The position numbers were made by a program, and so were the translations under genes. Below are positions 1 to 50,924 of a DNA stretch of 50,924 nt, piece after piece. The stretch covers positions 1-50,924 of the IMG/VR virus record IMGVR_UViG_3300012931_000028; one strand, given 5' to 3'. The stretch's first letter is position 1; the number at the start of each line of letters is the position of its first letter. The notes beneath the pieces are model-generated. The model ran no database searches. It was not told where the DNA came from and was given only the letters and a program-made list of their open reading frames with translations. This DNA is from a virus.

Positions 1-516
1 GGCGGAGTTGTTGCTCCGAATGGAGATATACATTTTATTCCTTATAGTTCAATAGTAGGCCAGAAAATAAATAGTGCTGGTGTAGTTAGTACTTATGCAT
101 TGGCATATACAACTACAGCGGCTTATGCTGGCGGTGTTCTTGCTCCGAATGGAGATATACATTTTATTCCTTATAGTTCAATAGTAGGCCAGAAAATAAA
201 TAGTGCTGGTGTAATCAATACTTATGCATTGGTATATACAGCAGGGAATTATTCTGGTGGAGTTCTTGCTCCAAATGGAGATATTCATTTTATTCCTTAT
301 CAGGCAGCCGTGGGCCAGAAAATAGACAGTGCTGGTGTAGTCAGTACTTACGCACTGGTGTATACAGCAGGTGCTTATGCCGGTGGAGTTCTTGCTCCAA
401 ATGGAGATATTCATTTTATTCCACAAAGTGCAAATAGAGGACAAGAAATATTAAATAATTATTATAAATTATTTTCTCATACATTGTGTATGCATCCAAT
501 AATGAACAAATATTAA
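1..516 (+). CDS. Repeat-containing tail/receptor-type protein, 5' partial
   Basis: The frame is open from base 1, so the start lies outside the window. The visible 171 residues are four copies of a 42-43-residue repeat, each opening with GGV(V/L)APNGDIHFIP and continuing through GQKI(N/D)SAGV and TYALVYTAG. Copies begin near bases 1, 130, 256 and 382 (periods 129, 126 and 126 bp); the last is cut short and followed by a unique 30-residue tail. Regular Gly- and aromatic-rich repeats of this length suggest a beta-propeller or beta-solenoid. A surface-binding virion protein is inferred from repeat style and phage context, not from a recognised domain. Confidence 0.6.
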   Translation, partial: GGVVAPNGDIHFIPYSSIVGQKINSAGVVSTYALAYTTTAAYAGGVLAPNGDIHFIPYSSIVGQKINSAGVINTYALVYTAGNYSGGVLAPNGDIHFIPYQAAVGQKIDSAGVVSTYALVYTAGAYAGGVLAPNGDIHFIPQSANRGQEILNNYYKLFSHTLCMHPIMNKY

Positions 517-546
517 ACAAAATAAATTAAAAAGGAGAAAAATCCA

Positions 547-1350
547 ATGTACGACAAGGAAAAAATCTTTAAAGTTTTAAATGGAATAATGGAAGAATCA
601 AAATCAATTAAACCATATGTATGTGTTGCACAACCAAGAAGAAATGCGGACATGATTCCTGCTCAAAATCTTGATGGACATATTGGACTTCACGTTAATT
701 TTAATGGTTTTTCTCATGCTTATGTGTCGATTTCCGGTGAACTTGTTGACGTTGCTAGGAATTATCTTTTTGAACAAGTGATAGAAAGTGAGGCAAAATA
801 TTTATTTTTTATAGGAGATGATACTGTTTGTCCCTATGATGGATTTGTTAAACTTCATGAAATTGCAGAAAAAAATAAAGATTCAATGGTAGTAGGAGTT
901 TACTATATAAAATTATCTGTTCCAATGATAATGATAAAAGAAAATAATTATATTATTCCTGCAAATGTTGATCCAGGACAAATATTAGAAGCATGGCAAA
1001 CTGGCCTCGATTGTGCTCTTATTCCAATTTCATTGCTTAAGAAAATGAAAGAAGAAAATCCCGATATTCCATTTTGTTGTATTGCTGGAGAAAAACAAGG
1101 GTATCCGTTTATCGGAGAAGATAATTTTTTTATATATCGATGGAGAAATTCGGGGTATAGGGTTTTAGTGAATACTGATGTTCAGTGTCTTCATCTTGAT
1201 CTTGAAAGTGGAAAATATACCGCACATCCTAGTATAAAATTAAATAATTATTTTACAAATATAAAAATAAATGGAGTATTAACAATGGAAGATAAGGAGA
1301 GAATCGATAAAACATACGTTGAAACAATGCCGAAAGGATCACAAAAATAA
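547..1350 (+). CDS. Glycosyltransferase, GT-A/GT2-like
   Basis: 267 residues with a good ribosome site (aaaggag). The segment KYLFFIGDDTVCPYDGF (about residues 88-104) is the metal-binding DD region of GT-A glycosyltransferases. A later GEDNFFIYRWRNSGYRVLVNTDVQC-type acceptor/base region is also typical of family 2. It probably transfers a sugar from a nucleotide donor in the cytoplasm; donor and acceptor are unknown. It ends just before a strong terminator, so it is the last gene of the transcript that includes the repeat protein, which could be its target or partner (inference). Confidence 0.7.
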   Translation: MYDKEKIFKVLNGIMEESKSIKPYVCVAQPRRNADMIPAQNLDGHIGLHVNFNGFSHAYVSISGELVDVARNYLFEQVIESEAKYLFFIGDDTVCPYDGFVKLHEIAEKNKDSMVVGVYYIKLSVPMIMIKENNYIIPANVDPGQILEAWQTGLDCALIPISLLKKMKEENPDIPFCCIAGEKQGYPFIGEDNFFIYRWRNSGYRVLVNTDVQCLHLDLESGKYTAHPSIKLNNYFTNIKINGVLTMEDKERIDKTYVETMPKGSQK

Positions 1351-1352
1351 AA

Positions 1353-1390
1353 AAATAAAGGCCCGAAATTTTATTTTCGGGCCTTTATTT
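1353..1390. terminator. Bidirectional rho-independent terminator
   Basis: A perfect 16-bp inverted repeat (AAATAAAGGCCCGAAA and its complement) with a 6-nt loop and T-rich flanks on both sides. It sits between two convergent genes and can end transcription from either strand. Confidence 0.9.
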
Positions 1391-1398
1391 TTGAAACT

Positions 1399-1854
1399 TT
1401 ATTTCAGTTCGAATTCATATCCAACTGAAATTGTAGTTACGTGTCCCATCCACCAATCGGGAGTTGCCTTCCATTCATTATAAAGCGTATTTCCGTTTAT
1501 ATCAGTATAATAAACAGCAGCAGACGCAGATGGATGTGCGCAGTAATGCTTCCCTCGAACAAAAAATCCATTATACGTGAATTTCTGTTCTATAGTATAA
1601 ATATTTTCGAACGGTTGCATTTGAAGCGGGGATTGAGCATCTTTGAAATAAGACCATGTTCTTATTCCAGCAGATGATTCACTTTTAATATTGAAGAAAG
1701 AAAACCGATATCCGGCATTGAGATCGGTAAAGTACATCCCACCTTCAATGCTAGGTCCGATTTCGATTGAGCAAAATGGCCCCGCATAAGAAACCGAAAA
1801 ACAAAAAACAAAAACAAAAACAAAAACAAAAAAAATCACAATCGTGTTTTTCAT
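1399..1854 (-). CDS. Secreted, possibly outer-membrane beta-barrel protein
   Basis: 151 residues. The N-terminus is a clear signal peptide: MKNTIV, a very long Phe/Val stretch, then SVSYA before GPF. The mature part is rich in aromatic and Gly residues in alternating patterns (GGMYFTDLNAGYRFSFF) and ends in VGYEFELK, which resembles a small beta-barrel or lipocalin-like outer-membrane protein. It stands alone on the minus strand with its own promoter and terminator, a moron-like arrangement that suggests expression independent of the lytic genes. No specific function recognised. Confidence 0.65.
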   Translation of the reverse strand: MKNTIVIFFVFVFVFVFCFSVSYAGPFCSIEIGPSIEGGMYFTDLNAGYRFSFFNIKSESSAGIRTWSYFKDAQSPLQMQPFENIYTIEQKFTYNGFFVRGKHYCAHPSASAAVYYTDINGNTLYNEWKATPDWWMGHVTTISVGYEFELK

Positions 1855-1883
1855 AAATCCTCACTTTTTTATAAGATAATTTG

Positions 1884-1912
1884 ATAGTATTTATTTATCT
1901 TGTCATTGTCAA
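1884..1912 (-). promoter_or_regulatory. Sigma70-type promoter for the secreted protein
   Basis: On the minus strand TTGACA (1907-1912), a 17-bp spacer and TACTAT (1884-1889), about 30 bp upstream of the start at 1854. Near-consensus match. Confidence 0.75.
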
Positions 1913-1929
1913 CACATTTTTTAAAATAA

Positions 1930-1958
1930 TTGACAAAAAAATAAAATTTCTTTAAATT
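1930..1958 (+). promoter_or_regulatory. Sigma70-type promoter for the methyltransferase
   Basis: TTGACA (1930-1935), 17-bp spacer, TAAATT (1953-1958), divergent from the promoter at 1884-1912 and about 20 bp upstream of the ATG at 1979. Confidence 0.6.
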
Positions 1959-1978
1959 GAATAAAAGGGAGAAAATAT

Positions 1979-2428
1979 ATGAATATTGACCTCGGGTGTG
2001 GAAAGAATAAAATTTCAGGATATATTGGAGTAGATTCTATCGATTTTCCAGGTGTTGATGTTAAAGAAGATGCATTAACATATCTCAAAGTACTCTTAAA
2101 TGAAAGCGTTAATTTCATAAATATGTCTCATTTTCTTGAGCACCTTGATGTTGATTATCGAGTAAATTTATTTAATGAAATATATCGAGTGCTGACTCCC
2201 GATGGAGTAGTATTTGTTACTTGTCCCTATTTTGAGTGTGCAAGTGCTTATGGTGATCCAACTCACAAATGGCCTCCAATAAGTTTTTGGACATTTTTTT
2301 ATTTAAACAAAGAATGGAGAGAAAACAACGCTCCACATACAGGATATATATGCAATTTTAATCCAATGATAAAAACAATAAAAACAGAAGTGGTCATTAT
2401 TGAAGTAATTTTAAAAAAAATCCCGTAA
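1979..2428 (+). CDS. Class I SAM-dependent methyltransferase, short
   Basis: 149 residues. Motif I is at the very N-terminus (NIDLGCGKNKISGYIGVDS). Further on come a NMSHFLEHL motif and LTPDGVVFVTCPYF, the usual pattern of Methyltransf_11-type enzymes that act on small molecules or sugars. At 149 residues it is shorter than typical (about 200), and its stop codon lies inside a terminator hairpin, so the C-terminal lid may have been lost. Substrate unknown. Confidence 0.7.
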   Translation: MNIDLGCGKNKISGYIGVDSIDFPGVDVKEDALTYLKVLLNESVNFINMSHFLEHLDVDYRVNLFNEIYRVLTPDGVVFVTCPYFECASAYGDPTHKWPPISFWTFFYLNKEWRENNAPHTGYICNFNPMIKTIKTEVVIIEVILKKIP

Positions 2429-2443
2429 TTTCTTACGGGATTT
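2418..2443 (-). terminator. Terminator of the minus-strand recombination block
   Basis: Stem AAATCCCGTAA / TTACGGGATTT with a 4-nt loop. On the minus strand it is followed by eight T residues, so it mainly ends the leftward transcript from 3981. On the + strand it overlaps the methyltransferase stop codon. Confidence 0.8.
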
Positions 2444-2449
2444 CTGACG

Positions 2450-2467
2450 ACAAAAGATTTGTTATGT
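2450..2467. promoter_or_regulatory. 18-bp dyad ACAWAA-N6-TTWTGT, copy 1
   Basis: ACAAAA, 6 nt, TTATGT. One of seven intergenic copies with identical spacing; this one lies between the terminator and the 3' end of the minus-strand block. Confidence 0.5.
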
Positions 2468-2468
2468 C

Positions 2469-2987
2469 TTATTTTTCCCACGGATGCTTTTTAGCCGCCG
2501 GGGGAGGAGCCGCCGCCGGAGCGGGTGCTTCTGTTGCTGGGGCAGGAGCGCTCGCCACTGGAGCCGGAGCCGCCGCGATTGCACCAGGGTTGACTGGAGA
2601 GTGCTTTGTGATCTTATTCTGTTTCCCGTATTCCGGAGAGTCCTTGGCCGTGACTTTGATATACATTGGGATATTTTCCAGTTGTGACGAATCCTTCAGC
2701 GTACCATTCACAATCCCGACCGCAAGACAAATCGAATTCAGCGCACGGCGGGAAATCTGTTCTGCTTGGGCGTTTTGATTTTCGAGATTGAGATTTTCGA
2801 AAATCTTCCTTCCCTTAAAATTCCCGTCGATGATCTGATACGTAAGCTTCAAGGCGCGTCCCGATCCGGTCTTCGTATCCGCATAATCGCTTGCTTCGAT
2901 TACAGCAAGATAGTCACCGGCAGGGACCGCCTCAACACTTTGTTCAGGATCGTTCGCGTCCGGAATGTAGTTCAGTTCGGATGACAT
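2469..2987 (-). CDS. DUF669-family protein, probable ssDNA-binding protein
   Basis: 172 residues. The N-terminal part (VPAGDYLAVIEASDYADTKTGSGRALKLTYQIIDG, then FKGRKIFENLNLEN) is the hallmark of the DUF669 family. In phages this family usually sits next to recombination or helicase ATPases and is thought to serve as a single-strand DNA-binding protein. The C-terminal 45 residues are a low-complexity Ala/Pro linker ending KKHPWEK, much like the tails of SSB proteins. A ribosome site (aaggag) lies about 11 nt before the ATG. It is co-transcribed with the ATPase just upstream, a pairing seen for Sak4/SSB modules. Confidence 0.75.
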   Translation of the reverse strand: MSSELNYIPDANDPEQSVEAVPAGDYLAVIEASDYADTKTGSGRALKLTYQIIDGNFKGRKIFENLNLENQNAQAEQISRRALNSICLAVGIVNGTLKDSSQLENIPMYIKVTAKDSPEYGKQNKITKHSPVNPGAIAAAPAPVASAPAPATEAPAPAAAPPPAAKKHPWEK

Positions 2988-2990
2988 ACG

Positions 2991-3803
2991 TTACTTTTCT
3001 CCTTTTTTGGATTTTGTTGCATGGAAATACTTGTTCAATTCAGCTTCAAAGGCGTTCCAGTCCAGGGAAATTTCCTCCGGGAGATTGAAACGATCTTTGC
3101 TGTCGAATCCCTCACGGTCAGGGGCCAAAGTAAGAACACGTTCCGATTCTCCAACGGGAACATTTTCTCTTCGCCCGAATGCCGCATCAACCTGTTTGGT
3201 AAGAACTTTTTTGTGAGCGAATCCTATAAGATCGACTGACTTTTTGATGATCTCTTTGGATCGTTTATCAAGCTGCAAGTCGTGTCTTGAATAGGATTCG
3301 GTCATGGGGTCTTTTTGAGTATCGATTTTCGTGTGGCCGATCAGAATAACTCCAAGCCTCTTCGTCTCTTGAATCTGTCTGATCATCTCAAAAAATCCGT
3401 ACCATTTTACACGCGCAAGCTCATACCCGCGCCCGTATTCAATTTTTTTGAGATTGTCCACGTTGTGCTCTTTGCAAACCTCATTCACAAAAAGCTCTTC
3501 AGCCGTTGACAAGTCATCAATGACAAGCCATGTGAATTTATGCGCCTGTTCGAAAAGAGCTTTGAATCCAGACTTGATTGTGTCAATTGATTCGACCGGA
3601 GCGTCAAACATTCTGGTGCAAATCAACCTGTCGGCCCCTCGAAAATCAAGGTTCATAAGAATATGATTCTCGCGACCGACCTTGTATTCAGAGTCTTTTC
3701 CAGCACCGATTGCAAACGCTGTCTTTCCGATGCCAGGGGGACCGTAGATGCAAATGGTTGGCGGTGAATCAACTCTTGAGTGGCCGAGTTTCGACAGGTC
3801 CAT
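2991..3803 (-). CDS. AAA_24/Sak4-like phage recombination ATPase
   Basis: 270 residues from MDLSKLGH; this start is preferred over an upstream in-frame ATG at 3857 because aaggaggag lies 6 nt upstream. Walker A is ICIYGPPGIGKTAF, Walker B is FTWLVIDDLS, and LGVILIGHTKI follows as sensor region. This is the RecA-fold family (AAA_24 or Sak4) that promotes single-strand annealing in phages, usually with an SSB partner. The neighbouring DUF669 protein fits that role. It overlaps the small gene upstream by 35 bp, consistent with coupled translation. Confidence 0.8.
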   Translation of the reverse strand: MDLSKLGHSRVDSPPTICIYGPPGIGKTAFAIGAGKDSEYKVGRENHILMNLDFRGADRLICTRMFDAPVESIDTIKSGFKALFEQAHKFTWLVIDDLSTAEELFVNEVCKEHNVDNLKKIEYGRGYELARVKWYGFFEMIRQIQETKRLGVILIGHTKIDTQKDPMTESYSRHDLQLDKRSKEIIKKSVDLIGFAHKKVLTKQVDAAFGRRENVPVGESERVLTLAPDREGFDSKDRFNLPEEISLDWNAFEAELNKYFHATKSKKGEK

Positions 3804-3981
3804 CTTTCTCCTCCTTCTTTTTGATTTTGTTTCTCTTTTTGAATTCGACGTGTCCAAGCTTAACGATTTCCCGATAACCGTTCTGGAGCTTTTTCTTAGC
3901 TTCCATGATATCGTTATCGATTTCCTCTTTAAGCTCTGGTTCGAGTAAGGCGACGAGCCTTCCCGATGTGGATTTTGGCAT
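3769..3981 (-). CDS. Small charged protein, unknown
   Basis: 70 residues from MPKSTSGRLVALLEPELKEE; ggagg lies 5 nt upstream, so the longer frame to 4050 is not needed. The sequence is mostly helical, Lys/Glu-rich and ends in a basic KKRNKIKKKEEK stretch. The short N-terminal part could be a ribbon-helix-helix. First gene of the minus-strand recombination operon; function unknown. Confidence 0.55.
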   Translation of the reverse strand: MPKSTSGRLVALLEPELKEEIDNDIMEAKKKLQNGYREIVKLGHVEFKKRNKIKKKEEKDGPVETRPLKS

Positions 3982-4093
3982 AAGCGCCTCCGAATTGGTT
4001 AGGAATGTAATTTGTAAAATGACAATTGCGCCAATAAACGAATTTGTCAATTATAATATTTTAAAATTGCAAAAAAATAAATATCAAAAGTCC

Positions 4094-4122
4094 TTGACAA
4101 GATTGTATTATAGTGGTAAATG
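4094..4122 (+). promoter_or_regulatory. Promoter, -35 TTGACA with extended -10
   Basis: TTGACA (4094-4099), 17-bp spacer and TAAATG (4117-4122) preceded by TGG. It drives the rightward run of small genes from 4150 and is back to back with the leftward operon. Confidence 0.55.
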
Positions 4123-4149
4123 TCTCAAAGAAGAAAAGGGGGATTATTC

Positions 4150-4368
4150 ATGCCGAAAGATATTACGATCAAATTATCTGATGGCCGAACCGTTTCAAGA
4201 AAAGATTACATACGCGCCAAAACAAAAGACTTAATTGAATTCGGATATTCCGATTTAACCGAAAAAGAAGTAGAGCATCAATTGACGAAGATAGAAGGAA
4301 AGGAAACTTTTCTTAATTCGTTGTCAGTGATTGGATTGTTTATCCAGGATGATATCTGCAAAGAATGA
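4150..4368 (+). CDS. Small protein, unknown
   Basis: 72 residues from MPKDITIKLSDGRTVSRKDY; the purine run aagaaaaggggg is the ribosome site, so the ATG at 4120 is not used. Mixed alpha/beta, charged, no cysteines or membrane segment. First gene behind the promoter at 4094, so probably an early regulator or inhibitor (inference). Confidence 0.55.
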   Translation: MPKDITIKLSDGRTVSRKDYIRAKTKDLIEFGYSDLTEKEVEHQLTKIEGKETFLNSLSVIGLFIQDDICKE

Positions 4369-4398
4369 TCTTAAAAAATAATTTAAAGGGGAAAAGTA

Positions 4399-4599
4399 AT
4401 GGAAGAAAAGATTTTAGCTCTTGTTGAAAAATTAATAAGCACCGGGGGAAGCGTTGCGATATGGTCAGTGGTGATCATCTATTTGACCGATATTATTAAA
4501 TCCTGTTTTCCGTGGATAGTTGCCCTTTTCGGAATGAAGTGGCTATTTGCAGCAATTAAAGAATCCATAATGCACGGAAAAATAGATGGCAAAAATTAA
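4399..4599 (+). CDS. Small membrane protein
   Basis: 66 residues: a short N-terminal helix, then two hydrophobic segments (SVAIWSVVIIYLTDII and FPWIVALFGMKWLFAAI) and a basic tail. The size and topology would suit a holin or superinfection-exclusion protein, but no family is recognised. Overlaps the next membrane gene by 14 bp. Confidence 0.55.
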   Translation: MEEKILALVEKLISTGGSVAIWSVVIIYLTDIIKSCFPWIVALFGMKWLFAAIKESIMHGKIDGKN

Positions 4600-4903
4600 A
4601 TCAAAAAAAGGAATTGGCAAGATAGCCAAAAAAATAATCAAATATATTTTTATTCTTCCAATGTATTTGATTTTCAATACCATTTTTTTTAAAAAATTTA
4701 ATTTTGAAGAATGGTACAAGGATTTTATTCGTTTTCTTTTTTTCGATATTACGCTTGCGGTGATCTTTATTGTTTGTGTTATAAGTCTTCTTGTCATTTT
4801 TATTAAATATTTCACACTACCATCTATTGATATAAGAATTTTAATTATTGCAATAGTGGTATTGCTGAATAGTTTTTTATTTTATAAGGCATTAAGCTCT
4901 TAA
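4586..4903 (+). CDS. Multi-span membrane protein
   Basis: 105 residues with a basic N-terminus (MAKIKSKKGIGKIAKK) and three hydrophobic segments near residues 18-35, 50-74 and 82-102. Translationally coupled to the preceding small membrane protein. Possibly a host-membrane-modifying pair; function unknown. Confidence 0.55.
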   Translation: MAKIKSKKGIGKIAKKIIKYIFILPMYLIFNTIFFKKFNFEEWYKDFIRFLFFDITLAVIFIVCVISLLVIFIKYFTLPSIDIRILIIAIVVLLNSFLFYKALSS

Positions 4904-4904
4904 G

Positions 4905-4922
4905 ACAAAAGAGAGGTTATGT
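4905..4922. promoter_or_regulatory. 18-bp dyad ACAWAA-N6-TTWTGT, copy 2
   Basis: ACAAAA, 6 nt, TTATGT, directly after a stop codon and ending 4 nt before the next ATG. Confidence 0.55.
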
Positions 4923-4926
4923 AATA

Positions 4927-5220
4927 ATGACAATACCTGAAGCCATAAAAGCGGGAAGAAGACATTGTGGTTGCGAAAATTTATCTTTTGTTTGGTATAA
5001 GCATATTATTCAATCGAAGCGCCCTAGATTTAACAATATCTTTAAATGTGTAATCGCGGAATCACTAAAACCAGGGGCTGGATATATTCCATATAACATT
5101 ACAAGATGGAGAGTTGATTGTTCTCAGTGTGGAAAACTTTATTTTGCAAATACATTCAAAAAAGAAATGATAGAAAATTTAAAATTTATTGGAATTCCAT
5201 ATTCACGGAAAGAGAATTAA
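4927..5220 (+). CDS. Cysteine-containing small protein, unknown
   Basis: 97 residues with two Cys pairs, HCGC near residue 13 and CSQCG near residue 67, likely binding one zinc ion. The dyad overlaps its ribosome-site region, so its translation or transcription may be controlled there. No family recognised. Confidence 0.5.
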   Translation: MTIPEAIKAGRRHCGCENLSFVWYKHIIQSKRPRFNNIFKCVIAESLKPGAGYIPYNITRWRVDCSQCGKLYFANTFKKEMIENLKFIGIPYSRKEN

Positions 5221-5223
5221 ATA

Positions 5224-5400
5224 ATGAACTTCGATAACCGGAACAAATCAATAGTGATCACGAGGGATTCAAAACCTAATCCGGTTGGAAGATATGAATG
5301 TACCGAATGTGGGGTTTGGAATATCGTCGCTTATAATTCTGTAAAAGAATCAAATTATGATTATTGCCCTCATTGTGGGTGCAGAATAATTACGGAATGA
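5224..5400 (+). CDS. Zinc-ribbon mini-protein
   Basis: 58 residues (MNFDNRNKSIVITRDSKPNP start). It carries CTECG and CPHCG separated by about 20 residues, a rubredoxin-type zinc ribbon. The stop codon overlaps the dyad at 5400. Starts 3 nt after the previous stop. Confidence 0.55.
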   Translation: MNFDNRNKSIVITRDSKPNPVGRYECTECGVWNIVAYNSVKESNYDYCPHCGCRIITE

Positions 5401-5417
5401 CAAAAGATCACTTATGT
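5400..5417. promoter_or_regulatory. 18-bp dyad ACAWAA-N6-TTWTGT, copy 3
   Basis: ACAAAA, 6 nt, TTATGT, overlapping the last base of the preceding gene. Confidence 0.55.
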
Positions 5418-5443
5418 AATTTTGAAAAGAGGATGAAATAACA

Positions 5444-5647
5444 ATGAGAAAGAAATTTTACATCAAAGAAAGACATAATCCACAACTAGGAATTGCTTAC
5501 TATTGCATGGGGCAAATGACAAAAAAAGATGCGAAAAAACATGAAGAGTCTTTATATGGATATAATATTTTATTGCCATACGAAACAGAGGAAGAATATA
5601 AAACAGCAACAGAAAAATTGAAGTCAGAGGGAAAGCGTGTTTTTTAA
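5444..5647 (+). CDS. Small protein, unknown
   Basis: 67 residues, start MRKKFYIKERHNPQLGIAYY, with a purine-rich ribosome site (gaggatg). Charged and mostly helical in the second half. No recognisable motif. Confidence 0.5.
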   Translation: MRKKFYIKERHNPQLGIAYYCMGQMTKKDAKKHEESLYGYNILLPYETEEEYKTATEKLKSEGKRVF

Positions 5648-5672
5648 ATAAATAAAAAGAAGGAAGGAAAAA

Positions 5673-5854
5673 ATGAAAATCACACTTGAGTATGAATCAG
5701 ATACAATTATTCCGGATGAATTCACCAATTTTTTGAAATTGCGAAAAAAAGAATAAAAGAAGATCGATATGAAATGGATAAAGTCTATTTGCATATTGAC
5801 AGAATTTACAATGATATAATAATGTGGGCAGCAAGGAATAGAAAGGAGAATTAA
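5673..5854 (+). pseudogene. Small protein with a frame break at T6
   Basis: Good ribosome site (aaggaaggaaa). Frame 1 gives MKITLEYESDTIIPDEFTNF and stops at 5756. The -1 frame continues from the same point as FEIAKKRIKEDRYEMDKVYL and runs to 5854. The switch lies at TTTTTTG (5729-5735), phased as T TTT TTG, a canonical -1 slippery heptamer. One missing T (sequencing or mutation) would explain it equally well. A single protein of about 60 residues was probably intended. Confidence 0.5.
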
Positions 5855-5858
5855 AACA

Positions 5859-6158
5859 ATGGCACTTGACACTCCGGGAACGGTTTATCTCATTCATTTT
5901 CACAAGCCTTATCTTCATTGCAATCATTATATCGGATGGACCGGACTCGGGATAGATGAAAGAATGAAGCGCCATGGGGGGTCCGGAGGAGCCTCGTTAC
6001 TAAGAGCTTGCAAAAGAAAAGGAATAAAATATACTGTCGTGCGGACATGGGCAGGGGGAACGCCCGCTCTCGAAATAGCTTTAAAGAAACGAAAGAACGC
6101 AAAACAGTATTGCCCTGTTTGCAATCCTGAAAAATATATGAATAATGGAGCGAAATAA
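5859..6158 (+). CDS. GIY-YIG endonuclease domain protein
   Basis: 99 residues: TVYLIHF (GIY position), NHYIGWT (YIG), the Arg of DERMKRHG, and a later Glu in ALEIALKKRKNAKQYCP. Single-domain GIY-YIG proteins of this size occur in phages as free-standing nucleases. They may be homing enzymes or act in repair or host-DNA degradation. The C-terminal CPVC pair might bind zinc with the fold. Strong aaggag ribosome site. Confidence 0.8.
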   Translation: MALDTPGTVYLIHFHKPYLHCNHYIGWTGLGIDERMKRHGGSGGASLLRACKRKGIKYTVVRTWAGGTPALEIALKKRKNAKQYCPVCNPEKYMNNGAK

Positions 6159-6159
6159 A

Positions 6160-6501
6160 ATGAAGTATATTTATTGTTATGAAAAATATGGAGAAGAACT
6201 AAAAAGGTATAGAGTTGAAAAAGAAACCAAATCAACGATATGGATAAAAATGAATCCAACAAGAACAACAAAAATATCAAAAAAAACATACCATATCGGC
6301 TCTGGATGGGGTTATACTTATTTCATGGAAGAGACTTCTGAACTAAAAACAAAATATCGTAAGCAAAAATTATATCAAACATACAAAAATAAGATTTCTG
6401 AATTAATGAATTGCAGAGATGAGTTAATAATGAAAAAAATTTTAGAAATAGAAATACCAAAAAACAATAAGGAGAGAAATAATGCAACTTCAAAAAGTTA
6501 A
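6160..6501 (+). CDS. Small Lys/Tyr-rich protein, unknown
   Basis: 113 residues from MKYIYCYEKYGEELKRY; ggag lies 9 nt upstream, so the ATG at 6145 inside the nuclease gene is not favoured. Beta-rich first half with SGWGYTYF, then a basic helical tail. It overlaps the next gene by 20 bp. No family recognised. Confidence 0.5.
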   Translation: MKYIYCYEKYGEELKRYRVEKETKSTIWIKMNPTRTTKISKKTYHIGSGWGYTYFMEETSELKTKYRKQKLYQTYKNKISELMNCRDELIMKKILEIEIPKNNKERNNATSKS

Positions 6502-6922
6502 AATCGGAAAGATTCTACTGATTGACGTAATCGCAAATCCAGACAAGTTTCCGGACGAAGTTATCGCGGCATCTCTGGACAAGGTAAAATCGATCAACTC
6601 TCAACTGTATGAAGCAAAAAAAATACTTGAGGGTCATTTAATCAATAACATGGAAGAGGATTCGGCAACAAAACTTATTTTCAAAAATGTAAAAGGGGAA
6701 GAAATGATCGCAACCCTGAAATCTGGACCGATGAAATCAATTGACGGGCCAGATATTTATTATAAAGAAAAAGGGTTTAATCCTCTTGAAATAGGGGAGT
6801 ATGTTTTCAAGCCATCATGGACAAAGGCAAAAGAAGCACGAAAATTCGGAGCAGCCAAGCAGGATGCAATTGATGTTATTTTCCACCAGGGTGAACCCAG
6901 CATAGAACTAAAGAAAAAATAA
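6482..6922 (+). CDS. Conserved-looking phage protein, unknown
   Basis: 146 residues, MQLQKVKIGKILLIDVIANP start, behind aaggagag. An N-terminal helical part (residues 15-60) is followed by a beta-rich domain around GEEMIATLKSGPMKSIDGPD. It lies directly upstream of nuclease and helicase genes, so a replication accessory role is possible. Confidence 0.5.
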   Translation: MQLQKVKIGKILLIDVIANPDKFPDEVIAASLDKVKSINSQLYEAKKILEGHLINNMEEDSATKLIFKNVKGEEMIATLKSGPMKSIDGPDIYYKEKGFNPLEIGEYVFKPSWTKAKEARKFGAAKQDAIDVIFHQGEPSIELKKK

Positions 6923-6937
6923 GATCGGAGAAATAAA

Positions 6938-7270
6938 ATGAATAAAAAAGAAATAAAGAAAACGTATCAAGAGCTTTATAAAGAAGTTGAAAAAAAAATA
7001 AGCATCTTGAGGGATCAAAGACGTAAAATTCTTGATGAATATGCAGGTTTAGCATGCCCGTTCAAAATAGGAGAAAAAGTATCTATTTGCGGATATTCTC
7101 ATTCAAAAAAAACGGGAGTCGTTGAAGAAATCATAGGAATAGACTCATACAGTGATGATCTTGAATGGAAAGTAATCGGAACGGTATTGAAGAAAAATGG
7201 GGAAAAGTCATTATTAAAATTTGATTTCACCGAGTCCAATTACGAAAACTCGAAAAAAAAGGAAAAATAA
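6938..7270 (+). CDS. Small protein with N-terminal coiled coil
   Basis: 110 residues. Residues 1-40 form a charged helix (KKTYQELYKEVEKKISILRD). A small beta-barrel-like part follows (FKIGEKVSICGYSHSKKTGV, then a VIGTVLKKNGEK strand pair). Ends directly against the next start. Unknown function. Confidence 0.5.
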   Translation: MNKKEIKKTYQELYKEVEKKISILRDQRRKILDEYAGLACPFKIGEKVSICGYSHSKKTGVVEEIIGIDSYSDDLEWKVIGTVLKKNGEKSLLKFDFTESNYENSKKKEK

Positions 7271-8482
7271 ATGGCCCCGATCCCTGATCAAAATATAGAA
7301 AAAACATTAAGCGCAATAGACGTTGCGCTTGAAAATAGGAAGGCTCTTGAAGCTCCTCGAAACTACCTTGGAATGAGTGAAATCGGAGAGCCATGCTGGA
7401 GGAAGCTTTTTTATTCTTTCCGGAATGCTGGACGCAAAAGATATTCGTCGTCAGGGGTGAAAACGACTGAAGATGGATACATGCAGGAAGATTTAATGGC
7501 CTTCAGGTTAAGAATGCTTCCATATATCGAATTGCACACCACCGCGTCAGGGGCCATAAAAAACGAAATAGGATCACGCATAATACGAAAAGAAGAGGAT
7601 TATGATCAAATAGGATTCTCTCTTTTACTTGGGCATTTTTGTGGACATTGTGACGGTGTTATCCGGGGGATTCTTGAAGCTCCGGGAACATGGCATGTAT
7701 GGGAACACAAAAGCGTCAATATCGAAAAATCAGAAAAGCTAAAAAAGCTCAAAAGAGAAAAGGGAGAAAAAAAGGCTCTTGAGGCTTGGGATATAATTTA
7801 TTTTCTTCAAGCTCAAATATATATGCATGAATTGAAAATGACTCGCCACTATTTGACCGTGACGACTCCAGGTGGAAGAAGCTGTATAAGTGTGAGGACC
7901 GAATACAACCGATCCATTGCAGAAGATTTGATAACGAAAGCAAAAGTTATTATTTTCGACAACTGGAGCATTCCGGACAGGATGAAAGATGATCCTGAAT
8001 ATTATCTTTGCAGATGGTGCGAATTTAATAACATTTGTCATTCCGGGGAATTCCCTCTTGTTCATTGCAAAACGTGCAGATATTCAGAGCCAGTGCTTGA
8101 TGGGAAAAGAAAATGCATTCTCAAAGATATAATTGTACCGAATGCAGAATTATACAAAGAATGCGGGGATCACGTTTTCAATCCGGCATTAATCAATGCC
8201 ACTCTTATTGAGCACCAGCAAGACGGTTGCCTGTATTACGTTAAAGAAAAAGACTGCTATTTCGCAAATACCAGTCTCACCGGATTTCCGGATACAGGGA
8301 AAAGAGTTGATGTAATTCACACGAGTTACGATTTAAAATATAAAATAAAATCAATTCAAAATATAAGCAAAGAAGTGTCCACGGTCCAAAAAACATTCAA
8401 TGGAACAGTTGACGAATTTTCAAAAGAAACAAATCCAGCTTTTGAAAACGGAAAACTGGTAAGCGGTTTAGAGGATTTATAA
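7271..8482 (+). CDS. Cas4/RecB-like PD-(D/E)XK nuclease with Fe-S cysteines
   Basis: 403 residues. CDGVI and HVWEHKSV (about residues 130 and 145) give the D...E-x-K catalytic set; FLQAQIYMHEL is the downstream Gln motif of RecB-like nucleases. A Cys after the N-terminal helix (GEPCWRKLFYSF) plus CRWCEFNNIC form the C...Cx2Cx5C arrangement that holds a [4Fe-4S] cluster in Cas4/AddB-type enzymes. A second Cys-rich stretch (CKTCRYS..KCILK) and an extra C-terminal domain follow. Likely a 5' or single-strand exonuclease in replication or recombination, beside helicases. Confidence 0.8.
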   Translation: MAPIPDQNIEKTLSAIDVALENRKALEAPRNYLGMSEIGEPCWRKLFYSFRNAGRKRYSSSGVKTTEDGYMQEDLMAFRLRMLPYIELHTTASGAIKNEIGSRIIRKEEDYDQIGFSLLLGHFCGHCDGVIRGILEAPGTWHVWEHKSVNIEKSEKLKKLKREKGEKKALEAWDIIYFLQAQIYMHELKMTRHYLTVTTPGGRSCISVRTEYNRSIAEDLITKAKVIIFDNWSIPDRMKDDPEYYLCRWCEFNNICHSGEFPLVHCKTCRYSEPVLDGKRKCILKDIIVPNAELYKECGDHVFNPALINATLIEHQQDGCLYYVKEKDCYFANTSLTGFPDTGKRVDVIHTSYDLKYKIKSIQNISKEVSTVQKTFNGTVDEFSKETNPAFENGKLVSGLEDL

Positions 8483-8484
8483 AA

Positions 8485-8925
8485 ATGGCAGATTGTAAAA
8501 AATGTGGAAAATGCTGCGAAGTCATTGTTCTTAAATTCGACAAAGAGCATATTGATGAGTGTGCAAAATCTTATAAATTTTATATATCAAAAGACTCTAA
8601 TAAGTTTAATGAAAACGGAAATAATTTTTATTTCGCGAGTAGGAATTTTGTTTCAATATCAGAGGAATGCGCTTATAAAATAAATCCGTTTCTTAAAAAA
8701 TGGAGTAGAGGTAAAAATTATTATTATCAATGCAAAAGATGGGATAATGTTTCAAAGATGTGCTCGATATATTCATTAAGGCCAGAAGTATGCTCTGGTT
8801 TTCCTTGGTATGGCGGAACACCCACAAAAAGAATTCAACCATTGTATTCACCAGAATGCTCTTTCCAAGCAGACATGAATAAGTGGCCTACGAACAAAGT
8901 AATAGGATTATTGAACTTTTTATAA
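8485..8925 (+). CDS. YkgJ-type CxxCxxCC protein
   Basis: 146 residues. It starts MADCKKCGKCCEV, the signature of the YkgJ/Fe-S oxidoreductase-like zinc- or iron-binding family. Further Cys lie in CKRWD, MCSIYSLRPEVCSGFPW and ECSF, the usual second half of the family. Role in phages unknown. It lies 2 nt after the nuclease gene. Confidence 0.75.
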   Translation: MADCKKCGKCCEVIVLKFDKEHIDECAKSYKFYISKDSNKFNENGNNFYFASRNFVSISEECAYKINPFLKKWSRGKNYYYQCKRWDNVSKMCSIYSLRPEVCSGFPWYGGTPTKRIQPLYSPECSFQADMNKWPTNKVIGLLNFL

Positions 8926-8944
8926 TTTAACGAAAGAGGACTAA

Positions 8945-10228
8945 ATGGAACAAGAAAAGGCAATCGAATACGCCATCAGGGGGCATAATATTTTTCTCAC
9001 CGGCAAAGCGGGGACCGGGAAGACGTACACGCTAAAAAAAATAATAAAAGAGTTACGGGAGCTTGGGAAAGTGGTCGCCGTAACAGCGAGCACAGGGATC
9101 GCTGGGGTCCACCTTGGGGGATCAACAATTCATTCATGGGCGGGAATAGGAATAAAAACAAAATTAAGCCAGGATGACTTATTTAAAATAGCAAATAATC
9201 GATTTTCAAGAGAAAGAATATTTCGAGCGGACACGCTTGTTATAGATGAAATATCCATGCTCCATGATTTTAGATTCGACATGGTTGAAGAAGTCTGTCG
9301 ATTTGTAAAAAGGATGGATATGATTTTTGGGGGGATGCAAGTCATTGTCAGCGGGGATTTTTTTCAACTTCCTCCAGTAAACAGAGATAAGCTAAAAAAT
9401 TACTGTTTCAATTCTGGTGCGTGGAAAAACATAAATATGAAAACTTGTTATCTCCAAAAAATATACCGGCAACAGGGGGACGAGGAATTTATAGGAATTC
9501 TAAATAATATAAGAAAGAATTCAGTCACCGAAAGTCAGAGAAGAAGGCTTGATGGATTATCAGAAAATAAAAAATATTACGATATGGGAGTTAATCTTTA
9601 TTGCAAAAACGTAAGTGTTGATATAGAGAATGCCGTTCAATTAAGCAGGATAAAATCTGAATCGTTCATCTCCCGAATGACGGCCGAAGGACTGGAGTTT
9701 AAGGTAATTGAATTAAAAAAGAATTGCCTTGCACCCGAGACTCTTATAATAAAAGAGGGCGCAAAGGTCATGATTCTTGTGAACGATATTCCAAAAATGA
9801 GATATTGCAATGGGACATTAGGGGAAGTGGTTGGATTCTCAATCGATGAAGAAGTCATTGTAATAAAATCATACAAAACGGGAGAATATCTTGAAATAGG
9901 GAAATTCACTTGGGAGATCGAGGAATACAGCCCGAAAGAACACCGTGACGTGGTGGTTGCAGCCGTTACTCAATTTCCCATAAAGCTTGCATGGGCATTG
10001 ACTGTTCACAAGAGCCAGGGGGCTACTTTCGATTACGTTAATCTTGATTTAAGAGACGCCTTCGAAGAAAATATGGGATACGTGGCGCTCTCCAGAGTTA
10101 CAAGCCTTGACGGATTATATCTTTCCGGATATAAAGACGAGGCTCTTTTCGTTGACGATTACGTAATTGAGCATGACAAAGTTTTTCGAGAAGAATCAAT
10201 TATGAACGAAGAGGATATAGAGTTTTAA
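8945..10228 (+). CDS. Pif1/Dda-like SF1B DNA helicase
   Basis: 427 residues. Walker A is FLTGKAGTGKTYTL, motif Ia AVTASTGIAGVHLGGSTIHSW, Walker B LVIDEISML, motif III VSGDFFQLPPV, and motif VI includes LTVHKSQGATFDYVNLDL and GYVALSRVTSLDGLYL. These are the full signature motifs of Pif1-type 5'-3' helicases, used by phages in replication and recombination. Complete, with a good ribosome site (aaagagga). Next to a second helicase and the Cas4-like nuclease. Confidence 0.92.
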   Translation: MEQEKAIEYAIRGHNIFLTGKAGTGKTYTLKKIIKELRELGKVVAVTASTGIAGVHLGGSTIHSWAGIGIKTKLSQDDLFKIANNRFSRERIFRADTLVIDEISMLHDFRFDMVEEVCRFVKRMDMIFGGMQVIVSGDFFQLPPVNRDKLKNYCFNSGAWKNINMKTCYLQKIYRQQGDEEFIGILNNIRKNSVTESQRRRLDGLSENKKYYDMGVNLYCKNVSVDIENAVQLSRIKSESFISRMTAEGLEFKVIELKKNCLAPETLIIKEGAKVMILVNDIPKMRYCNGTLGEVVGFSIDEEVIVIKSYKTGEYLEIGKFTWEIEEYSPKEHRDVVVAAVTQFPIKLAWALTVHKSQGATFDYVNLDLRDAFEENMGYVALSRVTSLDGLYLSGYKDEALFVDDYVIEHDKVFREESIMNEEDIEF

Positions 10229-10230
10229 CA

Positions 10231-10413
10231 ATGATAGATTATAAAAACAAAAAAAGAAATTGTACGGAATGTAAATTCATATTCCCGTTTGATGAATTTG
10301 GATGGGACTATAGAAGAAACATTCCCCGTTCGAAATGCAGAAAATGCACTTCTGAAAAATATTACAATTCTGCTTCTTACAGAAAAAAATACAGGGAACG
10401 AAAAAATAAATGA
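10231..10413 (+). CDS. Zinc-finger mini-protein
   Basis: 60 residues with CTECK, then CRKC about 26 residues later and a strongly basic tail (KKYRERKNK). It resembles the zinc-binding half of HNH-type or CxxC/CxxC DNA-binding proteins but lacks a catalytic His pair. It overlaps the helicase start by 4 bp (ATGA). Confidence 0.55.
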   Translation: MIDYKNKKRNCTECKFIFPFDEFGWDYRRNIPRSKCRKCTSEKYYNSASYRKKYRERKNK

Positions 10414-12918
10414 AACTAACTCCTCGTTATTATCAAAAATTAGCGTTTAATGATTTTTGCAATTACATACCGGAGAATCCGGGAAGACACCCCTTGGTGG
10501 TGCTCCCGACTGGTTGTATTTCATGGGATAGTATTATAAACGAAAATAGATGTAAAATTGGTAGAAAAAAAAGAATCGATAAAATGTATAAAGCGTTTAA
10601 CAGTTTACACAAAAATAATAAATATAATTACGATAAAAAATTTAAAACTTTTGTCAGATCATATTTTAACGAGAAAATATCCTTAAATGAAATAGAATCG
10701 ATTTCTTACAGTGGAATAAAAGATTTATTAAAATTAAGATTGGAAAACGGATTAGAATTGAAGGCCACTCCGGATCATAAAATAATGACAGATTCCGGAT
10801 GGAAAAGAATGGACGAATTAATCAATTCCAATAAAATAATGTGTGACATATTGAGACCAAAAAAGAAAAAAAATAAAATATATAAAAAAAAACAACGATT
10901 TAATGGTATGTAATCTTTGGTATCATCCATATGCAAAAAAAGTAAGAACCATAAAAGATAAAAAAGGATACACGCTACGAGTAGAAATTCATAGGGCAAT
11001 CTATGAATGCCATATAAATAATATTTCTCTTGATGAATACAAAAGAATATTAAGATCGGGAGATCGAAAAATAAAAAAATTAAAATTTATTGATCCATCT
11101 ATTTTTGATATTCATCATAAGGACAATAACCATAAAAACAATGATCCTTTAAATTTAATAAAATTAAAAAAGAAAGATCATCAATTATTGCATAGCGAAA
11201 AAAATAAACATAATTTCAATCAAGGAATTCCAATTTTTTCAAAAGTAAAATCAGTAGAATATTTTGGCAAAGATCATACTTATGATATATCATGTTTCGA
11301 AAATCATAATTTCGTAGCTAATGGAATTGTTGTTCATAATAGTGGAAAATCATTAATTCAAGCAATGATAGTTGAATGGATGCTTTCATTTGTTGATACA
11401 AGAATTTTATTGCTTACGCACCAGCAAGAGCTTATCAAACAGAATTATATCGAAGTAGTTGACAACCTAAGTGATCAATTGCTGGACATAGGTATTTATA
11501 GTGCCGGATTGAAATTGAGGCATACGAAAAACAGAATAATGCTCGCTGGGATACAAAGTGTTCACAAGAGAGCGTATGAACTAGGGTGGTTCGACATAAT
11601 TCTTGTGGACGAGGCGCACAGGATACCAGGTGAAAAGTTTGGAACGTACAGGTTTTTTTTGGATGAAATGATAAAGATAAATCCTAAAATAGTTATCGGT
11701 GGACTCTCCGCAACCCCATACAGGATGAAGTCTGGTCTTCTTTGCGAGGGGAAAGATAAAATATTTGACGACATTTGCCACAATACTTCAATCCCGGAAT
11801 TGATAAATCCGAATCATTTTAAAAATGCAGACAGGACGCAATATCTTTGCGAAATAATTTCAAAAAACGCAGTCAACAAAGCAGATATGTCAAGGGTGCA
11901 TATTCGCGCCGGGGACTACGCTCAAAATGAAATGGAGAAAGCATTCCTTGAGGGAGACCTTGTGTGCCGGGCAGTAAATGAAATAAATAGTTATACACAA
12001 GACAGGAAAAAAATATTAGTTTTTACAACTGGAATAAATCATTGCGAAGAAGTTTGCGAAAAAATAAATTTAATAACAAATCGCGAAGCACGATTTATTC
12101 ATTCAAAACAAAATAAAGAAATAAATAAAGATAATATAAAAGATTTTCGGGAAGGGAAATATCCTTTTTTGGTCAATATTGATATTCTGACAACTGGATT
12201 TAATCAAAAAGATATCGATTGTATTGGAATGCTCCGCGCTACAAAAAGTCCGGGGCTATATTACCAGATCGCCGGGCGAGGATTACGCATGGCCGAAGGT
12301 AAATTGAATTGCTTGTTTCTCGATTTCGGGGGAAATATTTTACTTCATGGCCCGATAGATAGAATAGAAATAAGGAAAAGAAAAGATGGGAAAAATGAAT
12401 TAAAACTTGCTCCGCAAAAGACATGCCCACAATGTAATTCTGTCGTACATGCAGCGGTTCTAATCTGCCCCGAATGTGGGCATGTTTTCGAGCGAGAAGA
12501 CGAAAAGCACGACGACAAGGCAAGTGATGCTGATATACTTTCGAAATGGAAAAAGCCAGAAGAAATTGAAGTAGATTGGGTGCGATATACCAGGCACCAG
12601 AAGCCGGGAAAACCGGATTCGTTGCGAGTTGATTATTATATCGGACGATTTGATGCTTATAGCAAATGGATATGCTTGAACCACCAGGGGCTTGCCAGGG
12701 AAAAAGCGCTAAAATGGATCAAAGATGTTACTGATAAAAAAATAAATAATGTTGACGAGGCGCTTAAAGAATGCAATACTTTCAGGAGTCCTAAAAAAAT
12801 AATAGTGAACAAGAATGGTAAATTTCCAGAAATAATAGGATATATTTTCGAGGAAAACAAAAACAGTAATAGTGTTGAAAAATCAACAAACGAAAAACTG
12901 ATGGACCTTATGGGGTAA
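10410..12918 (+). CDS. SF2 DEAD/DEAH-type helicase interrupted by an intein; frame broken inside the intein
   Basis: The N-extein reads MKLTPRYYQKLAFNDF to VVLPTG, and the C-extein resumes with SGKSLIQAM. Together they restore Walker A LPTGSGKS. Further motifs are LLLTHQQELIKQN (Ia), ILVDEAHR (II), GLSATPYRM (III) and YYQIAGRGLRMAEGK (VI), typical of ResIII/UvsW-like translocases. A zinc ribbon (CPQCN...CPECG) and a C-terminal domain follow. The intein occupies 10515-11340. The frame shifts by one base within 10855-10912, so the unspliced reading frame is not continuous as sequenced. See the intein entry. Confidence 0.85.
10515..11340 (+). other. Intein with HNH homing endonuclease, out of frame by one base
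   Basis: Starts with Cys (CISWDSIINENRC). Block B is LKATPDHKIMTDSGW, block F is HTYDISCFENHNFVANG, and it ends VVHN with Ser as the +1 residue: a complete splicing domain. The centre carries an HNH-like nuclease (VEIHRAIYECH and DIHHKDNNHKNNDPLNLI). The length is 826 nt, not a multiple of three. Both frames are open across 10855-10912, which holds runs of A6, A8 and A9 (10884-10892). One surplus A would explain the break; transcript slippage on A9 is the biological alternative. Confidence 0.88.
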
Positions 12919-12920
12919 AA

Positions 12921-13070
12921 ATGATAAACGACATTGTAAATCAAATATCAATCGGAATTGCAAAAAATGGTATTGGTCCATATTTGCTTCTGTCGGTATT
13001 GTATCTTTTTTTAATTTATCTCGTAGTTTCATTTGTTGTTTTTTCTTATATCGAGCGCGGAGAAGATTGA
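12921..13070 (+). CDS. Single-span membrane mini-protein
   Basis: 49 residues: MINDIVNQISIGIAKNGIGP, then a hydrophobic helix of about 22 residues (YLLLSVLYLFLIYLVVSFVV) and YIERGED. Starts 2 nt after the helicase stop and ends 4 nt before the recombinase. Function unknown. Confidence 0.5.
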   Translation: MINDIVNQISIGIAKNGIGPYLLLSVLYLFLIYLVVSFVVFSYIERGED

Positions 13071-13074
13071 TATA

Positions 13075-13959
13075 ATGAAAAATGACAAAGCGCTTGTAGT
13101 AAGAAAAAATAATCAAATATCTGATATAAAGCGGGCCGCGTGGAACTCCCTTTCAGAAGAAAGCCAGAATGCATATCAATCTGATTTTAATTTATTCTTT
13201 TCCTTTATAAAGAAAAATCCAAACAGCGTTACCGCAAATGATATTCTTTCATACATAAATCACCTTGAAAAAAAGGGGTACAAGAACAACAGCATAAACA
13301 GGAAAATATCATCGATATCAAAAATGTATAAGATTCTCGTTATCGCTGGAGAGGCAAAAACAAATCCGGTAGATACCTTGAGACAATTTAAAAATGTATC
13401 CAGGAAAACAAATAAAGAAATCAGAGTAACAATAAAAATAGAAGATATCAAAAAAGCCATAAAAAAAGTATCCACGTTACACGATAAAAAAACAGTCTTG
13501 ATAATTAGGACTCTCGCAATGACTGGACTTCGAATCAGCGAATTTACCGGAATAAAAAACTGCGATATATCAAGCCATAATTCGGGAAATAAAATAATAC
13601 GAATAGTTGGAAAAGGCAAAAAGGAAAGATTCATATTTCTTCCAAATAAATTTATAAAAGAAATAAAAAAACTATATCCTGATACTAAAGAAACTGACCA
13701 TCTTTTTTACAGCAACAAAAAAGAGAGATATGATCGGCGTGTCCTATGGGCATTGATAAAATCTTTTTTTTACAACAGGATCGGAAAGGACGTACATCCC
13801 CACTTGCTCCGCCATTTTTTCGCCACTTATAAAATCAATGTGGAAAAGCAGGACATAAAAGCAGTATCCAAATTTCTAGGGCATAGTGACGTGTCCATTA
13901 CTCTTCAATCGTATGTGGATACGGCGCTGGATGTTGATGCGGCGAGGATAAAGATATGA
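13075..13959 (+). CDS. Tyrosine recombinase/integrase
   Basis: 294 residues from MKNDKALVVRKN; ggagaagat precedes this ATG, so the longer frame from 13033 is rejected. An N-terminal SAM-like core-binding domain (about residues 20-100) is followed by the catalytic domain with TGLRISE (Arg), a Lys in VGKGKKERF, HPHLLRH (His-x-x-Arg) and LGHSDVSITLQSYVD (nucleophile Tyr). XerD-like in length. It could integrate the phage or resolve genome multimers. No attachment site was recognised beside it. Confidence 0.88.
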   Translation: MKNDKALVVRKNNQISDIKRAAWNSLSEESQNAYQSDFNLFFSFIKKNPNSVTANDILSYINHLEKKGYKNNSINRKISSISKMYKILVIAGEAKTNPVDTLRQFKNVSRKTNKEIRVTIKIEDIKKAIKKVSTLHDKKTVLIIRTLAMTGLRISEFTGIKNCDISSHNSGNKIIRIVGKGKKERFIFLPNKFIKEIKKLYPDTKETDHLFYSNKKERYDRRVLWALIKSFFYNRIGKDVHPHLLRHFFATYKINVEKQDIKAVSKFLGHSDVSITLQSYVDTALDVDAARIKI

Positions 13960-14828
13960 AAATAGCTCTCCTAGATGTGGACGGACATAATTTTCCAAAT
14001 CTCGCTCTCATGAAAATATCATCATACCACAAGAATCACGGGGATTCCGTTGAGTTTGCGAAAGAAAAAAAATATTATGATATAATTTATAAATCAAAAG
14101 TTTTTACATTCACTCCTGATTCAGAATTAAAATACAATGCCAAAAAAGAAATCAAGGGAGGATCAGGATATAATTTATCAATCAATCTTCCCAAGAAAAT
14201 AGATCACATGACCCCCGATTATTCAATTTATAAATGTGAACATGCCTATGGGTTTTTAACCAGGGGGTGCCCGAACAAATGTTCATGGTGCATAGTTCCA
14301 ATGAAAGAAGGAAATATAAAAGCATATATGGATATTGACGATTTTATTTCAAATAAAAAATCAGCAATTTTAATGGACAATAATGTACTCTCTTCCGATC
14401 ACGGAATAAAACAAATAGAAAAAATAATTTCCAGAAAGATAAAAATTGACTTCAACCAGGGGCTTGATGCAAGATTAATTGATGATTCCATGGCAAAATT
14501 ACTTGCAAAAGTTAAATGGTTGCATACAATACGCCTTGCCTGTGATAATCAATCCTCTATGAAATACATAGTCGAGGCAGTAAAACATTTACGTTGGAGA
14601 AACGCAAGACCACAAAGATATTTTGTGTACTGTTTGGTAAATGACACAAAAGAAGCGATGGAAAGGGTTAAGTTCTTAAAAGGTATTTACTGTGAGCCAT
14701 TTTGCCAACCATATAGAGATTTTGAAAATAAAATAGAACCAACAAAATCTTCAAAGAGATTTTCAAGGTGGGTAAACCAAACCAGGGTTTTTAATTCTGT
14801 TTATTGGGAAGATTATAAATACAAGTAA
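13956..14828 (+). CDS. Radical SAM enzyme
   Basis: 290 residues. RGCPNKCSWC (Cys105, 109, 112) is the CxxxCxxC motif for the [4Fe-4S] cluster, in the context of B12-type/elongator-like radical SAM proteins, and FNQGLDARL fits the barrel. The N-terminal 90 residues resemble the small Rossmann-like part that precedes the barrel in such enzymes. Radical SAM proteins of this kind occur in phage genomes without assigned substrates. Overlaps the integrase by 4 bp. Confidence 0.8.
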   Translation: MKIALLDVDGHNFPNLALMKISSYHKNHGDSVEFAKEKKYYDIIYKSKVFTFTPDSELKYNAKKEIKGGSGYNLSINLPKKIDHMTPDYSIYKCEHAYGFLTRGCPNKCSWCIVPMKEGNIKAYMDIDDFISNKKSAILMDNNVLSSDHGIKQIEKIISRKIKIDFNQGLDARLIDDSMAKLLAKVKWLHTIRLACDNQSSMKYIVEAVKHLRWRNARPQRYFVYCLVNDTKEAMERVKFLKGIYCEPFCQPYRDFENKIEPTKSSKRFSRWVNQTRVFNSVYWEDYKYK

Positions 14829-14830
14829 AG

Positions 14831-14848
14831 ACAAAAGAGAGATTATGT
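14831..14848. promoter_or_regulatory. 18-bp dyad ACAWAA-N6-TTWTGT, copy 4
   Basis: ACAAAA, 6 nt, TTATGT, just after the radical SAM stop and 18 nt before the next ATG. Confidence 0.55.
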
Positions 14849-14866
14849 GATAAAGGAGAAAATTAA

Positions 14867-15160
14867 ATGAATGAAATACTTGGTAGGTGTTCAAAAATTC
14901 CAAAAAATATCAAGATAAAAGATTTAAAAATTCCTATAAGCAATAAATGGATAAGTGTTAAAGAGCAAATGCCAGAATGCTCTAAATATGTATTAGTTGT
15001 AGACATGTATGAAAATATTGGGGTAGCATATTCTTATCGTTATCCGGGTAAAGGATCAATTGATTGGTTTCCAGCACTTGTCTTTGGTGAATACGAGTGG
15101 GCAATAAACCCTTCTAAAATTACGCATTGGATGCCACTTCCTAACGCACCAAAATATTAA
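14867..15160 (+). CDS. DUF551-like protein
   Basis: 97 residues. The core NKWISVKEQMPECSKYVLVV and the ending ITHWMPLPNAP match the DUF551 pattern common in phages and prophages. Function unknown. Ribosome site aaaggag. Confidence 0.7.
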   Translation: MNEILGRCSKIPKNIKIKDLKIPISNKWISVKEQMPECSKYVLVVDMYENIGVAYSYRYPGKGSIDWFPALVFGEYEWAINPSKITHWMPLPNAPKY

Positions 15161-15172
15161 GGAGAGAATACA

Positions 15173-15394
15173 ATGAGATCGCCAAGTGGAATTGAAATCA
15201 AGCCAGGACAGATTTGGAAAGAAAACGACAATCGGTATAAACGAGAAATAGAAATAATCGACAAGAACGAAGAAACCGGGAAAGTGACGATAAAATCAAT
15301 TTCTCCTCTTCCAGAAAGGTGTACTATTGCCAGCTTGAAAAGATTCAACGGAAAACATGGTGGATATTCTTTCACCGGAAAATATAATTATTAA
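15173..15394 (+). CDS. Small beta-rich protein, unknown
   Basis: 73 residues: RSPSGIEIKPGQIWKENDNR, then a KREIEIID/GKVTIKSI strand pair. The GQIWKEND..R..R.I pattern is common in small phage proteins of unknown function. Good ribosome site (aaggagag). Confidence 0.55.
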   Translation: MRSPSGIEIKPGQIWKENDNRYKREIEIIDKNEETGKVTIKSISPLPERCTIASLKRFNGKHGGYSFTGKYNY

Positions 15395-15406
15395 AGGAGA
15401 AAAATC

Positions 15407-15574
15407 ATGGAATGCCCGTTCAAAGCAAATACCCCGTTAAACGACAATTCTTGTACCGAAGAAAAATGTGCGGTGTGGTTGCGCATATCTGATGATGAAG
15501 ATACAGGAGGTTGTTCCTTTACCCGAATAGCTTTTGAGCTTGCAATAAAAAGAATTGTAACGCATATATTGTGA
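15407..15574 (+). CDS. Cysteine-rich mini-protein
   Basis: 55 residues with CPFKANTPLNDNSCTEEKCAVW and a later GGCSF: four Cys that probably bind zinc, then an amphipathic helix. Ribosome site aaaggag. Its stop codon overlaps the next dyad. Confidence 0.55.
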   Translation: MECPFKANTPLNDNSCTEEKCAVWLRISDDEDTGGCSFTRIAFELAIKRIVTHIL

Positions 15575-15591
15575 CAAAAGACGCCTTATGT
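15574..15591. promoter_or_regulatory. 18-bp dyad ACAWAA-N6-TTWTGT, copy 5
   Basis: ACAAAA, 6 nt, TTATGT, starting on the last base of the preceding stop and 19 nt before the next ATG. Confidence 0.55.
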
Positions 15592-15610
15592 AATAAATAG
15601 GGGAAAATCA

Positions 15611-15775
15611 ATGGCAACAATTTATGAAGCAAGCTTTATTATTGTTTCAGATTTTTGTTCTTACAATGAGGAACAATTGAAAGCAATTACTGAAGAAATA
15701 TTCAAAAATTATAGAAATAAAGAGAATGGCCTCGGATTGGCAATTCATGATCTTGAAATAAAAAAATTTGTATAA
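15611..15775 (+). CDS. Small protein, unknown
   Basis: 54 residues: MATIYEASFIIVSDFCSYNE followed by a helix and GLGLAIHDLEIKKFV, an alpha/beta pattern like a short ferredoxin-like half-domain. Ribosome site aggggaaa. Confidence 0.5.
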   Translation: MATIYEASFIIVSDFCSYNEEQLKAITEEIFKNYRNKENGLGLAIHDLEIKKFV

Positions 15776-15779
15776 AAAG

Positions 15780-15959
15780 ATGTACGGAAAAAACGCTGAA
15801 TACAGTGGGAGAACCGGAAAATCCTGGTTTGGGAAACGCCCTCTCGCGTGGTATGAAATTTCACCAAATTCAAGAGTGAACAAGTGGTGGAAAAGGTTGC
15901 TTCATAAAATAGAACGAAGACAGGGGAAAAAACAAATTGAAGAAGAAAGAGAAATTTAA
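15780..15959 (+). CDS. Small basic protein, unknown
   Basis: 59 residues if started at the ATG at 15780. A TTG at 15768 inside the previous gene is the alternative and would couple translation. The sequence is Trp- and Lys/Arg-rich (SWFGKRPLAWYEIS, WWKRLLHKIERRQGKK), so nucleic-acid or membrane binding is possible. Confidence 0.4.
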   Translation: MYGKNAEYSGRTGKSWFGKRPLAWYEISPNSRVNKWWKRLLHKIERRQGKKQIEEEREI

Positions 15960-15977
15960 TTACTAGGATTTAACATT

Positions 15978-16115
15978 ATGAAAGATGTTGAAGAAATAAT
16001 CGCAGTCTCAATTTTAATCGCCATGACATTGTTACTGGTGAAGTGGTGCCAGCATCCGGAATACGGGTTACGGGGTGCGATTAAGGGTACCTGTTCGGGG
16101 GAAATGGAGCAATGA
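15978..16115 (+). CDS. Single-span membrane mini-protein
   Basis: 45 residues: MKDVEEIIAVSILIAMTLLL gives an N-terminal membrane helix, then a polar tail with two Cys. Overlaps the next start by 4 bp (ATGA). Confidence 0.45.
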   Translation: MKDVEEIIAVSILIAMTLLLVKWCQHPEYGLRGAIKGTCSGEMEQ

Positions 16116-16381
16116 AAAAATTACAACCAGAAATTAAGAGATTCGAAAACTATGAATTCTTTCGGTCAGTGACAGATGCAATAAAAATAGTTCGAAAAGG
16201 ATTTATCGCAACGGCAGCGGGTAGCGAGGGAGCAATTAATTTCTACAGGGACTATATTGGGCTTTATAAGTGCGAATACATGCAACAACGAGTGACGTTA
16301 GACGAAAAAACATTTAAAAAGCAAAAAGATGCAGTTACGTGGCTCAAAAAAACTATTCCTAAAATTAAAATTGAGAAGTGA
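16112..16381 (+). CDS. Small protein, unknown
   Basis: 89 residues, alpha/beta, basic C-terminus (KKQKDAVTWLKKTIPKIKIE). No motif recognised. Its stop codon overlaps the dyad at 16381. Confidence 0.5.
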   Translation: MKKLQPEIKRFENYEFFRSVTDAIKIVRKGFIATAAGSEGAINFYRDYIGLYKCEYMQQRVTLDEKTFKKQKDAVTWLKKTIPKIKIEK

Positions 16382-16398
16382 CAAAAGGGAAGTTATGT
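16381..16398. promoter_or_regulatory. 18-bp dyad ACAWAA-N6-TTWTGT, copy 6
   Basis: ACAAAA, 6 nt, TTATGT, overlapping the end of the preceding gene and 35 nt before the next ATG. Confidence 0.55.
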
Positions 16399-16433
16399 AA
16401 TAAAAATAAGAAAATAACAAAAAAGGAAATTTT

Positions 16434-16769
16434 ATGTATAATTTAAAATGTGAAGCATGTGGAGAAATTTTTATAGCCAAAAATGGGAGGTCTTTAATTT
16501 GTACTCATTGTGGACATTTCACAAGGAATGCAGATTCGCAAGGGAGGATGGAAATTAAAGAAGAAGCGATCGATCACGAACTTAGAGAAAATTTAACACG
16601 CATTACCATGGGAAGTTCAGAAATGTTGCAATCTCTTAGAACGACCATAGATGCAAGGGCGGCAGCCGCAAGAATAGCATTAAGAAATGAAGACCCGGAA
16701 AACAGACGGGCATTATTAGTTGTGGAATATTATAATGAACAAATAAAAAAAGCTTTAATTTTATTTTGA
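16434..16769 (+). CDS. Zinc-ribbon protein with helical tail
   Basis: 111 residues. An N-terminal zinc ribbon (CEACGEIF...CTHCGHF) is followed by an all-helical part of about 80 residues rich in Ala, Glu and Arg (DARAAAARIALRNEDPENRR), probably a coiled coil. Could be a DNA- or RNAP-binding adaptor; no family recognised. Confidence 0.5.
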   Translation: MYNLKCEACGEIFIAKNGRSLICTHCGHFTRNADSQGRMEIKEEAIDHELRENLTRITMGSSEMLQSLRTTIDARAAAARIALRNEDPENRRALLVVEYYNEQIKKALILF

Positions 16770-16785
16770 CAAAGGAGATTGTATA

Positions 16786-16980
16786 ATGAAGATCGAACGC
16801 GCATTTATAAATTGGTCGATTGGTGTGCCTTCAAGCAACGCAACAATAGATGTTCCCGGATTGGGTTCGGTCGAAATAAAAAATTTCCTGTCCGATGAAA
16901 CGAGAAAAATAATTGAAAACGAAGCGATTCTTTCACTTCGTCAACGTATGGGATTTGTTGAAAATTTTCAAGAAAAATAA
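16786..16980 (+). CDS. Small protein, unknown
   Basis: 64 residues with strong aaaggag ribosome site. Beta-rich start (MKIERAFINWSIGVPSSNAT) and a helical second half. Unknown. Confidence 0.5.
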   Translation: MKIERAFINWSIGVPSSNATIDVPGLGSVEIKNFLSDETRKIIENEAILSLRQRMGFVENFQEK

Positions 16981-17037
16981 TTAAAGTAATTATGTCTCTC
17001 TCCGATACTATAATTAAATAATAAAAGGAGAAACAAA

Positions 17038-17208
17038 ATGAAAAAATGCACGATTTGCGAAGAGGTAATCAGCGAAAAGAATAACGGGTTTTCCGATTTG
17101 CTGGACAATTCCGAAAGAAAGAGACTCCTGAGCTTGAATAAAAAACAGACAATTTGCACAGAATGTAAATATACGGTTATGGCGCTCGCCATAATATCGC
17201 CCTTTTAA
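17038..17208 (+). CDS. CxxC...CxxC zinc-finger mini-protein
   Basis: 56 residues: KKCTICEEVI and ICTECKYTV, separated by a charged helix. A two-knuckle zinc module. The last codons and stop are embedded in the terminator at 17193. Ribosome site aaaggag. Confidence 0.6.
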   Translation: MKKCTICEEVISEKNNGFSDLLDNSERKRLLSLNKKQTICTECKYTVMALAIISPF

Positions 17209-17225
17209 GGGGCGATATTTTTTTT
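17193..17225 (+). terminator. Rho-independent terminator
   Basis: Stem AATATCGCC / GGCGATATT with further inner pairs, followed by a T run. It overlaps the end of the zinc-finger gene and closes the small-gene operon before a new promoter. Confidence 0.88.
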
Positions 17226-17244
17226 AAAAAAATAAAGAAATGTG

Positions 17245-17273
17245 TTGACAAAGACAAGACAATTTATTATTGT
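17245..17273 (+). promoter_or_regulatory. Strong sigma70-type promoter
   Basis: TTGACA (17245-17250), 17-bp spacer, TATTGT (17268-17273). The same -35/17/-10 TATTGT combination recurs at 41619. Direct GACAA repeats fill the spacer and could bind a regulator. Confidence 0.75.
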
Positions 17274-17302
17274 CTATTTATCAGAAGGAAAGGGGAATTA
17301 AA

Positions 17303-17689
17303 TTGAATACCGAACAGAATTTCAAAAAAGGAAATGTGATTTACCGGGCAAGTGCTTGGAACCATCGTATTGGAGTACAAAGATACCCACTTCGCGATTG
17401 CAAAGAAATAGCATCCGATATTTATAATATTGAAAAACTCGTGGTTGCTTCATGTGGGCCGCGTCAAATGTATGCAATGCTCTACAATGATGGATCGAAC
17501 AAGCGTGAAGCGTTTTATCGCTGCGCCTGGGACACCATGCCCGAATGGAAAGGAAAATTCCCTTACATGTTCCATACAGAAGAAGAAGCACAAGCGCAAA
17601 TCGAAGAATGGCGCTCCAGTGATACTCATGTAACTCCGGAATACAGAATAGAATACCACCAAGGCGTTACTCAGAAAACTTGGAAATAG
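17303..17689 (+). CDS. Protein of unknown function
   Basis: 128 residues from a TTG start preceded by ggaaagggg at proper spacing; a start further upstream would overlap the -10 box. The sequence LNTEQNFKKGNVIYRASAWN has a beta-rich feel, and EEEAQAQIEEWRSSDTHVTP suggests a final helix. First gene of a new transcription unit; function not recognised. Confidence 0.5.
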   Translation: MNTEQNFKKGNVIYRASAWNHRIGVQRYPLRDCKEIASDIYNIEKLVVASCGPRQMYAMLYNDGSNKREAFYRCAWDTMPEWKGKFPYMFHTEEEAQAQIEEWRSSDTHVTPEYRIEYHQGVTQKTWK

Positions 17690-17700
17690 GGGAGAAGATA

Positions 17701-17866
17701 TGAAAAAATCAGAAAAAACTTAATGTGTCTTTTCGCAAGCTATTTAATAAAGGTCTATGAGGAAAACGGGAATACAATCCAGAATTATTCACAGAGTATT
17801 ATGCTCCCGGACCTAACCGAAACAGAATACAAGACACTCAAAAAACTTTCAGAATGGGATGTATGA
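17701..17866 (+). pseudogene. Small protein with a frame break at A6
   Basis: A strong ribosome site (ggggagaag) precedes ATG 17701, but that frame stops after MKKSEKT. The -1 frame from the A6 run (17713-17718) gives NLMCLFASYLIKVYEENG and ends at 17866. An independent start at ATG 17723 (47 residues) exists but has no ribosome site. One missing A or a -1 slip would join the two parts. Confidence 0.4.
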
Positions 17867-18051
17867 ACCCCAAGGTTAAATATAAGCGCCGAATCCCTGA
17901 TCTTGCCGGGCGCTGCGATGATTGCGGAAAGCCAATAAAAAAGGGAAAAGGGGTGTTTATCGGGTTTAAGTATTTCGGCATTGATGAAGTGCTTGAAGGA
18001 ATGTACGGATCAGATTGTGCAAAAAAATATAAGGTTGAAAAAGGGGAATGA
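17863..18051 (+). CDS. Zinc-binding small protein
   Basis: 62 residues from MNPKVKYKRRIPDLAG; the ATGA overlaps the previous stop. CDDCGKPIKKGKG, then GIDEVLEGMYGSDCAKKY, give three Cys in a treble-clef-like arrangement. The older in-frame ATG at 17854 lacks a ribosome site. Confidence 0.5.
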   Translation: MNPKVKYKRRIPDLAGRCDDCGKPIKKGKGVFIGFKYFGIDEVLEGMYGSDCAKKYKVEKGE

Positions 18052-18320
18052 AAATGAGAATAGGAATTTTTGAAATAATAGTAATTGTTCATTATAAGAA
18101 AAAAACTCCAATTGAAGCCTATGTCGTGAATTGTTTAAAAAAAATAAAAAAAGATGAAACACTCTCTTCGAAATGGAAGCTTCTTGCGGTAAAAGAAGTA
18201 AAGGAAAAATTCGAAATGGGAGTCCAGGAATCAAAATATTTAGTAGAAAAAACAAATCACGATTACAAGATATTCGAAGATAAATATTTCGAAAATCTAA
18301 TTTCTGGAGGCAGGGAATGA
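18048..18320 (+). CDS. Small helical protein, unknown
   Basis: 90 residues, ATGA overlap with the previous gene. The hydrophobic N-terminus (MKMRIGIFEIIVIVHYKK) is too short for a clear membrane span. The rest is Lys/Glu-rich helix. Unknown. Confidence 0.45.
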   Translation: MKMRIGIFEIIVIVHYKKKTPIEAYVVNCLKKIKKDETLSSKWKLLAVKEVKEKFEMGVQESKYLVEKTNHDYKIFEDKYFENLISGGRE

Positions 18321-18490
18321 AGCTGATTAAAAACCCAAATCCAGGAAACAAGTGGTTTTTTTGTGCTGATTGCCACAAGACATTTCGAAAAGATGAATGG
18401 TACTTGATGAATGATCATCGCGAATACACCGGGCATGAGATTCAGGAAATTGGTCCGGCTCCACATATAACAGTCGAAGGTAAAAAATGA
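18318..18490 (+). pseudogene. Zinc-finger protein with a frame break at T6
   Basis: ATG 18318 has a strong site (ggaggcaggg) and reads MKLIKNPNPGNKWFF, then goes out of frame at T6 (18357-18362). The -1 frame reads on as CADCHKTFRKDEWYLMNDHR to 18490, a plausible Cys2His2-like finger. A GTG at 18353 in the second frame is an alternative start. A missing T is the simplest cause. Confidence 0.5.
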
Positions 18491-20298
18491 AGACTTTTGG
18501 TTTTGGCGAGGAAAGGGGAGATTGCCACATTGTCAATGCTCAAAATATTGATGTGGCAATTAAAATTTTTAAAATAGAAGTGCTTTATCCTGAACAATAT
18601 GTATCAAAAAAATTCGTAAAAAAATACAAATATAATCATAATCTCAAAATAAATGAATACGAATTTAAAAATAATCCACAAATAAAAATTTATGCTGTAG
18701 ACGAAGATCATAATTATAAATTTATAAAAAATATTTCGTTATATGATTGCATCAATGTAGAATATTCTTCTGGAAAAATAAATTCAAATCTGCTCACATA
18801 CGAAAAGAATAGCAATGAAGAAGAAGATGAAAAACAAGAAGTGTTTGATGTTGCAATTATAAATGAAGACATAGAACAAAAAGATATTACTCAGTATAAC
18901 AAAGTTGAACTTCGAAAAATAAATTCTGCTCTTGTTAAAAAAATGGCGGAATTGGAGGCAGCCAGGTATGAATTAAAAGAGATGCAGCAAAAACTTCAAG
19001 TGGAACTTAAACAAAAAACAAAGATGCTTTATATCATTGAAACGTACCTTGGCATCAATGAAGAAGTATATAGGTTGCAAGAAGGAAAACCAGCACCGGA
19101 AAAAGAGCCCCTTACTATATTCCAATTGAAACTTTATATGGACGAAGAGATAGGACTGTGGGACGACCAGGGATTAGATTATACGGAAATAGAACAATTT
19201 GACAAATGGTTATTAAAAGACAAAAAATATAAAACTTTTTTGCATAAAGAACAATCCATATGCGCTTTTCAAGTACGCAGGAATGAAAAGGATTATGGTG
19301 ATCCTTTCGAAAATATGCAAAATTATTACAACAAAATGACTTATTTTTTAATACGAAATGGAGAAAATCTTTATCGTATATGGAGCGATGTTAATATACC
19401 GGAGAAAATGTTTCCAACACTTTCCGAATATGATAATATAATGAATGATGATTGGAACAAAAATTCTACAGAAAGAGCAAAAAAAGAAATTCAAAAAAAG
19501 CATGAACATTACATGTATGGGATGATAGCTGTACAGGGAATGATCGAAAGAACCGATGTATTTAATTCATACTTGAAAACGGTTAATCTTTTGAAAATTA
19601 ATGGATTTACTGAAGAGCAAGTACATTTAATTCGTGATGGAGAATCAAATACTTTTATTACTGATGGACAATTAACTTGGTATGAATTTTTGAAAAAAAA
19701 CCAAAAATCTATTTCTCTTGGAACAAGGGTCGTTGTCCTTGAACGTCAATATTCATCGAAAAAAGATAACCAAGACTGGAGAACTGCTCCATTTTATTTT
19801 GATAGTCCGAAATTAGATACATTGTATCAGGTAGAAAAAACAAAAGAAACTCACCCTGAAGAGGTTGGAGGATATTGGGGAGCACGTATAATGATTTATT
19901 TCAAACCAAATAATAGATATTATTTTGATGATGAAGAAAAAAAGCATAGAAGAATTCCATTCAGAATGGATGAAAGTGAAGTAATAAATTATGATGCGAT
20001 TACTCTTGAAGAATGTGAATACTATGAAAAAAACAGACTTGAAAGAAAAAATTACATAAGAATTCTCCCAGTGATCCATTGGATAAAAAAACTTAAAGAA
20101 GAAGAAAGAAGAGTTGAAGACGAATTTATTAAATTTATAAATGGAAAAATTGGAAATAAATTTTCTGAAAAAAAAATAAGAAATGCTGTTCAATGGTGGA
20201 AATTAAAAAATAAATGGAAAAGAGACGTTTTAGACGATGGGAGCAAGGCGGTGAGAATGGTCATTAGAAAGTTAAACAACCAGGATATAAAGAAATGA
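18487..20298 (+). CDS. Large orphan protein with central coiled coil
   Basis: 603 residues, the largest unassigned protein here. Order: an N-terminal alpha/beta part of about 110 residues that opens like a small ligand- or protein-binding domain, an acidic linker (NSNEEEDEKQE), and a coiled coil about residues 140-185 (KINSALVKKMAELEAARYEL). Then comes a long alpha/beta region with WSDVNIPEKMF and YWGARIMIYFKPNNRYYFDD, and a basic C-terminus (WWKLKNKWKRD). No membrane span, no nucleotide-binding motif and no Cys clusters. Overlaps the preceding gene by 4 bp. Function not recognised. Confidence 0.6.
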   Translation: MKTFGFGEERGDCHIVNAQNIDVAIKIFKIEVLYPEQYVSKKFVKKYKYNHNLKINEYEFKNNPQIKIYAVDEDHNYKFIKNISLYDCINVEYSSGKINSNLLTYEKNSNEEEDEKQEVFDVAIINEDIEQKDITQYNKVELRKINSALVKKMAELEAARYELKEMQQKLQVELKQKTKMLYIIETYLGINEEVYRLQEGKPAPEKEPLTIFQLKLYMDEEIGLWDDQGLDYTEIEQFDKWLLKDKKYKTFLHKEQSICAFQVRRNEKDYGDPFENMQNYYNKMTYFLIRNGENLYRIWSDVNIPEKMFPTLSEYDNIMNDDWNKNSTERAKKEIQKKHEHYMYGMIAVQGMIERTDVFNSYLKTVNLLKINGFTEEQVHLIRDGESNTFITDGQLTWYEFLKKNQKSISLGTRVVVLERQYSSKKDNQDWRTAPFYFDSPKLDTLYQVEKTKETHPEEVGGYWGARIMIYFKPNNRYYFDDEEKKHRRIPFRMDESEVINYDAITLEECEYYEKNRLERKNYIRILPVIHWIKKLKEEERRVEDEFIKFINGKIGNKFSEKKIRNAVQWWKLKNKWKRDVLDDGSKAVRMVIRKLNNQDIKK

Positions 20299-20335
20299 CC
20301 TTAGAAAATAAGCAAAATAAACCGAAAAAAGGCGC

Positions 20336-20364
20336 TTGACAAGACAATATAAAAATACGATCCT
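20336..20364 (+). promoter_or_regulatory. Possible promoter, good -35 only
   Basis: TTGACA (20336-20341) followed after 17 bp by GATCCT, a poor -10; other spacings give TACGAT. Placement in the gap before the exonuclease pair supports a promoter, but the -10 is unclear. Confidence 0.35.
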
Positions 20365-20385
20365 ATGCCAATACTGGAGGCAATT

Positions 20386-20508
20386 ATGAAAATTTTTATT
20401 TTCAGCCTTTTGTTTTTCTTTCTCGGCTGGTCCCTGCACAAATTGCATATCTTGATACGCCAGCCAAAGCACCACGATGTAAAATCTATTTTATTCAAGG
20501 TGGAATAA
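20386..20508 (+). CDS. Membrane-anchored mini-protein
   Basis: 40 residues: MKIFIFSLLFFFLGWSLHKL is a signal-anchor helix, then a short His-rich polar tail. Strong ggagg site. Ends on the first base of the exonuclease start codon. Confidence 0.45.
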   Translation: MKIFIFSLLFFFLGWSLHKLHILIRQPKHHDVKSILFKVE

Positions 20509-21086
20509 TGAAAAAAATATTATGGATGGACACGGAGACGACCGGGCTTGATCCTACGTTGCACTCGATTATTGAAATTGCAGGGATCATAGATATAGAT
20601 GGAACGCCAAAGCAATATTTCGATTTATTCGTATCTCCTCACCCCGATTTTGAAATTGATGAAAAGGCATGCGCGATACATGGAAACACAATCGATGAAA
20701 TGCACGAATTCCCAAAAATACCAATTGTCCATAAACAATTGCTTGCGATATTCGGGGAGTTTGTGGATAAATTCAACAAGCTCGATAAATTCATAATCGC
20801 CGGGCAAAATATCAAGTTTGATCTTGACATGCTTTCTCATTTCTTCATGCGCCAGGGCGATTCTTACCTTGGAAGCTGGATAGATTTCAAAAAGCGCATT
20901 GAGCTATACGACATAACGAAGGCGCTGCAATCTCTAGGATTCATTGAGTCTGATTCTCTTAGCTTGGGGCCAATCTGTAAAGAATTTGGGGTCAAGCTAA
21001 AAGCGCATAATGCTGCATCAGACATTGCGGCAACGCGAGAAGTTTATTACAAAATAATAAATAATTTGAAATGGGAGAAGCAATAA
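20508..21086 (+). CDS. DnaQ-like DEDDh 3'-5' exonuclease
   Basis: 192 residues. ExoI is WMDTETTGLDP (about residues 6-16), ExoII is AGQNIKFDLDML (about 98-109), and ExoIII is HNAASDIAAT (about 168-177, His and Asp). Full catalytic set D, E, D, H, D. A single-domain proofreading or repair exonuclease, probably partner of the primase-polymerase encoded 0.5 kb downstream. Confidence 0.88.
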   Translation: MKKILWMDTETTGLDPTLHSIIEIAGIIDIDGTPKQYFDLFVSPHPDFEIDEKACAIHGNTIDEMHEFPKIPIVHKQLLAIFGEFVDKFNKLDKFIIAGQNIKFDLDMLSHFFMRQGDSYLGSWIDFKKRIELYDITKALQSLGFIESDSLSLGPICKEFGVKLKAHNAASDIAATREVYYKIINNLKWEKQ

Positions 21087-21087
21087 G

Positions 21088-21498
21088 ATGGATAGCAGGG
21101 GACGGGAAGCAATAAAAAGATATCGCAACAGCACAGACAAAGACGGCTACGATACAGTATCATTGACGTTAAGCTATTATCTAATATCTTTTTTGGAAGA
21201 AAAAATAAAAGAAGAATCAGACAGAAACATGAGCCGATTTGTAGAAGAGCATGTTTCGAAATTCATGCCAAAATTCAAAGAACCGATACCGAAAAGAAGG
21301 CCATACGGAACGAAACCAGACAAAAAAACTTTTACATTCACAAAAGCTTTTGTTTCATCCGTAAAAAAACGTGGCGGAGGAATGAGCTTTTTTATCGAAA
21401 CCATCTTGGCAAAAGAATTTTCGCTCTCACTGGAGAAAAAAGAAACAATCAACAATCCAGATGAAGGCGAGACTCTTCCTGTAAAAAACAAAAAATAA
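21088..21498 (+). CDS. Basic protein, unknown
   Basis: 136 residues. Helical N-terminal part (SYYLISFLEEKIKEESDRNM), then KRRPYGTKPDKKTFTFTKAF and MSFFIETILAKEF. A duplicated strand-helix pattern could be two ribbon-helix-helix units (inference). Sits between exonuclease and primase. Confidence 0.5.
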   Translation: MDSRGREAIKRYRNSTDKDGYDTVSLTLSYYLISFLEEKIKEESDRNMSRFVEEHVSKFMPKFKEPIPKRRPYGTKPDKKTFTFTKAFVSSVKKRGGGMSFFIETILAKEFSLSLEKKETINNPDEGETLPVKNKK

Positions 21499-21547
21499 TT
21501 TTCTATTACATTCTTGCCTCATTGTTTCAAAATAAAGGATTGGTGTA

Positions 21548-23698
21548 ATGGAAAATTACATAGAAAAATATATTTCTCAAAAAATAAAAATCTTTGCATG
21601 TAATGCCGACAAGACACCGGCAATAAGCGCGGGATTTTACGGCGCAACCACTGACCCCGCAACGCTCAAGGTTCAATTCAAACACCCCGAAACCATGCTC
21701 ATAGGCATGCCAACCGGAAACATGAACGGTCTGGTGGTCATCGATATTGACGTGAACAAGGAAGGGGATATCCGCACGGTCGATGAATTGCTGGAGGCGC
21801 TACAAGAATTCGGGGAAATTCCAGATACCTTTCAAACACAGACCCCAAGCGGAGGGCGGCACCTTTGGTTCACGGTCCCTTACACAAAGCTTTCATCCTC
21901 CAGGAGATTTTTCGCAAAAGATTTGCCGATTGATATTCGGGCAAATGGTGGTTATGCATGTGTTCCCGATGGGAAAAAATACATAGTTTATGATGACTAC
22001 GAGGGGATTGATATTGATAATATCAAAATCCGTTGTAAGGAATTGCCTGAATGGATTACGAATTATAAAAAATCAGCATTATCTACTCAGCAAGAAACCG
22101 GAGAATTGATACCACCAGAAGAAGTGCGCGAAATACGTTCAGCGCTCTCTTTCTTGAGTTCAGATGATCGTGATCTTTGGATTCGAATTGGAATGGCGCT
22201 GAAGAGCACCGGCGCTGCAAACGCTCGCGGCCTTTGGGATGAATGGAGCGAAAAGTCAGACAAATACAAACCGAAGGACCAGGAGCAGCGATGGAATGGC
22301 CTCAGACCCCGCGATATCGACGTTGCTACAGTTTTTTATGAAGCAAAAAAAGCGGGATGGACAACGACATATGAAAAAAGAAATGAAAAAAAACCAATAC
22401 CATCGACAACCATAATACCAAGAAATATTCAGCAAGAATATAATAAAAAAATATACGAACGAAAACCATTTCCAAAAGAATTGCTCAATCCTCCGGGACT
22501 TGTGGGCGAACTTGTAAATTATATAAATGAACGATCAATAAAAGAGCAACCGATCTATGCCCTTGCGGCAAGTCTATGCGCCGTTGGAGCGCTGGAAGGG
22601 AGAAAAATACAAACTGAAACCGGCACCAGGACTAATATTTATTGCTTGGGAGTCGGCCCGTCCGGGAGCGGAAAAGATGCCGCGAGGAAAGCGATAAAGG
22701 ACTGTTTTCATTTTGCCGGGTGTGGCGATATGGCGAGCGTTGAAGATGTTGCCAGTGACGCGGCAATATCGACAGCACTACAAAAAGAGCCATCACAAGT
22801 TTTCCTGCTAGATGAAATAGGACGTTTCCTTAAAACAACGCAGCATGCAAGCAAGTCTCCTCATTTGTATAATATAGTTTCTGTTATTTTAAAATTATAT
22901 AGCTCAAGTACGGGCGTTTATTATGGGAAAATATATGCAGAAAAGGATCGGGTAAAAATAGATAATCCGAATTTATGCATTTATGGAACAACGGTCCCTG
23001 AAGTTTTATATAAGGGATTGACGTTTGAAAATATAACAGACGGTTTTCTTTCCAGGATGCTTATATTCGAAAGTGAAGACCCTGATCCAGAAAAGAAAAG
23101 TAGAAAAAATCTTACAAAAAAACCTCCGCAATATTTGACAGAAAAAATTTCAAAGCTTCACAAAAAGGAGACTAACAATCATGCTGTTGGCAATCTTGAT
23201 CAAATAAATGTCGATCCGCAAATAGTTCCAATAAATGAAAATGCGATAGAAATAATAAAAGATTTTGACAAATATATACGAGAATATAGAAATGAATTAA
23301 GGGAGCAAAATAGAGTAGATACAATATACAACAGGACTTCGCAAATCGCGGAACAAGTGGCGCTGATTCTTGCGGGGGGAATAAATATCGATGAACCAGT
23401 GATAACCGAAAAAGAAATAATATACGGAGTGCAATTGGTAAAATATTTAAGCGACAATATGCTTTATATTGCCGAAAATTTTGTTGCCGATAATGAATAC
23501 CATCATTCCGTAAAAGAAATTTTGAAAATAATTCGTAACCATGGGAAAATATCGATGACTGAACTTACGAGAAAAACACAGCAATTACAGGGTTTTGCCA
23601 GGAACGACATGATTGAAACACTGAAGGGATCAGAGCAAATAATGGAATGTTCCGAGGGAACTGGAGTAAATAAAAAAAGAATATTTGTGGCGGTATAA
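21548..23698 (+). CDS. Primase-polymerase fused to a DUF3987-type helicase
   Basis: 716 residues. The N-terminal AEP/PrimPol domain (about 1-180) has the metal-binding LVVIDIDV motif, SGGRHLWF and a nucleotide-binding DIRANGGYACVPDG. A PriCT-like helical part follows (SSDDRDLWIRIGMALKSTG to DIDVATVFYEAKKAGW). A DUF3987/SF3-like ATPase domain comes next, with Walker A GVGPSGSGKDAARK, Walker B VFLLDEIGRF and a sensor in CIYGTTVPE. A winged-helix-like end closes it (HGKISMTELTRKTQQLQG). Probably the main replicative initiator of the phage. Confidence 0.87.
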   Translation: MENYIEKYISQKIKIFACNADKTPAISAGFYGATTDPATLKVQFKHPETMLIGMPTGNMNGLVVIDIDVNKEGDIRTVDELLEALQEFGEIPDTFQTQTPSGGRHLWFTVPYTKLSSSRRFFAKDLPIDIRANGGYACVPDGKKYIVYDDYEGIDIDNIKIRCKELPEWITNYKKSALSTQQETGELIPPEEVREIRSALSFLSSDDRDLWIRIGMALKSTGAANARGLWDEWSEKSDKYKPKDQEQRWNGLRPRDIDVATVFYEAKKAGWTTTYEKRNEKKPIPSTTIIPRNIQQEYNKKIYERKPFPKELLNPPGLVGELVNYINERSIKEQPIYALAASLCAVGALEGRKIQTETGTRTNIYCLGVGPSGSGKDAARKAIKDCFHFAGCGDMASVEDVASDAAISTALQKEPSQVFLLDEIGRFLKTTQHASKSPHLYNIVSVILKLYSSSTGVYYGKIYAEKDRVKIDNPNLCIYGTTVPEVLYKGLTFENITDGFLSRMLIFESEDPDPEKKSRKNLTKKPPQYLTEKISKLHKKETNNHAVGNLDQINVDPQIVPINENAIEIIKDFDKYIREYRNELREQNRVDTIYNRTSQIAEQVALILAGGINIDEPVITEKEIIYGVQLVKYLSDNMLYIAENFVADNEYHHSVKEILKIIRNHGKISMTELTRKTQQLQGFARNDMIETLKGSEQIMECSEGTGVNKKRIFVAV

Positions 23699-23726
23699 TT
23701 TTTTCAAAAAGTGAGTAAAAAAATAC

Positions 23727-23755
23727 TTGCTTTTTATCTTGTCATTTTATACTGT
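23727..23755 (+). promoter_or_regulatory. Candidate promoter of the structured RNA
   Basis: TTGCTT (23727-23732), 17-bp spacer, TACTGT (23750-23755); an overlapping TATACT at 23748 is an alternative -10. The predicted start near 23762 coincides with the first helical segment of the RNA. Confidence 0.45.
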
Positions 23756-23761
23756 CTTTCT

Positions 23762-24150
23762 TGTATCCGGGAGATTTGAAGATGTGAACCATTTTTTTGG
23801 TGATCCCCCGATAAGAGAACCTTAAGAATGTGGTGAAACAGGCACAGTTTCATCCGGGAGTGAATCTCGTTTTTGAGCGAGCACTTCTTGGCCCCAAGAC
23901 TTTTAAGATACCGGGCCGCAACCTGTAAAGCTGGCTGGACAGAGTGCAACCAGGGCGTGACCATCAAGTCTGAAATCGCGGTGGAGACACGGGAATTGCC
24001 TGTGATCAATGAAGTCGTGAAAGTAAAAGATGGGGCTTGCCTGTGAAGCCGAAATCCATGGTTAGTGATAAGTGAAACGCTTATCCAAGAGAGTGGAAAT
24101 TTCGAAACAGGATTCCCGAAAGGGAAAAAATAATGCGAGGCAAAACGCAC
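23762..24150 (+). ncRNA. Large structured noncoding RNA, class unknown
   Basis: About 390 nt with no credible + strand ORF, visibly richer in G+C than the flanking genes and packed with hairpins. Examples: GTGAAAC/GTTTCAT (23833-23852), AGTG..CTCG/CGAG..CACT (23859-23885), CACGGG/CCTGTG (23988-24004), GGCTT/AAGCC (24033-24049), GATAAG/CTTATC (24067-24085), and TTCCC-GAAA-GGGAA (24113-24126). The last hairpin TGCG/CGCA (24134-24149) holds the only Shine-Dalgarno-like GAGG of the next gene in its loop. It lacks a group II domain V and the usual RNase P, tmRNA or group I core. It could be a free-standing phage RNA or a large cis-regulator. Confidence 0.6.
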
Positions 24151-24151
24151 G

Positions 24152-24712
24152 ATGGAAATCTTAGAATTTAAAAAAATTCCATTTAGAGAAAATGAGGATT
24201 TCAATCTTGTTTATTTCGCATGTCGTGCAACCTCCAGAACAAGCGCAAAAAAAATATTTCATTATATCGCAAGCGATGGTGAAAAAATTTTCGGGTCGGA
24301 CGGCCATCAATTACATATTTCAAAAATTAAATTAAATCCAGGAATGTATTACGTCATAAAATGCAATAAAAGAGAAATACAATTGCATTATGAGGGGATC
24401 GATACGGCAGGGACCGTAAAATATCCTAATACGCAAATCATAATAGATGAAACACTCAAAAAAATAAAAACCATAAAACCAATAAATGTTTCATTTACCT
24501 CATTCAAAAAAGTTTCAGATTATTGTTGTATAATCCGAAACATATCTCCGGGAATGACGAAAGAGGGGCGCGGAATTGATGTGAAATATCTTGATAACAT
24601 GGGAATGGATGATTGGAATTTTTTTGATACCAAAGAAAATACAGTATATTTTGAAAATCACAGCAAAACAAAATCAGCAATAATTGCAATTTCAAGGATA
24701 CATGAAATATGA
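24152..24712 (+). CDS. Possible sliding-clamp-like protein
   Basis: 186 residues. FHYIASDGEKIFGSDGHQLHIS resembles the SDG/ATDG-H-R-L signature in the N-terminal half of DnaN-type clamps, and the strand pattern continues with YYVIKCNKREIQLHYEG. It is much shorter than a full clamp (about 370), so one or one and a half domains at most. A replication location supports the idea, but it remains tentative. Its ribosome site seems buried in the hairpin at the end of the structured RNA. Confidence 0.4.
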   Translation: MEILEFKKIPFRENEDFNLVYFACRATSRTSAKKIFHYIASDGEKIFGSDGHQLHISKIKLNPGMYYVIKCNKREIQLHYEGIDTAGTVKYPNTQIIIDETLKKIKTIKPINVSFTSFKKVSDYCCIIRNISPGMTKEGRGIDVKYLDNMGMDDWNFFDTKENTVYFENHSKTKSAIIAISRIHEI

Positions 24713-24948
24713 TCACGAAACCAAATGTCACTCAAATGCGCAATGATTTTGAAGCACTCCAGCACTACGTTCAACAGAAAATCACTTATTACACAACACG
24801 CCATGACCCGGTTTATAGCCAGGCCGCGCTTGCGAAAGCTATTGGAGTTAAGCCCAAGACCGTATTGTTTGGGCTTGAACTCTCAGATAATATGAGTTGG
24901 AAAAAATGGATGGAGCTTGCTGAAGGGCTGGAGGGATTAAATGAGTAG
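24709..24948 (+). CDS. Helix-turn-helix protein
   Basis: 79 residues. YSQAALAKAIGVKPKTVLFGLELSDNMSWKKWMEL has the Cro/C1-type pattern: helix 2 SQAALAKAIG, turn, recognition helix PKTVLFGLE. Probably a small DNA-binding regulator and a candidate to bind one of the operator families in this window. Overlaps both neighbours by a few bases. Confidence 0.6.
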   Translation: MITKPNVTQMRNDFEALQHYVQQKITYYTTRHDPVYSQAALAKAIGVKPKTVLFGLELSDNMSWKKWMELAEGLEGLNE

Positions 24949-25384
24949 AAGAACAAGAAGGACGCTCCGAAAAAAGCATCAGGCAACGCTCGATCAATAT
25001 ACAAGAAACCTTACAAAAATAAGTGAAAAGGATTATGAGGGAAAAACTGGAAAACCGTTTCCAAAAGATGTAGTCGAATGTTATGTTTCTCAATCTTTTT
25101 TCGTCCAAGTCCATCGCGAAAATTTAATGCTCAGGATATCGGTAAATCGCAATAGGCTTTCTAACGCCGGAGGATGGGAGCAAAATATAACATGGGAAGA
25201 ACTTCAGGATATAAAAAATACGATTGGATTTAATGAATGCGATTGTGTTGAAATATATCCGCGAGAATTCGACGAAGTAAATGCGAGCAATATGCGGCAC
25301 CTTTGGGTGATGCCAGAGGCACTTTCATTCGCATGGAGAAACAAAGTAAATATTGTTTCTCAATCTCTAATTGAGGGAGAATAA
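24941..25384 (+). CDS. DUF7694-like phage protein
   Basis: 147 residues. A basic start (RRTRRTLRKKHQ) is followed by the conserved core LMLRISVNRNRLS, WEQNITWEELQDIKNTIGF and VEIYPREFDEVN, then NMRHLWVMPE. This order is familiar from a widespread phage family of unknown function that maps near replication genes. Confidence 0.65.
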   Translation: MSRRTRRTLRKKHQATLDQYTRNLTKISEKDYEGKTGKPFPKDVVECYVSQSFFVQVHRENLMLRISVNRNRLSNAGGWEQNITWEELQDIKNTIGFNECDCVEIYPREFDEVNASNMRHLWVMPEALSFAWRNKVNIVSQSLIEGE

Positions 25385-25389
25385 TAAAA

Positions 25390-25719
25390 ATGAAAAAAGA
25401 ATTTCACGAATGCGATAATAAGAATTGCAAAAGAATTTCGAAGGATATTTATTCGGAAATTGGTTGGATCAACATTCCAGATGGATTTGGATTCTCAATT
25501 CATCGGGGAAGAAACGATAACGGACCAGCACACGTAAAGAGACATTTTGGGAACGGTCCTACGAGGGAACTGGACTTTTGTTCTATCAGATGCATGCTGC
25601 GATGGATGTATACGGCAAAGGAGACAGAGAATATTGAGGGTAACGGCTCTATTGAAGACGAAAATTTTTATGCTGAATTTGATAAAATCATGGGAATTGA
25701 TGGAGATTATAAAAAATGA
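25390..25719 (+). CDS. Cysteine-containing protein, unknown
   Basis: 109 residues with HECDNKNCKRIS at the N-terminus and LDFCSIRCMLRWM near residue 70, a likely zinc site in the style of FCS/MYM-like fingers. It is the last gene before the guide-like array; the stop codon abuts the dyad at 25719. Confidence 0.5.
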   Translation: MKKEFHECDNKNCKRISKDIYSEIGWINIPDGFGFSIHRGRNDNGPAHVKRHFGNGPTRELDFCSIRCMLRWMYTAKETENIEGNGSIEDENFYAEFDKIMGIDGDYKK

Positions 25720-25736
25720 CATAAGCTGTCTTTTGT
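25719..25736. promoter_or_regulatory. 18-bp dyad ACAWAA-N6-TTWTGT, copy 7, next to the array
   Basis: ACATAA, 6 nt, TTTTGT. This copy is the mirror orientation of the others and is the most symmetric (flanked by TG...CA). It lies 36 bp before the first clear array unit, so the array could be under the same control. Confidence 0.5.
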
Positions 25737-25771
25737 CAGAAGCCAGGGGGTTTGATGAAAATAGAACATAT

Positions 25772-26537
25772 GAGCGAGCCAGTTACAACAATTAAAACAT
25801 TACTGACGAGCGAGTCGATGTATTGGATTAAAACACAGATTTAGAGCGAGTCATGATATTGGATGAAAACATGTTTACGGAGCGAGCCAAAGTCGTAGAG
25901 CAAAAACAATAGTGCAAGAGCGAGTCATTGTATTGGATGAAAACAAAGTTGCGGAGCGAGCCAAGGTATTAAAGTTTCAGAGCGAGTCGATGTACTAGAT
26001 TAAAGCATAGGTGACGAGCGAGCCATAAACTATAATTAAAACATCCTCCAAGAGCGAGCCAAAGTCGTAGAGCAAAAACAATAGTGCAAGAGCGAGTCAT
26101 GGTAGAAGATCAAAACAGCAAACTGGAGAGCGGGCCAAACCAATAGAATAAAACATCTGAGATAAGCGAGCCAATTTAATAGATTAAAACAACTAAATAA
26201 AGCGAGTCAATGTTTAAGCGAAGACCAGATTTCCTGAACGAGCCGAGGGAGGTTAAGAAATTGAATATCATAGAGCGAGTCAAGGCGAGAAATAGAAAAA
26301 CAAAAATAATGAGCGAGTCATTAAACGAGGATAAGAACATCGGTTAAGAGCGAGTCAGTGTTAAAGATTAAACACATGGTATGGGAGCGGGCCATAATTG
26401 TAATTAAAAACATATTAAGAGAGCGAGCCGTGAAAGAATGTTAAAACAATCAGCAAGAGCGAGTCGTGAAAACAAATTAAAACAATTTGCGAGAGCGAGC
26501 CAATTAGAAAGATGAAATCACATCAGTAAAGCGGGTC
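25772..26537 (+). repeat. TIGR-like tandem interspaced guide array, 22 units
   Basis: Box 1 is (G/A)AGCGA(G)(C/T)C, 9 nt. Start positions include 25772, 25808, 25844, 25880, 25918, 25954, 25980, 26016, 26052, 26090, 26128, 26164, 26200, 26236, 26273, 26311, 26348, 26385, 26421, 26457, 26493 and 26529. Spacing is 36 nt in most, 37-38 in several and 26 once. About 10 nt after box 1 comes box 2, consensus ATTAAAACA. Each unit therefore reads box 1 (9), variable A (about 10), box 2 (9), variable B (about 8). A decayed unit precedes the first. No ORF spans it. Two short conserved boxes separating two short variable segments at 36 nt is the TIGR design, not CRISPR. Box 1 carries the purine-rich GA pattern that might form a kink-turn-like fold (inference). 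Units at 25880 and 26052 are identical. Confidence 0.85.
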
Positions 26538-26565
26538 TTTAAAATTAAAAAAGGGGAAACCGAAA

Positions 26566-27633
26566 ATGAACGCAGACGAAAGAAAAAAGTTAAGAGCACT
26601 TGTAAGAACGATGTACGATTATCAGGACATGAAGCTCCGAATCAAGTCTAGGCTCCGCATGAACAAGGACGATCAGATAGTCGATGAAGAAAACATGGAT
26701 GATGCTGTAATAAGTGAGCCGGATTATGCGGTAATGGAGCATGCACGAGTAACAAACCAGGATTCAGAAAAAAAGATCGCAAAAGAAATTGAAAAGATCA
26801 TAATAAAAGAAAGGCTCTATACTGAATTTTTGGTGAACGTGCGTGGATGCGGCCCACTCCTTACCGCCGCAATAATGGCCGAATTCGACATATATAAAGC
26901 GGACACCATTTCGAAAATGTGGCAATTCGCCGGGTTGAATCCAGGCATGGTGCGCGGGAAAAAGGTTATAAATATCAATAAAAATACCGACATGTCCTGC
27001 ATTATTCGGGAATACAAGAACAAGAAGGGCGAGCGGTGCGGGATAATAAAAACAGATGAAATGGTCCGAGGAGATCGAAAAACCGCCGGGTTTGTGTCTC
27101 CATTCAATAGCTGGTTAAGGACAAAACTGTGCGGTGTCCTTGCAGGGTCCATGATCAAAGCAAAGAATACCGGAGATACCGGGAGAAATTACGCTCTCGA
27201 ATTCTACGATCCCTATAAGGCAAGGCTTGAGCAGGAAGACAGCGAGGTTATGCATTGCAAAAAGATGACCTCATGGAAAGATGTGAACAAAGGACACAGA
27301 AACAATGCCGCCAAGAGATACATGATAAAAATGTTTATCAAAGACCTCTATGTCGCGTGGCGCACCATCGAAGGACTTCCGGTGCGTGTCCCATATGCCG
27401 AAGAATATCTCGGGAAAAAGCATAGTGAAAGTGAAACTGAAATCAAAGAAGCAATTAAAAATGCGAAAACATTGGTTGCACTTGTTTCTAAAACACATCT
27501 TTGCGATAGTTGCACCAAAATAATCGCAACGTGCAAGAGCAATCCGATATTCGCTTGCGATATTGACCCTACGCTTAAAGGAAAAGAATCGGATCGCATT
27601 GTAGGATGCACGGGATGGGTGGAAGTAAAATGA
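26566..27633 (+). CDS. Tas-like protein: Nop/IS110 (Transposase_20)-type RNA-binding core, no nuclease domain seen
   Basis: 355 residues, ATG after aaggggaaac, 28 bp behind the array. A charged helix (about 65-86) leads into VRGCGPLLTAAIMAEFDIYK and MWQFAGLNPGMVRGKK (91-133), the helix-hairpin-helix core shared by Transposase_20 of IS110 elements and, structurally, the Nop domain. Conserved helices follow: FNSWLRTKLCGVLAG (180-194) and GHRNNAAKRYMIKMFIKDLY (243-262). The end has Cys313, 316, 323, 331 and 348, a likely zinc module. The DEDD RuvC-like N-terminal domain of IS110 transposases is absent; no HNH or RuvC motif is visible. Family knowledge: Tas proteins bind 36-nt tigRNAs through a Nop domain, with or without HNH or RuvC. 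Inference: this is the nuclease-less kind, a guided DNA-binding protein. An orphan IS110-derived phage protein is the alternative. Confidence 0.8.
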   Translation: MNADERKKLRALVRTMYDYQDMKLRIKSRLRMNKDDQIVDEENMDDAVISEPDYAVMEHARVTNQDSEKKIAKEIEKIIIKERLYTEFLVNVRGCGPLLTAAIMAEFDIYKADTISKMWQFAGLNPGMVRGKKVININKNTDMSCIIREYKNKKGERCGIIKTDEMVRGDRKTAGFVSPFNSWLRTKLCGVLAGSMIKAKNTGDTGRNYALEFYDPYKARLEQEDSEVMHCKKMTSWKDVNKGHRNNAAKRYMIKMFIKDLYVAWRTIEGLPVRVPYAEEYLGKKHSESETEIKEAIKNAKTLVALVSKTHLCDSCTKIIATCKSNPIFACDIDPTLKGKESDRIVGCTGWVEVK

Positions 27634-27971
27634 AAAAACTAAAACTTAAACAAGCTTGTTTAAAAATATTACAAGCTTGTTTTTTCCTATTTCTACTTTT
27701 GTCATTTGGATGGATCGTTACAACAGCCGTGGATCGTGGAGAAAAAAAGGATAAAAAGCAAATTATTCAATCTATTTCTCCCGATTGTATTTCAAACGCT
27801 GAAATCGCATACAACCAGGATGCAGAAAAGATAATTTTAAGCAATATAAAAGGATACACTACAAAATGCAGCGGACTCAATTTTCTTATCTATGATTGGC
27901 CGGGGCGTCCGATGAAAGTGTGTATTCCGGTATTGAAAAACGACATGCTTGTTCCATGCTCAGGGGAATGA
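27630..27971 (+). CDS. Membrane-anchored secreted-domain protein
   Basis: 113 residues from MKKLKLKQACLKILQACFFL; ATGA overlap with the Tas-like gene, so it is translationally coupled to it. One N-terminal membrane segment (ACFFLFLLLSFGWIVTTAV), then an outside domain with Cys in CISNAEI, TKCSGL, KVCIP and VPCSGE. Unknown function; the coupling may only reflect dense packing. Confidence 0.5.
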   Translation: MKKLKLKQACLKILQACFFLFLLLSFGWIVTTAVDRGEKKDKKQIIQSISPDCISNAEIAYNQDAEKIILSNIKGYTTKCSGLNFLIYDWPGRPMKVCIPVLKNDMLVPCSGE

Positions 27972-27972
27972 G

Positions 27973-28149
27973 ATGAAAAAGATTTGCTCAAAATGCACAC
28001 ATCTTTTTTTCTCTACCACATTTCAAACGTATATATGCAAACACCCAAGCAGCTTTTCGGTATCTCCGATAAAGAATATTACTGAAAGTCAGCAATGGTG
28101 TCCATTAAAAAACAAGGAGAAAAAAAATGTCAACAGTAAGCATGCTTGA
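27973..28149 (+). CDS. Cysteine-rich small protein
   Basis: 58 residues from MKKICSKCTHLFFSTTFQTY. CSKC, then YICKHP and WCPLK, form a four-Cys zinc site. The upstream in-frame ATG at 27949 lies inside the previous gene and is not needed. Confidence 0.5.
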   Translation: MKKICSKCTHLFFSTTFQTYICKHPSSFSVSPIKNITESQQWCPLKNKEKKNVNSKHA

Positions 28150-28318
28150 TCACGCGAAAGCTTTGACGGAGATGATCCAGGAAGAGGCGCGAAGGGGATA
28201 CATTTCTAAAGAATATTTAGAAAAAATGAAAAAAACAATAATTGATGATAGGGCGGCGAATTATCCGTCAAGCACTACTCTTCATAATCTCCTTGAGATG
28301 ATAAACTCTATTTTATAA
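28127..28318 (+). CDS. Small helical protein
   Basis: 63 residues, all-helical (LDHAKALTEMIQEEARRGYI, then LEKMKKTIIDDRAAN). Good aaggag site inside the previous gene. Unknown. Confidence 0.5.
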   Translation: MSTVSMLDHAKALTEMIQEEARRGYISKEYLEKMKKTIIDDRAANYPSSTTLHNLLEMINSIL

Positions 28319-28327
28319 GAAAAAGAA

Positions 28328-29002
28328 ATGAACTACAGCGATTTCTTTATAGCAATCTACACGCACGAATGCAAATCGTATTGCGATAAACAATTTTTCG
28401 AACATTTATTCAATACGGATTTGAGAGAGGCAACGGTCAATATTGTTGATAATTCAATAGGAATGAATTATTTTAATAATTTAAACCTTCTTATCGATGG
28501 AATAAAACCGAAGGGCCATACGTTCATAAATCATATTGACGTTGACCGGAATAATCCTCACACTCAATTTTTGCGTAATGTATGCGAATCAGTAAATTAT
28601 CTCCGGGACATTTTTTTAAAAACAAAGTGCTTGTACTTTGTAATTCTTGAATCAGATGTACTTCCCCCGGAAAGATGGCTCCATTTTTTTATAGAGACAT
28701 TGAGCTTTGCTGATATAATCGGGGGGATTTATTATGCCGGATGGCATGGACAGGACATGTTTGACGCTCCAGGGATCATCAGGATGGTCACACACGCATT
28801 GAGCGGATGCACCCTATATAAGAGAGAAGTAATAGAAAAAATACCATTCAGGTGCGATTTAAGCAATCCAGCGGCTTTTCCAGACGCATTTATGAGCATG
28901 GATGCGCTCAATGCCGGGTATAAACTGGTCGATTACTCTTCTATCAATTGCCAGCACATTTTTAAGGGCGGCATGGATCGCGGGCATGCAGATATCAGAT
29001 AA
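28328..29002 (+). CDS. Glycosyltransferase-like protein, GT-A fold
   Basis: 224 residues. FVILESDVLPPERWLHFF (about 101-118) is the DxD-like donor site of a GT-A glycosyltransferase. ADIIGGIYYAGWHGQD and SGCTLYKREVIEKIPF follow the order of GT2-type enzymes. First gene of the glycan/radical SAM cluster. Confidence 0.65.
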   Translation: MNYSDFFIAIYTHECKSYCDKQFFEHLFNTDLREATVNIVDNSIGMNYFNNLNLLIDGIKPKGHTFINHIDVDRNNPHTQFLRNVCESVNYLRDIFLKTKCLYFVILESDVLPPERWLHFFIETLSFADIIGGIYYAGWHGQDMFDAPGIIRMVTHALSGCTLYKREVIEKIPFRCDLSNPAAFPDAFMSMDALNAGYKLVDYSSINCQHIFKGGMDRGHADIR

Positions 29003-29009
29003 AAACGAT

Positions 29010-29039
29010 TTGACAAAGATAGGTCCAAAATAGTATAAA
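29010..29039 (+). promoter_or_regulatory. Promoter for the glycan cluster
   Basis: TTGACA (29010-29015), 18-bp spacer, TATAAA (29034-29039), 20 bp upstream of the ATG at 29059. It sits in the only real gap of the cluster's beginning. Confidence 0.6.
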
Positions 29040-29058
29040 AAGCAAAGGAGACATAATC

Positions 29059-29706
29059 ATGCAATTCCATGCCATTATGCCGTTTTACAGAAAGCACCTT
29101 GCCCCGGTTTTAACAAAATGGTTTGAGTCGATGGACGTTATCTGGCACCCGGTATGTGATCACATAGACATTGAACCATTTATCGGGAATACAATCCCAT
29201 GGATTCAACCGATCCTGTGTGAACCGCTCAAGATACCAGGGGACCAGTGCTACAGAAAAATAAATGATTTCATCGAACACCCTTCAACAGTAATTGTGGA
29301 TGAAGATTATTATGGATTCATTCACGACGACGATATGTATGTCCCCGGATTTATTAACAAGGTGAAGCAGCAGACAGCGAAAATAATTTGCTTCAGCGCC
29401 AGCCGTGGGGAAATATGTCCGGATGACGATGCCATATACAAATGGCCGCCAATCCCGCTGATGCTCGAAAAGCTAGAAGATATTCGAGTTGCAAATATCG
29501 ATATGTGCCAAATGATCGTCAAGGGAGAAATCCTTCGTCAAACAAGATTTGGGAATAATTCTGTATGCGATGACGGTCACTATGCCGAAAACCTCCGCAA
29601 TAAATGGACAAATGACATTCTCATTCTTCCTGAATTTGGAATCAATTTCAATTATTTCCAGCCAGGCCGATATATAAAAATGTCACTGGAGCCAATATTG
29701 CCATGA
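29059..29706 (+). CDS. Glycosyltransferase-like protein, paralogue A
   Basis: 215 residues. VDEDYYGFIHDDDMYVPGF (about 76-94) is the metal/donor site; ILRQTRFGNNSVCDDGHYAE and FNYFQPGRY follow. The same motifs in the same order occur in the protein at 31166, so the two are paralogues in one operon. Probably transfers a sugar in the cytoplasm. Strong aaaggag site. Confidence 0.65.
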   Translation: MQFHAIMPFYRKHLAPVLTKWFESMDVIWHPVCDHIDIEPFIGNTIPWIQPILCEPLKIPGDQCYRKINDFIEHPSTVIVDEDYYGFIHDDDMYVPGFINKVKQQTAKIICFSASRGEICPDDDAIYKWPPIPLMLEKLEDIRVANIDMCQMIVKGEILRQTRFGNNSVCDDGHYAENLRNKWTNDILILPEFGINFNYFQPGRYIKMSLEPILP

Positions 29707-30263
29707 ACGCATTCCAAGAAATTTTTAGTCGATACGATACCGACAAAGTGCAAGCAGGATATCACAAAACATATGAAAAATGTTTTGGATCGATCAGAAA
29801 TGAAATAAAACTTCTATTCGAAATTGGCGTCAATCGCGGTGGATCGGTTCGCGCTTTTCATGAATATTTTCCAAATGCAATTGTCGTTGGAATAGACATA
29901 AACCCTGCATGCTATTTCGAACACGGGAAAATAAAAATAGAAATAGGTGACGCGACAAACATAGAATTCATAGATAAAAAAATATTGGCAAAATACGGTT
30001 GCCCGGATATCGTAATTGATGACGGCTCTCACATGAGTTGCGATATCAGGAATTCATTCAATTTGCTTTATTCTTTCACAAGAGATGCATACGTAATAGA
30101 AGACCTTGGAACACAGGACAAAAATTTCGCAAATGGGCTTTATGTCCCGGACGGGATACCGGCAACCGATCTTATTCACCACGTAGTTGAGAATGCAATT
30201 TTCAAGAAAAACTATTGCAAAGAAATATTCGTCGCTGATTCTATTTTCGTGGTAATGAAATGA
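29703..30263 (+). CDS. SAM-dependent methyltransferase (macrocin O-methyltransferase-like)
   Basis: 186 residues. YDTDKVQAGYHKTYEKCFG at the N-terminus, LLFEIGVNRGGSVRAF (motif I), VVGIDINPACYFE (motif II) and IVIDDGSHMSCDI follow the pattern of sugar O-methyltransferases such as demethylmacrocin methyltransferase. Overlaps its neighbours by 4 bp on both sides. Confidence 0.75.
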   Translation: MNAFQEIFSRYDTDKVQAGYHKTYEKCFGSIRNEIKLLFEIGVNRGGSVRAFHEYFPNAIVVGIDINPACYFEHGKIKIEIGDATNIEFIDKKILAKYGCPDIVIDDGSHMSCDIRNSFNLLYSFTRDAYVIEDLGTQDKNFANGLYVPDGIPATDLIHHVVENAIFKKNYCKEIFVADSIFVVMK

Positions 30264-31153
30264 AAAAAATAATTCCCTCCCAAATACAGATCGAAACGGT
30301 CGCCGGGTATTGCAATGTTCGTTGCACAATGTGTCCAATTGGAAAAAGCAAAAGAAAAGAAATAATGAAAAATGGAGTATTCGAAAGGATACTACAGCGC
30401 TTGCTTCCAATCAGAGAAAACATAAATATCCTCACGCTCTTGGGACTTGGGGAAACCTTAATGGATACAAAAATTATAGATAAAATAAGAATAGCAAAAC
30501 GCTATAAATTTAGCGAAGTGGGTATATTTTCAAATGGGATGAATCTAACAGAGCGAACGGCTCTTCGATTACTTTATGCTGGTCTTGATTCTATTGTATT
30601 AAGTATTGATGGATTTAAAAAAGAAACCGAAGAATCAATAAGAATAGGATCAAATTTTGAAAGAATAGTTGAAAACATTGATTCATTTATTGAAATCAGA
30701 AAAGCACTTAATGCTAAAACAAAAATAATAATTCGTTTCACAAAACAGGAAAAAAATAAAGATGAATGGCTTAATTTTCTTGAATTCTGGTCAGGGAAAT
30801 TAAGCAAAGATCACGGGGATGCAATTTTCAGTTATAATATTCATAACGCAGGAGATGAAACAATTAAAAATGAATCATCCAGGAATATTCCAACCGAAAA
30901 TTTAAAATGTCCCGAAGTGTTCAACAGAATGATTATTTTTTCAGACGGATCAATCGGCCTATGTTGCGGGGACCAGTTCGGACATTATGATATCGGGAAC
31001 ATCCTTGAAAGTGATCCTATTGAATTATACAATCATAAATTATTTCAGCATTATCGGGAAGAAATGATCCAGGGTAATATTTCGAATTTAGAATTATGCA
31101 AATCATGCACCGTGGCTCATTCCATTGCAACAAGCACACATATATTTTTATAA
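30260..31153 (+). CDS. Radical SAM/SPASM enzyme A
   Basis: 297 residues. AGYCNVRCTMC (Cys18, 22, 25) binds the radical SAM [4Fe-4S] cluster, and LLGLGETLMD is the GE-type motif for SAM. The C-terminus has KCPEVF, LCCGDQFGHY and LCKSCTVAH, a SPASM-like auxiliary cluster region. SPASM enzymes modify peptides or oxidise sugar alcohols; in this glycan cluster a sugar-directed reaction is plausible but unproven. Confidence 0.8.
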   Translation: MKKIIPSQIQIETVAGYCNVRCTMCPIGKSKRKEIMKNGVFERILQRLLPIRENINILTLLGLGETLMDTKIIDKIRIAKRYKFSEVGIFSNGMNLTERTALRLLYAGLDSIVLSIDGFKKETEESIRIGSNFERIVENIDSFIEIRKALNAKTKIIIRFTKQEKNKDEWLNFLEFWSGKLSKDHGDAIFSYNIHNAGDETIKNESSRNIPTENLKCPEVFNRMIIFSDGSIGLCCGDQFGHYDIGNILESDPIELYNHKLFQHYREEMIQGNISNLELCKSCTVAHSIATSTHIFL

Positions 31154-31165
31154 ATAGAGGATAAA

Positions 31166-31810
31166 ATGAATATTCACATTGTATGCCCATTCAAAAGAAT
31201 AGAATTACTTCCAACGCTTATAAAATATCTTGAACCGATGAACATCATTTTTCATCCGGTCATTACTCCAGAAGAAATTTTTGAAGTAAATAGAGACTGG
31301 ATACGCCCGCTGGTGGTTGAAATCAATGCGTATGTAATTGCCTACGAAAAAATAAATAAATTCATAGAGCAATACCCCATAATAGATGAAGATTATTACG
31401 GATTTATGGGCGATGATGACATGTACGAACCGGGATTTTTCGATGTGATCCGCGAACAAACTGCCGGGATACTGATGTATTCGCTATATCGCGGTGACAG
31501 CATTCCAGAATGTGATCCGGAGAAACATCCGCCCATTCCAATCCACATGTGCTGCCTTGATAATGTTCGCGTGTGCAATATCGGACTCCTGCAATATATT
31601 CTCAAGGGGTCAATTCTCCGGCAGACACGATTCGATACAAATCATCGGTGGTCCGATGGCGGATACGCAGAAACGCTTGCGGCACGATTTCCAGGTGAAA
31701 TAAAATTTCTACCAAACCTTTATGGGTTTGGAAATTTCTTTCAGCCAGGGAGATATACACAAAAAAGTTTTTTCATAAAATCCACATGGGAGCTTCCTGA
31801 AATAGTATGA
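31166..31810 (+). CDS. Glycosyltransferase-like protein, paralogue B
   Basis: 214 residues. IDEDYYGFMGDDDMYEPGFF, ILRQTRFDTNHRWSDGGYAE and GNFFQPGRY align with the protein at 29059 in the same order. Donor and acceptor unknown. Duplication followed by divergence in the same cluster suggests two related linkages. Confidence 0.65.
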   Translation: MNIHIVCPFKRIELLPTLIKYLEPMNIIFHPVITPEEIFEVNRDWIRPLVVEINAYVIAYEKINKFIEQYPIIDEDYYGFMGDDDMYEPGFFDVIREQTAGILMYSLYRGDSIPECDPEKHPPIPIHMCCLDNVRVCNIGLLQYILKGSILRQTRFDTNHRWSDGGYAETLAARFPGEIKFLPNLYGFGNFFQPGRYTQKSFFIKSTWELPEIV

Positions 31811-32766
31811 AAAGAATACAGCTTGAAAACAGGAATGATTTAAAATCAGAAATTCCATTAAACACGCCTTACGTTATTTTCGTTGATCCTTCAAGCTATT
31901 GCAATTTTGCATGTCGCTTTTGCATGAACAGCAAAATCCAGGACCGGGAGATAATGAGGCCCGCGCTGTTTTACAGGATCATTGATTCTCTCCAGGATTT
32001 TGAAAAACCGATAAAGGTGTTGCGTCTTTATGGTTTTGGCGAACCGCTGATGCACAAGCATTTTGAATGGCTTGTCGCGCATGCGAAACGGTCGAAAAAA
32101 ATTCTTTCAGTCGATACGACGACAAACGCAAGTCTCCTTACTCCGGCGAGAAGCGAAAGGATCATTACCAGCGGCATAGATCGAATAAATATTTCAATTG
32201 AAGGAATGAACGATACTCACTACAAAGAATTTGCGCAAACAAAAATACCAATATTTCAAAAGATAATCGATAATGTGGCGCACCTTTATTTAATATCGAG
32301 AAACAAAACAATCATATTTGTAAAAATAAATGGCGATTATCTTTTGGACGAGGAAAAAGAACAGTTCACACATATTTTCAGCCAGATAAGCGATGGGATA
32401 GATATTGAGCACACCATGAATTGCTGGTATGACATCCAGGTTGAAAACGTAAACAAGGAAGTTGGAATATACGGCCAGGAGCTTCAAGACGTAAAAGTCT
32501 GTCCCTATATATTTTATAGCATCATGATTCATGCTGACGGGATAGTGAGCAAGTGCTTTCTTGACTGGAACAAAAAGATGATTGTCGGAAACGCGAATAA
32601 AGAAAGCATTGAAAAAATATGGAACGGTCCCGCGATGTACGAAGCGCGAGTAAGGATGCTAGAGGGTGATCCCCCGGAAATATGCAAGCAATGCCAGCAA
32701 TTGAAAGCCGGGATGCCCGTCGATCTCGATCACGATAAGGATGAATTATTAAGGAGATTTAAATAA
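31807..32766 (+). CDS. Radical SAM/SPASM enzyme B
   Basis: 319 residues. SSYCNFACRFC (Cys32, 36, 39) is the cluster motif, LYGFGEPLMHKHF the GEP motif. The C-terminus (VCPYIFYSIMIHADG, SKCFLDWNK, ICKQCQQLK) is a SPASM/Twitch-like auxiliary cluster site. Distinct from enzyme A in sequence, though the architecture is the same. Overlaps both neighbours. Confidence 0.82.
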   Translation: MKRIQLENRNDLKSEIPLNTPYVIFVDPSSYCNFACRFCMNSKIQDREIMRPALFYRIIDSLQDFEKPIKVLRLYGFGEPLMHKHFEWLVAHAKRSKKILSVDTTTNASLLTPARSERIITSGIDRINISIEGMNDTHYKEFAQTKIPIFQKIIDNVAHLYLISRNKTIIFVKINGDYLLDEEKEQFTHIFSQISDGIDIEHTMNCWYDIQVENVNKEVGIYGQELQDVKVCPYIFYSIMIHADGIVSKCFLDWNKKMIVGNANKESIEKIWNGPAMYEARVRMLEGDPPEICKQCQQLKAGMPVDLDHDKDELLRRFK

Positions 32767-33338
32767 TGAAACATTTTTACGAATCAATCGGGGAAAACTG
32801 GTTTTCATACAAGGTTCTTTATTCGGCAATGGTGAAAAGAATTCCTCCGGGGATGGGTGCAACCTTCGTTGAGGTAGGATGCTGGAGAGGGCGCAGCGCC
32901 GCGTTTCTTGGCGTTGAAATGATCAATTCGGGAAAGCATATAAAACTTTATTGCGTTGATTCTTGGAAATATATTCCATCGACAGAGCAGCCCGTTTCAA
33001 GCCAGGAAGATTTTGACAAGGTAAAAGAGGAATTCTATAAAAACATGGAGCCGTTCGGGGATGCTGTTGAAATTCTTCCAATGTCATCGAAAGATGCGGT
33101 TGAAAAATTTGAAGACGAAAGCATTGATTTTGCCTTCATAGACGCGGCCCATGATTATTACAATGTATACATGGATATTAAACTGTGGTATCCGAAAGTA
33201 AAAAAAGGCGGAATAATCGCAGGGCATGATTATTTTACTTCAGTTCATCCCGATGTTAAAACTGCCGTGGATGATTATTTCAGGGGAAAAAGTTTATTGA
33301 TGGTCCCAAAAGAAAATTTTTGGCTGAATTATAAATGA
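32766..33338 (+). CDS. Class I methyltransferase, Methyltransf_24/TylF-like
   Basis: 190 residues. TFVEVGCWRGRSAAFLGVEM (motif I), LYCVDSWKYI (motif II), SIDFAFIDAAHDYYNVYMDI (motif IV) and VKKGGIIAGHDYF are typical of the metal-dependent sugar/small-molecule O-methyltransferases of this family. Starts on the last base of the preceding stop codon. Confidence 0.8.
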   Translation: MKHFYESIGENWFSYKVLYSAMVKRIPPGMGATFVEVGCWRGRSAAFLGVEMINSGKHIKLYCVDSWKYIPSTEQPVSSQEDFDKVKEEFYKNMEPFGDAVEILPMSSKDAVEKFEDESIDFAFIDAAHDYYNVYMDIKLWYPKVKKGGIIAGHDYFTSVHPDVKTAVDDYFRGKSLLMVPKENFWLNYK

Positions 33339-34588
33339 AAAAAAACATATTACACGTTTCAACGCATTATGGCGGGGGAGTCGGGTCCGTGGTCCGGGCC
33401 ATTGTCAAAAACGATAAAGAGAATAATCATACTATTTCGTATTTAAACAATATTGATAAAAATAAAAATAATTATTCTCAATTATTTAATAATAATCTTA
33501 TAGAAGAAAACGACATTGTTCTTTGCCATGTATGGAATCATCCGGCGATGTTTGAATTTTTAACCGGGAATTCCATTCCTGCTTGCCGACTCATAGGGTG
33601 GTCACACATGAGCGGGTTGCATGCTCCCTATGTGCTGTTCGATTATCTTATGGATTTTTTTGATGAATTTTATTATACATCTCCGGTAAGTAATTTATCA
33701 GGAACAATAAAACCGTATATATGGTCATGCTGTGATATTGAAAAATTTTCTGAAATAAAAAAAGAAAAGCAGGAAAGATTTACAATAGGATATGTGGGGA
33801 CTCTCGATTATTGCAAAATTCATCCAGAGTTTCTTGGAATTTGCAAAAAAATAATAAAAGATATTCCTGATGTAAAATTTTTAATTGTCGGTGACGGATG
33901 CGATGCCGAAAACATGAAACAAAATATTGCACATTTCAAACTTGATTATCACTTTGAATTTACCGGACCAGTATCGGACACCAGGCCTTATCTTGGAAAA
34001 ATGGATTTATTCATGTATCCATTGCAGCCAAAACATTTTGGGACATGCGAACAGGTGATCGGAGAAGCTATGGCGGCCAGTGTTCCCGTGGTGGCCCTCA
34101 ATAATCCTGCCGAAAGTATAATTATTATCGATGGCATAAATGGATTTATTGCGAATAAAGTGGAGGAAATTCCAATTATCGCCAGCATCATTCATGATAA
34201 TATTGATAAAGAATCTTTATTAAGAGAAATGATCGATACTGCAAAAAAATATGCATTATTAAGATATTCCCCTTATAGAATGGTTGAACATTGGAATGAT
34301 ATTTTTAACGGAATAATAAAAAAAGAAAAATCGGAAAGAAAAAAATGGGCAAAACCAATTCACATATTTGCCGATTCTCTCGGGCCTGTTCATGGTAAAA
34401 TATTTGAAGATTATGTAATGGATAATCACGCAATGGCTCCAAGGAGATATGAATATTACAATCCAAAAATTCATAAAATTTTTTCAGAAAATCCACAATG
34501 GTTGTCAAAATCAAAGGGAAGCGTCCGGCAATACCTTGAATACTTTCCAGATGATCCCTACCTCGGAGAATGGGAGAAATTAATATGA
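33335..34588 (+). CDS. GT4-type glycosyltransferase
   Basis: 417 residues, GT-B fold. The N-terminus ILHVSTHYGGGVGSVVRAI contains the Gly-rich acceptor loop. FTIGYVGTLDYCKIHPEFL, FLIVGDGCD and FEFTGPVSDTRPYLGKMDLF, followed by CEQVIGEAMAASVPVVALNN, give the EX7E donor motif of family 4. About 60 C-terminal residues extend beyond the fold. Retaining hexosyl transfer expected; substrates unknown. Confidence 0.85.
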   Translation: MKKNILHVSTHYGGGVGSVVRAIVKNDKENNHTISYLNNIDKNKNNYSQLFNNNLIEENDIVLCHVWNHPAMFEFLTGNSIPACRLIGWSHMSGLHAPYVLFDYLMDFFDEFYYTSPVSNLSGTIKPYIWSCCDIEKFSEIKKEKQERFTIGYVGTLDYCKIHPEFLGICKKIIKDIPDVKFLIVGDGCDAENMKQNIAHFKLDYHFEFTGPVSDTRPYLGKMDLFMYPLQPKHFGTCEQVIGEAMAASVPVVALNNPAESIIIIDGINGFIANKVEEIPIIASIIHDNIDKESLLREMIDTAKKYALLRYSPYRMVEHWNDIFNGIIKKEKSERKKWAKPIHIFADSLGPVHGKIFEDYVMDNHAMAPRRYEYYNPKIHKIFSENPQWLSKSKGSVRQYLEYFPDDPYLGEWEKLI

Positions 34589-35535
34589 TAATTTGTCCTG
34601 CATGTAATAATCCAAGAGGACACATTCTCCAGGAAATAAAACTGGAGACAATAAAGGAATCAAATCTTTATAAAGATGTAAAAATAGCACGATGCAGCTA
34701 TTGCCTTCATTATTTTAATGTCTTATCAAAAAAAGATATAACTGGGTTAAAAGAATATTATTTTCAAGAGTACACAGAAAATAAATTTAATCCTACAAGA
34801 ATAAATTATAATTTTTTTGACCATGAGCCAGAAAATAATGATCTTGTAATTGGACCGAATAAAGAAATTGCATATACTTTAAATATTTTATATCTTAATA
34901 AAAAAAACTTAAAGGCAGTCAAAAAAATTAATTTTATAGCATTAAATCAGGTTTTGGAGCATTGTTGGAGCCTGAATAATGTAATTTTTAATTTAAAAAA
35001 ACTTTTAAGCCCAAATGGGCTTCTTTATGTCAGTGTCCCCGATTTTGATGGGTACAAGTATGATCTTTTCCCCTATTTCCTAACAATCAGGGAGCACGTA
35101 CAGCATTTTACCGAAAATTCCCTAATCTCGGCGCTGTGTGGACATGGATTTGAATTACTAGAATTCAGAAGGAGCGCGTTACCGTTATTGAATAGAAAGC
35201 TTGATATGATGAATATCGAATTTTTATTTAAATACCATCCAGGGGAAGCTTTTCCGGTGCCACTTAAGTTTTCACAGGAGGTATATTGCTATGGGGCCGG
35301 GCGCGAATTGACTTACTATCTTACGCAGAACAAACTTTTTTATCTCTATGGAATTTTTGACGACAATAAAAATTTAATTGGAAAAACAATAAAAAATACT
35401 TTTATACTTGATCCGAAAATTATATCGTCACTACATAAATCTTCAACAATCGTTGTGACTTCAATATACAGCAAAGAAAAAATAATTGAACGGATAAAAT
35501 CTTTTAATTTCAAAGGAAAAATAAAAACGATATGA
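34585..35535 (+). CDS. Methyltransf_23-like protein with zinc-ribbon start
   Basis: 316 residues from MIICPACNNPRGHIL; gggagaaat precedes this ATG, better than the ATG at 34570. Two Cys pairs (CPAC and CSYC) form an N-terminal zinc module as in sugar C-methyltransferases. NQVLEHCWSLNN, LLSPNGLLYVSVPDFDGY and TENSLISALCGHGFELLEF are the methyltransferase C-half. A canonical GxGxG SAM loop is not seen, so activity is uncertain. A Rossmann-like C-terminal part (YCYGAGRELTYYL, YGIFDDNKN) follows, again as in C-methyltransferases. Confidence 0.65.
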   Translation: MIICPACNNPRGHILQEIKLETIKESNLYKDVKIARCSYCLHYFNVLSKKDITGLKEYYFQEYTENKFNPTRINYNFFDHEPENNDLVIGPNKEIAYTLNILYLNKKNLKAVKKINFIALNQVLEHCWSLNNVIFNLKKLLSPNGLLYVSVPDFDGYKYDLFPYFLTIREHVQHFTENSLISALCGHGFELLEFRRSALPLLNRKLDMMNIEFLFKYHPGEAFPVPLKFSQEVYCYGAGRELTYYLTQNKLFYLYGIFDDNKNLIGKTIKNTFILDPKIISSLHKSSTIVVTSIYSKEKIIERIKSFNFKGKIKTI

Positions 35536-36539
35536 TAACAATATCAATTTGCGATACTGCAATTCAATCGGCATGCGCTTATTATCGAGGACTTGGAGTA
35601 TTTTCCAAGCTCCGCCTGATCGCGCCGGGGATTCACGCGGAAAACATGGTGTCCGTAAGCTGGGACAAGCTCGCGAATACCGATATACTGTTTGTTTTGC
35701 GCCCTGTAGAAAATTCATCAATTAAGGTGATGGAGTGGGCAAAGGATTTTAATATTCCAGTATGGATTGATTTTGACGATTGCCTTCATGAAATAATGCC
35801 GGACAATCCAGCCTATGATTATTTTCATGATGATCATCGTCTCGAAAATATGATAAAATCACTTTCTTTTGCTGATATGATAACAGTATCAACAAAGTTT
35901 CTTTCTGAATACTATCAAAAATACATGGATAAAAAAATAATAGTAATTCCAAATGCTCATAACGATTATCACTATCCATTTAAGAAGATAGAAAATACCG
36001 TTGATTTCATAAGCTGGAGAGGATCGACAACACATCGGCAGGATTTATTGTCATGTGCCAAGGGGATGTTCGCCATTGCCGAAAAATATCCACAATGGGC
36101 GTGGTCTTTTGTCGGAAACGATATCTGGTTTATTACTGATAAAATAAAAAATCATTTTAACCAGAAGGAAGTTGATATAATCAATTATTACAAATATATC
36201 AGTGATTTGCATTCAGCAATTCATATTGTCCCATTGCGTGATAATTTATTCAACAGGTCCAAAAGCAATATAAGCTGGATCGAAGGAACATACTCGGGAT
36301 CGGCCGTGATCGCTCCTTCTTTTGCTGAATTCGAATATCCAGGAATATTAAGATATACACAAAGTGAAGAGAGCTTTTCCTATTGTCTCGAAAAGCTTAT
36401 AAACAGCAAGGCGGAGCGTCAAAAGCGATATCTGGAGAGCTACGATTATATTAAAAAATTTCTTTTATTGTCATCCGTAAATAATGAACGAATAAACATT
36501 GTGGAAAAGATGCTTGACAGAAAGATCGTGAGAGCGTAA
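35532..36539 (+). CDS. GT4-like glycosyltransferase
   Basis: 335 residues. VWIDFDDCLHEIMPDNPAYD, ADMITVSTKFLSEYYQKY and IIVIPNAHN, then ISWRGSTTHRQDLL and a later KSNISWIEGTYSGSAVIAPS, follow the family of GT-B proteins that track virion or host-surface glycan loci. Last gene of the cluster, followed by a strong terminator. Confidence 0.7.
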   Translation: MITISICDTAIQSACAYYRGLGVFSKLRLIAPGIHAENMVSVSWDKLANTDILFVLRPVENSSIKVMEWAKDFNIPVWIDFDDCLHEIMPDNPAYDYFHDDHRLENMIKSLSFADMITVSTKFLSEYYQKYMDKKIIVIPNAHNDYHYPFKKIENTVDFISWRGSTTHRQDLLSCAKGMFAIAEKYPQWAWSFVGNDIWFITDKIKNHFNQKEVDIINYYKYISDLHSAIHIVPLRDNLFNRSKSNISWIEGTYSGSAVIAPSFAEFEYPGILRYTQSEESFSYCLEKLINSKAERQKRYLESYDYIKKFLLLSSVNNERINIVEKMLDRKIVRA

Positions 36540-36607
36540 GGTGAATTTTATCAATGGCAAAAACCATATGAAAGATCATCGAGACCGATCATCCAGGGCC
36601 GGGCAGC

Positions 36608-36635
36608 AAAAACCCCTCAGAAATGAGGGGTTTTT
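36608..36635 (+). terminator. Strong rho-independent terminator of the glycan cluster
   Basis: Perfect 12-bp stem AAAAACCCCTCA / TGAGGGGTTTTT with a GAAA tetraloop and flanking A and T runs, so it can work on both strands. Confidence 0.93.
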
Positions 36636-36809
36636 CATTCATAAAGAAACTAAAAACTCATCATCAATTATCATTGGTTCAAGAGGGATTTTTGAATCAA
36701 TGGGGTTAAAAAACAACGTAGTTTTTAGTTTATACCCGAAATACGTATACAACCACTTCTTTATTGTTCAAAAAACACCCCCTAAAATTATTTAACTAAA
36801 AACTCCTAT

Positions 36810-36892
36810 TTGGTCCTTTAATTATACGCTTTTGCTGTTTCCCCCCGGAGAATACGAGGGAAAACAGGAAACCCCTATAATTAAAGGACCAA
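36810..36892. repeat. Long hairpin/cruciform
   Basis: Perfect 17-bp arms: TTGGTCCTTTAATTATA (36810-36826) and its complement (36876-36892). The G+C-rich centre contains an inner stem CTGTTT-CCC (36835-36843) with GGG-AAACAG (36858-36867). No T run follows, so it is not an ordinary terminator. Confidence 0.7.
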
Positions 36893-37001
36893 TTAGTAGT
36901 TTTTAATTTATTATAATATTATATATATTTATTAAACATATATAATATCAATGTATATATATTTCCTTAATAAACTAAAAACTCGTTTGTTTTTTGACTC
37001 C

Positions 37002-37029
37002 ATTGATTCAAAAAAATTTTTGAATCAAT
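37002..37029. repeat. Perfect palindrome with ATTGATTCAA arms
   Basis: 13-nt arms ATTGATTCAAAAA / TTTTTGAATCAAT around AA. A looser copy lies at 36672-36702 (CATTGGTTCAA ... TTTGAATCAATG), which shares the right arm exactly. Probably binding sites of a dimeric protein. Confidence 0.55.
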
Positions 37030-37282
37030 GATAATTATAGAATAGTTTGAATTTATAAATAAGTAGTTTTTAGTTTATATTTTATTAGTTTTTAATTTCA
37101 TCAATTATATAAATAAAATAATTATAATTGTCAGTCAATAAATTGATTAATTTTTATTTTGTTGTTGACAGAATATGTCTCTAAGGTTCTTATAAAATAA
37201 AATAATTGCAAATGGTCGTGTGAATTCATTTTAGTTATTTATTTATTCAATTATAAAATTCAAATTTTGTGAGGAACAAGTT

Positions 37283-37846
37283 TTGGTGATCAATGAAATA
37301 ATCGATGGCCTGAATAAGAAAGGATATCCTACCTTTTTAAGAAATTACTTCTATATTCAAAATCATCGCCGGTCGCTGTTCCAGGTGACAGCAAACCTCG
37401 AAATCAAAGAAGAGAATACAGGTTTTGCCGGGGAAGAAAATTCAGAAATAATAGAAACTGAAATTGTTGAATTTATTCGTAAAGTTGTTTTTAAATATAG
37501 CAATATGATCAACAACTCAATGCTATTCAATTTAAAAACAAACAACATGGAATATTTTTTAAAAATTACAATTTTAAAAATTCCCTCCAAAATTATTCTT
37601 AAAATAAAACCAGAGGAAACTGACTTTGCCTCCAGGTTCGCGGAGAAGGTGGAAGAATGTATTCGTGATGCTGGGGAGAGTGGAATATCCTTGACCGGGA
37701 TTGTTTCAAAAACTCAATTTATGTCACGCGAAGTCAGGAAAAACATACTTCAAGAAAAACTTGATCTCGGAATTATTTCGGTTCAATTCGATTGTACGCA
37801 TAAAAAAAGAAAAGCGATCTATACGTGGGTTGGCGAGAATGAATAA
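37283..37846 (+). CDS. Protein with C-terminal winged-helix-like part
   Basis: 187 residues from TTG (37283) or GTG (37286); gaggaa lies 6-9 nt upstream. The first 120 residues are not recognised. The end (CIRDAGESGISLTGIVSKTQ, MSREVRKNILQEKLDLGIIS) has the order of a winged helix used in phage regulators and initiators. It follows the repeat hub directly, so it may bind it (inference). Overlaps RusA by 8 bp. Confidence 0.5.
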   Translation: MVINEIIDGLNKKGYPTFLRNYFYIQNHRRSLFQVTANLEIKEENTGFAGEENSEIIETEIVEFIRKVVFKYSNMINNSMLFNLKTNNMEYFLKITILKIPSKIILKIKPEETDFASRFAEKVEECIRDAGESGISLTGIVSKTQFMSREVRKNILQEKLDLGIISVQFDCTHKKRKAIYTWVGENE

Positions 37847-38252
37847 TATTATCAATTTAACCATTCCAGGAAATCCTGTTGCGAAAAAAAGAAGTCGCCA
37901 GGGATCGAATAGACGGTGGTATAATCCGCAAGAAGATATAATGCAAATAGTCAAAAGAATGATAAAGGAACAGCTTCCAGAATCATTCAAATTGATGGAT
38001 TCAAAAATTCCAATTGCATGCAATTTTATTTTTTTATTTTCTTTTCCCGCCACACTTTCGAGAAAATCAATTGAGAAATATAATACAGAAGTTGTTCCAT
38101 GTTTAAACAAAAAGGACATTGATAATCTCGAAAAATTTTACATGGATGTGATGAATGGGATTGTGTGGTATGATGATAATCAAGTGTATTCAGTCCATGC
38201 GGTAAAATATTATTCTTCGAATCCGCGCACAGAAATAGAAGTATCGTGGTGA
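37839..38252 (+). CDS. rusA: RusA-family Holliday junction resolvase
   Basis: 137 residues from MNNIINLTIPGNPVAKKRSR; the longer frame from 37701 runs through the previous gene and is rejected. IPGNPVAKKR and NKKDIDNLEKFYMDVMNGIVWYDDNQV carry the conserved Asp residues (DIDNL, D of YMDV, and DD) that bind Mg and cut four-way junctions. Located between regulator and packaging genes, consistent with debranching before packaging. Confidence 0.85.
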   Translation: MNNIINLTIPGNPVAKKRSRQGSNRRWYNPQEDIMQIVKRMIKEQLPESFKLMDSKIPIACNFIFLFSFPATLSRKSIEKYNTEVVPCLNKKDIDNLEKFYMDVMNGIVWYDDNQVYSVHAVKYYSSNPRTEIEVSW

Positions 38253-38280
38253 AAATTAGAAAAAGTTAGCGTTTTTGTGT

Positions 38281-38309
38281 TTGACAACAACTAAAAACTA
38301 GGAAACGAT
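38281..38309 (+). promoter_or_regulatory. Promoter-like site containing an ACTAAAAACT operator
   Basis: TTGACA (38281-38286), 17-bp spacer and AACGAT (38304-38309), a weak -10. The spacer is almost filled by AACTAAAAACTA (38289-38300), the motif of the 36.6-37.1 kb hub. A protein bound there would block RNA polymerase. Confidence 0.45.
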
Positions 38310-38317
38310 AAACCATT

Positions 38318-38533
38318 ATGAGTGGAAAACAACATGCGCTAAAAAAACTTCACGCCGAAAATCGATTGAAGGATAAAATAATTGGATCGCTTTTAAAGGA
38401 AATAAATGCATACAAGGTGCCTATTCCCGAATATGTTTTGAAAACAATGCAATTACTTTACAAAAAGAAATTGATTAAGAATAGCAGGGTTGGAATTATT
38501 TTAGAAGAAAATATACAGGAGAAGGCTGAATGA
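38318..38533 (+). CDS. Small protein, unknown
   Basis: 71 residues, helical and basic (KQHALKKLHAENRLKDKIIG). Weak ribosome site (aggaaacg, rather far upstream). ATGA overlap with the dehydratase. Unknown. Confidence 0.45.
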   Translation: MSGKQHALKKLHAENRLKDKIIGSLLKEINAYKVPIPEYVLKTMQLLYKKKLIKNSRVGIILEENIQEKAE

Positions 38534-39525
38534 AAAAGAATATTTTGATCACAGGTAGCGCTGGCTTTATTGGCTCTCATTTGGTAGAGCATATTCTTTT
38601 GAATACAGATTGGAATATAACCGGGATTGATTCGTTTCGTCATCGCGGGGATAGTGTTCGCGTTGACCAGGATCATAACAGGTATAAAATTTTTACTCAT
38701 GATTTGACAACTCCTATTTCGGAGCGCCTTGCGCGTCGAATAGGAAGAGTCGATTATATCGTGAATATGGCAAGCGAATCACACGTTGACAGGTCCATTA
38801 CCGATCCGGTATCGTTTTGTGAAAATAATATCAAGCTTGCTCTTAATATGCTTGAATTTGCGCGAGTAGCAAAGCCAACGCATTTTATTCAAATATCGAC
38901 TGATGAAGTGTACGGCCCTGCCCTCGATCACGTCAATCATTGCGAGTGGTCTACAATTATTCCTTCGAATCCCTACAGCGCTTCAAAAGCCTCACAGGAA
39001 AGCCTTGCGGTTGCATGGTGGAGGACATACGGCGTCCCGGTCGTTATTACGAATACCATGAATAATTTTGGTGAAAAGCAGGATAAGGAGAAATTTCTCC
39101 CGATGCTTATTTCAAAAATATTCCATAATGAAGTTGCAATTATCCATGGTTCAGAAGATAACATAGGCAGCAGATATTATTTACATGCACGAAATCACGC
39201 CGATGCTGTTTTATTTATTCTGGAAAATACAACTCCAGTTCAATATTATGATTCTCAGGAAAAGATTGTTGTTCCTGATCGTTATAACGTGGTTGGAGAT
39301 ATCGAGCTTAACAATCTCGAATTCGCTCAAATGGTATCAGAAATCATGGGAATAAATCTGAATTACAAGCTTGAAGATTTTCACCATACGCGCCCAGGAC
39401 ATGATCGCCGGTACGCTCTTGACGGATCAAAATTAAAAAACATGGGATGGGTTGCACCAGTTTCTTTCCGTGAATCACTGGAGCGCACGGTCAAATGGAC
39501 ACTCGATCATCCTTGGTGGTTATAG
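38530..39525 (+). CDS. NAD-dependent sugar-nucleotide 4,6-dehydratase/epimerase
   Basis: 331 residues, extended SDR. ILITGSAGFIGSHLVEHIL is the NAD-binding GxxGxxG. YIVNMASESHVDRSI and FIQISTDEVYG follow, then PYSASKASQESL with the catalytic Tyr-x-x-x-Lys, and HARNHADAVLFILE. The AAESHVDRSI-like and STDEVYG motifs resemble dTDP-glucose 4,6-dehydratase (RmlB). It probably supplies a deoxysugar donor for the transferases at 28-36 kb, although it is transcribed from a separate unit just before terminase. Confidence 0.85.
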   Translation: MKKNILITGSAGFIGSHLVEHILLNTDWNITGIDSFRHRGDSVRVDQDHNRYKIFTHDLTTPISERLARRIGRVDYIVNMASESHVDRSITDPVSFCENNIKLALNMLEFARVAKPTHFIQISTDEVYGPALDHVNHCEWSTIIPSNPYSASKASQESLAVAWWRTYGVPVVITNTMNNFGEKQDKEKFLPMLISKIFHNEVAIIHGSEDNIGSRYYLHARNHADAVLFILENTTPVQYYDSQEKIVVPDRYNVVGDIELNNLEFAQMVSEIMGINLNYKLEDFHHTRPGHDRRYALDGSKLKNMGWVAPVSFRESLERTVKWTLDHPWWL

Positions 39526-39529
39526 GAAT

Positions 39530-40192
39530 ATGTCTGAAAAAACAAAAATAATAAAACCTAAAAAGCCAAAAAAGAAAAACAAGAAGATAAATAAAAAAAA
39601 GGATAAAATAGGTAAAGATTTAATACCGCAAAGCGAAGCGCTTCTAAAACTTTCTCCGTTGCACCAGTTGTTTGTTAAGAAATATATTGAATTATATGGA
39701 AAACAAACACGCGCATACATGGCGACATTTTCAAGTAAAAATTACAAATCTGCATCCGTTAGCGCAACGAATTTGATGAAGAAGCAATCTATCAAAGACG
39801 CGATAGAAGCAGAGTACAAAAGGATATGGGGTGAAAAAGATTTAGAAACGGAGAAGAGCAAAACCTATTTAATGATTCACGCGATTGGAGAAAGCAATAT
39901 TGCTGATGTTGTCGATCTTGAGAAAGGATCATTGAAAATAAAAGATTTAAGCAAAATACCATTTGATACGCAACAGGCAATCCAGGCGATTGAGTTTGAC
40001 GAAAAAGAAACACAGTTCGGAGTGAATAAAAGTATTAAAGTAAAAATGCACCCGAAACTACAGGCGCTTGAATTGCGGGCGAAGATTCAAAAAATGATCA
40101 GTGACAAGATGGAATTTGAGGGAGAAATTATTGTAAGGCCAGCCAAGCGCCCGGACGAATACCCGGAGGAAAAGCCAGGGGAGATTGAATAA
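39530..40192 (+). CDS. Terminase small subunit
   Basis: 220 residues from MSEKTKIIKPKKPKKK; the frame from 39452 runs in the dehydratase gene and is rejected. After a basic tail comes LSPLHQLFVKKYIELYGKQT with ASVSATNLMKKQSIKDAIEA, the Terminase_2 helix-turn-helix order that recognises the packaging site. The second half has the beta hairpin typical of the family. Directly upstream of the large subunit. Confidence 0.82.
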   Translation: MSEKTKIIKPKKPKKKNKKINKKKDKIGKDLIPQSEALLKLSPLHQLFVKKYIELYGKQTRAYMATFSSKNYKSASVSATNLMKKQSIKDAIEAEYKRIWGEKDLETEKSKTYLMIHAIGESNIADVVDLEKGSLKIKDLSKIPFDTQQAIQAIEFDEKETQFGVNKSIKVKMHPKLQALELRAKIQKMISDKMEFEGEIIVRPAKRPDEYPEEKPGEIE

Positions 40193-40194
40193 AG

Positions 40195-41622
40195 ATGCTG
40201 GTTGATTTTACAGATTTTTATGATTTAATAAATCCTTCTTTTTGGAGATTTATAGAGAATAAAAGCAGGGTTCGGATATCATATGGAGGCTCGGGAAGCG
40301 GAAAAAGTGTTTGCGCTTTTCAAGAATCCATATATAAGCTTGTCGCAGAGCCAGGGCATAATTATTTAATTTGCCGCAAGGTTGCAGCCACAAATAAAAC
40401 AAGTACTTATGCGTTGATGATTCAGCTTATCAATGAGATGGGCTTGTCCAGCGTTTTCAAAGTAAACAAAACTGACCTATCTATTACTGTCAAGACTACT
40501 GGATATATGGCGATATTCAAGGGTCTTGATGATATTGAAAAAATAAAATCCATAACATTTCCTAACGGAATTCTTACCGATATAATAATTGAGGAAGCTT
40601 CAGAAATATCTCAAAAAGATTTCGACCAGCTTAATGCGCGTCTTCGTGGAAAGCGCCAGGGAGAACAAGCGAAAATACCTTTTCAAATCACAATGCTCTT
40701 GAATCCAATTATAAATACGCACTGGATAAAAAGAGAATTCATCGATAAGAAATCTTATCAACGCGATAAGATCAGAGAGAGCGACGGGAAAGTTATAAAA
40801 GGAATAAAAGTAAAAGTTTTAAAAACCACATATCTTGATAATATATTTATCGATGAAGATTACAAGTCTGTTCTTGAAGGATATCGCGATATCGATTATG
40901 AATTTTATCGCGTGTACTGTCTTGGGGAATGGGGAGCATATGGAAATATTATTTTTGGAAACTGGTCATTTGGCCCTTGCCCGAAAGAAGAAGATTTTGA
41001 TGCGATATATGTAGGACAGGACTTTGGATTTGAGCACCCGAATGTAATTGTAAAAATTGGATTTAAAGACGGCACAATGTATACGTATAATGAATTGTGC
41101 TGTTTCAAAAAAACAAATAAAGAAATAATAGAATTAAACGATGAAGTCGATGTTTTGCATAAGGGCGAGCGCGTGACGTGCGACAGCGAAGCTCCAGCAC
41201 TAATCAAGGAATGGGTCCAATTTGGATATGGCGCGATTGGAGCGATAAAGGGGAAAGGGTCAGTCTTGCGGGGAATAGATTATATGAAATCTCAAAAATG
41301 GGTTATTGACGATACAAAATGTCCCCGCACCGCGCAGGAAGTACAAACGTATCATCGCAAAGTTGACAAAGATGGGAATACCATGGAAGAGCCGGTTGAG
41401 CTTATGGATGATGCGATAAAGGCCCACATGTATGCTTTAGAGGCGTTGAGCAGGACAAAGGGATCGCCCTCGATTCTTTCGGGGACGCTCTCTAAAGAGA
41501 AAAAGGACATTTTGGAAGTTAAAAAAGCAGAACGGAAAAACATGCGCGAAGTGCTCAAGGCCCAAAGAAGAGAGGCTAGAGAAAAAATCAAAGAAATTGA
41601 AAAAAAGAAAAAACATTCTTGA
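40195..41622 (+). CDS. Terminase large subunit
   Basis: 475 residues, Terminase_3/PBSX type. Walker A ISYGGSGSGKSVCAF (about 30-44), Walker B with DIIIEEASEI, motif III region FQITMLLNP. The C-terminal nuclease has VGQDFGFEHPN (first Asp), CDSEAPALIKEW (second Asp) and LMDDAIKAHMYALEAL (third acidic site). The motor and headful or cos nuclease of DNA packaging. Ends in a basic tail. Confidence 0.93.
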   Translation: MLVDFTDFYDLINPSFWRFIENKSRVRISYGGSGSGKSVCAFQESIYKLVAEPGHNYLICRKVAATNKTSTYALMIQLINEMGLSSVFKVNKTDLSITVKTTGYMAIFKGLDDIEKIKSITFPNGILTDIIIEEASEISQKDFDQLNARLRGKRQGEQAKIPFQITMLLNPIINTHWIKREFIDKKSYQRDKIRESDGKVIKGIKVKVLKTTYLDNIFIDEDYKSVLEGYRDIDYEFYRVYCLGEWGAYGNIIFGNWSFGPCPKEEDFDAIYVGQDFGFEHPNVIVKIGFKDGTMYTYNELCCFKKTNKEIIELNDEVDVLHKGERVTCDSEAPALIKEWVQFGYGAIGAIKGKGSVLRGIDYMKSQKWVIDDTKCPRTAQEVQTYHRKVDKDGNTMEEPVELMDDAIKAHMYALEALSRTKGSPSILSGTLSKEKKDILEVKKAERKNMREVLKAQRREAREKIKEIEKKKKHS

Positions 41623-41647
41623 CAAGATTATCAATTTGAAATATTGT
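41619..41647 (+). promoter_or_regulatory. Promoter, TTGACA-17-TATTGT
   Basis: TTGACA (41619-41624) overlaps the terminase stop; TATTGT at 41642-41647. The same boxes and spacing occur at 17245. Likely drives the tRNA/small-gene block. Confidence 0.7.
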
Positions 41648-41676
41648 GTTTTTACGATAAATGAAAAGGTGAAACA

Positions 41677-41889
41677 ATGAACAAGGCGTTGTTGATTCCT
41701 ATTCGCATTCGAATTGTTAAAGAAGAAAGAAGATCAGCCCCATGGGCTGTTTTATTTAAAAACCCTCAGCAGTATTTGTATTTGCGCTATATTGAAAAGC
41801 GCTATAATCAAAAAATAAAAATGGTTCTCATGGCTACTATTGCTATGGAAATTATAGGTAATTATTGGAAAGGTGGAACAAATGCCTGA
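41677..41889 (+). CDS. Small basic protein, unknown
   Basis: 70 residues, start MNKALLIPIRIRIVKEERRS. Basic, with a hydrophobic MVLMATIAMEIIG stretch near the end. Overlaps the next gene by 8 bp. Confidence 0.45.
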   Translation: MNKALLIPIRIRIVKEERRSAPWAVLFKNPQQYLYLRYIEKRYNQKIKMVLMATIAMEIIGNYWKGGTNA

Positions 41890-42037
41890 AAAGAAAATTC
41901 CTGTTGAGGTGTATTCTCGCGTTGTCGGATATTTCAGACCCACGTTCACATGGAACAAGGGGAAGCAGGAAGAGTTTAGAGATAGAAAAGATTATTCTAT
42001 TGAAAAAATCAAGCACGATCAACGGGATCAAAAATAG
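41882..42037 (+). CDS. Stand-alone NrdD C-terminal (glycyl-radical) domain-like protein
   Basis: 51 residues. VEVYSRVVGYFRPTFTWNKG and QEEFRDRKDY match the C-terminal end of anaerobic (class III) ribonucleotide reductase, where the Gly of R-V-x-G-Y carries the radical. Here it is encoded on its own, with no large subunit or activase in the window. It could replace a host NrdD tail damaged by oxygen, as YfiD does for pyruvate formate-lyase (analogy, unproven). It also points to an anaerobic host. Confidence 0.6.
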   Translation: MPEKKIPVEVYSRVVGYFRPTFTWNKGKQEEFRDRKDYSIEKIKHDQRDQK

Positions 42038-42044
42038 TTTTTTA

Positions 42045-42116
42045 TTCCGGGATCGTTTAGTGGTAGGACAGCGGACTTTGATTCCGCCAGCATAGGTTCG
42101 AATCCTGTTCCCGGAG
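42045..42116 (+). tRNA. tRNA-Gln (anticodon UUG)
   Basis: Acceptor TCCGGGA/TCCCGGA (7 bp), D arm with GTTTAGTGGTAGGAC, anticodon arm GCGGA-CTTTGAT-TCCGC (loop gives TTG), T loop TTCGAAT. CCA not encoded. Confidence 0.93.
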
Positions 42117-42124
42117 CATTTTTC

Positions 42125-42196
42125 CTGGGCGTAGCGAAGCGGTATCGCGCATGGTTTGGGACCATGAGATCGTGAGTTCGATCCTCACCGTCCAGA
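42125..42196 (+). tRNA. tRNA-Pro (anticodon UGG)
   Basis: Acceptor CTGGGCG/CGTCCAG with one G-U pair; anticodon arm CATGG-TTTGGGA-CCATG (TGG); T arm GTGAG-TTCGATC-CTCAC. Eight nt after tRNA-Gln. Confidence 0.92.
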
Positions 42197-42218
42197 ATTT
42201 AAAAGGTGAAAAGAGGAA

Positions 42219-42620
42219 ATGGAAAAAAGACTTATAAAATGGCATGTCGGAATTCTTGAGAAATTGACATTGACTTTGCATAATTCTGATTGCAAGGAAT
42301 GGATCAGCGAGTGGTATCAAGGAACAGAAAATGGAACATCTGAAAATAATGTAACTATAAAATTAATTAATGATGGCTCTTTGTGTTTTTTCGATGAAGA
42401 CGATTCTGATTCTCGTGGAGTATATTTCAACAAAGAACAGGTTGAGCATTTAAAAAAAATATTACTTGGTAATGACGGAATGTTTAAAGAAGCAATTCAT
42501 TTTCTTGAAAAGTTCAACAGGATGTTTTCTCCGGGGAATAATGTGCCGATGCTTGTAAATGATTTTGTTCAAGTCGATTCAATATTACTAAAAGCAAAAG
42601 AAAGAATTTCTTTTGAATAA
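42219..42620 (+). CDS. Protein of unknown function
   Basis: 133 residues after gaaaagaggaa. An acidic beta-rich centre (NNVTIKLINDGSLCFFDEDD) is followed by helices (KEQVEHLKKILLGNDGMF). Sits between tRNA genes. Not recognised. Confidence 0.5.
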   Translation: MEKRLIKWHVGILEKLTLTLHNSDCKEWISEWYQGTENGTSENNVTIKLINDGSLCFFDEDDSDSRGVYFNKEQVEHLKKILLGNDGMFKEAIHFLEKFNRMFSPGNNVPMLVNDFVQVDSILLKAKERISFE

Positions 42621-42648
42621 ATTTAAATAATAAAAGGAGAGTAGTAAC

Positions 42649-42813
42649 ATGGAAAAATCAGTGAAGCAACTCAAGGGAGACGTGGTTCGCCTGAAGGCCA
42701 AGTGCGTCAAGATCAAGGGTGATCTCGTCGCGGCGAAGAACGAATATCGGGTGGCAAAGGAAATCTACCGGGAAGCCAAGATTTCTGCGAAAGAACGTGC
42801 CAAGATGAAGTAA
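42649..42813 (+). CDS. Lys-rich coiled-coil mini-protein, G+C-rich
   Basis: 54 residues, a single long charged helix (SVKQLKGDVVRLKAKCVKIK, then REAKISAKERAKMK). Its base composition is clearly richer in G+C than its neighbours, suggesting separate origin. Ribosome site aaaggagag. A G+C hairpin (GCCCGG/CCGGGC, 42823-42840) follows the stop without a T run. Confidence 0.55.
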   Translation: MEKSVKQLKGDVVRLKAKCVKIKGDLVAAKNEYRVAKEIYREAKISAKERAKMK

Positions 42814-42845
42814 GAAGTACGCGCCCGGCGTAATCCGGGCAAACA

Positions 42846-42921
42846 AGGCGCTGCTTCGTGGTTGTGAACGCGAAAAATTGGATACCCTTAAAAGGTAGCG
42901 GGTTCGAATCCAGCCAGCGCC
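42846..42921 (+). tRNA. Atypical tRNA-like gene, anticodon UAA (Leu) if folded as read
   Basis: Acceptor GGCGCTG/CAGCGCC (7 bp perfect). Anticodon loop CTTAAAA between TACC and GGTA gives TAA. T loop TTCGAAT closed by a stem with one mismatch. Unusual: the region between acceptor and anticodon stem is about 29 nt, the D-loop GG pair is unclear, and the long variable arm of normal tRNA-Leu is missing. May be a divergent functional tRNA or a decoy/decayed one. Confidence 0.6.
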
Positions 42922-42947
42922 AAATTAAAAAATGAATGGAGGGAGAA

Positions 42948-43145
42948 ATGGGAAAAAAATGTAATCGCGTATGGGAAGTATCTACTTCCGAAAAATTTTT
43001 AGTATTGTCTGTTTTTACAACGGTGCATGTTTATGCAAATAGCGCGGCAGAAGCAGAAAAAAAAGCAATTTCAATTATAAAGAATACTTTTGGCGTGGAA
43101 GTTGTTGCAACTTGCTTAAGATATTTGTGTACTGTTAGTGAATGA
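42948..43145 (+). CDS. Small protein, unknown
   Basis: 65 residues from MGKKCNRVWEVSTSEKFLVL; ggagggag directly upstream favours this start over 42936. Beta-alpha-beta pattern like a half ferredoxin-like fold (TTVHVYANSAAEAEKKAISI). Unknown. Confidence 0.5.
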   Translation: MGKKCNRVWEVSTSEKFLVLSVFTTVHVYANSAAEAEKKAISIIKNTFGVEVVATCLRYLCTVSE

Positions 43146-43154
43146 TTTTAAATC

Positions 43155-43227
43155 GCCGTAATAGCTCAGCCGGTAGAGCGGCACCCTTGTAACGTGCGGG
43201 TCACAGGTTCGATTCCTGTTTACGGCT
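43155..43227 (+). tRNA. tRNA-Thr (anticodon UGU)
   Basis: Acceptor GCCGTAA/TTACGGC (7 bp), D arm AGCTCAGCCGGTAGAGC, anticodon loop CTTGTAA (TGT) with one C-C mismatch next to the loop, T arm ACAGG-TTCGATT-CCTGT. Confidence 0.92.
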
Positions 43228-43244
43228 CATAATGGAGAATGGAA

Positions 43245-43499
43245 ATGGAAAACGATAAATTGATAAAAGAATTTTACAAAGAATTCAGGGATTTGTTAAA
43301 TAAATATAATGTTAAGAATGCTATTTTTGGCGCAGAAATGAATGAATCATTTTTTGGATCGTTTGCATGCGAAAAAGAAAGAGCAAGCTTTAGTGATCTT
43401 TTAAATTCGTTCGCTAATGCAGCCAGGATGTATCAGTCAGCGCGAGAAAAGACGTTAATGCTATATGAGGAAATGGCTACCAGGAGACGAATGAATTAA
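43245..43499 (+). CDS. Small helical protein
   Basis: 84 residues from MENDKLIKEFYKEFRDLLNK; an ATG two codons earlier is possible. Helical throughout, with ERASFSDLLNSFANAARMYQ. Unknown. Confidence 0.5.
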   Translation: MENDKLIKEFYKEFRDLLNKYNVKNAIFGAEMNESFFGSFACEKERASFSDLLNSFANAARMYQSAREKTLMLYEEMATRRRMN

Positions 43500-43511
43500 A
43501 GGGGGGTTTTG

Positions 43512-43640
43512 ATGGAATATCTTTTTGAATTTATAAAAAATTACAAGTATGAACTATCTCTTTCGGTTTATATTTTTATTGCAGCAATAGTGGTTTTGGT
43601 GCTTTCTTCTTTATTTTTTGGTAGCTCTAGGAGATATTAG
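43512..43640 (+). CDS. Single-span membrane mini-protein
   Basis: 42 residues: polar N-terminus, hydrophobic helix (LSVYIFIAAIVVLVLSSLFF), short basic end. Site aggggggt. Possibly a small holin-like or regulatory membrane peptide. Confidence 0.5.
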   Translation: MEYLFEFIKNYKYELSLSVYIFIAAIVVLVLSSLFFGSSRRY

Positions 43641-43642
43641 TA

Positions 43643-43819
43643 ATGAAAAAAAATATGGATTTCGAGTCAATTGTCCGCGAATTCAATTTTTCAAAATTCA
43701 TAAAAGAATATTTTCCCAAGTTTTACAATAAGACATATGTGCAAAGATCAAGAAAAGCTTTGGCGGGAATAGTTATATGTGATGAAATACTCGATGAATC
43801 TGAAGGGATAAAATATTAG
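43643..43819 (+). CDS. Small protein, unknown
   Basis: 58 residues, MKKNMDFESIVREFNFSKFI start, two nt after the preceding stop. Mixed helix with basic centre (KTYVQRSRKALAG). Unknown. Confidence 0.45.
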   Translation: MKKNMDFESIVREFNFSKFIKEYFPKFYNKTYVQRSRKALAGIVICDEILDESEGIKY

Positions 43820-43836
43820 AAAAAAGAGGAAATGTT

Positions 43837-44109
43837 ATGTTCAGTAAATATTTCAAAATGTTCGCGTCGATAATTCTTAAAGTCCCGAATTCAGGAATTG
43901 AGTGGCTGGATATGATGATTATTTCCGCGAAGAGAGATGAGATTGCTGAAAAAGCAATGCAGGGTTTGCTCGCGGGGTATAATTCTCGCGACGAAATCGA
44001 TTTTGATGCTGAAAGAGATTATGATTCAATAGATTCTCTTGTTACGAAGTCATATAATATTGCTGCCCACATGCTTGTTCTTTCAAGCGAATATGACGAG
44101 GAAATGTAA
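43837..44109 (+). CDS. Small helical protein
   Basis: 90 residues behind aaaagagg. Helical, acidic C-terminal half (DEIDFDAERDYDSIDS). Unknown. Confidence 0.5.
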   Translation: MFSKYFKMFASIILKVPNSGIEWLDMMIISAKRDEIAEKAMQGLLAGYNSRDEIDFDAERDYDSIDSLVTKSYNIAAHMLVLSSEYDEEM

Positions 44110-44111
44110 TT

Positions 44112-44651
44112 ATGAAAAAAATAATAAAGTGGCTCTGGACCAATCGTGGGCGCTACACGATACGCTTTGTTGACTGGTACGTCCGAACGTATCACAGCCA
44201 GGACTATATTCATATAGGACTGATTAAAGAAGAGATATCCAGGCGCATTGACGCCGAAGTTTTCAAAACAAAAATAAGATGCGATGAAGACAAAGAACGC
44301 GCCATGAATGCGCTCAATATCCAGCATAAAATAAACGAGGATGGCTGGATCGCTGAAATAGAAAACATGGAAAAGCAGGTCCGTGACGCCATGGTTGTTC
44401 TTAAAAACGCGGAGGAATTGCGCTGGGAATATATTCGCAGAGTCAGGGAGCTGGCGGTGATCAACGCCAAAAATCAACACGGTGGAAAAGAAATGATCGA
44501 GGGAGTCACCGTTGCGATGCAGCAGCTTGAGAAAGTCGGCCTTGAGATTTGCGGCCTTGTTGAAAATGTTGAAAAAGAAGGAAAGAAAGAAACTGAAATG
44601 CTTAGAATTCCGCATACGCTTAATAAGATAAATACGAACGGGTTGAAATGA
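44112..44651 (+). CDS. Helical/coiled-coil protein
   Basis: 179 residues. A basic aromatic N-terminus (IIKWLWTNRGRYTIRFVDWY) could lie on the membrane. Long helices follow (IENMEKQVRDAMVVLKNAEE and GVTVAMQQLEKVGLEICGLV). Two nt after its neighbour, ATGA overlap with the next. Unknown. Confidence 0.5.
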   Translation: MKKIIKWLWTNRGRYTIRFVDWYVRTYHSQDYIHIGLIKEEISRRIDAEVFKTKIRCDEDKERAMNALNIQHKINEDGWIAEIENMEKQVRDAMVVLKNAEELRWEYIRRVRELAVINAKNQHGGKEMIEGVTVAMQQLEKVGLEICGLVENVEKEGKKETEMLRIPHTLNKINTNGLK

Positions 44652-44869
44652 GAATTTTTATTACAATAATTCTTGTTTTAATTTGGATTATCTCTGGTTT
44701 ACTTTCTGTTTTTGATTTTGGCTATTTGCAAAATCAAATAGAAAAATTTTTAAGATTAGAGTCAAGTGCTTGCACTGTTTACGGGAGACTTCCCGATGGC
44801 TCTTTTCCAAAATTTTTTATGGGATCAGGTGAAAACAAAAAAGAGTATTATTGTAACGAGGTTGAATAG
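44648..44869 (+). CDS. Membrane or secreted small protein
   Basis: 73 residues: MRIFITIILVLIWIISGLLS is a signal-anchor; the outside part has two Cys (SACTVYG and EYYCNEVE) that could form a disulfide. Confidence 0.5.
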   Translation: MRIFITIILVLIWIISGLLSVFDFGYLQNQIEKFLRLESSACTVYGRLPDGSFPKFFMGSGENKKEYYCNEVE

Positions 44870-45154
44870 GTGGAAAAACTTGATATCCAAGATAAGATAG
44901 AAATTCTTTTTGAAAATTTCAAATCGTTTCTTTTGGAGAAAAATAAACGCTATGGGGATTCCGCATTACATCCTATTGGTGTTTTTTCAAAGAGTGATTC
45001 AAATTCTCAAATTTGTAACCGATTGGACGACAAGCTCTCCAGGATAAAAAATTCAAAAGTTTTAAAGAAAAATGACGTGGCCGATGTTTTCGGTTATACT
45101 GCGCTTTTGATGATTGAGCAGGAATGGATTGAATTTGATGATTTGCTGGATTAA
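44870..45154 (+). CDS. DUF1599/Nmad1-like protein
   Basis: 94 residues from a GTG start with gagg at 8 nt. LLEKNKRYGDSALHPIGVFS, ICNRLDDKLSRIKNS and DVADVFGYTALLMI follow the pattern of a small phage family linked to nucleotide modification (all-alpha NTP-pyrophosphatase-like). A nucleotide-pool role is likely but not shown. Confidence 0.6.
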   Translation: MEKLDIQDKIEILFENFKSFLLEKNKRYGDSALHPIGVFSKSDSNSQICNRLDDKLSRIKNSKVLKKNDVADVFGYTALLMIEQEWIEFDDLLD

Positions 45155-45157
45155 GAA

Positions 45158-45352
45158 ATGACTGTTAAATATATAAATCCAGAAAACAAAGAATTCAGTA
45201 GTGTAATTGTTTCCGGTGAACACGCTAAAAAAGTTATGGATTTATTAAATAATAAAGAATTAGTTTTAAAAACATTCAGTTGTTTTTCAAAAACTCTTTT
45301 AATTGCAAAAAAACAAAAAGGAGAATCAAAATGCCACGTTACGAAAAAATAG
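45158..45352 (+). CDS. Small protein, unknown
   Basis: 64 residues, MTVKYINPENKEFSSVIVSG start, alpha/beta, basic end. Overlaps the following gene by 22 bp. Confidence 0.45.
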   Translation: MTVKYINPENKEFSSVIVSGEHAKKVMDLLNNKELVLKTFSCFSKTLLIAKKQKGESKCHVTKK

Positions 45353-45684
45353 GAAATAATATAATCCACTTTGACGAGTGGTATTATATCGCATACGCGG
45401 GAGGGAGGCGGGAGCTTTCCAAAAAGGATCAAAAAACTTGGGACAAGACTCTATACTTGCCCGAAATTTTGAAGGTCCAGGAGCGCAGGAAAATTCCTAT
45501 GCGGAACAATCCGAACGTGGTTCCTATCAAGGGGGTCGATCTTCTTTCCTTTATAAAGGAATTGAAATTTATTCCCCTATTCGATTCTTTTTTTGAACAG
45601 ACTCATACAATCAAGTTGACAGACATTGTAATATATGAATCAATAAAGGCGAAGTCGTATGAAATCGCTCTCCGGGGCGAATAA
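45331..45684 (+). CDS. Protein of unknown function
   Basis: 117 residues from MPRYEKIGNNIIHFDEWYYI; aaaggag lies 7 nt upstream, so the frame from 45280 is trimmed. DEWYYIAYAGGRRELSKKDQ and VVPIKGVDLLSFIKELKFI; compact alpha/beta. Unknown. Confidence 0.5.
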   Translation: MPRYEKIGNNIIHFDEWYYIAYAGGRRELSKKDQKTWDKTLYLPEILKVQERRKIPMRNNPNVVPIKGVDLLSFIKELKFIPLFDSFFEQTHTIKLTDIVIYESIKAKSYEIALRGE

Positions 45685-45700
45685 TTCAAGGAGATAATTT

Positions 45701-46084
45701 ATGAAATTCGAAGATGCGTTCAACAAGGCTTTCGATAAAAAGAAGGATCATGAAGCGAAAAAAGGTGCAAAATTTGCAGTCGAAAAATCGACCTTTGGGA
45801 TTTTGGCGTTTATGTGGTCCATGCTCGCGGAGGCCGATTTTGTGCTTGACGACACGGTTATAATCGGGGAGAATGATAATATTATATCCACTCCGGTAAA
45901 AAGGGCGGGCGGAAAGGGAAAAGAGGAGAAAGAAAAAACTCCGAAAGAACCGAAAGCCCCGAAGGGTGGACCGATAACCGGGCAAACGTCTTCTATCGAT
46001 AAGACAGCCAAAGAGGAAAAGATAGAAGGCGGAAATGTCGAAAAAGAAGAAGAAAAAGACACAGACGCAGACAAGCAGCAATAG
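45701..46084 (+). CDS. Protein with disordered charged tail, upstream of portal
   Basis: 127 residues. The N-terminal 70 residues form a small domain (FGILAFMWSMLAEADFVLDD); the rest is a Lys/Glu/Pro-rich disordered tail. It overlaps the portal gene by 50 bp. Possibly a head accessory or scaffold-like factor (position only). Confidence 0.5.
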   Translation: MKFEDAFNKAFDKKKDHEAKKGAKFAVEKSTFGILAFMWSMLAEADFVLDDTVIIGENDNIISTPVKRAGGKGKEEKEKTPKEPKAPKGGPITGQTSSIDKTAKEEKIEGGNVEKEEEKDTDADKQQ

Positions 46085-47693
46085 TGTAACTGCAACATAC
46101 CTCCCTCCGGATTACACAAAAGCCGCGAGGGAGGCCAAGCAGCTTATCCGCAATATAGACAAAAAGGTTTTAAAACAAGTTCCAAAAGGCGTTCACTACG
46201 ATTGGCTTAACAATTCCGCTTTTAACAATATAGTTTATCCCCGCGACAAAATACCGGATCGCCTCTTACGTCTCGTGGAGCGCCGAAATGGAGTAGTCGG
46301 CGCGATTGTTACCTTAAGAGTGCAACAGGCAATCGAATTCAGCGAAATAAGTCACGACCGCGATGTTCCAGGGTGGGAATTCGCTCTCGTTGATTCCAAA
46401 GCAACTCCTACAAAAGAGCAAGAAAAGCAAAAATCATTTCTTGAAAATTTTCTAAAAAATGGAAGTCGCGAAGATTACGAGGGAATTGAGTCCGATCCAT
46501 CGGATATACGCGAGCGTTTAACGAAATTCGTTCGCGATAGAATCTTGATTGATAAAATCACATGGGAAGTTGAAAGAGATCGCAAAGGGGAAGCGATTGC
46601 TCTGTGGGTGCTGGATGGTGCAACGATTCTTCCAGTATTGCCAGGTGGTTTTTACGGATCAACCTCACAAATAGGAATTGGAATAAGCGCAGGATTCAAT
46701 CGATTGAGTGAAGAGATACGCAAGGCCAGGCTTGAAAATATTCCACCAGTCGATGAAATCGAATACGTCCAGGAATTGATTTACGGGACAAGCGGCGGGG
46801 GAATAACGGCAGCGTTCAGAAATACCGATCTTGTATATGATCTCGGAAACGAATTGAACGATATTCGTTATTATCGCCAGGGACTATCTGCAACAGAAAA
46901 AGCGAATATCGCGATTGTTGCATTTATAAATTCACTCACTTTTAACAGTAATGGTCTTTCCCGTGGTGCAATTCCAAAAGTTGCGATTGCCATGGGAAAA
47001 GAATCCGGATACACACAGGAACAGCTTGAAGATGCGCAGGACGAGTGGATGGCAAATTTTTCAGCCATGGACGGCCAGTGGAATATTCCTCTTTTAAATG
47101 GTGATGCAAAAGTTTTGAATCTCCTGCCGAACAATCGCGATATGGAATATCAGAAATATCTCGAATTTACCGGCGCTCTTACGTGCGCGATAATGGGTGT
47201 TGATGCTTCTGAAATAGGGTTAAGACTGAACCAGGCGCAATCCGTTTTGAGCGAGAATCAGGACGCAAAACAATTATTTTCAAAAAATCGTGGAATACGC
47301 GAAATGCTTGGCGGGTTTGCATATGCAGTCAATAAATTTATGCGGATCAGCGGATTCAAATTTTCTAAAGAATGGGTTTTCCGTTTTAACGGATTGTCAA
47401 CGCAGGATAAAGGATTCGAATCTGATTTAAGAAAAAAAGACGTAGAATCAATAAAGACAGTTGATGAGGTCCGCGCTGAAATCGATCTCCCGCCGCTTCC
47501 TGATGGCAAAGGTGGAATAATTCTAAACACCGTATTCATGCAAGCGCAGCAAATGGCGCAACAGCAAGCGGCGATGGAAGCACAGGGGCAGGGCGGCGAA
47601 GACGAATCAGGTCAAGATTTCGGGGAAGAGGACGTTGACGGGATGGTCGATGAGGCCATGCAAGGACTCGAAAAGGCTGTTCGATTAATATAA
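46035..47693 (+). CDS. Portal protein
   Basis: 552 residues. A Lys/Thr/Ser-rich start is followed by VERRNGVVGAIVTLRVQQAI, DRILIDKITWEVERDRKGEA and ALWVLDGATILPVLPGGFYG (wing/clip region). Then FINSLTFNSNGLSRGAIPKV and GQWNIPLLNGDAKVLNLLPN with YQKYLEFTGALTCAIMGVDA: the order of HK97/SPP1-like phage portals. The C-terminus is Gln/Glu-rich, usual for portal crowns. It forms the dodecameric DNA channel that docks terminase. Confidence 0.85.
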   Translation: MSKKKKKKTQTQTSSNSVTATYLPPDYTKAAREAKQLIRNIDKKVLKQVPKGVHYDWLNNSAFNNIVYPRDKIPDRLLRLVERRNGVVGAIVTLRVQQAIEFSEISHDRDVPGWEFALVDSKATPTKEQEKQKSFLENFLKNGSREDYEGIESDPSDIRERLTKFVRDRILIDKITWEVERDRKGEAIALWVLDGATILPVLPGGFYGSTSQIGIGISAGFNRLSEEIRKARLENIPPVDEIEYVQELIYGTSGGGITAAFRNTDLVYDLGNELNDIRYYRQGLSATEKANIAIVAFINSLTFNSNGLSRGAIPKVAIAMGKESGYTQEQLEDAQDEWMANFSAMDGQWNIPLLNGDAKVLNLLPNNRDMEYQKYLEFTGALTCAIMGVDASEIGLRLNQAQSVLSENQDAKQLFSKNRGIREMLGGFAYAVNKFMRISGFKFSKEWVFRFNGLSTQDKGFESDLRKKDVESIKTVDEVRAEIDLPPLPDGKGGIILNTVFMQAQQMAQQQAAMEAQGQGGEDESGQDFGEEDVDGMVDEAMQGLEKAVRLI

Positions 47694-47714
47694 TAAAAAA
47701 ACGAGGTATTGGCA

Positions 47715-48623
47715 ATGACAGTTGCTAACAGAAAAAATTTAAGGGTCTGCCAGGTAAAGCATACAAATGTTGCTGGTACAACTACGTATTATGACGTTAT
47801 AATTGCTGTTTATGATCTTGATGAAGTTGATGGAATTCTTCAGGATTGGGCCGTTGATACAATTGGCGCGGGAACGGTCCTCGATCTCCCGGCGGCTCTC
47901 GTATATAATAAGGATATCAGCGAATTTTTAACAACGCTGGATATCGATGATTATGCATATCTTCAAAGCAGCACGACAGCGTACAACACGCTTGTTACCA
48001 ATAATCTCGTGCTCCCAAAAACATCCGGAAAAGGAATCATGGTAGATACCGCACTTCCTACTTTTGGGTGGAAGGATTTGCTCGGGAATATCATTACTGA
48101 TCCCGCCGGAGCGGATGCTCCGAATCTCACCGTTTTCCGTGGAGGGAGCGTTCGCGAGTATCTTTACAATTTGCACGACAAGGCCGATTTTCGATTTCAC
48201 ATCCCGCATGACTACGTTCCAGGGACTGATTTGTATTTTCATTTGCATTGGGCGCACAACGGACTTACGATCAGTGGAAATCTTGTGGCAACCATTTTGC
48301 ATACATACGCGAAGGGGCATAATCAGGAAAATTTTTCCGCTGAAAAAACGATTCTTGTTTCAGTTTCAACTCCTGATATTGCGACTATTCCGCAATATCG
48401 CCATAGAATCGATGAGATACAGCTTTCTTCTTCAACTCCAAATGGAAGCCAGATAGACAGTGCAACGCTTGAGCCGGACGGTGTTATTTTGATGAATCTT
48501 GAAATAACCACTCTCCCGACAATTTCAGGTGGAAGCGCTGGTGTATTTATCAATTATATTGATATGCATTATCAATCGACACAACTTCCTACAAAGCAAA
48601 AGGCTCCTGATTTTTATGTGTAA
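47715..48623 (+). CDS. Virion structural protein (decoration/tail-type beta domain)
   Basis: 302 residues from ATG 47715 with gagg at 8 nt; a TTG two codons upstream is less likely. The C-terminal two thirds carry FGWKDLLGNIITDPAGADAP, FRFHIPHDYVPGTDLYFHLH and a last strand VFINYIDMHYQS, a pattern common to phage structural proteins of a beta-sandwich type. The N-terminal part (VANRKNLRVCQVKHTNVAGT) seems a separate small domain. It follows portal by 21 bp. Confidence 0.65.
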   Translation: MTVANRKNLRVCQVKHTNVAGTTTYYDVIIAVYDLDEVDGILQDWAVDTIGAGTVLDLPAALVYNKDISEFLTTLDIDDYAYLQSSTTAYNTLVTNNLVLPKTSGKGIMVDTALPTFGWKDLLGNIITDPAGADAPNLTVFRGGSVREYLYNLHDKADFRFHIPHDYVPGTDLYFHLHWAHNGLTISGNLVATILHTYAKGHNQENFSAEKTILVSVSTPDIATIPQYRHRIDEIQLSSSTPNGSQIDSATLEPDGVILMNLEITTLPTISGGSAGVFINYIDMHYQSTQLPTKQKAPDFYV

Positions 48624-48656
48624 AAAATAACTTCGTTACGAGGGGAGGGCTATGAA

Positions 48657-48959
48657 GTGTCCGCGACAATTGATTTTACTAAGATTGTTATTGGTCTGTT
48701 GGGTACTTGCGTCACTTTGTTTAGTGTCAGCTTCAGTCTTGCTATTTATATCTGGAGACAACACATCAAAGATAACAACAGGCAGTATGATGATTTTAGA
48801 AAATGGCTTGAGGAATTAAAAGAAGAAAATCATGAAACCCATGAAAAAATACATGAAAGAATAAGCTCTGGAATAGATGCTCTTCGAAAAGAAAACAACG
48901 AAGGCCATGAAAAAATTCATGAGAGAATAAACACAATTTATAAACGGGGAAGATGGTAA
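48657..48959 (+). CDS. Membrane-anchored coiled-coil protein, candidate holin/spanin-type lysis factor
   Basis: 100 residues from GTG; the ggggaggg site has ideal spacing for it. One N-terminal membrane helix (IVIGLLGTCVTLFSVSFSLAI), then a coiled coil with a repeated (H)EKIHERI unit. N-in anchor plus coiled coil is the plan of inner-membrane spanins and some holins. It lies directly before the cysteine peptidase. A second ORF overlaps it in another frame from ATG 48652 (see findings). Confidence 0.55.
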   Translation: MSATIDFTKIVIGLLGTCVTLFSVSFSLAIYIWRQHIKDNNRQYDDFRKWLEELKEENHETHEKIHERISSGIDALRKENNEGHEKIHERINTIYKRGRW

Positions 48960-49549
48960 TGAAATACGAAGTTGGATACAACGCTCAAGACAATAACATA
49001 GATTTTGGGAAAGTTTTTCCAGGATGGGCGCAATGCATGACAACATGTGCGTGGATGCTCATGTGCTTTCTTTGTCCATCGATGAAATCAAATGATGACA
49101 ATTCTCTTGCTCAATATCTTGATGACGTTGAAGTTGATATCGGAAATCCGGGGATCGGAGAATGGGTAAAAAGAAAATTCCCGTGGATCAACGGGCATAC
49201 TTCATACTGGTGGTTGACTCAAAAATACGGGATGGAAAAATGGCTTTGGAGAAATGGGATTGCAGGGGAAGCTGTTTTCGAAAATGGAGTTCCATTTGAA
49301 AAGCTCCAGGAATTTTTAACATATGGTCCGGTGATCATGGGCACCGATAAAATAGGCGGACTTCCCGGAGGGCATATTATTCTTGTTTCGGGGATAAGTG
49401 CAACAGGCTATATTATTAAAGACCCGTTCGGAAATGCAATGACAAATTATAAATCAAAAAATGGCGACGGCGTTTTATATCCAGCATTCTATTTGAGGGA
49501 ACATGCTGGCGAGACAATCAACTGCATGTATTGGAGGCCAAAAGCATGA
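48959..49549 (+). CDS. C39-like papain-fold peptidase, candidate endolysin
   Basis: 196 residues from ATG 48959 (ggggaag upstream; it overlaps the preceding stop). WAQCMTTCAWMLMCFL carries the catalytic Cys after an oxyanion Gln. GGLPGGHIILVSGISATGYI gives the His and IIKDPFGNA the Asp/Asn of Peptidase_C39_2. In this place between membrane proteins it is best read as a cell-wall hydrolase; a tail-associated or maturation peptidase is the alternative. Confidence 0.7.
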   Translation: MKYEVGYNAQDNNIDFGKVFPGWAQCMTTCAWMLMCFLCPSMKSNDDNSLAQYLDDVEVDIGNPGIGEWVKRKFPWINGHTSYWWLTQKYGMEKWLWRNGIAGEAVFENGVPFEKLQEFLTYGPVIMGTDKIGGLPGGHIILVSGISATGYIIKDPFGNAMTNYKSKNGDGVLYPAFYLREHAGETINCMYWRPKA

Positions 49550-49836
49550 ACCGAAAAGATGCAAATATAAAAAACATTCGTGAGCTTATTATTTATCTTG
49601 TTCGATATCGTACAAAAGAATTTCTTCTTTTCATTGTTATTTTTCTTGTTGCATGGATTCTCACAATGAATGTGAGCTACGATAAAGAGCACGGGCTGCA
49701 ATGGCGACCGGCTGCAAAGATTGATGTTAAAATACAGAAATCTCTTGACAGTGGCTCGTCTTCTGTCGCACCTGAACCATTCAGGGCAATTCCTGATGCA
49801 GTCAAAAAACCGGAAAATGCGGTAAGTGTTCCGTGA
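49546..49836 (+). CDS. Membrane-anchored protein of the lysis region
   Basis: 96 residues from MNRKDANIKNIRELIIYLVR with ggagg at 8 nt. One membrane helix (LLFIVIFLVAWILTMNV), then a Pro/Ser-rich periplasmic tail without coiled coil. Overlaps the next gene (GTGA). Possibly part of a spanin-like complex. Confidence 0.5.
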   Translation: MNRKDANIKNIRELIIYLVRYRTKEFLLFIVIFLVAWILTMNVSYDKEHGLQWRPAAKIDVKIQKSLDSGSSSVAPEPFRAIPDAVKKPENAVSVP

Positions 49837-50294
49837 AAAATAAAATAGAATCGACGGCGTTTGTCGTATGGACCGCAATTGTATTTATTGCTGGATGGTT
49901 TTTGTGTGATTATTTCAGAAAAGAAGTTCCTCCAGTGACAATAAATCAAGGCGAAATAATTGATAACCATCCAAAAGTCGATGTTACCAAAATTGAAATT
50001 GACGAATTACGTAGGCTCGTTGATTGCTATGCGAACAGGGACGCCTATCTTAATTTATTTGTTGTCGATGGAAATATCATAAAAGCTGAAGCTGGCTTGT
50101 GTGATAGAAAATGGAGCCGGACGGCAACAGTTGAAACGAAATTGCAAAAAAATTATATGATCGCAAATGTTTCCTATCCGGTTGGCGCAATAGTATCGTA
50201 TTATCGAAGGGTCGGGCCGGTTGCGCTTGGCGGTGGAGCTTCTTTTATCAATCTTTCTCCTGGGATTCATTTCGGCGCGATGTATGGATGGTAA
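49833..50294 (+). CDS. Membrane-anchored periplasmic-domain protein
   Basis: 153 residues from GTG. A signal-anchor (FVVWTAIVFIAGWFLCDYF) is followed by a helix and a beta-rich end (GPVALGGGASFINLSPGIHF) finishing in GAMYGW. The beta-rich C-terminus resembles the last strands of an outer-membrane barrel-like domain. It could reach across the periplasm together with the preceding gene product. Last gene before a terminator. Confidence 0.5.
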   Translation: MKNKIESTAFVVWTAIVFIAGWFLCDYFRKEVPPVTINQGEIIDNHPKVDVTKIEIDELRRLVDCYANRDAYLNLFVVDGNIIKAEAGLCDRKWSRTATVETKLQKNYMIANVSYPVGAIVSYYRRVGPVALGGGASFINLSPGIHFGAMYGW

Positions 50295-50302
50295 AAATTT
50301 TC

Positions 50303-50331
50303 TTGACAAAAACGAATAGTAATGTTCATAT
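50303..50331 (+). promoter_or_regulatory. Promoter for a short transcript
   Basis: TTGACA (50303-50308), 17-bp spacer, TCATAT (50326-50331). No ORF follows before the terminator at 50385. Confidence 0.5.
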
Positions 50332-50337
50332 ATGCAT

Positions 50338-50423
50338 ACGTTTCCACGCTTGACGGGTTGTACGATCACCTTTTCTTCTGACGTAAGCGGCAACTCACCC
50401 CCTTGGGTTGCCGCTTTTATTTT
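50338..50423 (+). ncRNA. Candidate small RNA
   Basis: The interval from the predicted start near 50338 to the terminator T run at 50423 is about 85 nt, has no ORF and is closed by a strong hairpin, the usual layout of a small regulatory RNA. It may equally be only the operon's terminator region. Confidence 0.35.
50385..50423 (+). terminator. Rho-independent terminator
   Basis: Perfect stem AAGCGGCAAC / GTTGCCGCTT (50385-50394 and 50407-50416) with a 12-nt loop, then TTATTTTTT. Confidence 0.9.
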
Positions 50424-50435
50424 TTAAAAAAATCA

Positions 50436-50463
50436 TTGACAATCACATTATAATAGCTACAAT
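50436..50463 (+). promoter_or_regulatory. Sigma70-type promoter
   Basis: TTGACA (50436-50441), 16-bp spacer, TACAAT (50458-50463), upstream of the secreted protein at 50553. Confidence 0.65.
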
Positions 50464-50552
50464 GTCCAATAACAAGATTTTCTAAAAAGGTGTTTTTAAA
50501 TTTTTTGTTCCAAAAAGAATTAAAAATCTAATAAAAGGAGAAAGATTGCAGT

Positions 50553-50924
50553 ATGAAAAGATTTAACACTTGTCTCTTCGTTTTTCTGTTCATTGCGCTC
50601 TGCATGCTTTGCGTGTGGAGTCCGCCCGTTCAGTCGGCGGAAACCAAAATGAACGAAAATACCTTCGTCGCCGTTGCCCCGGCAACAAACTATACTTTCG
50701 AAAAATCCAGCAACCGGAAAATGCCGCTGGTAGGGGTGCGCGATTTGCGCGGCTCGAAAAGCACCAGTGAACAGAATTCCACTTTTATATTGATGGCTTG
50801 TACCATGTGTCAAACGGGATGCGCGGAAAGCGCGAATATTATTAAACCTGTGGCCCATACAATCGAGGATACCGAAAAGGCAATCGGATCGGGAGGCGAG
50901 CGTGTATACGCTCTTGGTAAAACC
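50553..50924 (+). CDS. Secreted cysteine-containing protein, 3' partial
   Basis: Open to the window end (124 codons seen). Signal peptide: MKRFNTCLFVFLFIALCMLC, then a cut near VQSA-ET. The mature part has MACTMCQTGCAESAN, a dense Cys cluster. Ribosome site aaaggag, own promoter, and base composition clearly richer in G+C than the phage genes to its left. Could be a moron or a host-derived gene at a junction; function unknown. Confidence 0.6.
   Translation, partial: MKRFNTCLFVFLFIALCMLCVWSPPVQSAETKMNENTFVAVAPATNYTFEKSSNRKMPLVGVRDLRGSKSTSEQNSTFILMACTMCQTGCAESANIIKPVAHTIEDTEKAIGSGGERVYALGKT

What the first reader, a model, noticed from the sequence alone, without database searches (positions are those of the whole stretch)
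25739..27633. Phage TIGR-Tas-like locus: 22-unit, 36-nt two-box guide array beside an IS110/Nop-type protein
Seen: a noncoding array where GAGCGAGYC recurs 22 times at 36 nt (26-38), with a second box ATTAAAACA in the middle and two short variable segments per unit. A gene 28 bp downstream encodes the VRGCGPLLTAAIMAEF...QFAGLNPG core of Transposase_20 without the DEDD transposase domain. Known: TIGR-Tas systems, described in phages and parasitic bacteria, join arrays processed to 36-nt tigRNAs with Nop-domain Tas proteins related to IS110 and box C/D RNPs. Inference: this is a nuclease-less member that binds, rather than cuts, guided DNA, perhaps to silence rival phages, host genes or its own genome. 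The Cys-cluster tail could be a DNA-binding or partner module.
Basis: partly seen in the sequence, partly recalled or inferred. Interest (0 to 1): 0.97.

Follow-up and report, generated by a model that had tools for sequence, protein, structure and literature searches.

The report
Phage TIGR-TasA guide-RNA locus
This phage fragment carries a complete TIGR-TasA locus, that is, an array of 22 paired short RNA guides beside a nuclease-free guide-binding protein; it is a real but additional member of a system described in 2025, and its natural target is still unknown.

Summary
An array at 25741-26537 holds 22 units. Its plan is 10-nt edge repeat, about 8-nt spacer A, 10-nt loop repeat, about 8-nt spacer B, and the modal period is 36 nt. 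A 355-aa gene starts 28 bp further on.

The protein passes NCBI's curated TIGR-Tas cut-off over the whole model (119 vs 100 bits). By sequence and by fold its best solved matches are TasH and TasR, ahead of IS110 recombinases. It has no nuclease domain, so it is TasA, a type already published (PMC12045711).

About 100 relatives were found. Of 85 non-redundant relative loci, 77 carry period-36 arrays, against 11 of 127 control loci. Edge and loop repeats conserve box C/D base pairs by compensatory change. The window's loop (GATTAAAACA) differs from the loop GAGTAAACCA of close relatives at exactly the two paired positions (G-C to T-A).

New details: a 65-70-residue Cys-containing C-terminal tail with no relative found; unusually irregular units; and evidence that arrays grow by local duplication with spacer drift.

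No spacer pair matched its own phage, related phages or other TasA loci above chance, so the proposed silencing of rivals, hosts or itself has no support yet.

The parts
25741..25745 (+). 5'-truncated edge repeat (AGCCA) that opens the array, followed by unit 0 (spacer GGGGGTTT, loop GATGAAAATA, spacer GAACATAT)
   Evidence: tiling of the array; matches the 5' truncated edge rule of PMC12045711
25741..26529 (+). TIGR dual-repeat array, 22 units: edge GAGCGRGYCR, spacer A (~8 nt), loop RATKAAAACA, spacer B (~8 nt); 13 of the 21 units with a full edge are exactly 36 nt, the others 26, 37 or 38
26529..26537 (+). terminal degenerate edge repeat (AAGCGGGTC), 28 bp before the start codon
25808..26117 (+). 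internal block duplication: units 2-5 and 7-10 repeat at 172 bp with 80% identity; units 4 and 9 are identical
   Evidence: (family D4)
26566..27633 (+). tasA: 355-aa solo Nop/IS110-type RNA-binding protein without nuclease domain
   Evidence: NCBIfam NF052498 TIGR_Tas_endo 119.2 bits vs cut-off 100; PDB TasH/TasR by sequence and fold; phrog_4285 2e-29; alignment A1
27424..27630 (+). C-terminal extension (about residues 287-355) with a CX2C-X5-C-X7-C-X16-C pattern; absent from the relatives aligned and without detectable relatives
   Evidence: alignment; no relatives; pLDDT mostly below 60
27630..27971 (+). next gene, small membrane-type ORF whose ATG overlaps the tasA stop (ATGA), as in translationally coupled genes; supports the annotated end of tasA
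   Evidence: sequence; ORF; no family match

Best explanation
The locus is a TIGR-TasA system carried as an accessory module by a tailed phage. The array and tasA lie head to tail and are probably co-transcribed. The pre-tigRNA is cut inside each edge repeat, giving tigRNAs of about 36 nt: 5'-AGYCR, spacer A, loop, spacer B, GAGCG-3'. A TasA dimer binds one tigRNA through its edge and loop boxes. Spacer A pairs with one strand and spacer B with the other strand of a roughly 16-bp DNA site. The protein holds and bends the DNA without cutting it, which would block or remodel a process there (transcription, replication or recombination). Shown here: the anatomy, the family membership, the conserved and compensated box C/D pairs, and the lack of a nuclease domain. 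Inferred from TasR/TasH/TasA experiments in PMC12045711: processing, dual-strand targeting, bending. Unknown: the target and the benefit to the phage. The array most likely grew by duplication of neighbouring units followed by independent drift of spacers.
For: Curated family cut-off passed over the whole model. Best solved relatives are TasH and TasR by sequence and by fold (TasH E 1e-11, TasR 3e-8, IS621/ISCro4 from 2e-4). Period-36 arrays at 77 of 85 relatives vs 11 of 127 control loci. Compensatory pairs: edge 3-8 and 4-7 and loop 3-8 pair in 98, 100 and 98% of 44 distinct arrays, reached by 5, 0 and 2 of 5000 column shuffles. The window loop has the G-C to T-A double change, also in L008 and L034. 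Adjacent units share near-identical spacers 20-fold above null.
Against: No RNA or binding data. Eight of 21 full units are not 36 nt, against 6% of intervals in relatives, and some loops lack a box pair, so part of the array may be decaying. No terminator was found after the array. No targets were found.
Confidence: 0.93

Rival explanations
1. The locus is a TIGR-TasA system that is partly degenerate: TasA is intact but much of the array no longer makes good guides, so only a subset of units works.
For: 8 of 21 full units deviate from 36 nt, one unit lacks its loop (26 nt), unit 14 has broken edge and loop pairs; relatives are 94% exactly 36 nt.
Against: The edge 4-7 pair is intact in all 21 full edges and the 3-8 pair in 20. 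Several insertions fall in the middle of the loop, which made no clear sequence-specific contacts in the TasR structure. The protein has no stop or frameshift.
Confidence: 0.3
2. The natural targets are in the phage itself: tigRNAs mark sites in its own genome to regulate transcription, replication or integration.
For: Phage-encoded, no nuclease (so self-binding would not be lethal), a tyrosine-type integrase at 13033-13959.
Against: No site in the rest of the window matches any spacer pair with 0 or 1 mismatch in either arrangement, and 2-mismatch counts equal re-paired controls. The same holds for nine related phage contigs against their own arrays. The window may be an incomplete genome.
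Confidence: 0.08
3. An IS110-type transposase remnant beside an unrelated tandem repeat (for example iterons of an origin).
For: PHROGs and public records call the family 'transposase'; weak Transposase_20 match.
Against: IS110 model 21 bits vs cut-off 140 while TIGR-Tas passes; no DEDD domain; array and gene travel together in 77 of 85 loci with unrelated neighbours; repeats have box C/D covariation expected of RNA, not of iterons.
Confidence: 0.01

Closest known systems
TIGR-TasA with dual-repeat array (Faure et al. 2025, PMC12045711)
   Same: Solo Nop-type protein, edge/spacer/loop/spacer array of 36-nt units, phage location, box C/D pairs that covary between edge and loop, 5'-truncated first edge
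   Different: 22 units rather than the usual 5-15; 8-nt spacers, where the paper gives 9 nt as usual (FpTIGR has 18 variable nt per unit); irregular unit lengths; C-terminal Cys-containing tail; no ParB-like partner gene
TIGR-TasH (Salicola phage CGphi29) and TIGR-TasR (9mty)
   Same: Best solved relatives in sequence and fold of the RNA-binding core
   Different: They carry N-terminal HNH or RuvC nuclease domains; none here
IS110-family bridge-RNA recombinases (IS621, ISCro4)
   Same: Related RNA-binding core (E from 2e-4)
   Different: No DEDD domain, array instead of a bridge RNA, IS110 family cut-off not met
CRISPR arrays
   Same: Regular repeats with variable spacers beside an RNA-binding protein gene
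   Different: Two alternating 10-nt repeats, 8-nt spacers, no Cas effector or adaptation genes beside the array

Membership tests
TIGR-Tas (TasA type) | Tas protein with Nop/IS110-type RNA-binding core | tested here: met
   NCBIfam NF052498 above cut-off, full model; PDB profile hits TasH 9e-24, TasR 1.5e-21; fold hits
TIGR-Tas (TasA type) | Adjacent array of alternating edge and loop repeats of 8-12 nt with two short spacers per unit | tested here: met
   same in relatives
TIGR-Tas (TasA type) | Box C/D motifs in edge and loop that base-pair and covary | tested here: met
   across 44 distinct arrays; in the window (edge 3-8 pairs in 20/21, 4-7 in 21/21; loop 3-8 pairs in 15/17 ten-nt loops)
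TIGR-Tas (TasA type) | No nuclease domain (solo Nop) | tested here: met
TIGR-Tas (TasA type) | Array begins with a 5'-truncated edge and ends with a 3'-truncated edge and terminator | tested here: inconclusive
   Truncated first edge present; last edge is degenerate rather than cleanly truncated and no terminator is predicted
TIGR-Tas (TasA type) | Transcript processed to 36-nt tigRNAs bound by Tas | not testable with these tools
   needs small-RNA sequencing
TIGR-Tas (TasA type) | Guided dual-strand DNA binding | not testable with these tools
   native targets were sought and not found, which does not test binding
TIGR TasA-ParB operon | ParB-like gene next to tasA | tested here: not met
   ParB-like of L002 found in 39 of 104 TasA loci, none in the window
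TIGR stem-loop arrays | Palindromic stem-loops in place of edge repeats | tested here: not met
   no inverted repeats in 25500-27000
IS110 transposase | DEDD transposase domain plus Transposase_20 | tested here: not met
   Transposase_20 13 bits vs 21 cut-off, no DEDD match; NF033542 21 bits vs 140

The most novel reading that the evidence does not exclude
The C-terminal Cys-containing tail is a fused effector or recruiting module (for example a zinc-binding DNA- or protein-binding domain), making this a Tas architecture beyond TasA, TasR and TasH: a guide-directed recruiter rather than a plain DNA-binding clamp.
Probability: 0.12. Interest if true: 0.65.

Novelty: new member of a known kind. 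Interest (0 to 1): 0.42.

Why it matters
What TasA does for its virus and how TIGR arrays grow are the two open questions named by the discoverers. This locus and its relatives bear on the second: neighbouring units share near-identical spacers far more often than chance, which suggests duplication and drift rather than capture. The box C/D compensations, including the G-C to T-A swap in this window, give independent comparative evidence that the TasR-derived RNA contacts also hold in TasA arrays. The unexplained tail is a testable candidate for a new Tas partner or effector module.

Tried and rejected
Self-targets: 19 spacer pairs of the window against the rest of the window, both arrangements, gaps -1 to 3: equal to re-paired controls. 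836 pairs from all arrays against 773 kb of TasA loci: 2 exact hits vs 2.1 expected. Window pairs against 565 kb of relatives of this phage, found through terminase and a Cas4-type exonuclease: none exact. Window and nine relatives against full contigs, self and cross: at the null. Two whole-IMG/VR scans for targets of units 4/9 and 17: 32 and 52 hits, about what I estimate for chance, no shared contig, and no enrichment for other units' targets in those contigs. Complementarity between spacers A and B in a unit: none overall, so the A/B complementarity seen in unit 16 is probably chance. Tail relatives in PHROGs, Pfam, GenBank phages, IMG/VR and all loci held: none. Rfam: no family. PADLOC (2023 edition): no defence family. 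Host-genome target search was not done: the host is unknown, and the GTDB relatives sit in metagenome-assembled genomes.

Full report
What is there. The window is an IMG/VR virus record of 50,924 bases, linear. It carries a PBSX-type terminase, portal, primase, helicases and a tyrosine-type integrase. Between 25741 and 26537 lies a noncoding array. Each unit is a 10-nt edge repeat (GAGCGRGYCR), an 8-nt spacer, a 10-nt loop repeat (RATKAAAACA) and a second 8-nt spacer. Twenty-one full edges and a 5'-truncated one define 22 units that tile the array exactly. All six frames are stop-rich. Random shuffles gave at most two copies of the edge core against 16 observed. The gene at 26566-27633 starts 28 bp after the last, degenerate repeat; its stop overlaps the next gene's start as ATGA.

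What the protein is. NCBIfam's TIGR-Tas model covers residues 9-266 with all 215 model positions at 119 bits, cut-off 100; the IS110 transposase model reaches 21 of 140. PDB sequence search gives TasR 9mty (3e-9) and TasH (1e-8) with the single sequence, and 1.5e-21 and 9e-24 with a 12-member profile. The AlphaFold model (pLDDT 79.7, core mostly 85-95) matches TasH (1e-11), TasR (3e-8) and then IS110-family IS621 and ISCro4 (from 2e-4). No nuclease domain is found. It is therefore TasA in the nomenclature of PMC12045711, where solo-Nop TasA is described as the most common effector.

Linkage of array and protein. Scans found 99 IMG/VR relatives (80 kept) and 10 in GTDB genomes. Of 85 non-redundant loci, 77 have a period-36 repeat cluster, against 11 of 127 control phage loci, with no such contrast at periods 30, 33, 39 or 42. 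Neighbouring genes of the window are not conserved at other TasA loci, and eight contigs related to this phage by terminase, exonuclease or other genes lack TasA, though most are fragments. The module therefore appears to be accessory and to move between phages. A ParB-like gene sits near TasA at 39 of 104 loci but not in the window.

Box C/D pairs. Across 44 distinct edge-loop combinations, edge positions 3-8 (G-C, A-T, G-T), edge positions 4-7 (C-G, T-A, T-G) and loop positions 3-8 (G-C, T-A) pair in 98, 100 and 98% of cases. Shuffled columns reach this in 5, 0 and 2 of 5000 trials; this control does not remove relatedness. In the relatives L025 and L026 a loop GAGTAAACCA occurs; the window's GATTAAAACA differs at positions 3 and 8 only, a base-pair-preserving double change that also appears in L008 and L034. 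This agrees with the TasR structure, where box C and box D bases pair. It supports tigRNAs of the form AGYCR, spacer A, loop, spacer B, GAGCG (5+8+10+8+5 = 36 nt). The cut point is inferred from the paper, not shown here.

How arrays grow. Among 843 units in 67 arrays, spacers A of adjacent units differ by at most one base in 1.85% of cases, against 0.08% for letter-shuffled and 0.07% for between-array controls. Spacers B show 1.5%, and both decay with distance. The window shows the same as a 172-bp block duplication (units 2-5 and 7-10, 80% identical, units 4 and 9 identical). Closest relatives share no spacer pair with the window. I read this as local duplication followed by drift. Selection for related targets could also contribute.

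Targets. The tandem rule (A pairs with one strand, B with the other) gives the site A + reverse complement of B. I derived this order from the 8-nt 3' overhang the paper reports, because its two statements of the cut side disagree; the opposite order was tested as well. No search rose above its control: self, 773 kb of TasA loci, 565 kb of relatives of this phage, ten contigs with their own arrays plus cross-comparison, and two IMG/VR-wide scans. Self-regulation and attack on close relatives are therefore unsupported. Host and unrelated elements remain open, and mismatched sites cannot be excluded.

What differs from published TasA loci. First, about residues 287-355 form a Cys-containing tail that none of the aligned relatives has, with no relative found and no confident fold. 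Second, 8 of the 21 full units depart from 36 nt, against 6% of intervals in relatives, mostly through 1-2 nt additions in loop or spacer. Third, the array is longer than the usual 5-15 units. These are variations within a known kind.

Verdict. The functional suggestions remain untested, and the target searches do not favour them. New member of a known kind; moderate interest because of the array-growth signal, the compensated loop and the unexplained tail.

Noticed in passing
L160:4680-5010 (Microcystis phage Mvi-JY20, PP438412, record 22097-22427): An isolated cyanophage carries a TasA-like gene (annotated hypothetical) followed by a clear 36-nt dual-repeat TIGR array of about 9 units (TGCGAGCCA / ACGAAACCCA) and a terminator-like end: a possibly culturable TIGR-TasA model.
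   Followed up: partly
L159:2640-3693 (Mycobacterium phage Tripl3t, gp73): A distant TasA-like protein next to a Cas4 exonuclease and near the immunity repressor, with about 300 nt of stem-loop-rich noncoding DNA upstream that resembles a stem-loop TIGR array; the same protein is in several other M. smegmatis phages.
   Followed up: partly
window 28328-39525: About 11 kb of glycosyltransferase, radical SAM/SPASM, methyltransferase and sugar epimerase genes in a phage; homologues of many of them sit in the related contig behind L107/L109.
   Followed up: no
window 10903-12918: Helicase ORF with intein-splicing and HNH matches near its N-terminus (residues 36-146), so probably the C-terminal part of an intein joined to the helicase extein.
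   Followed up: no
window 4-422: Tandem repeat of 126 bp (3.3 copies, 87% identity) at the contig start, within an open frame (100-516), probably a repetitive structural protein cut by the contig end.
   Followed up: no
L020 (Candidatus Moraniibacteriota MAG contig): A TasA relative in a CPR genome with strong repetition at period 37 rather than 36; not analysed further.
   Followed up: no
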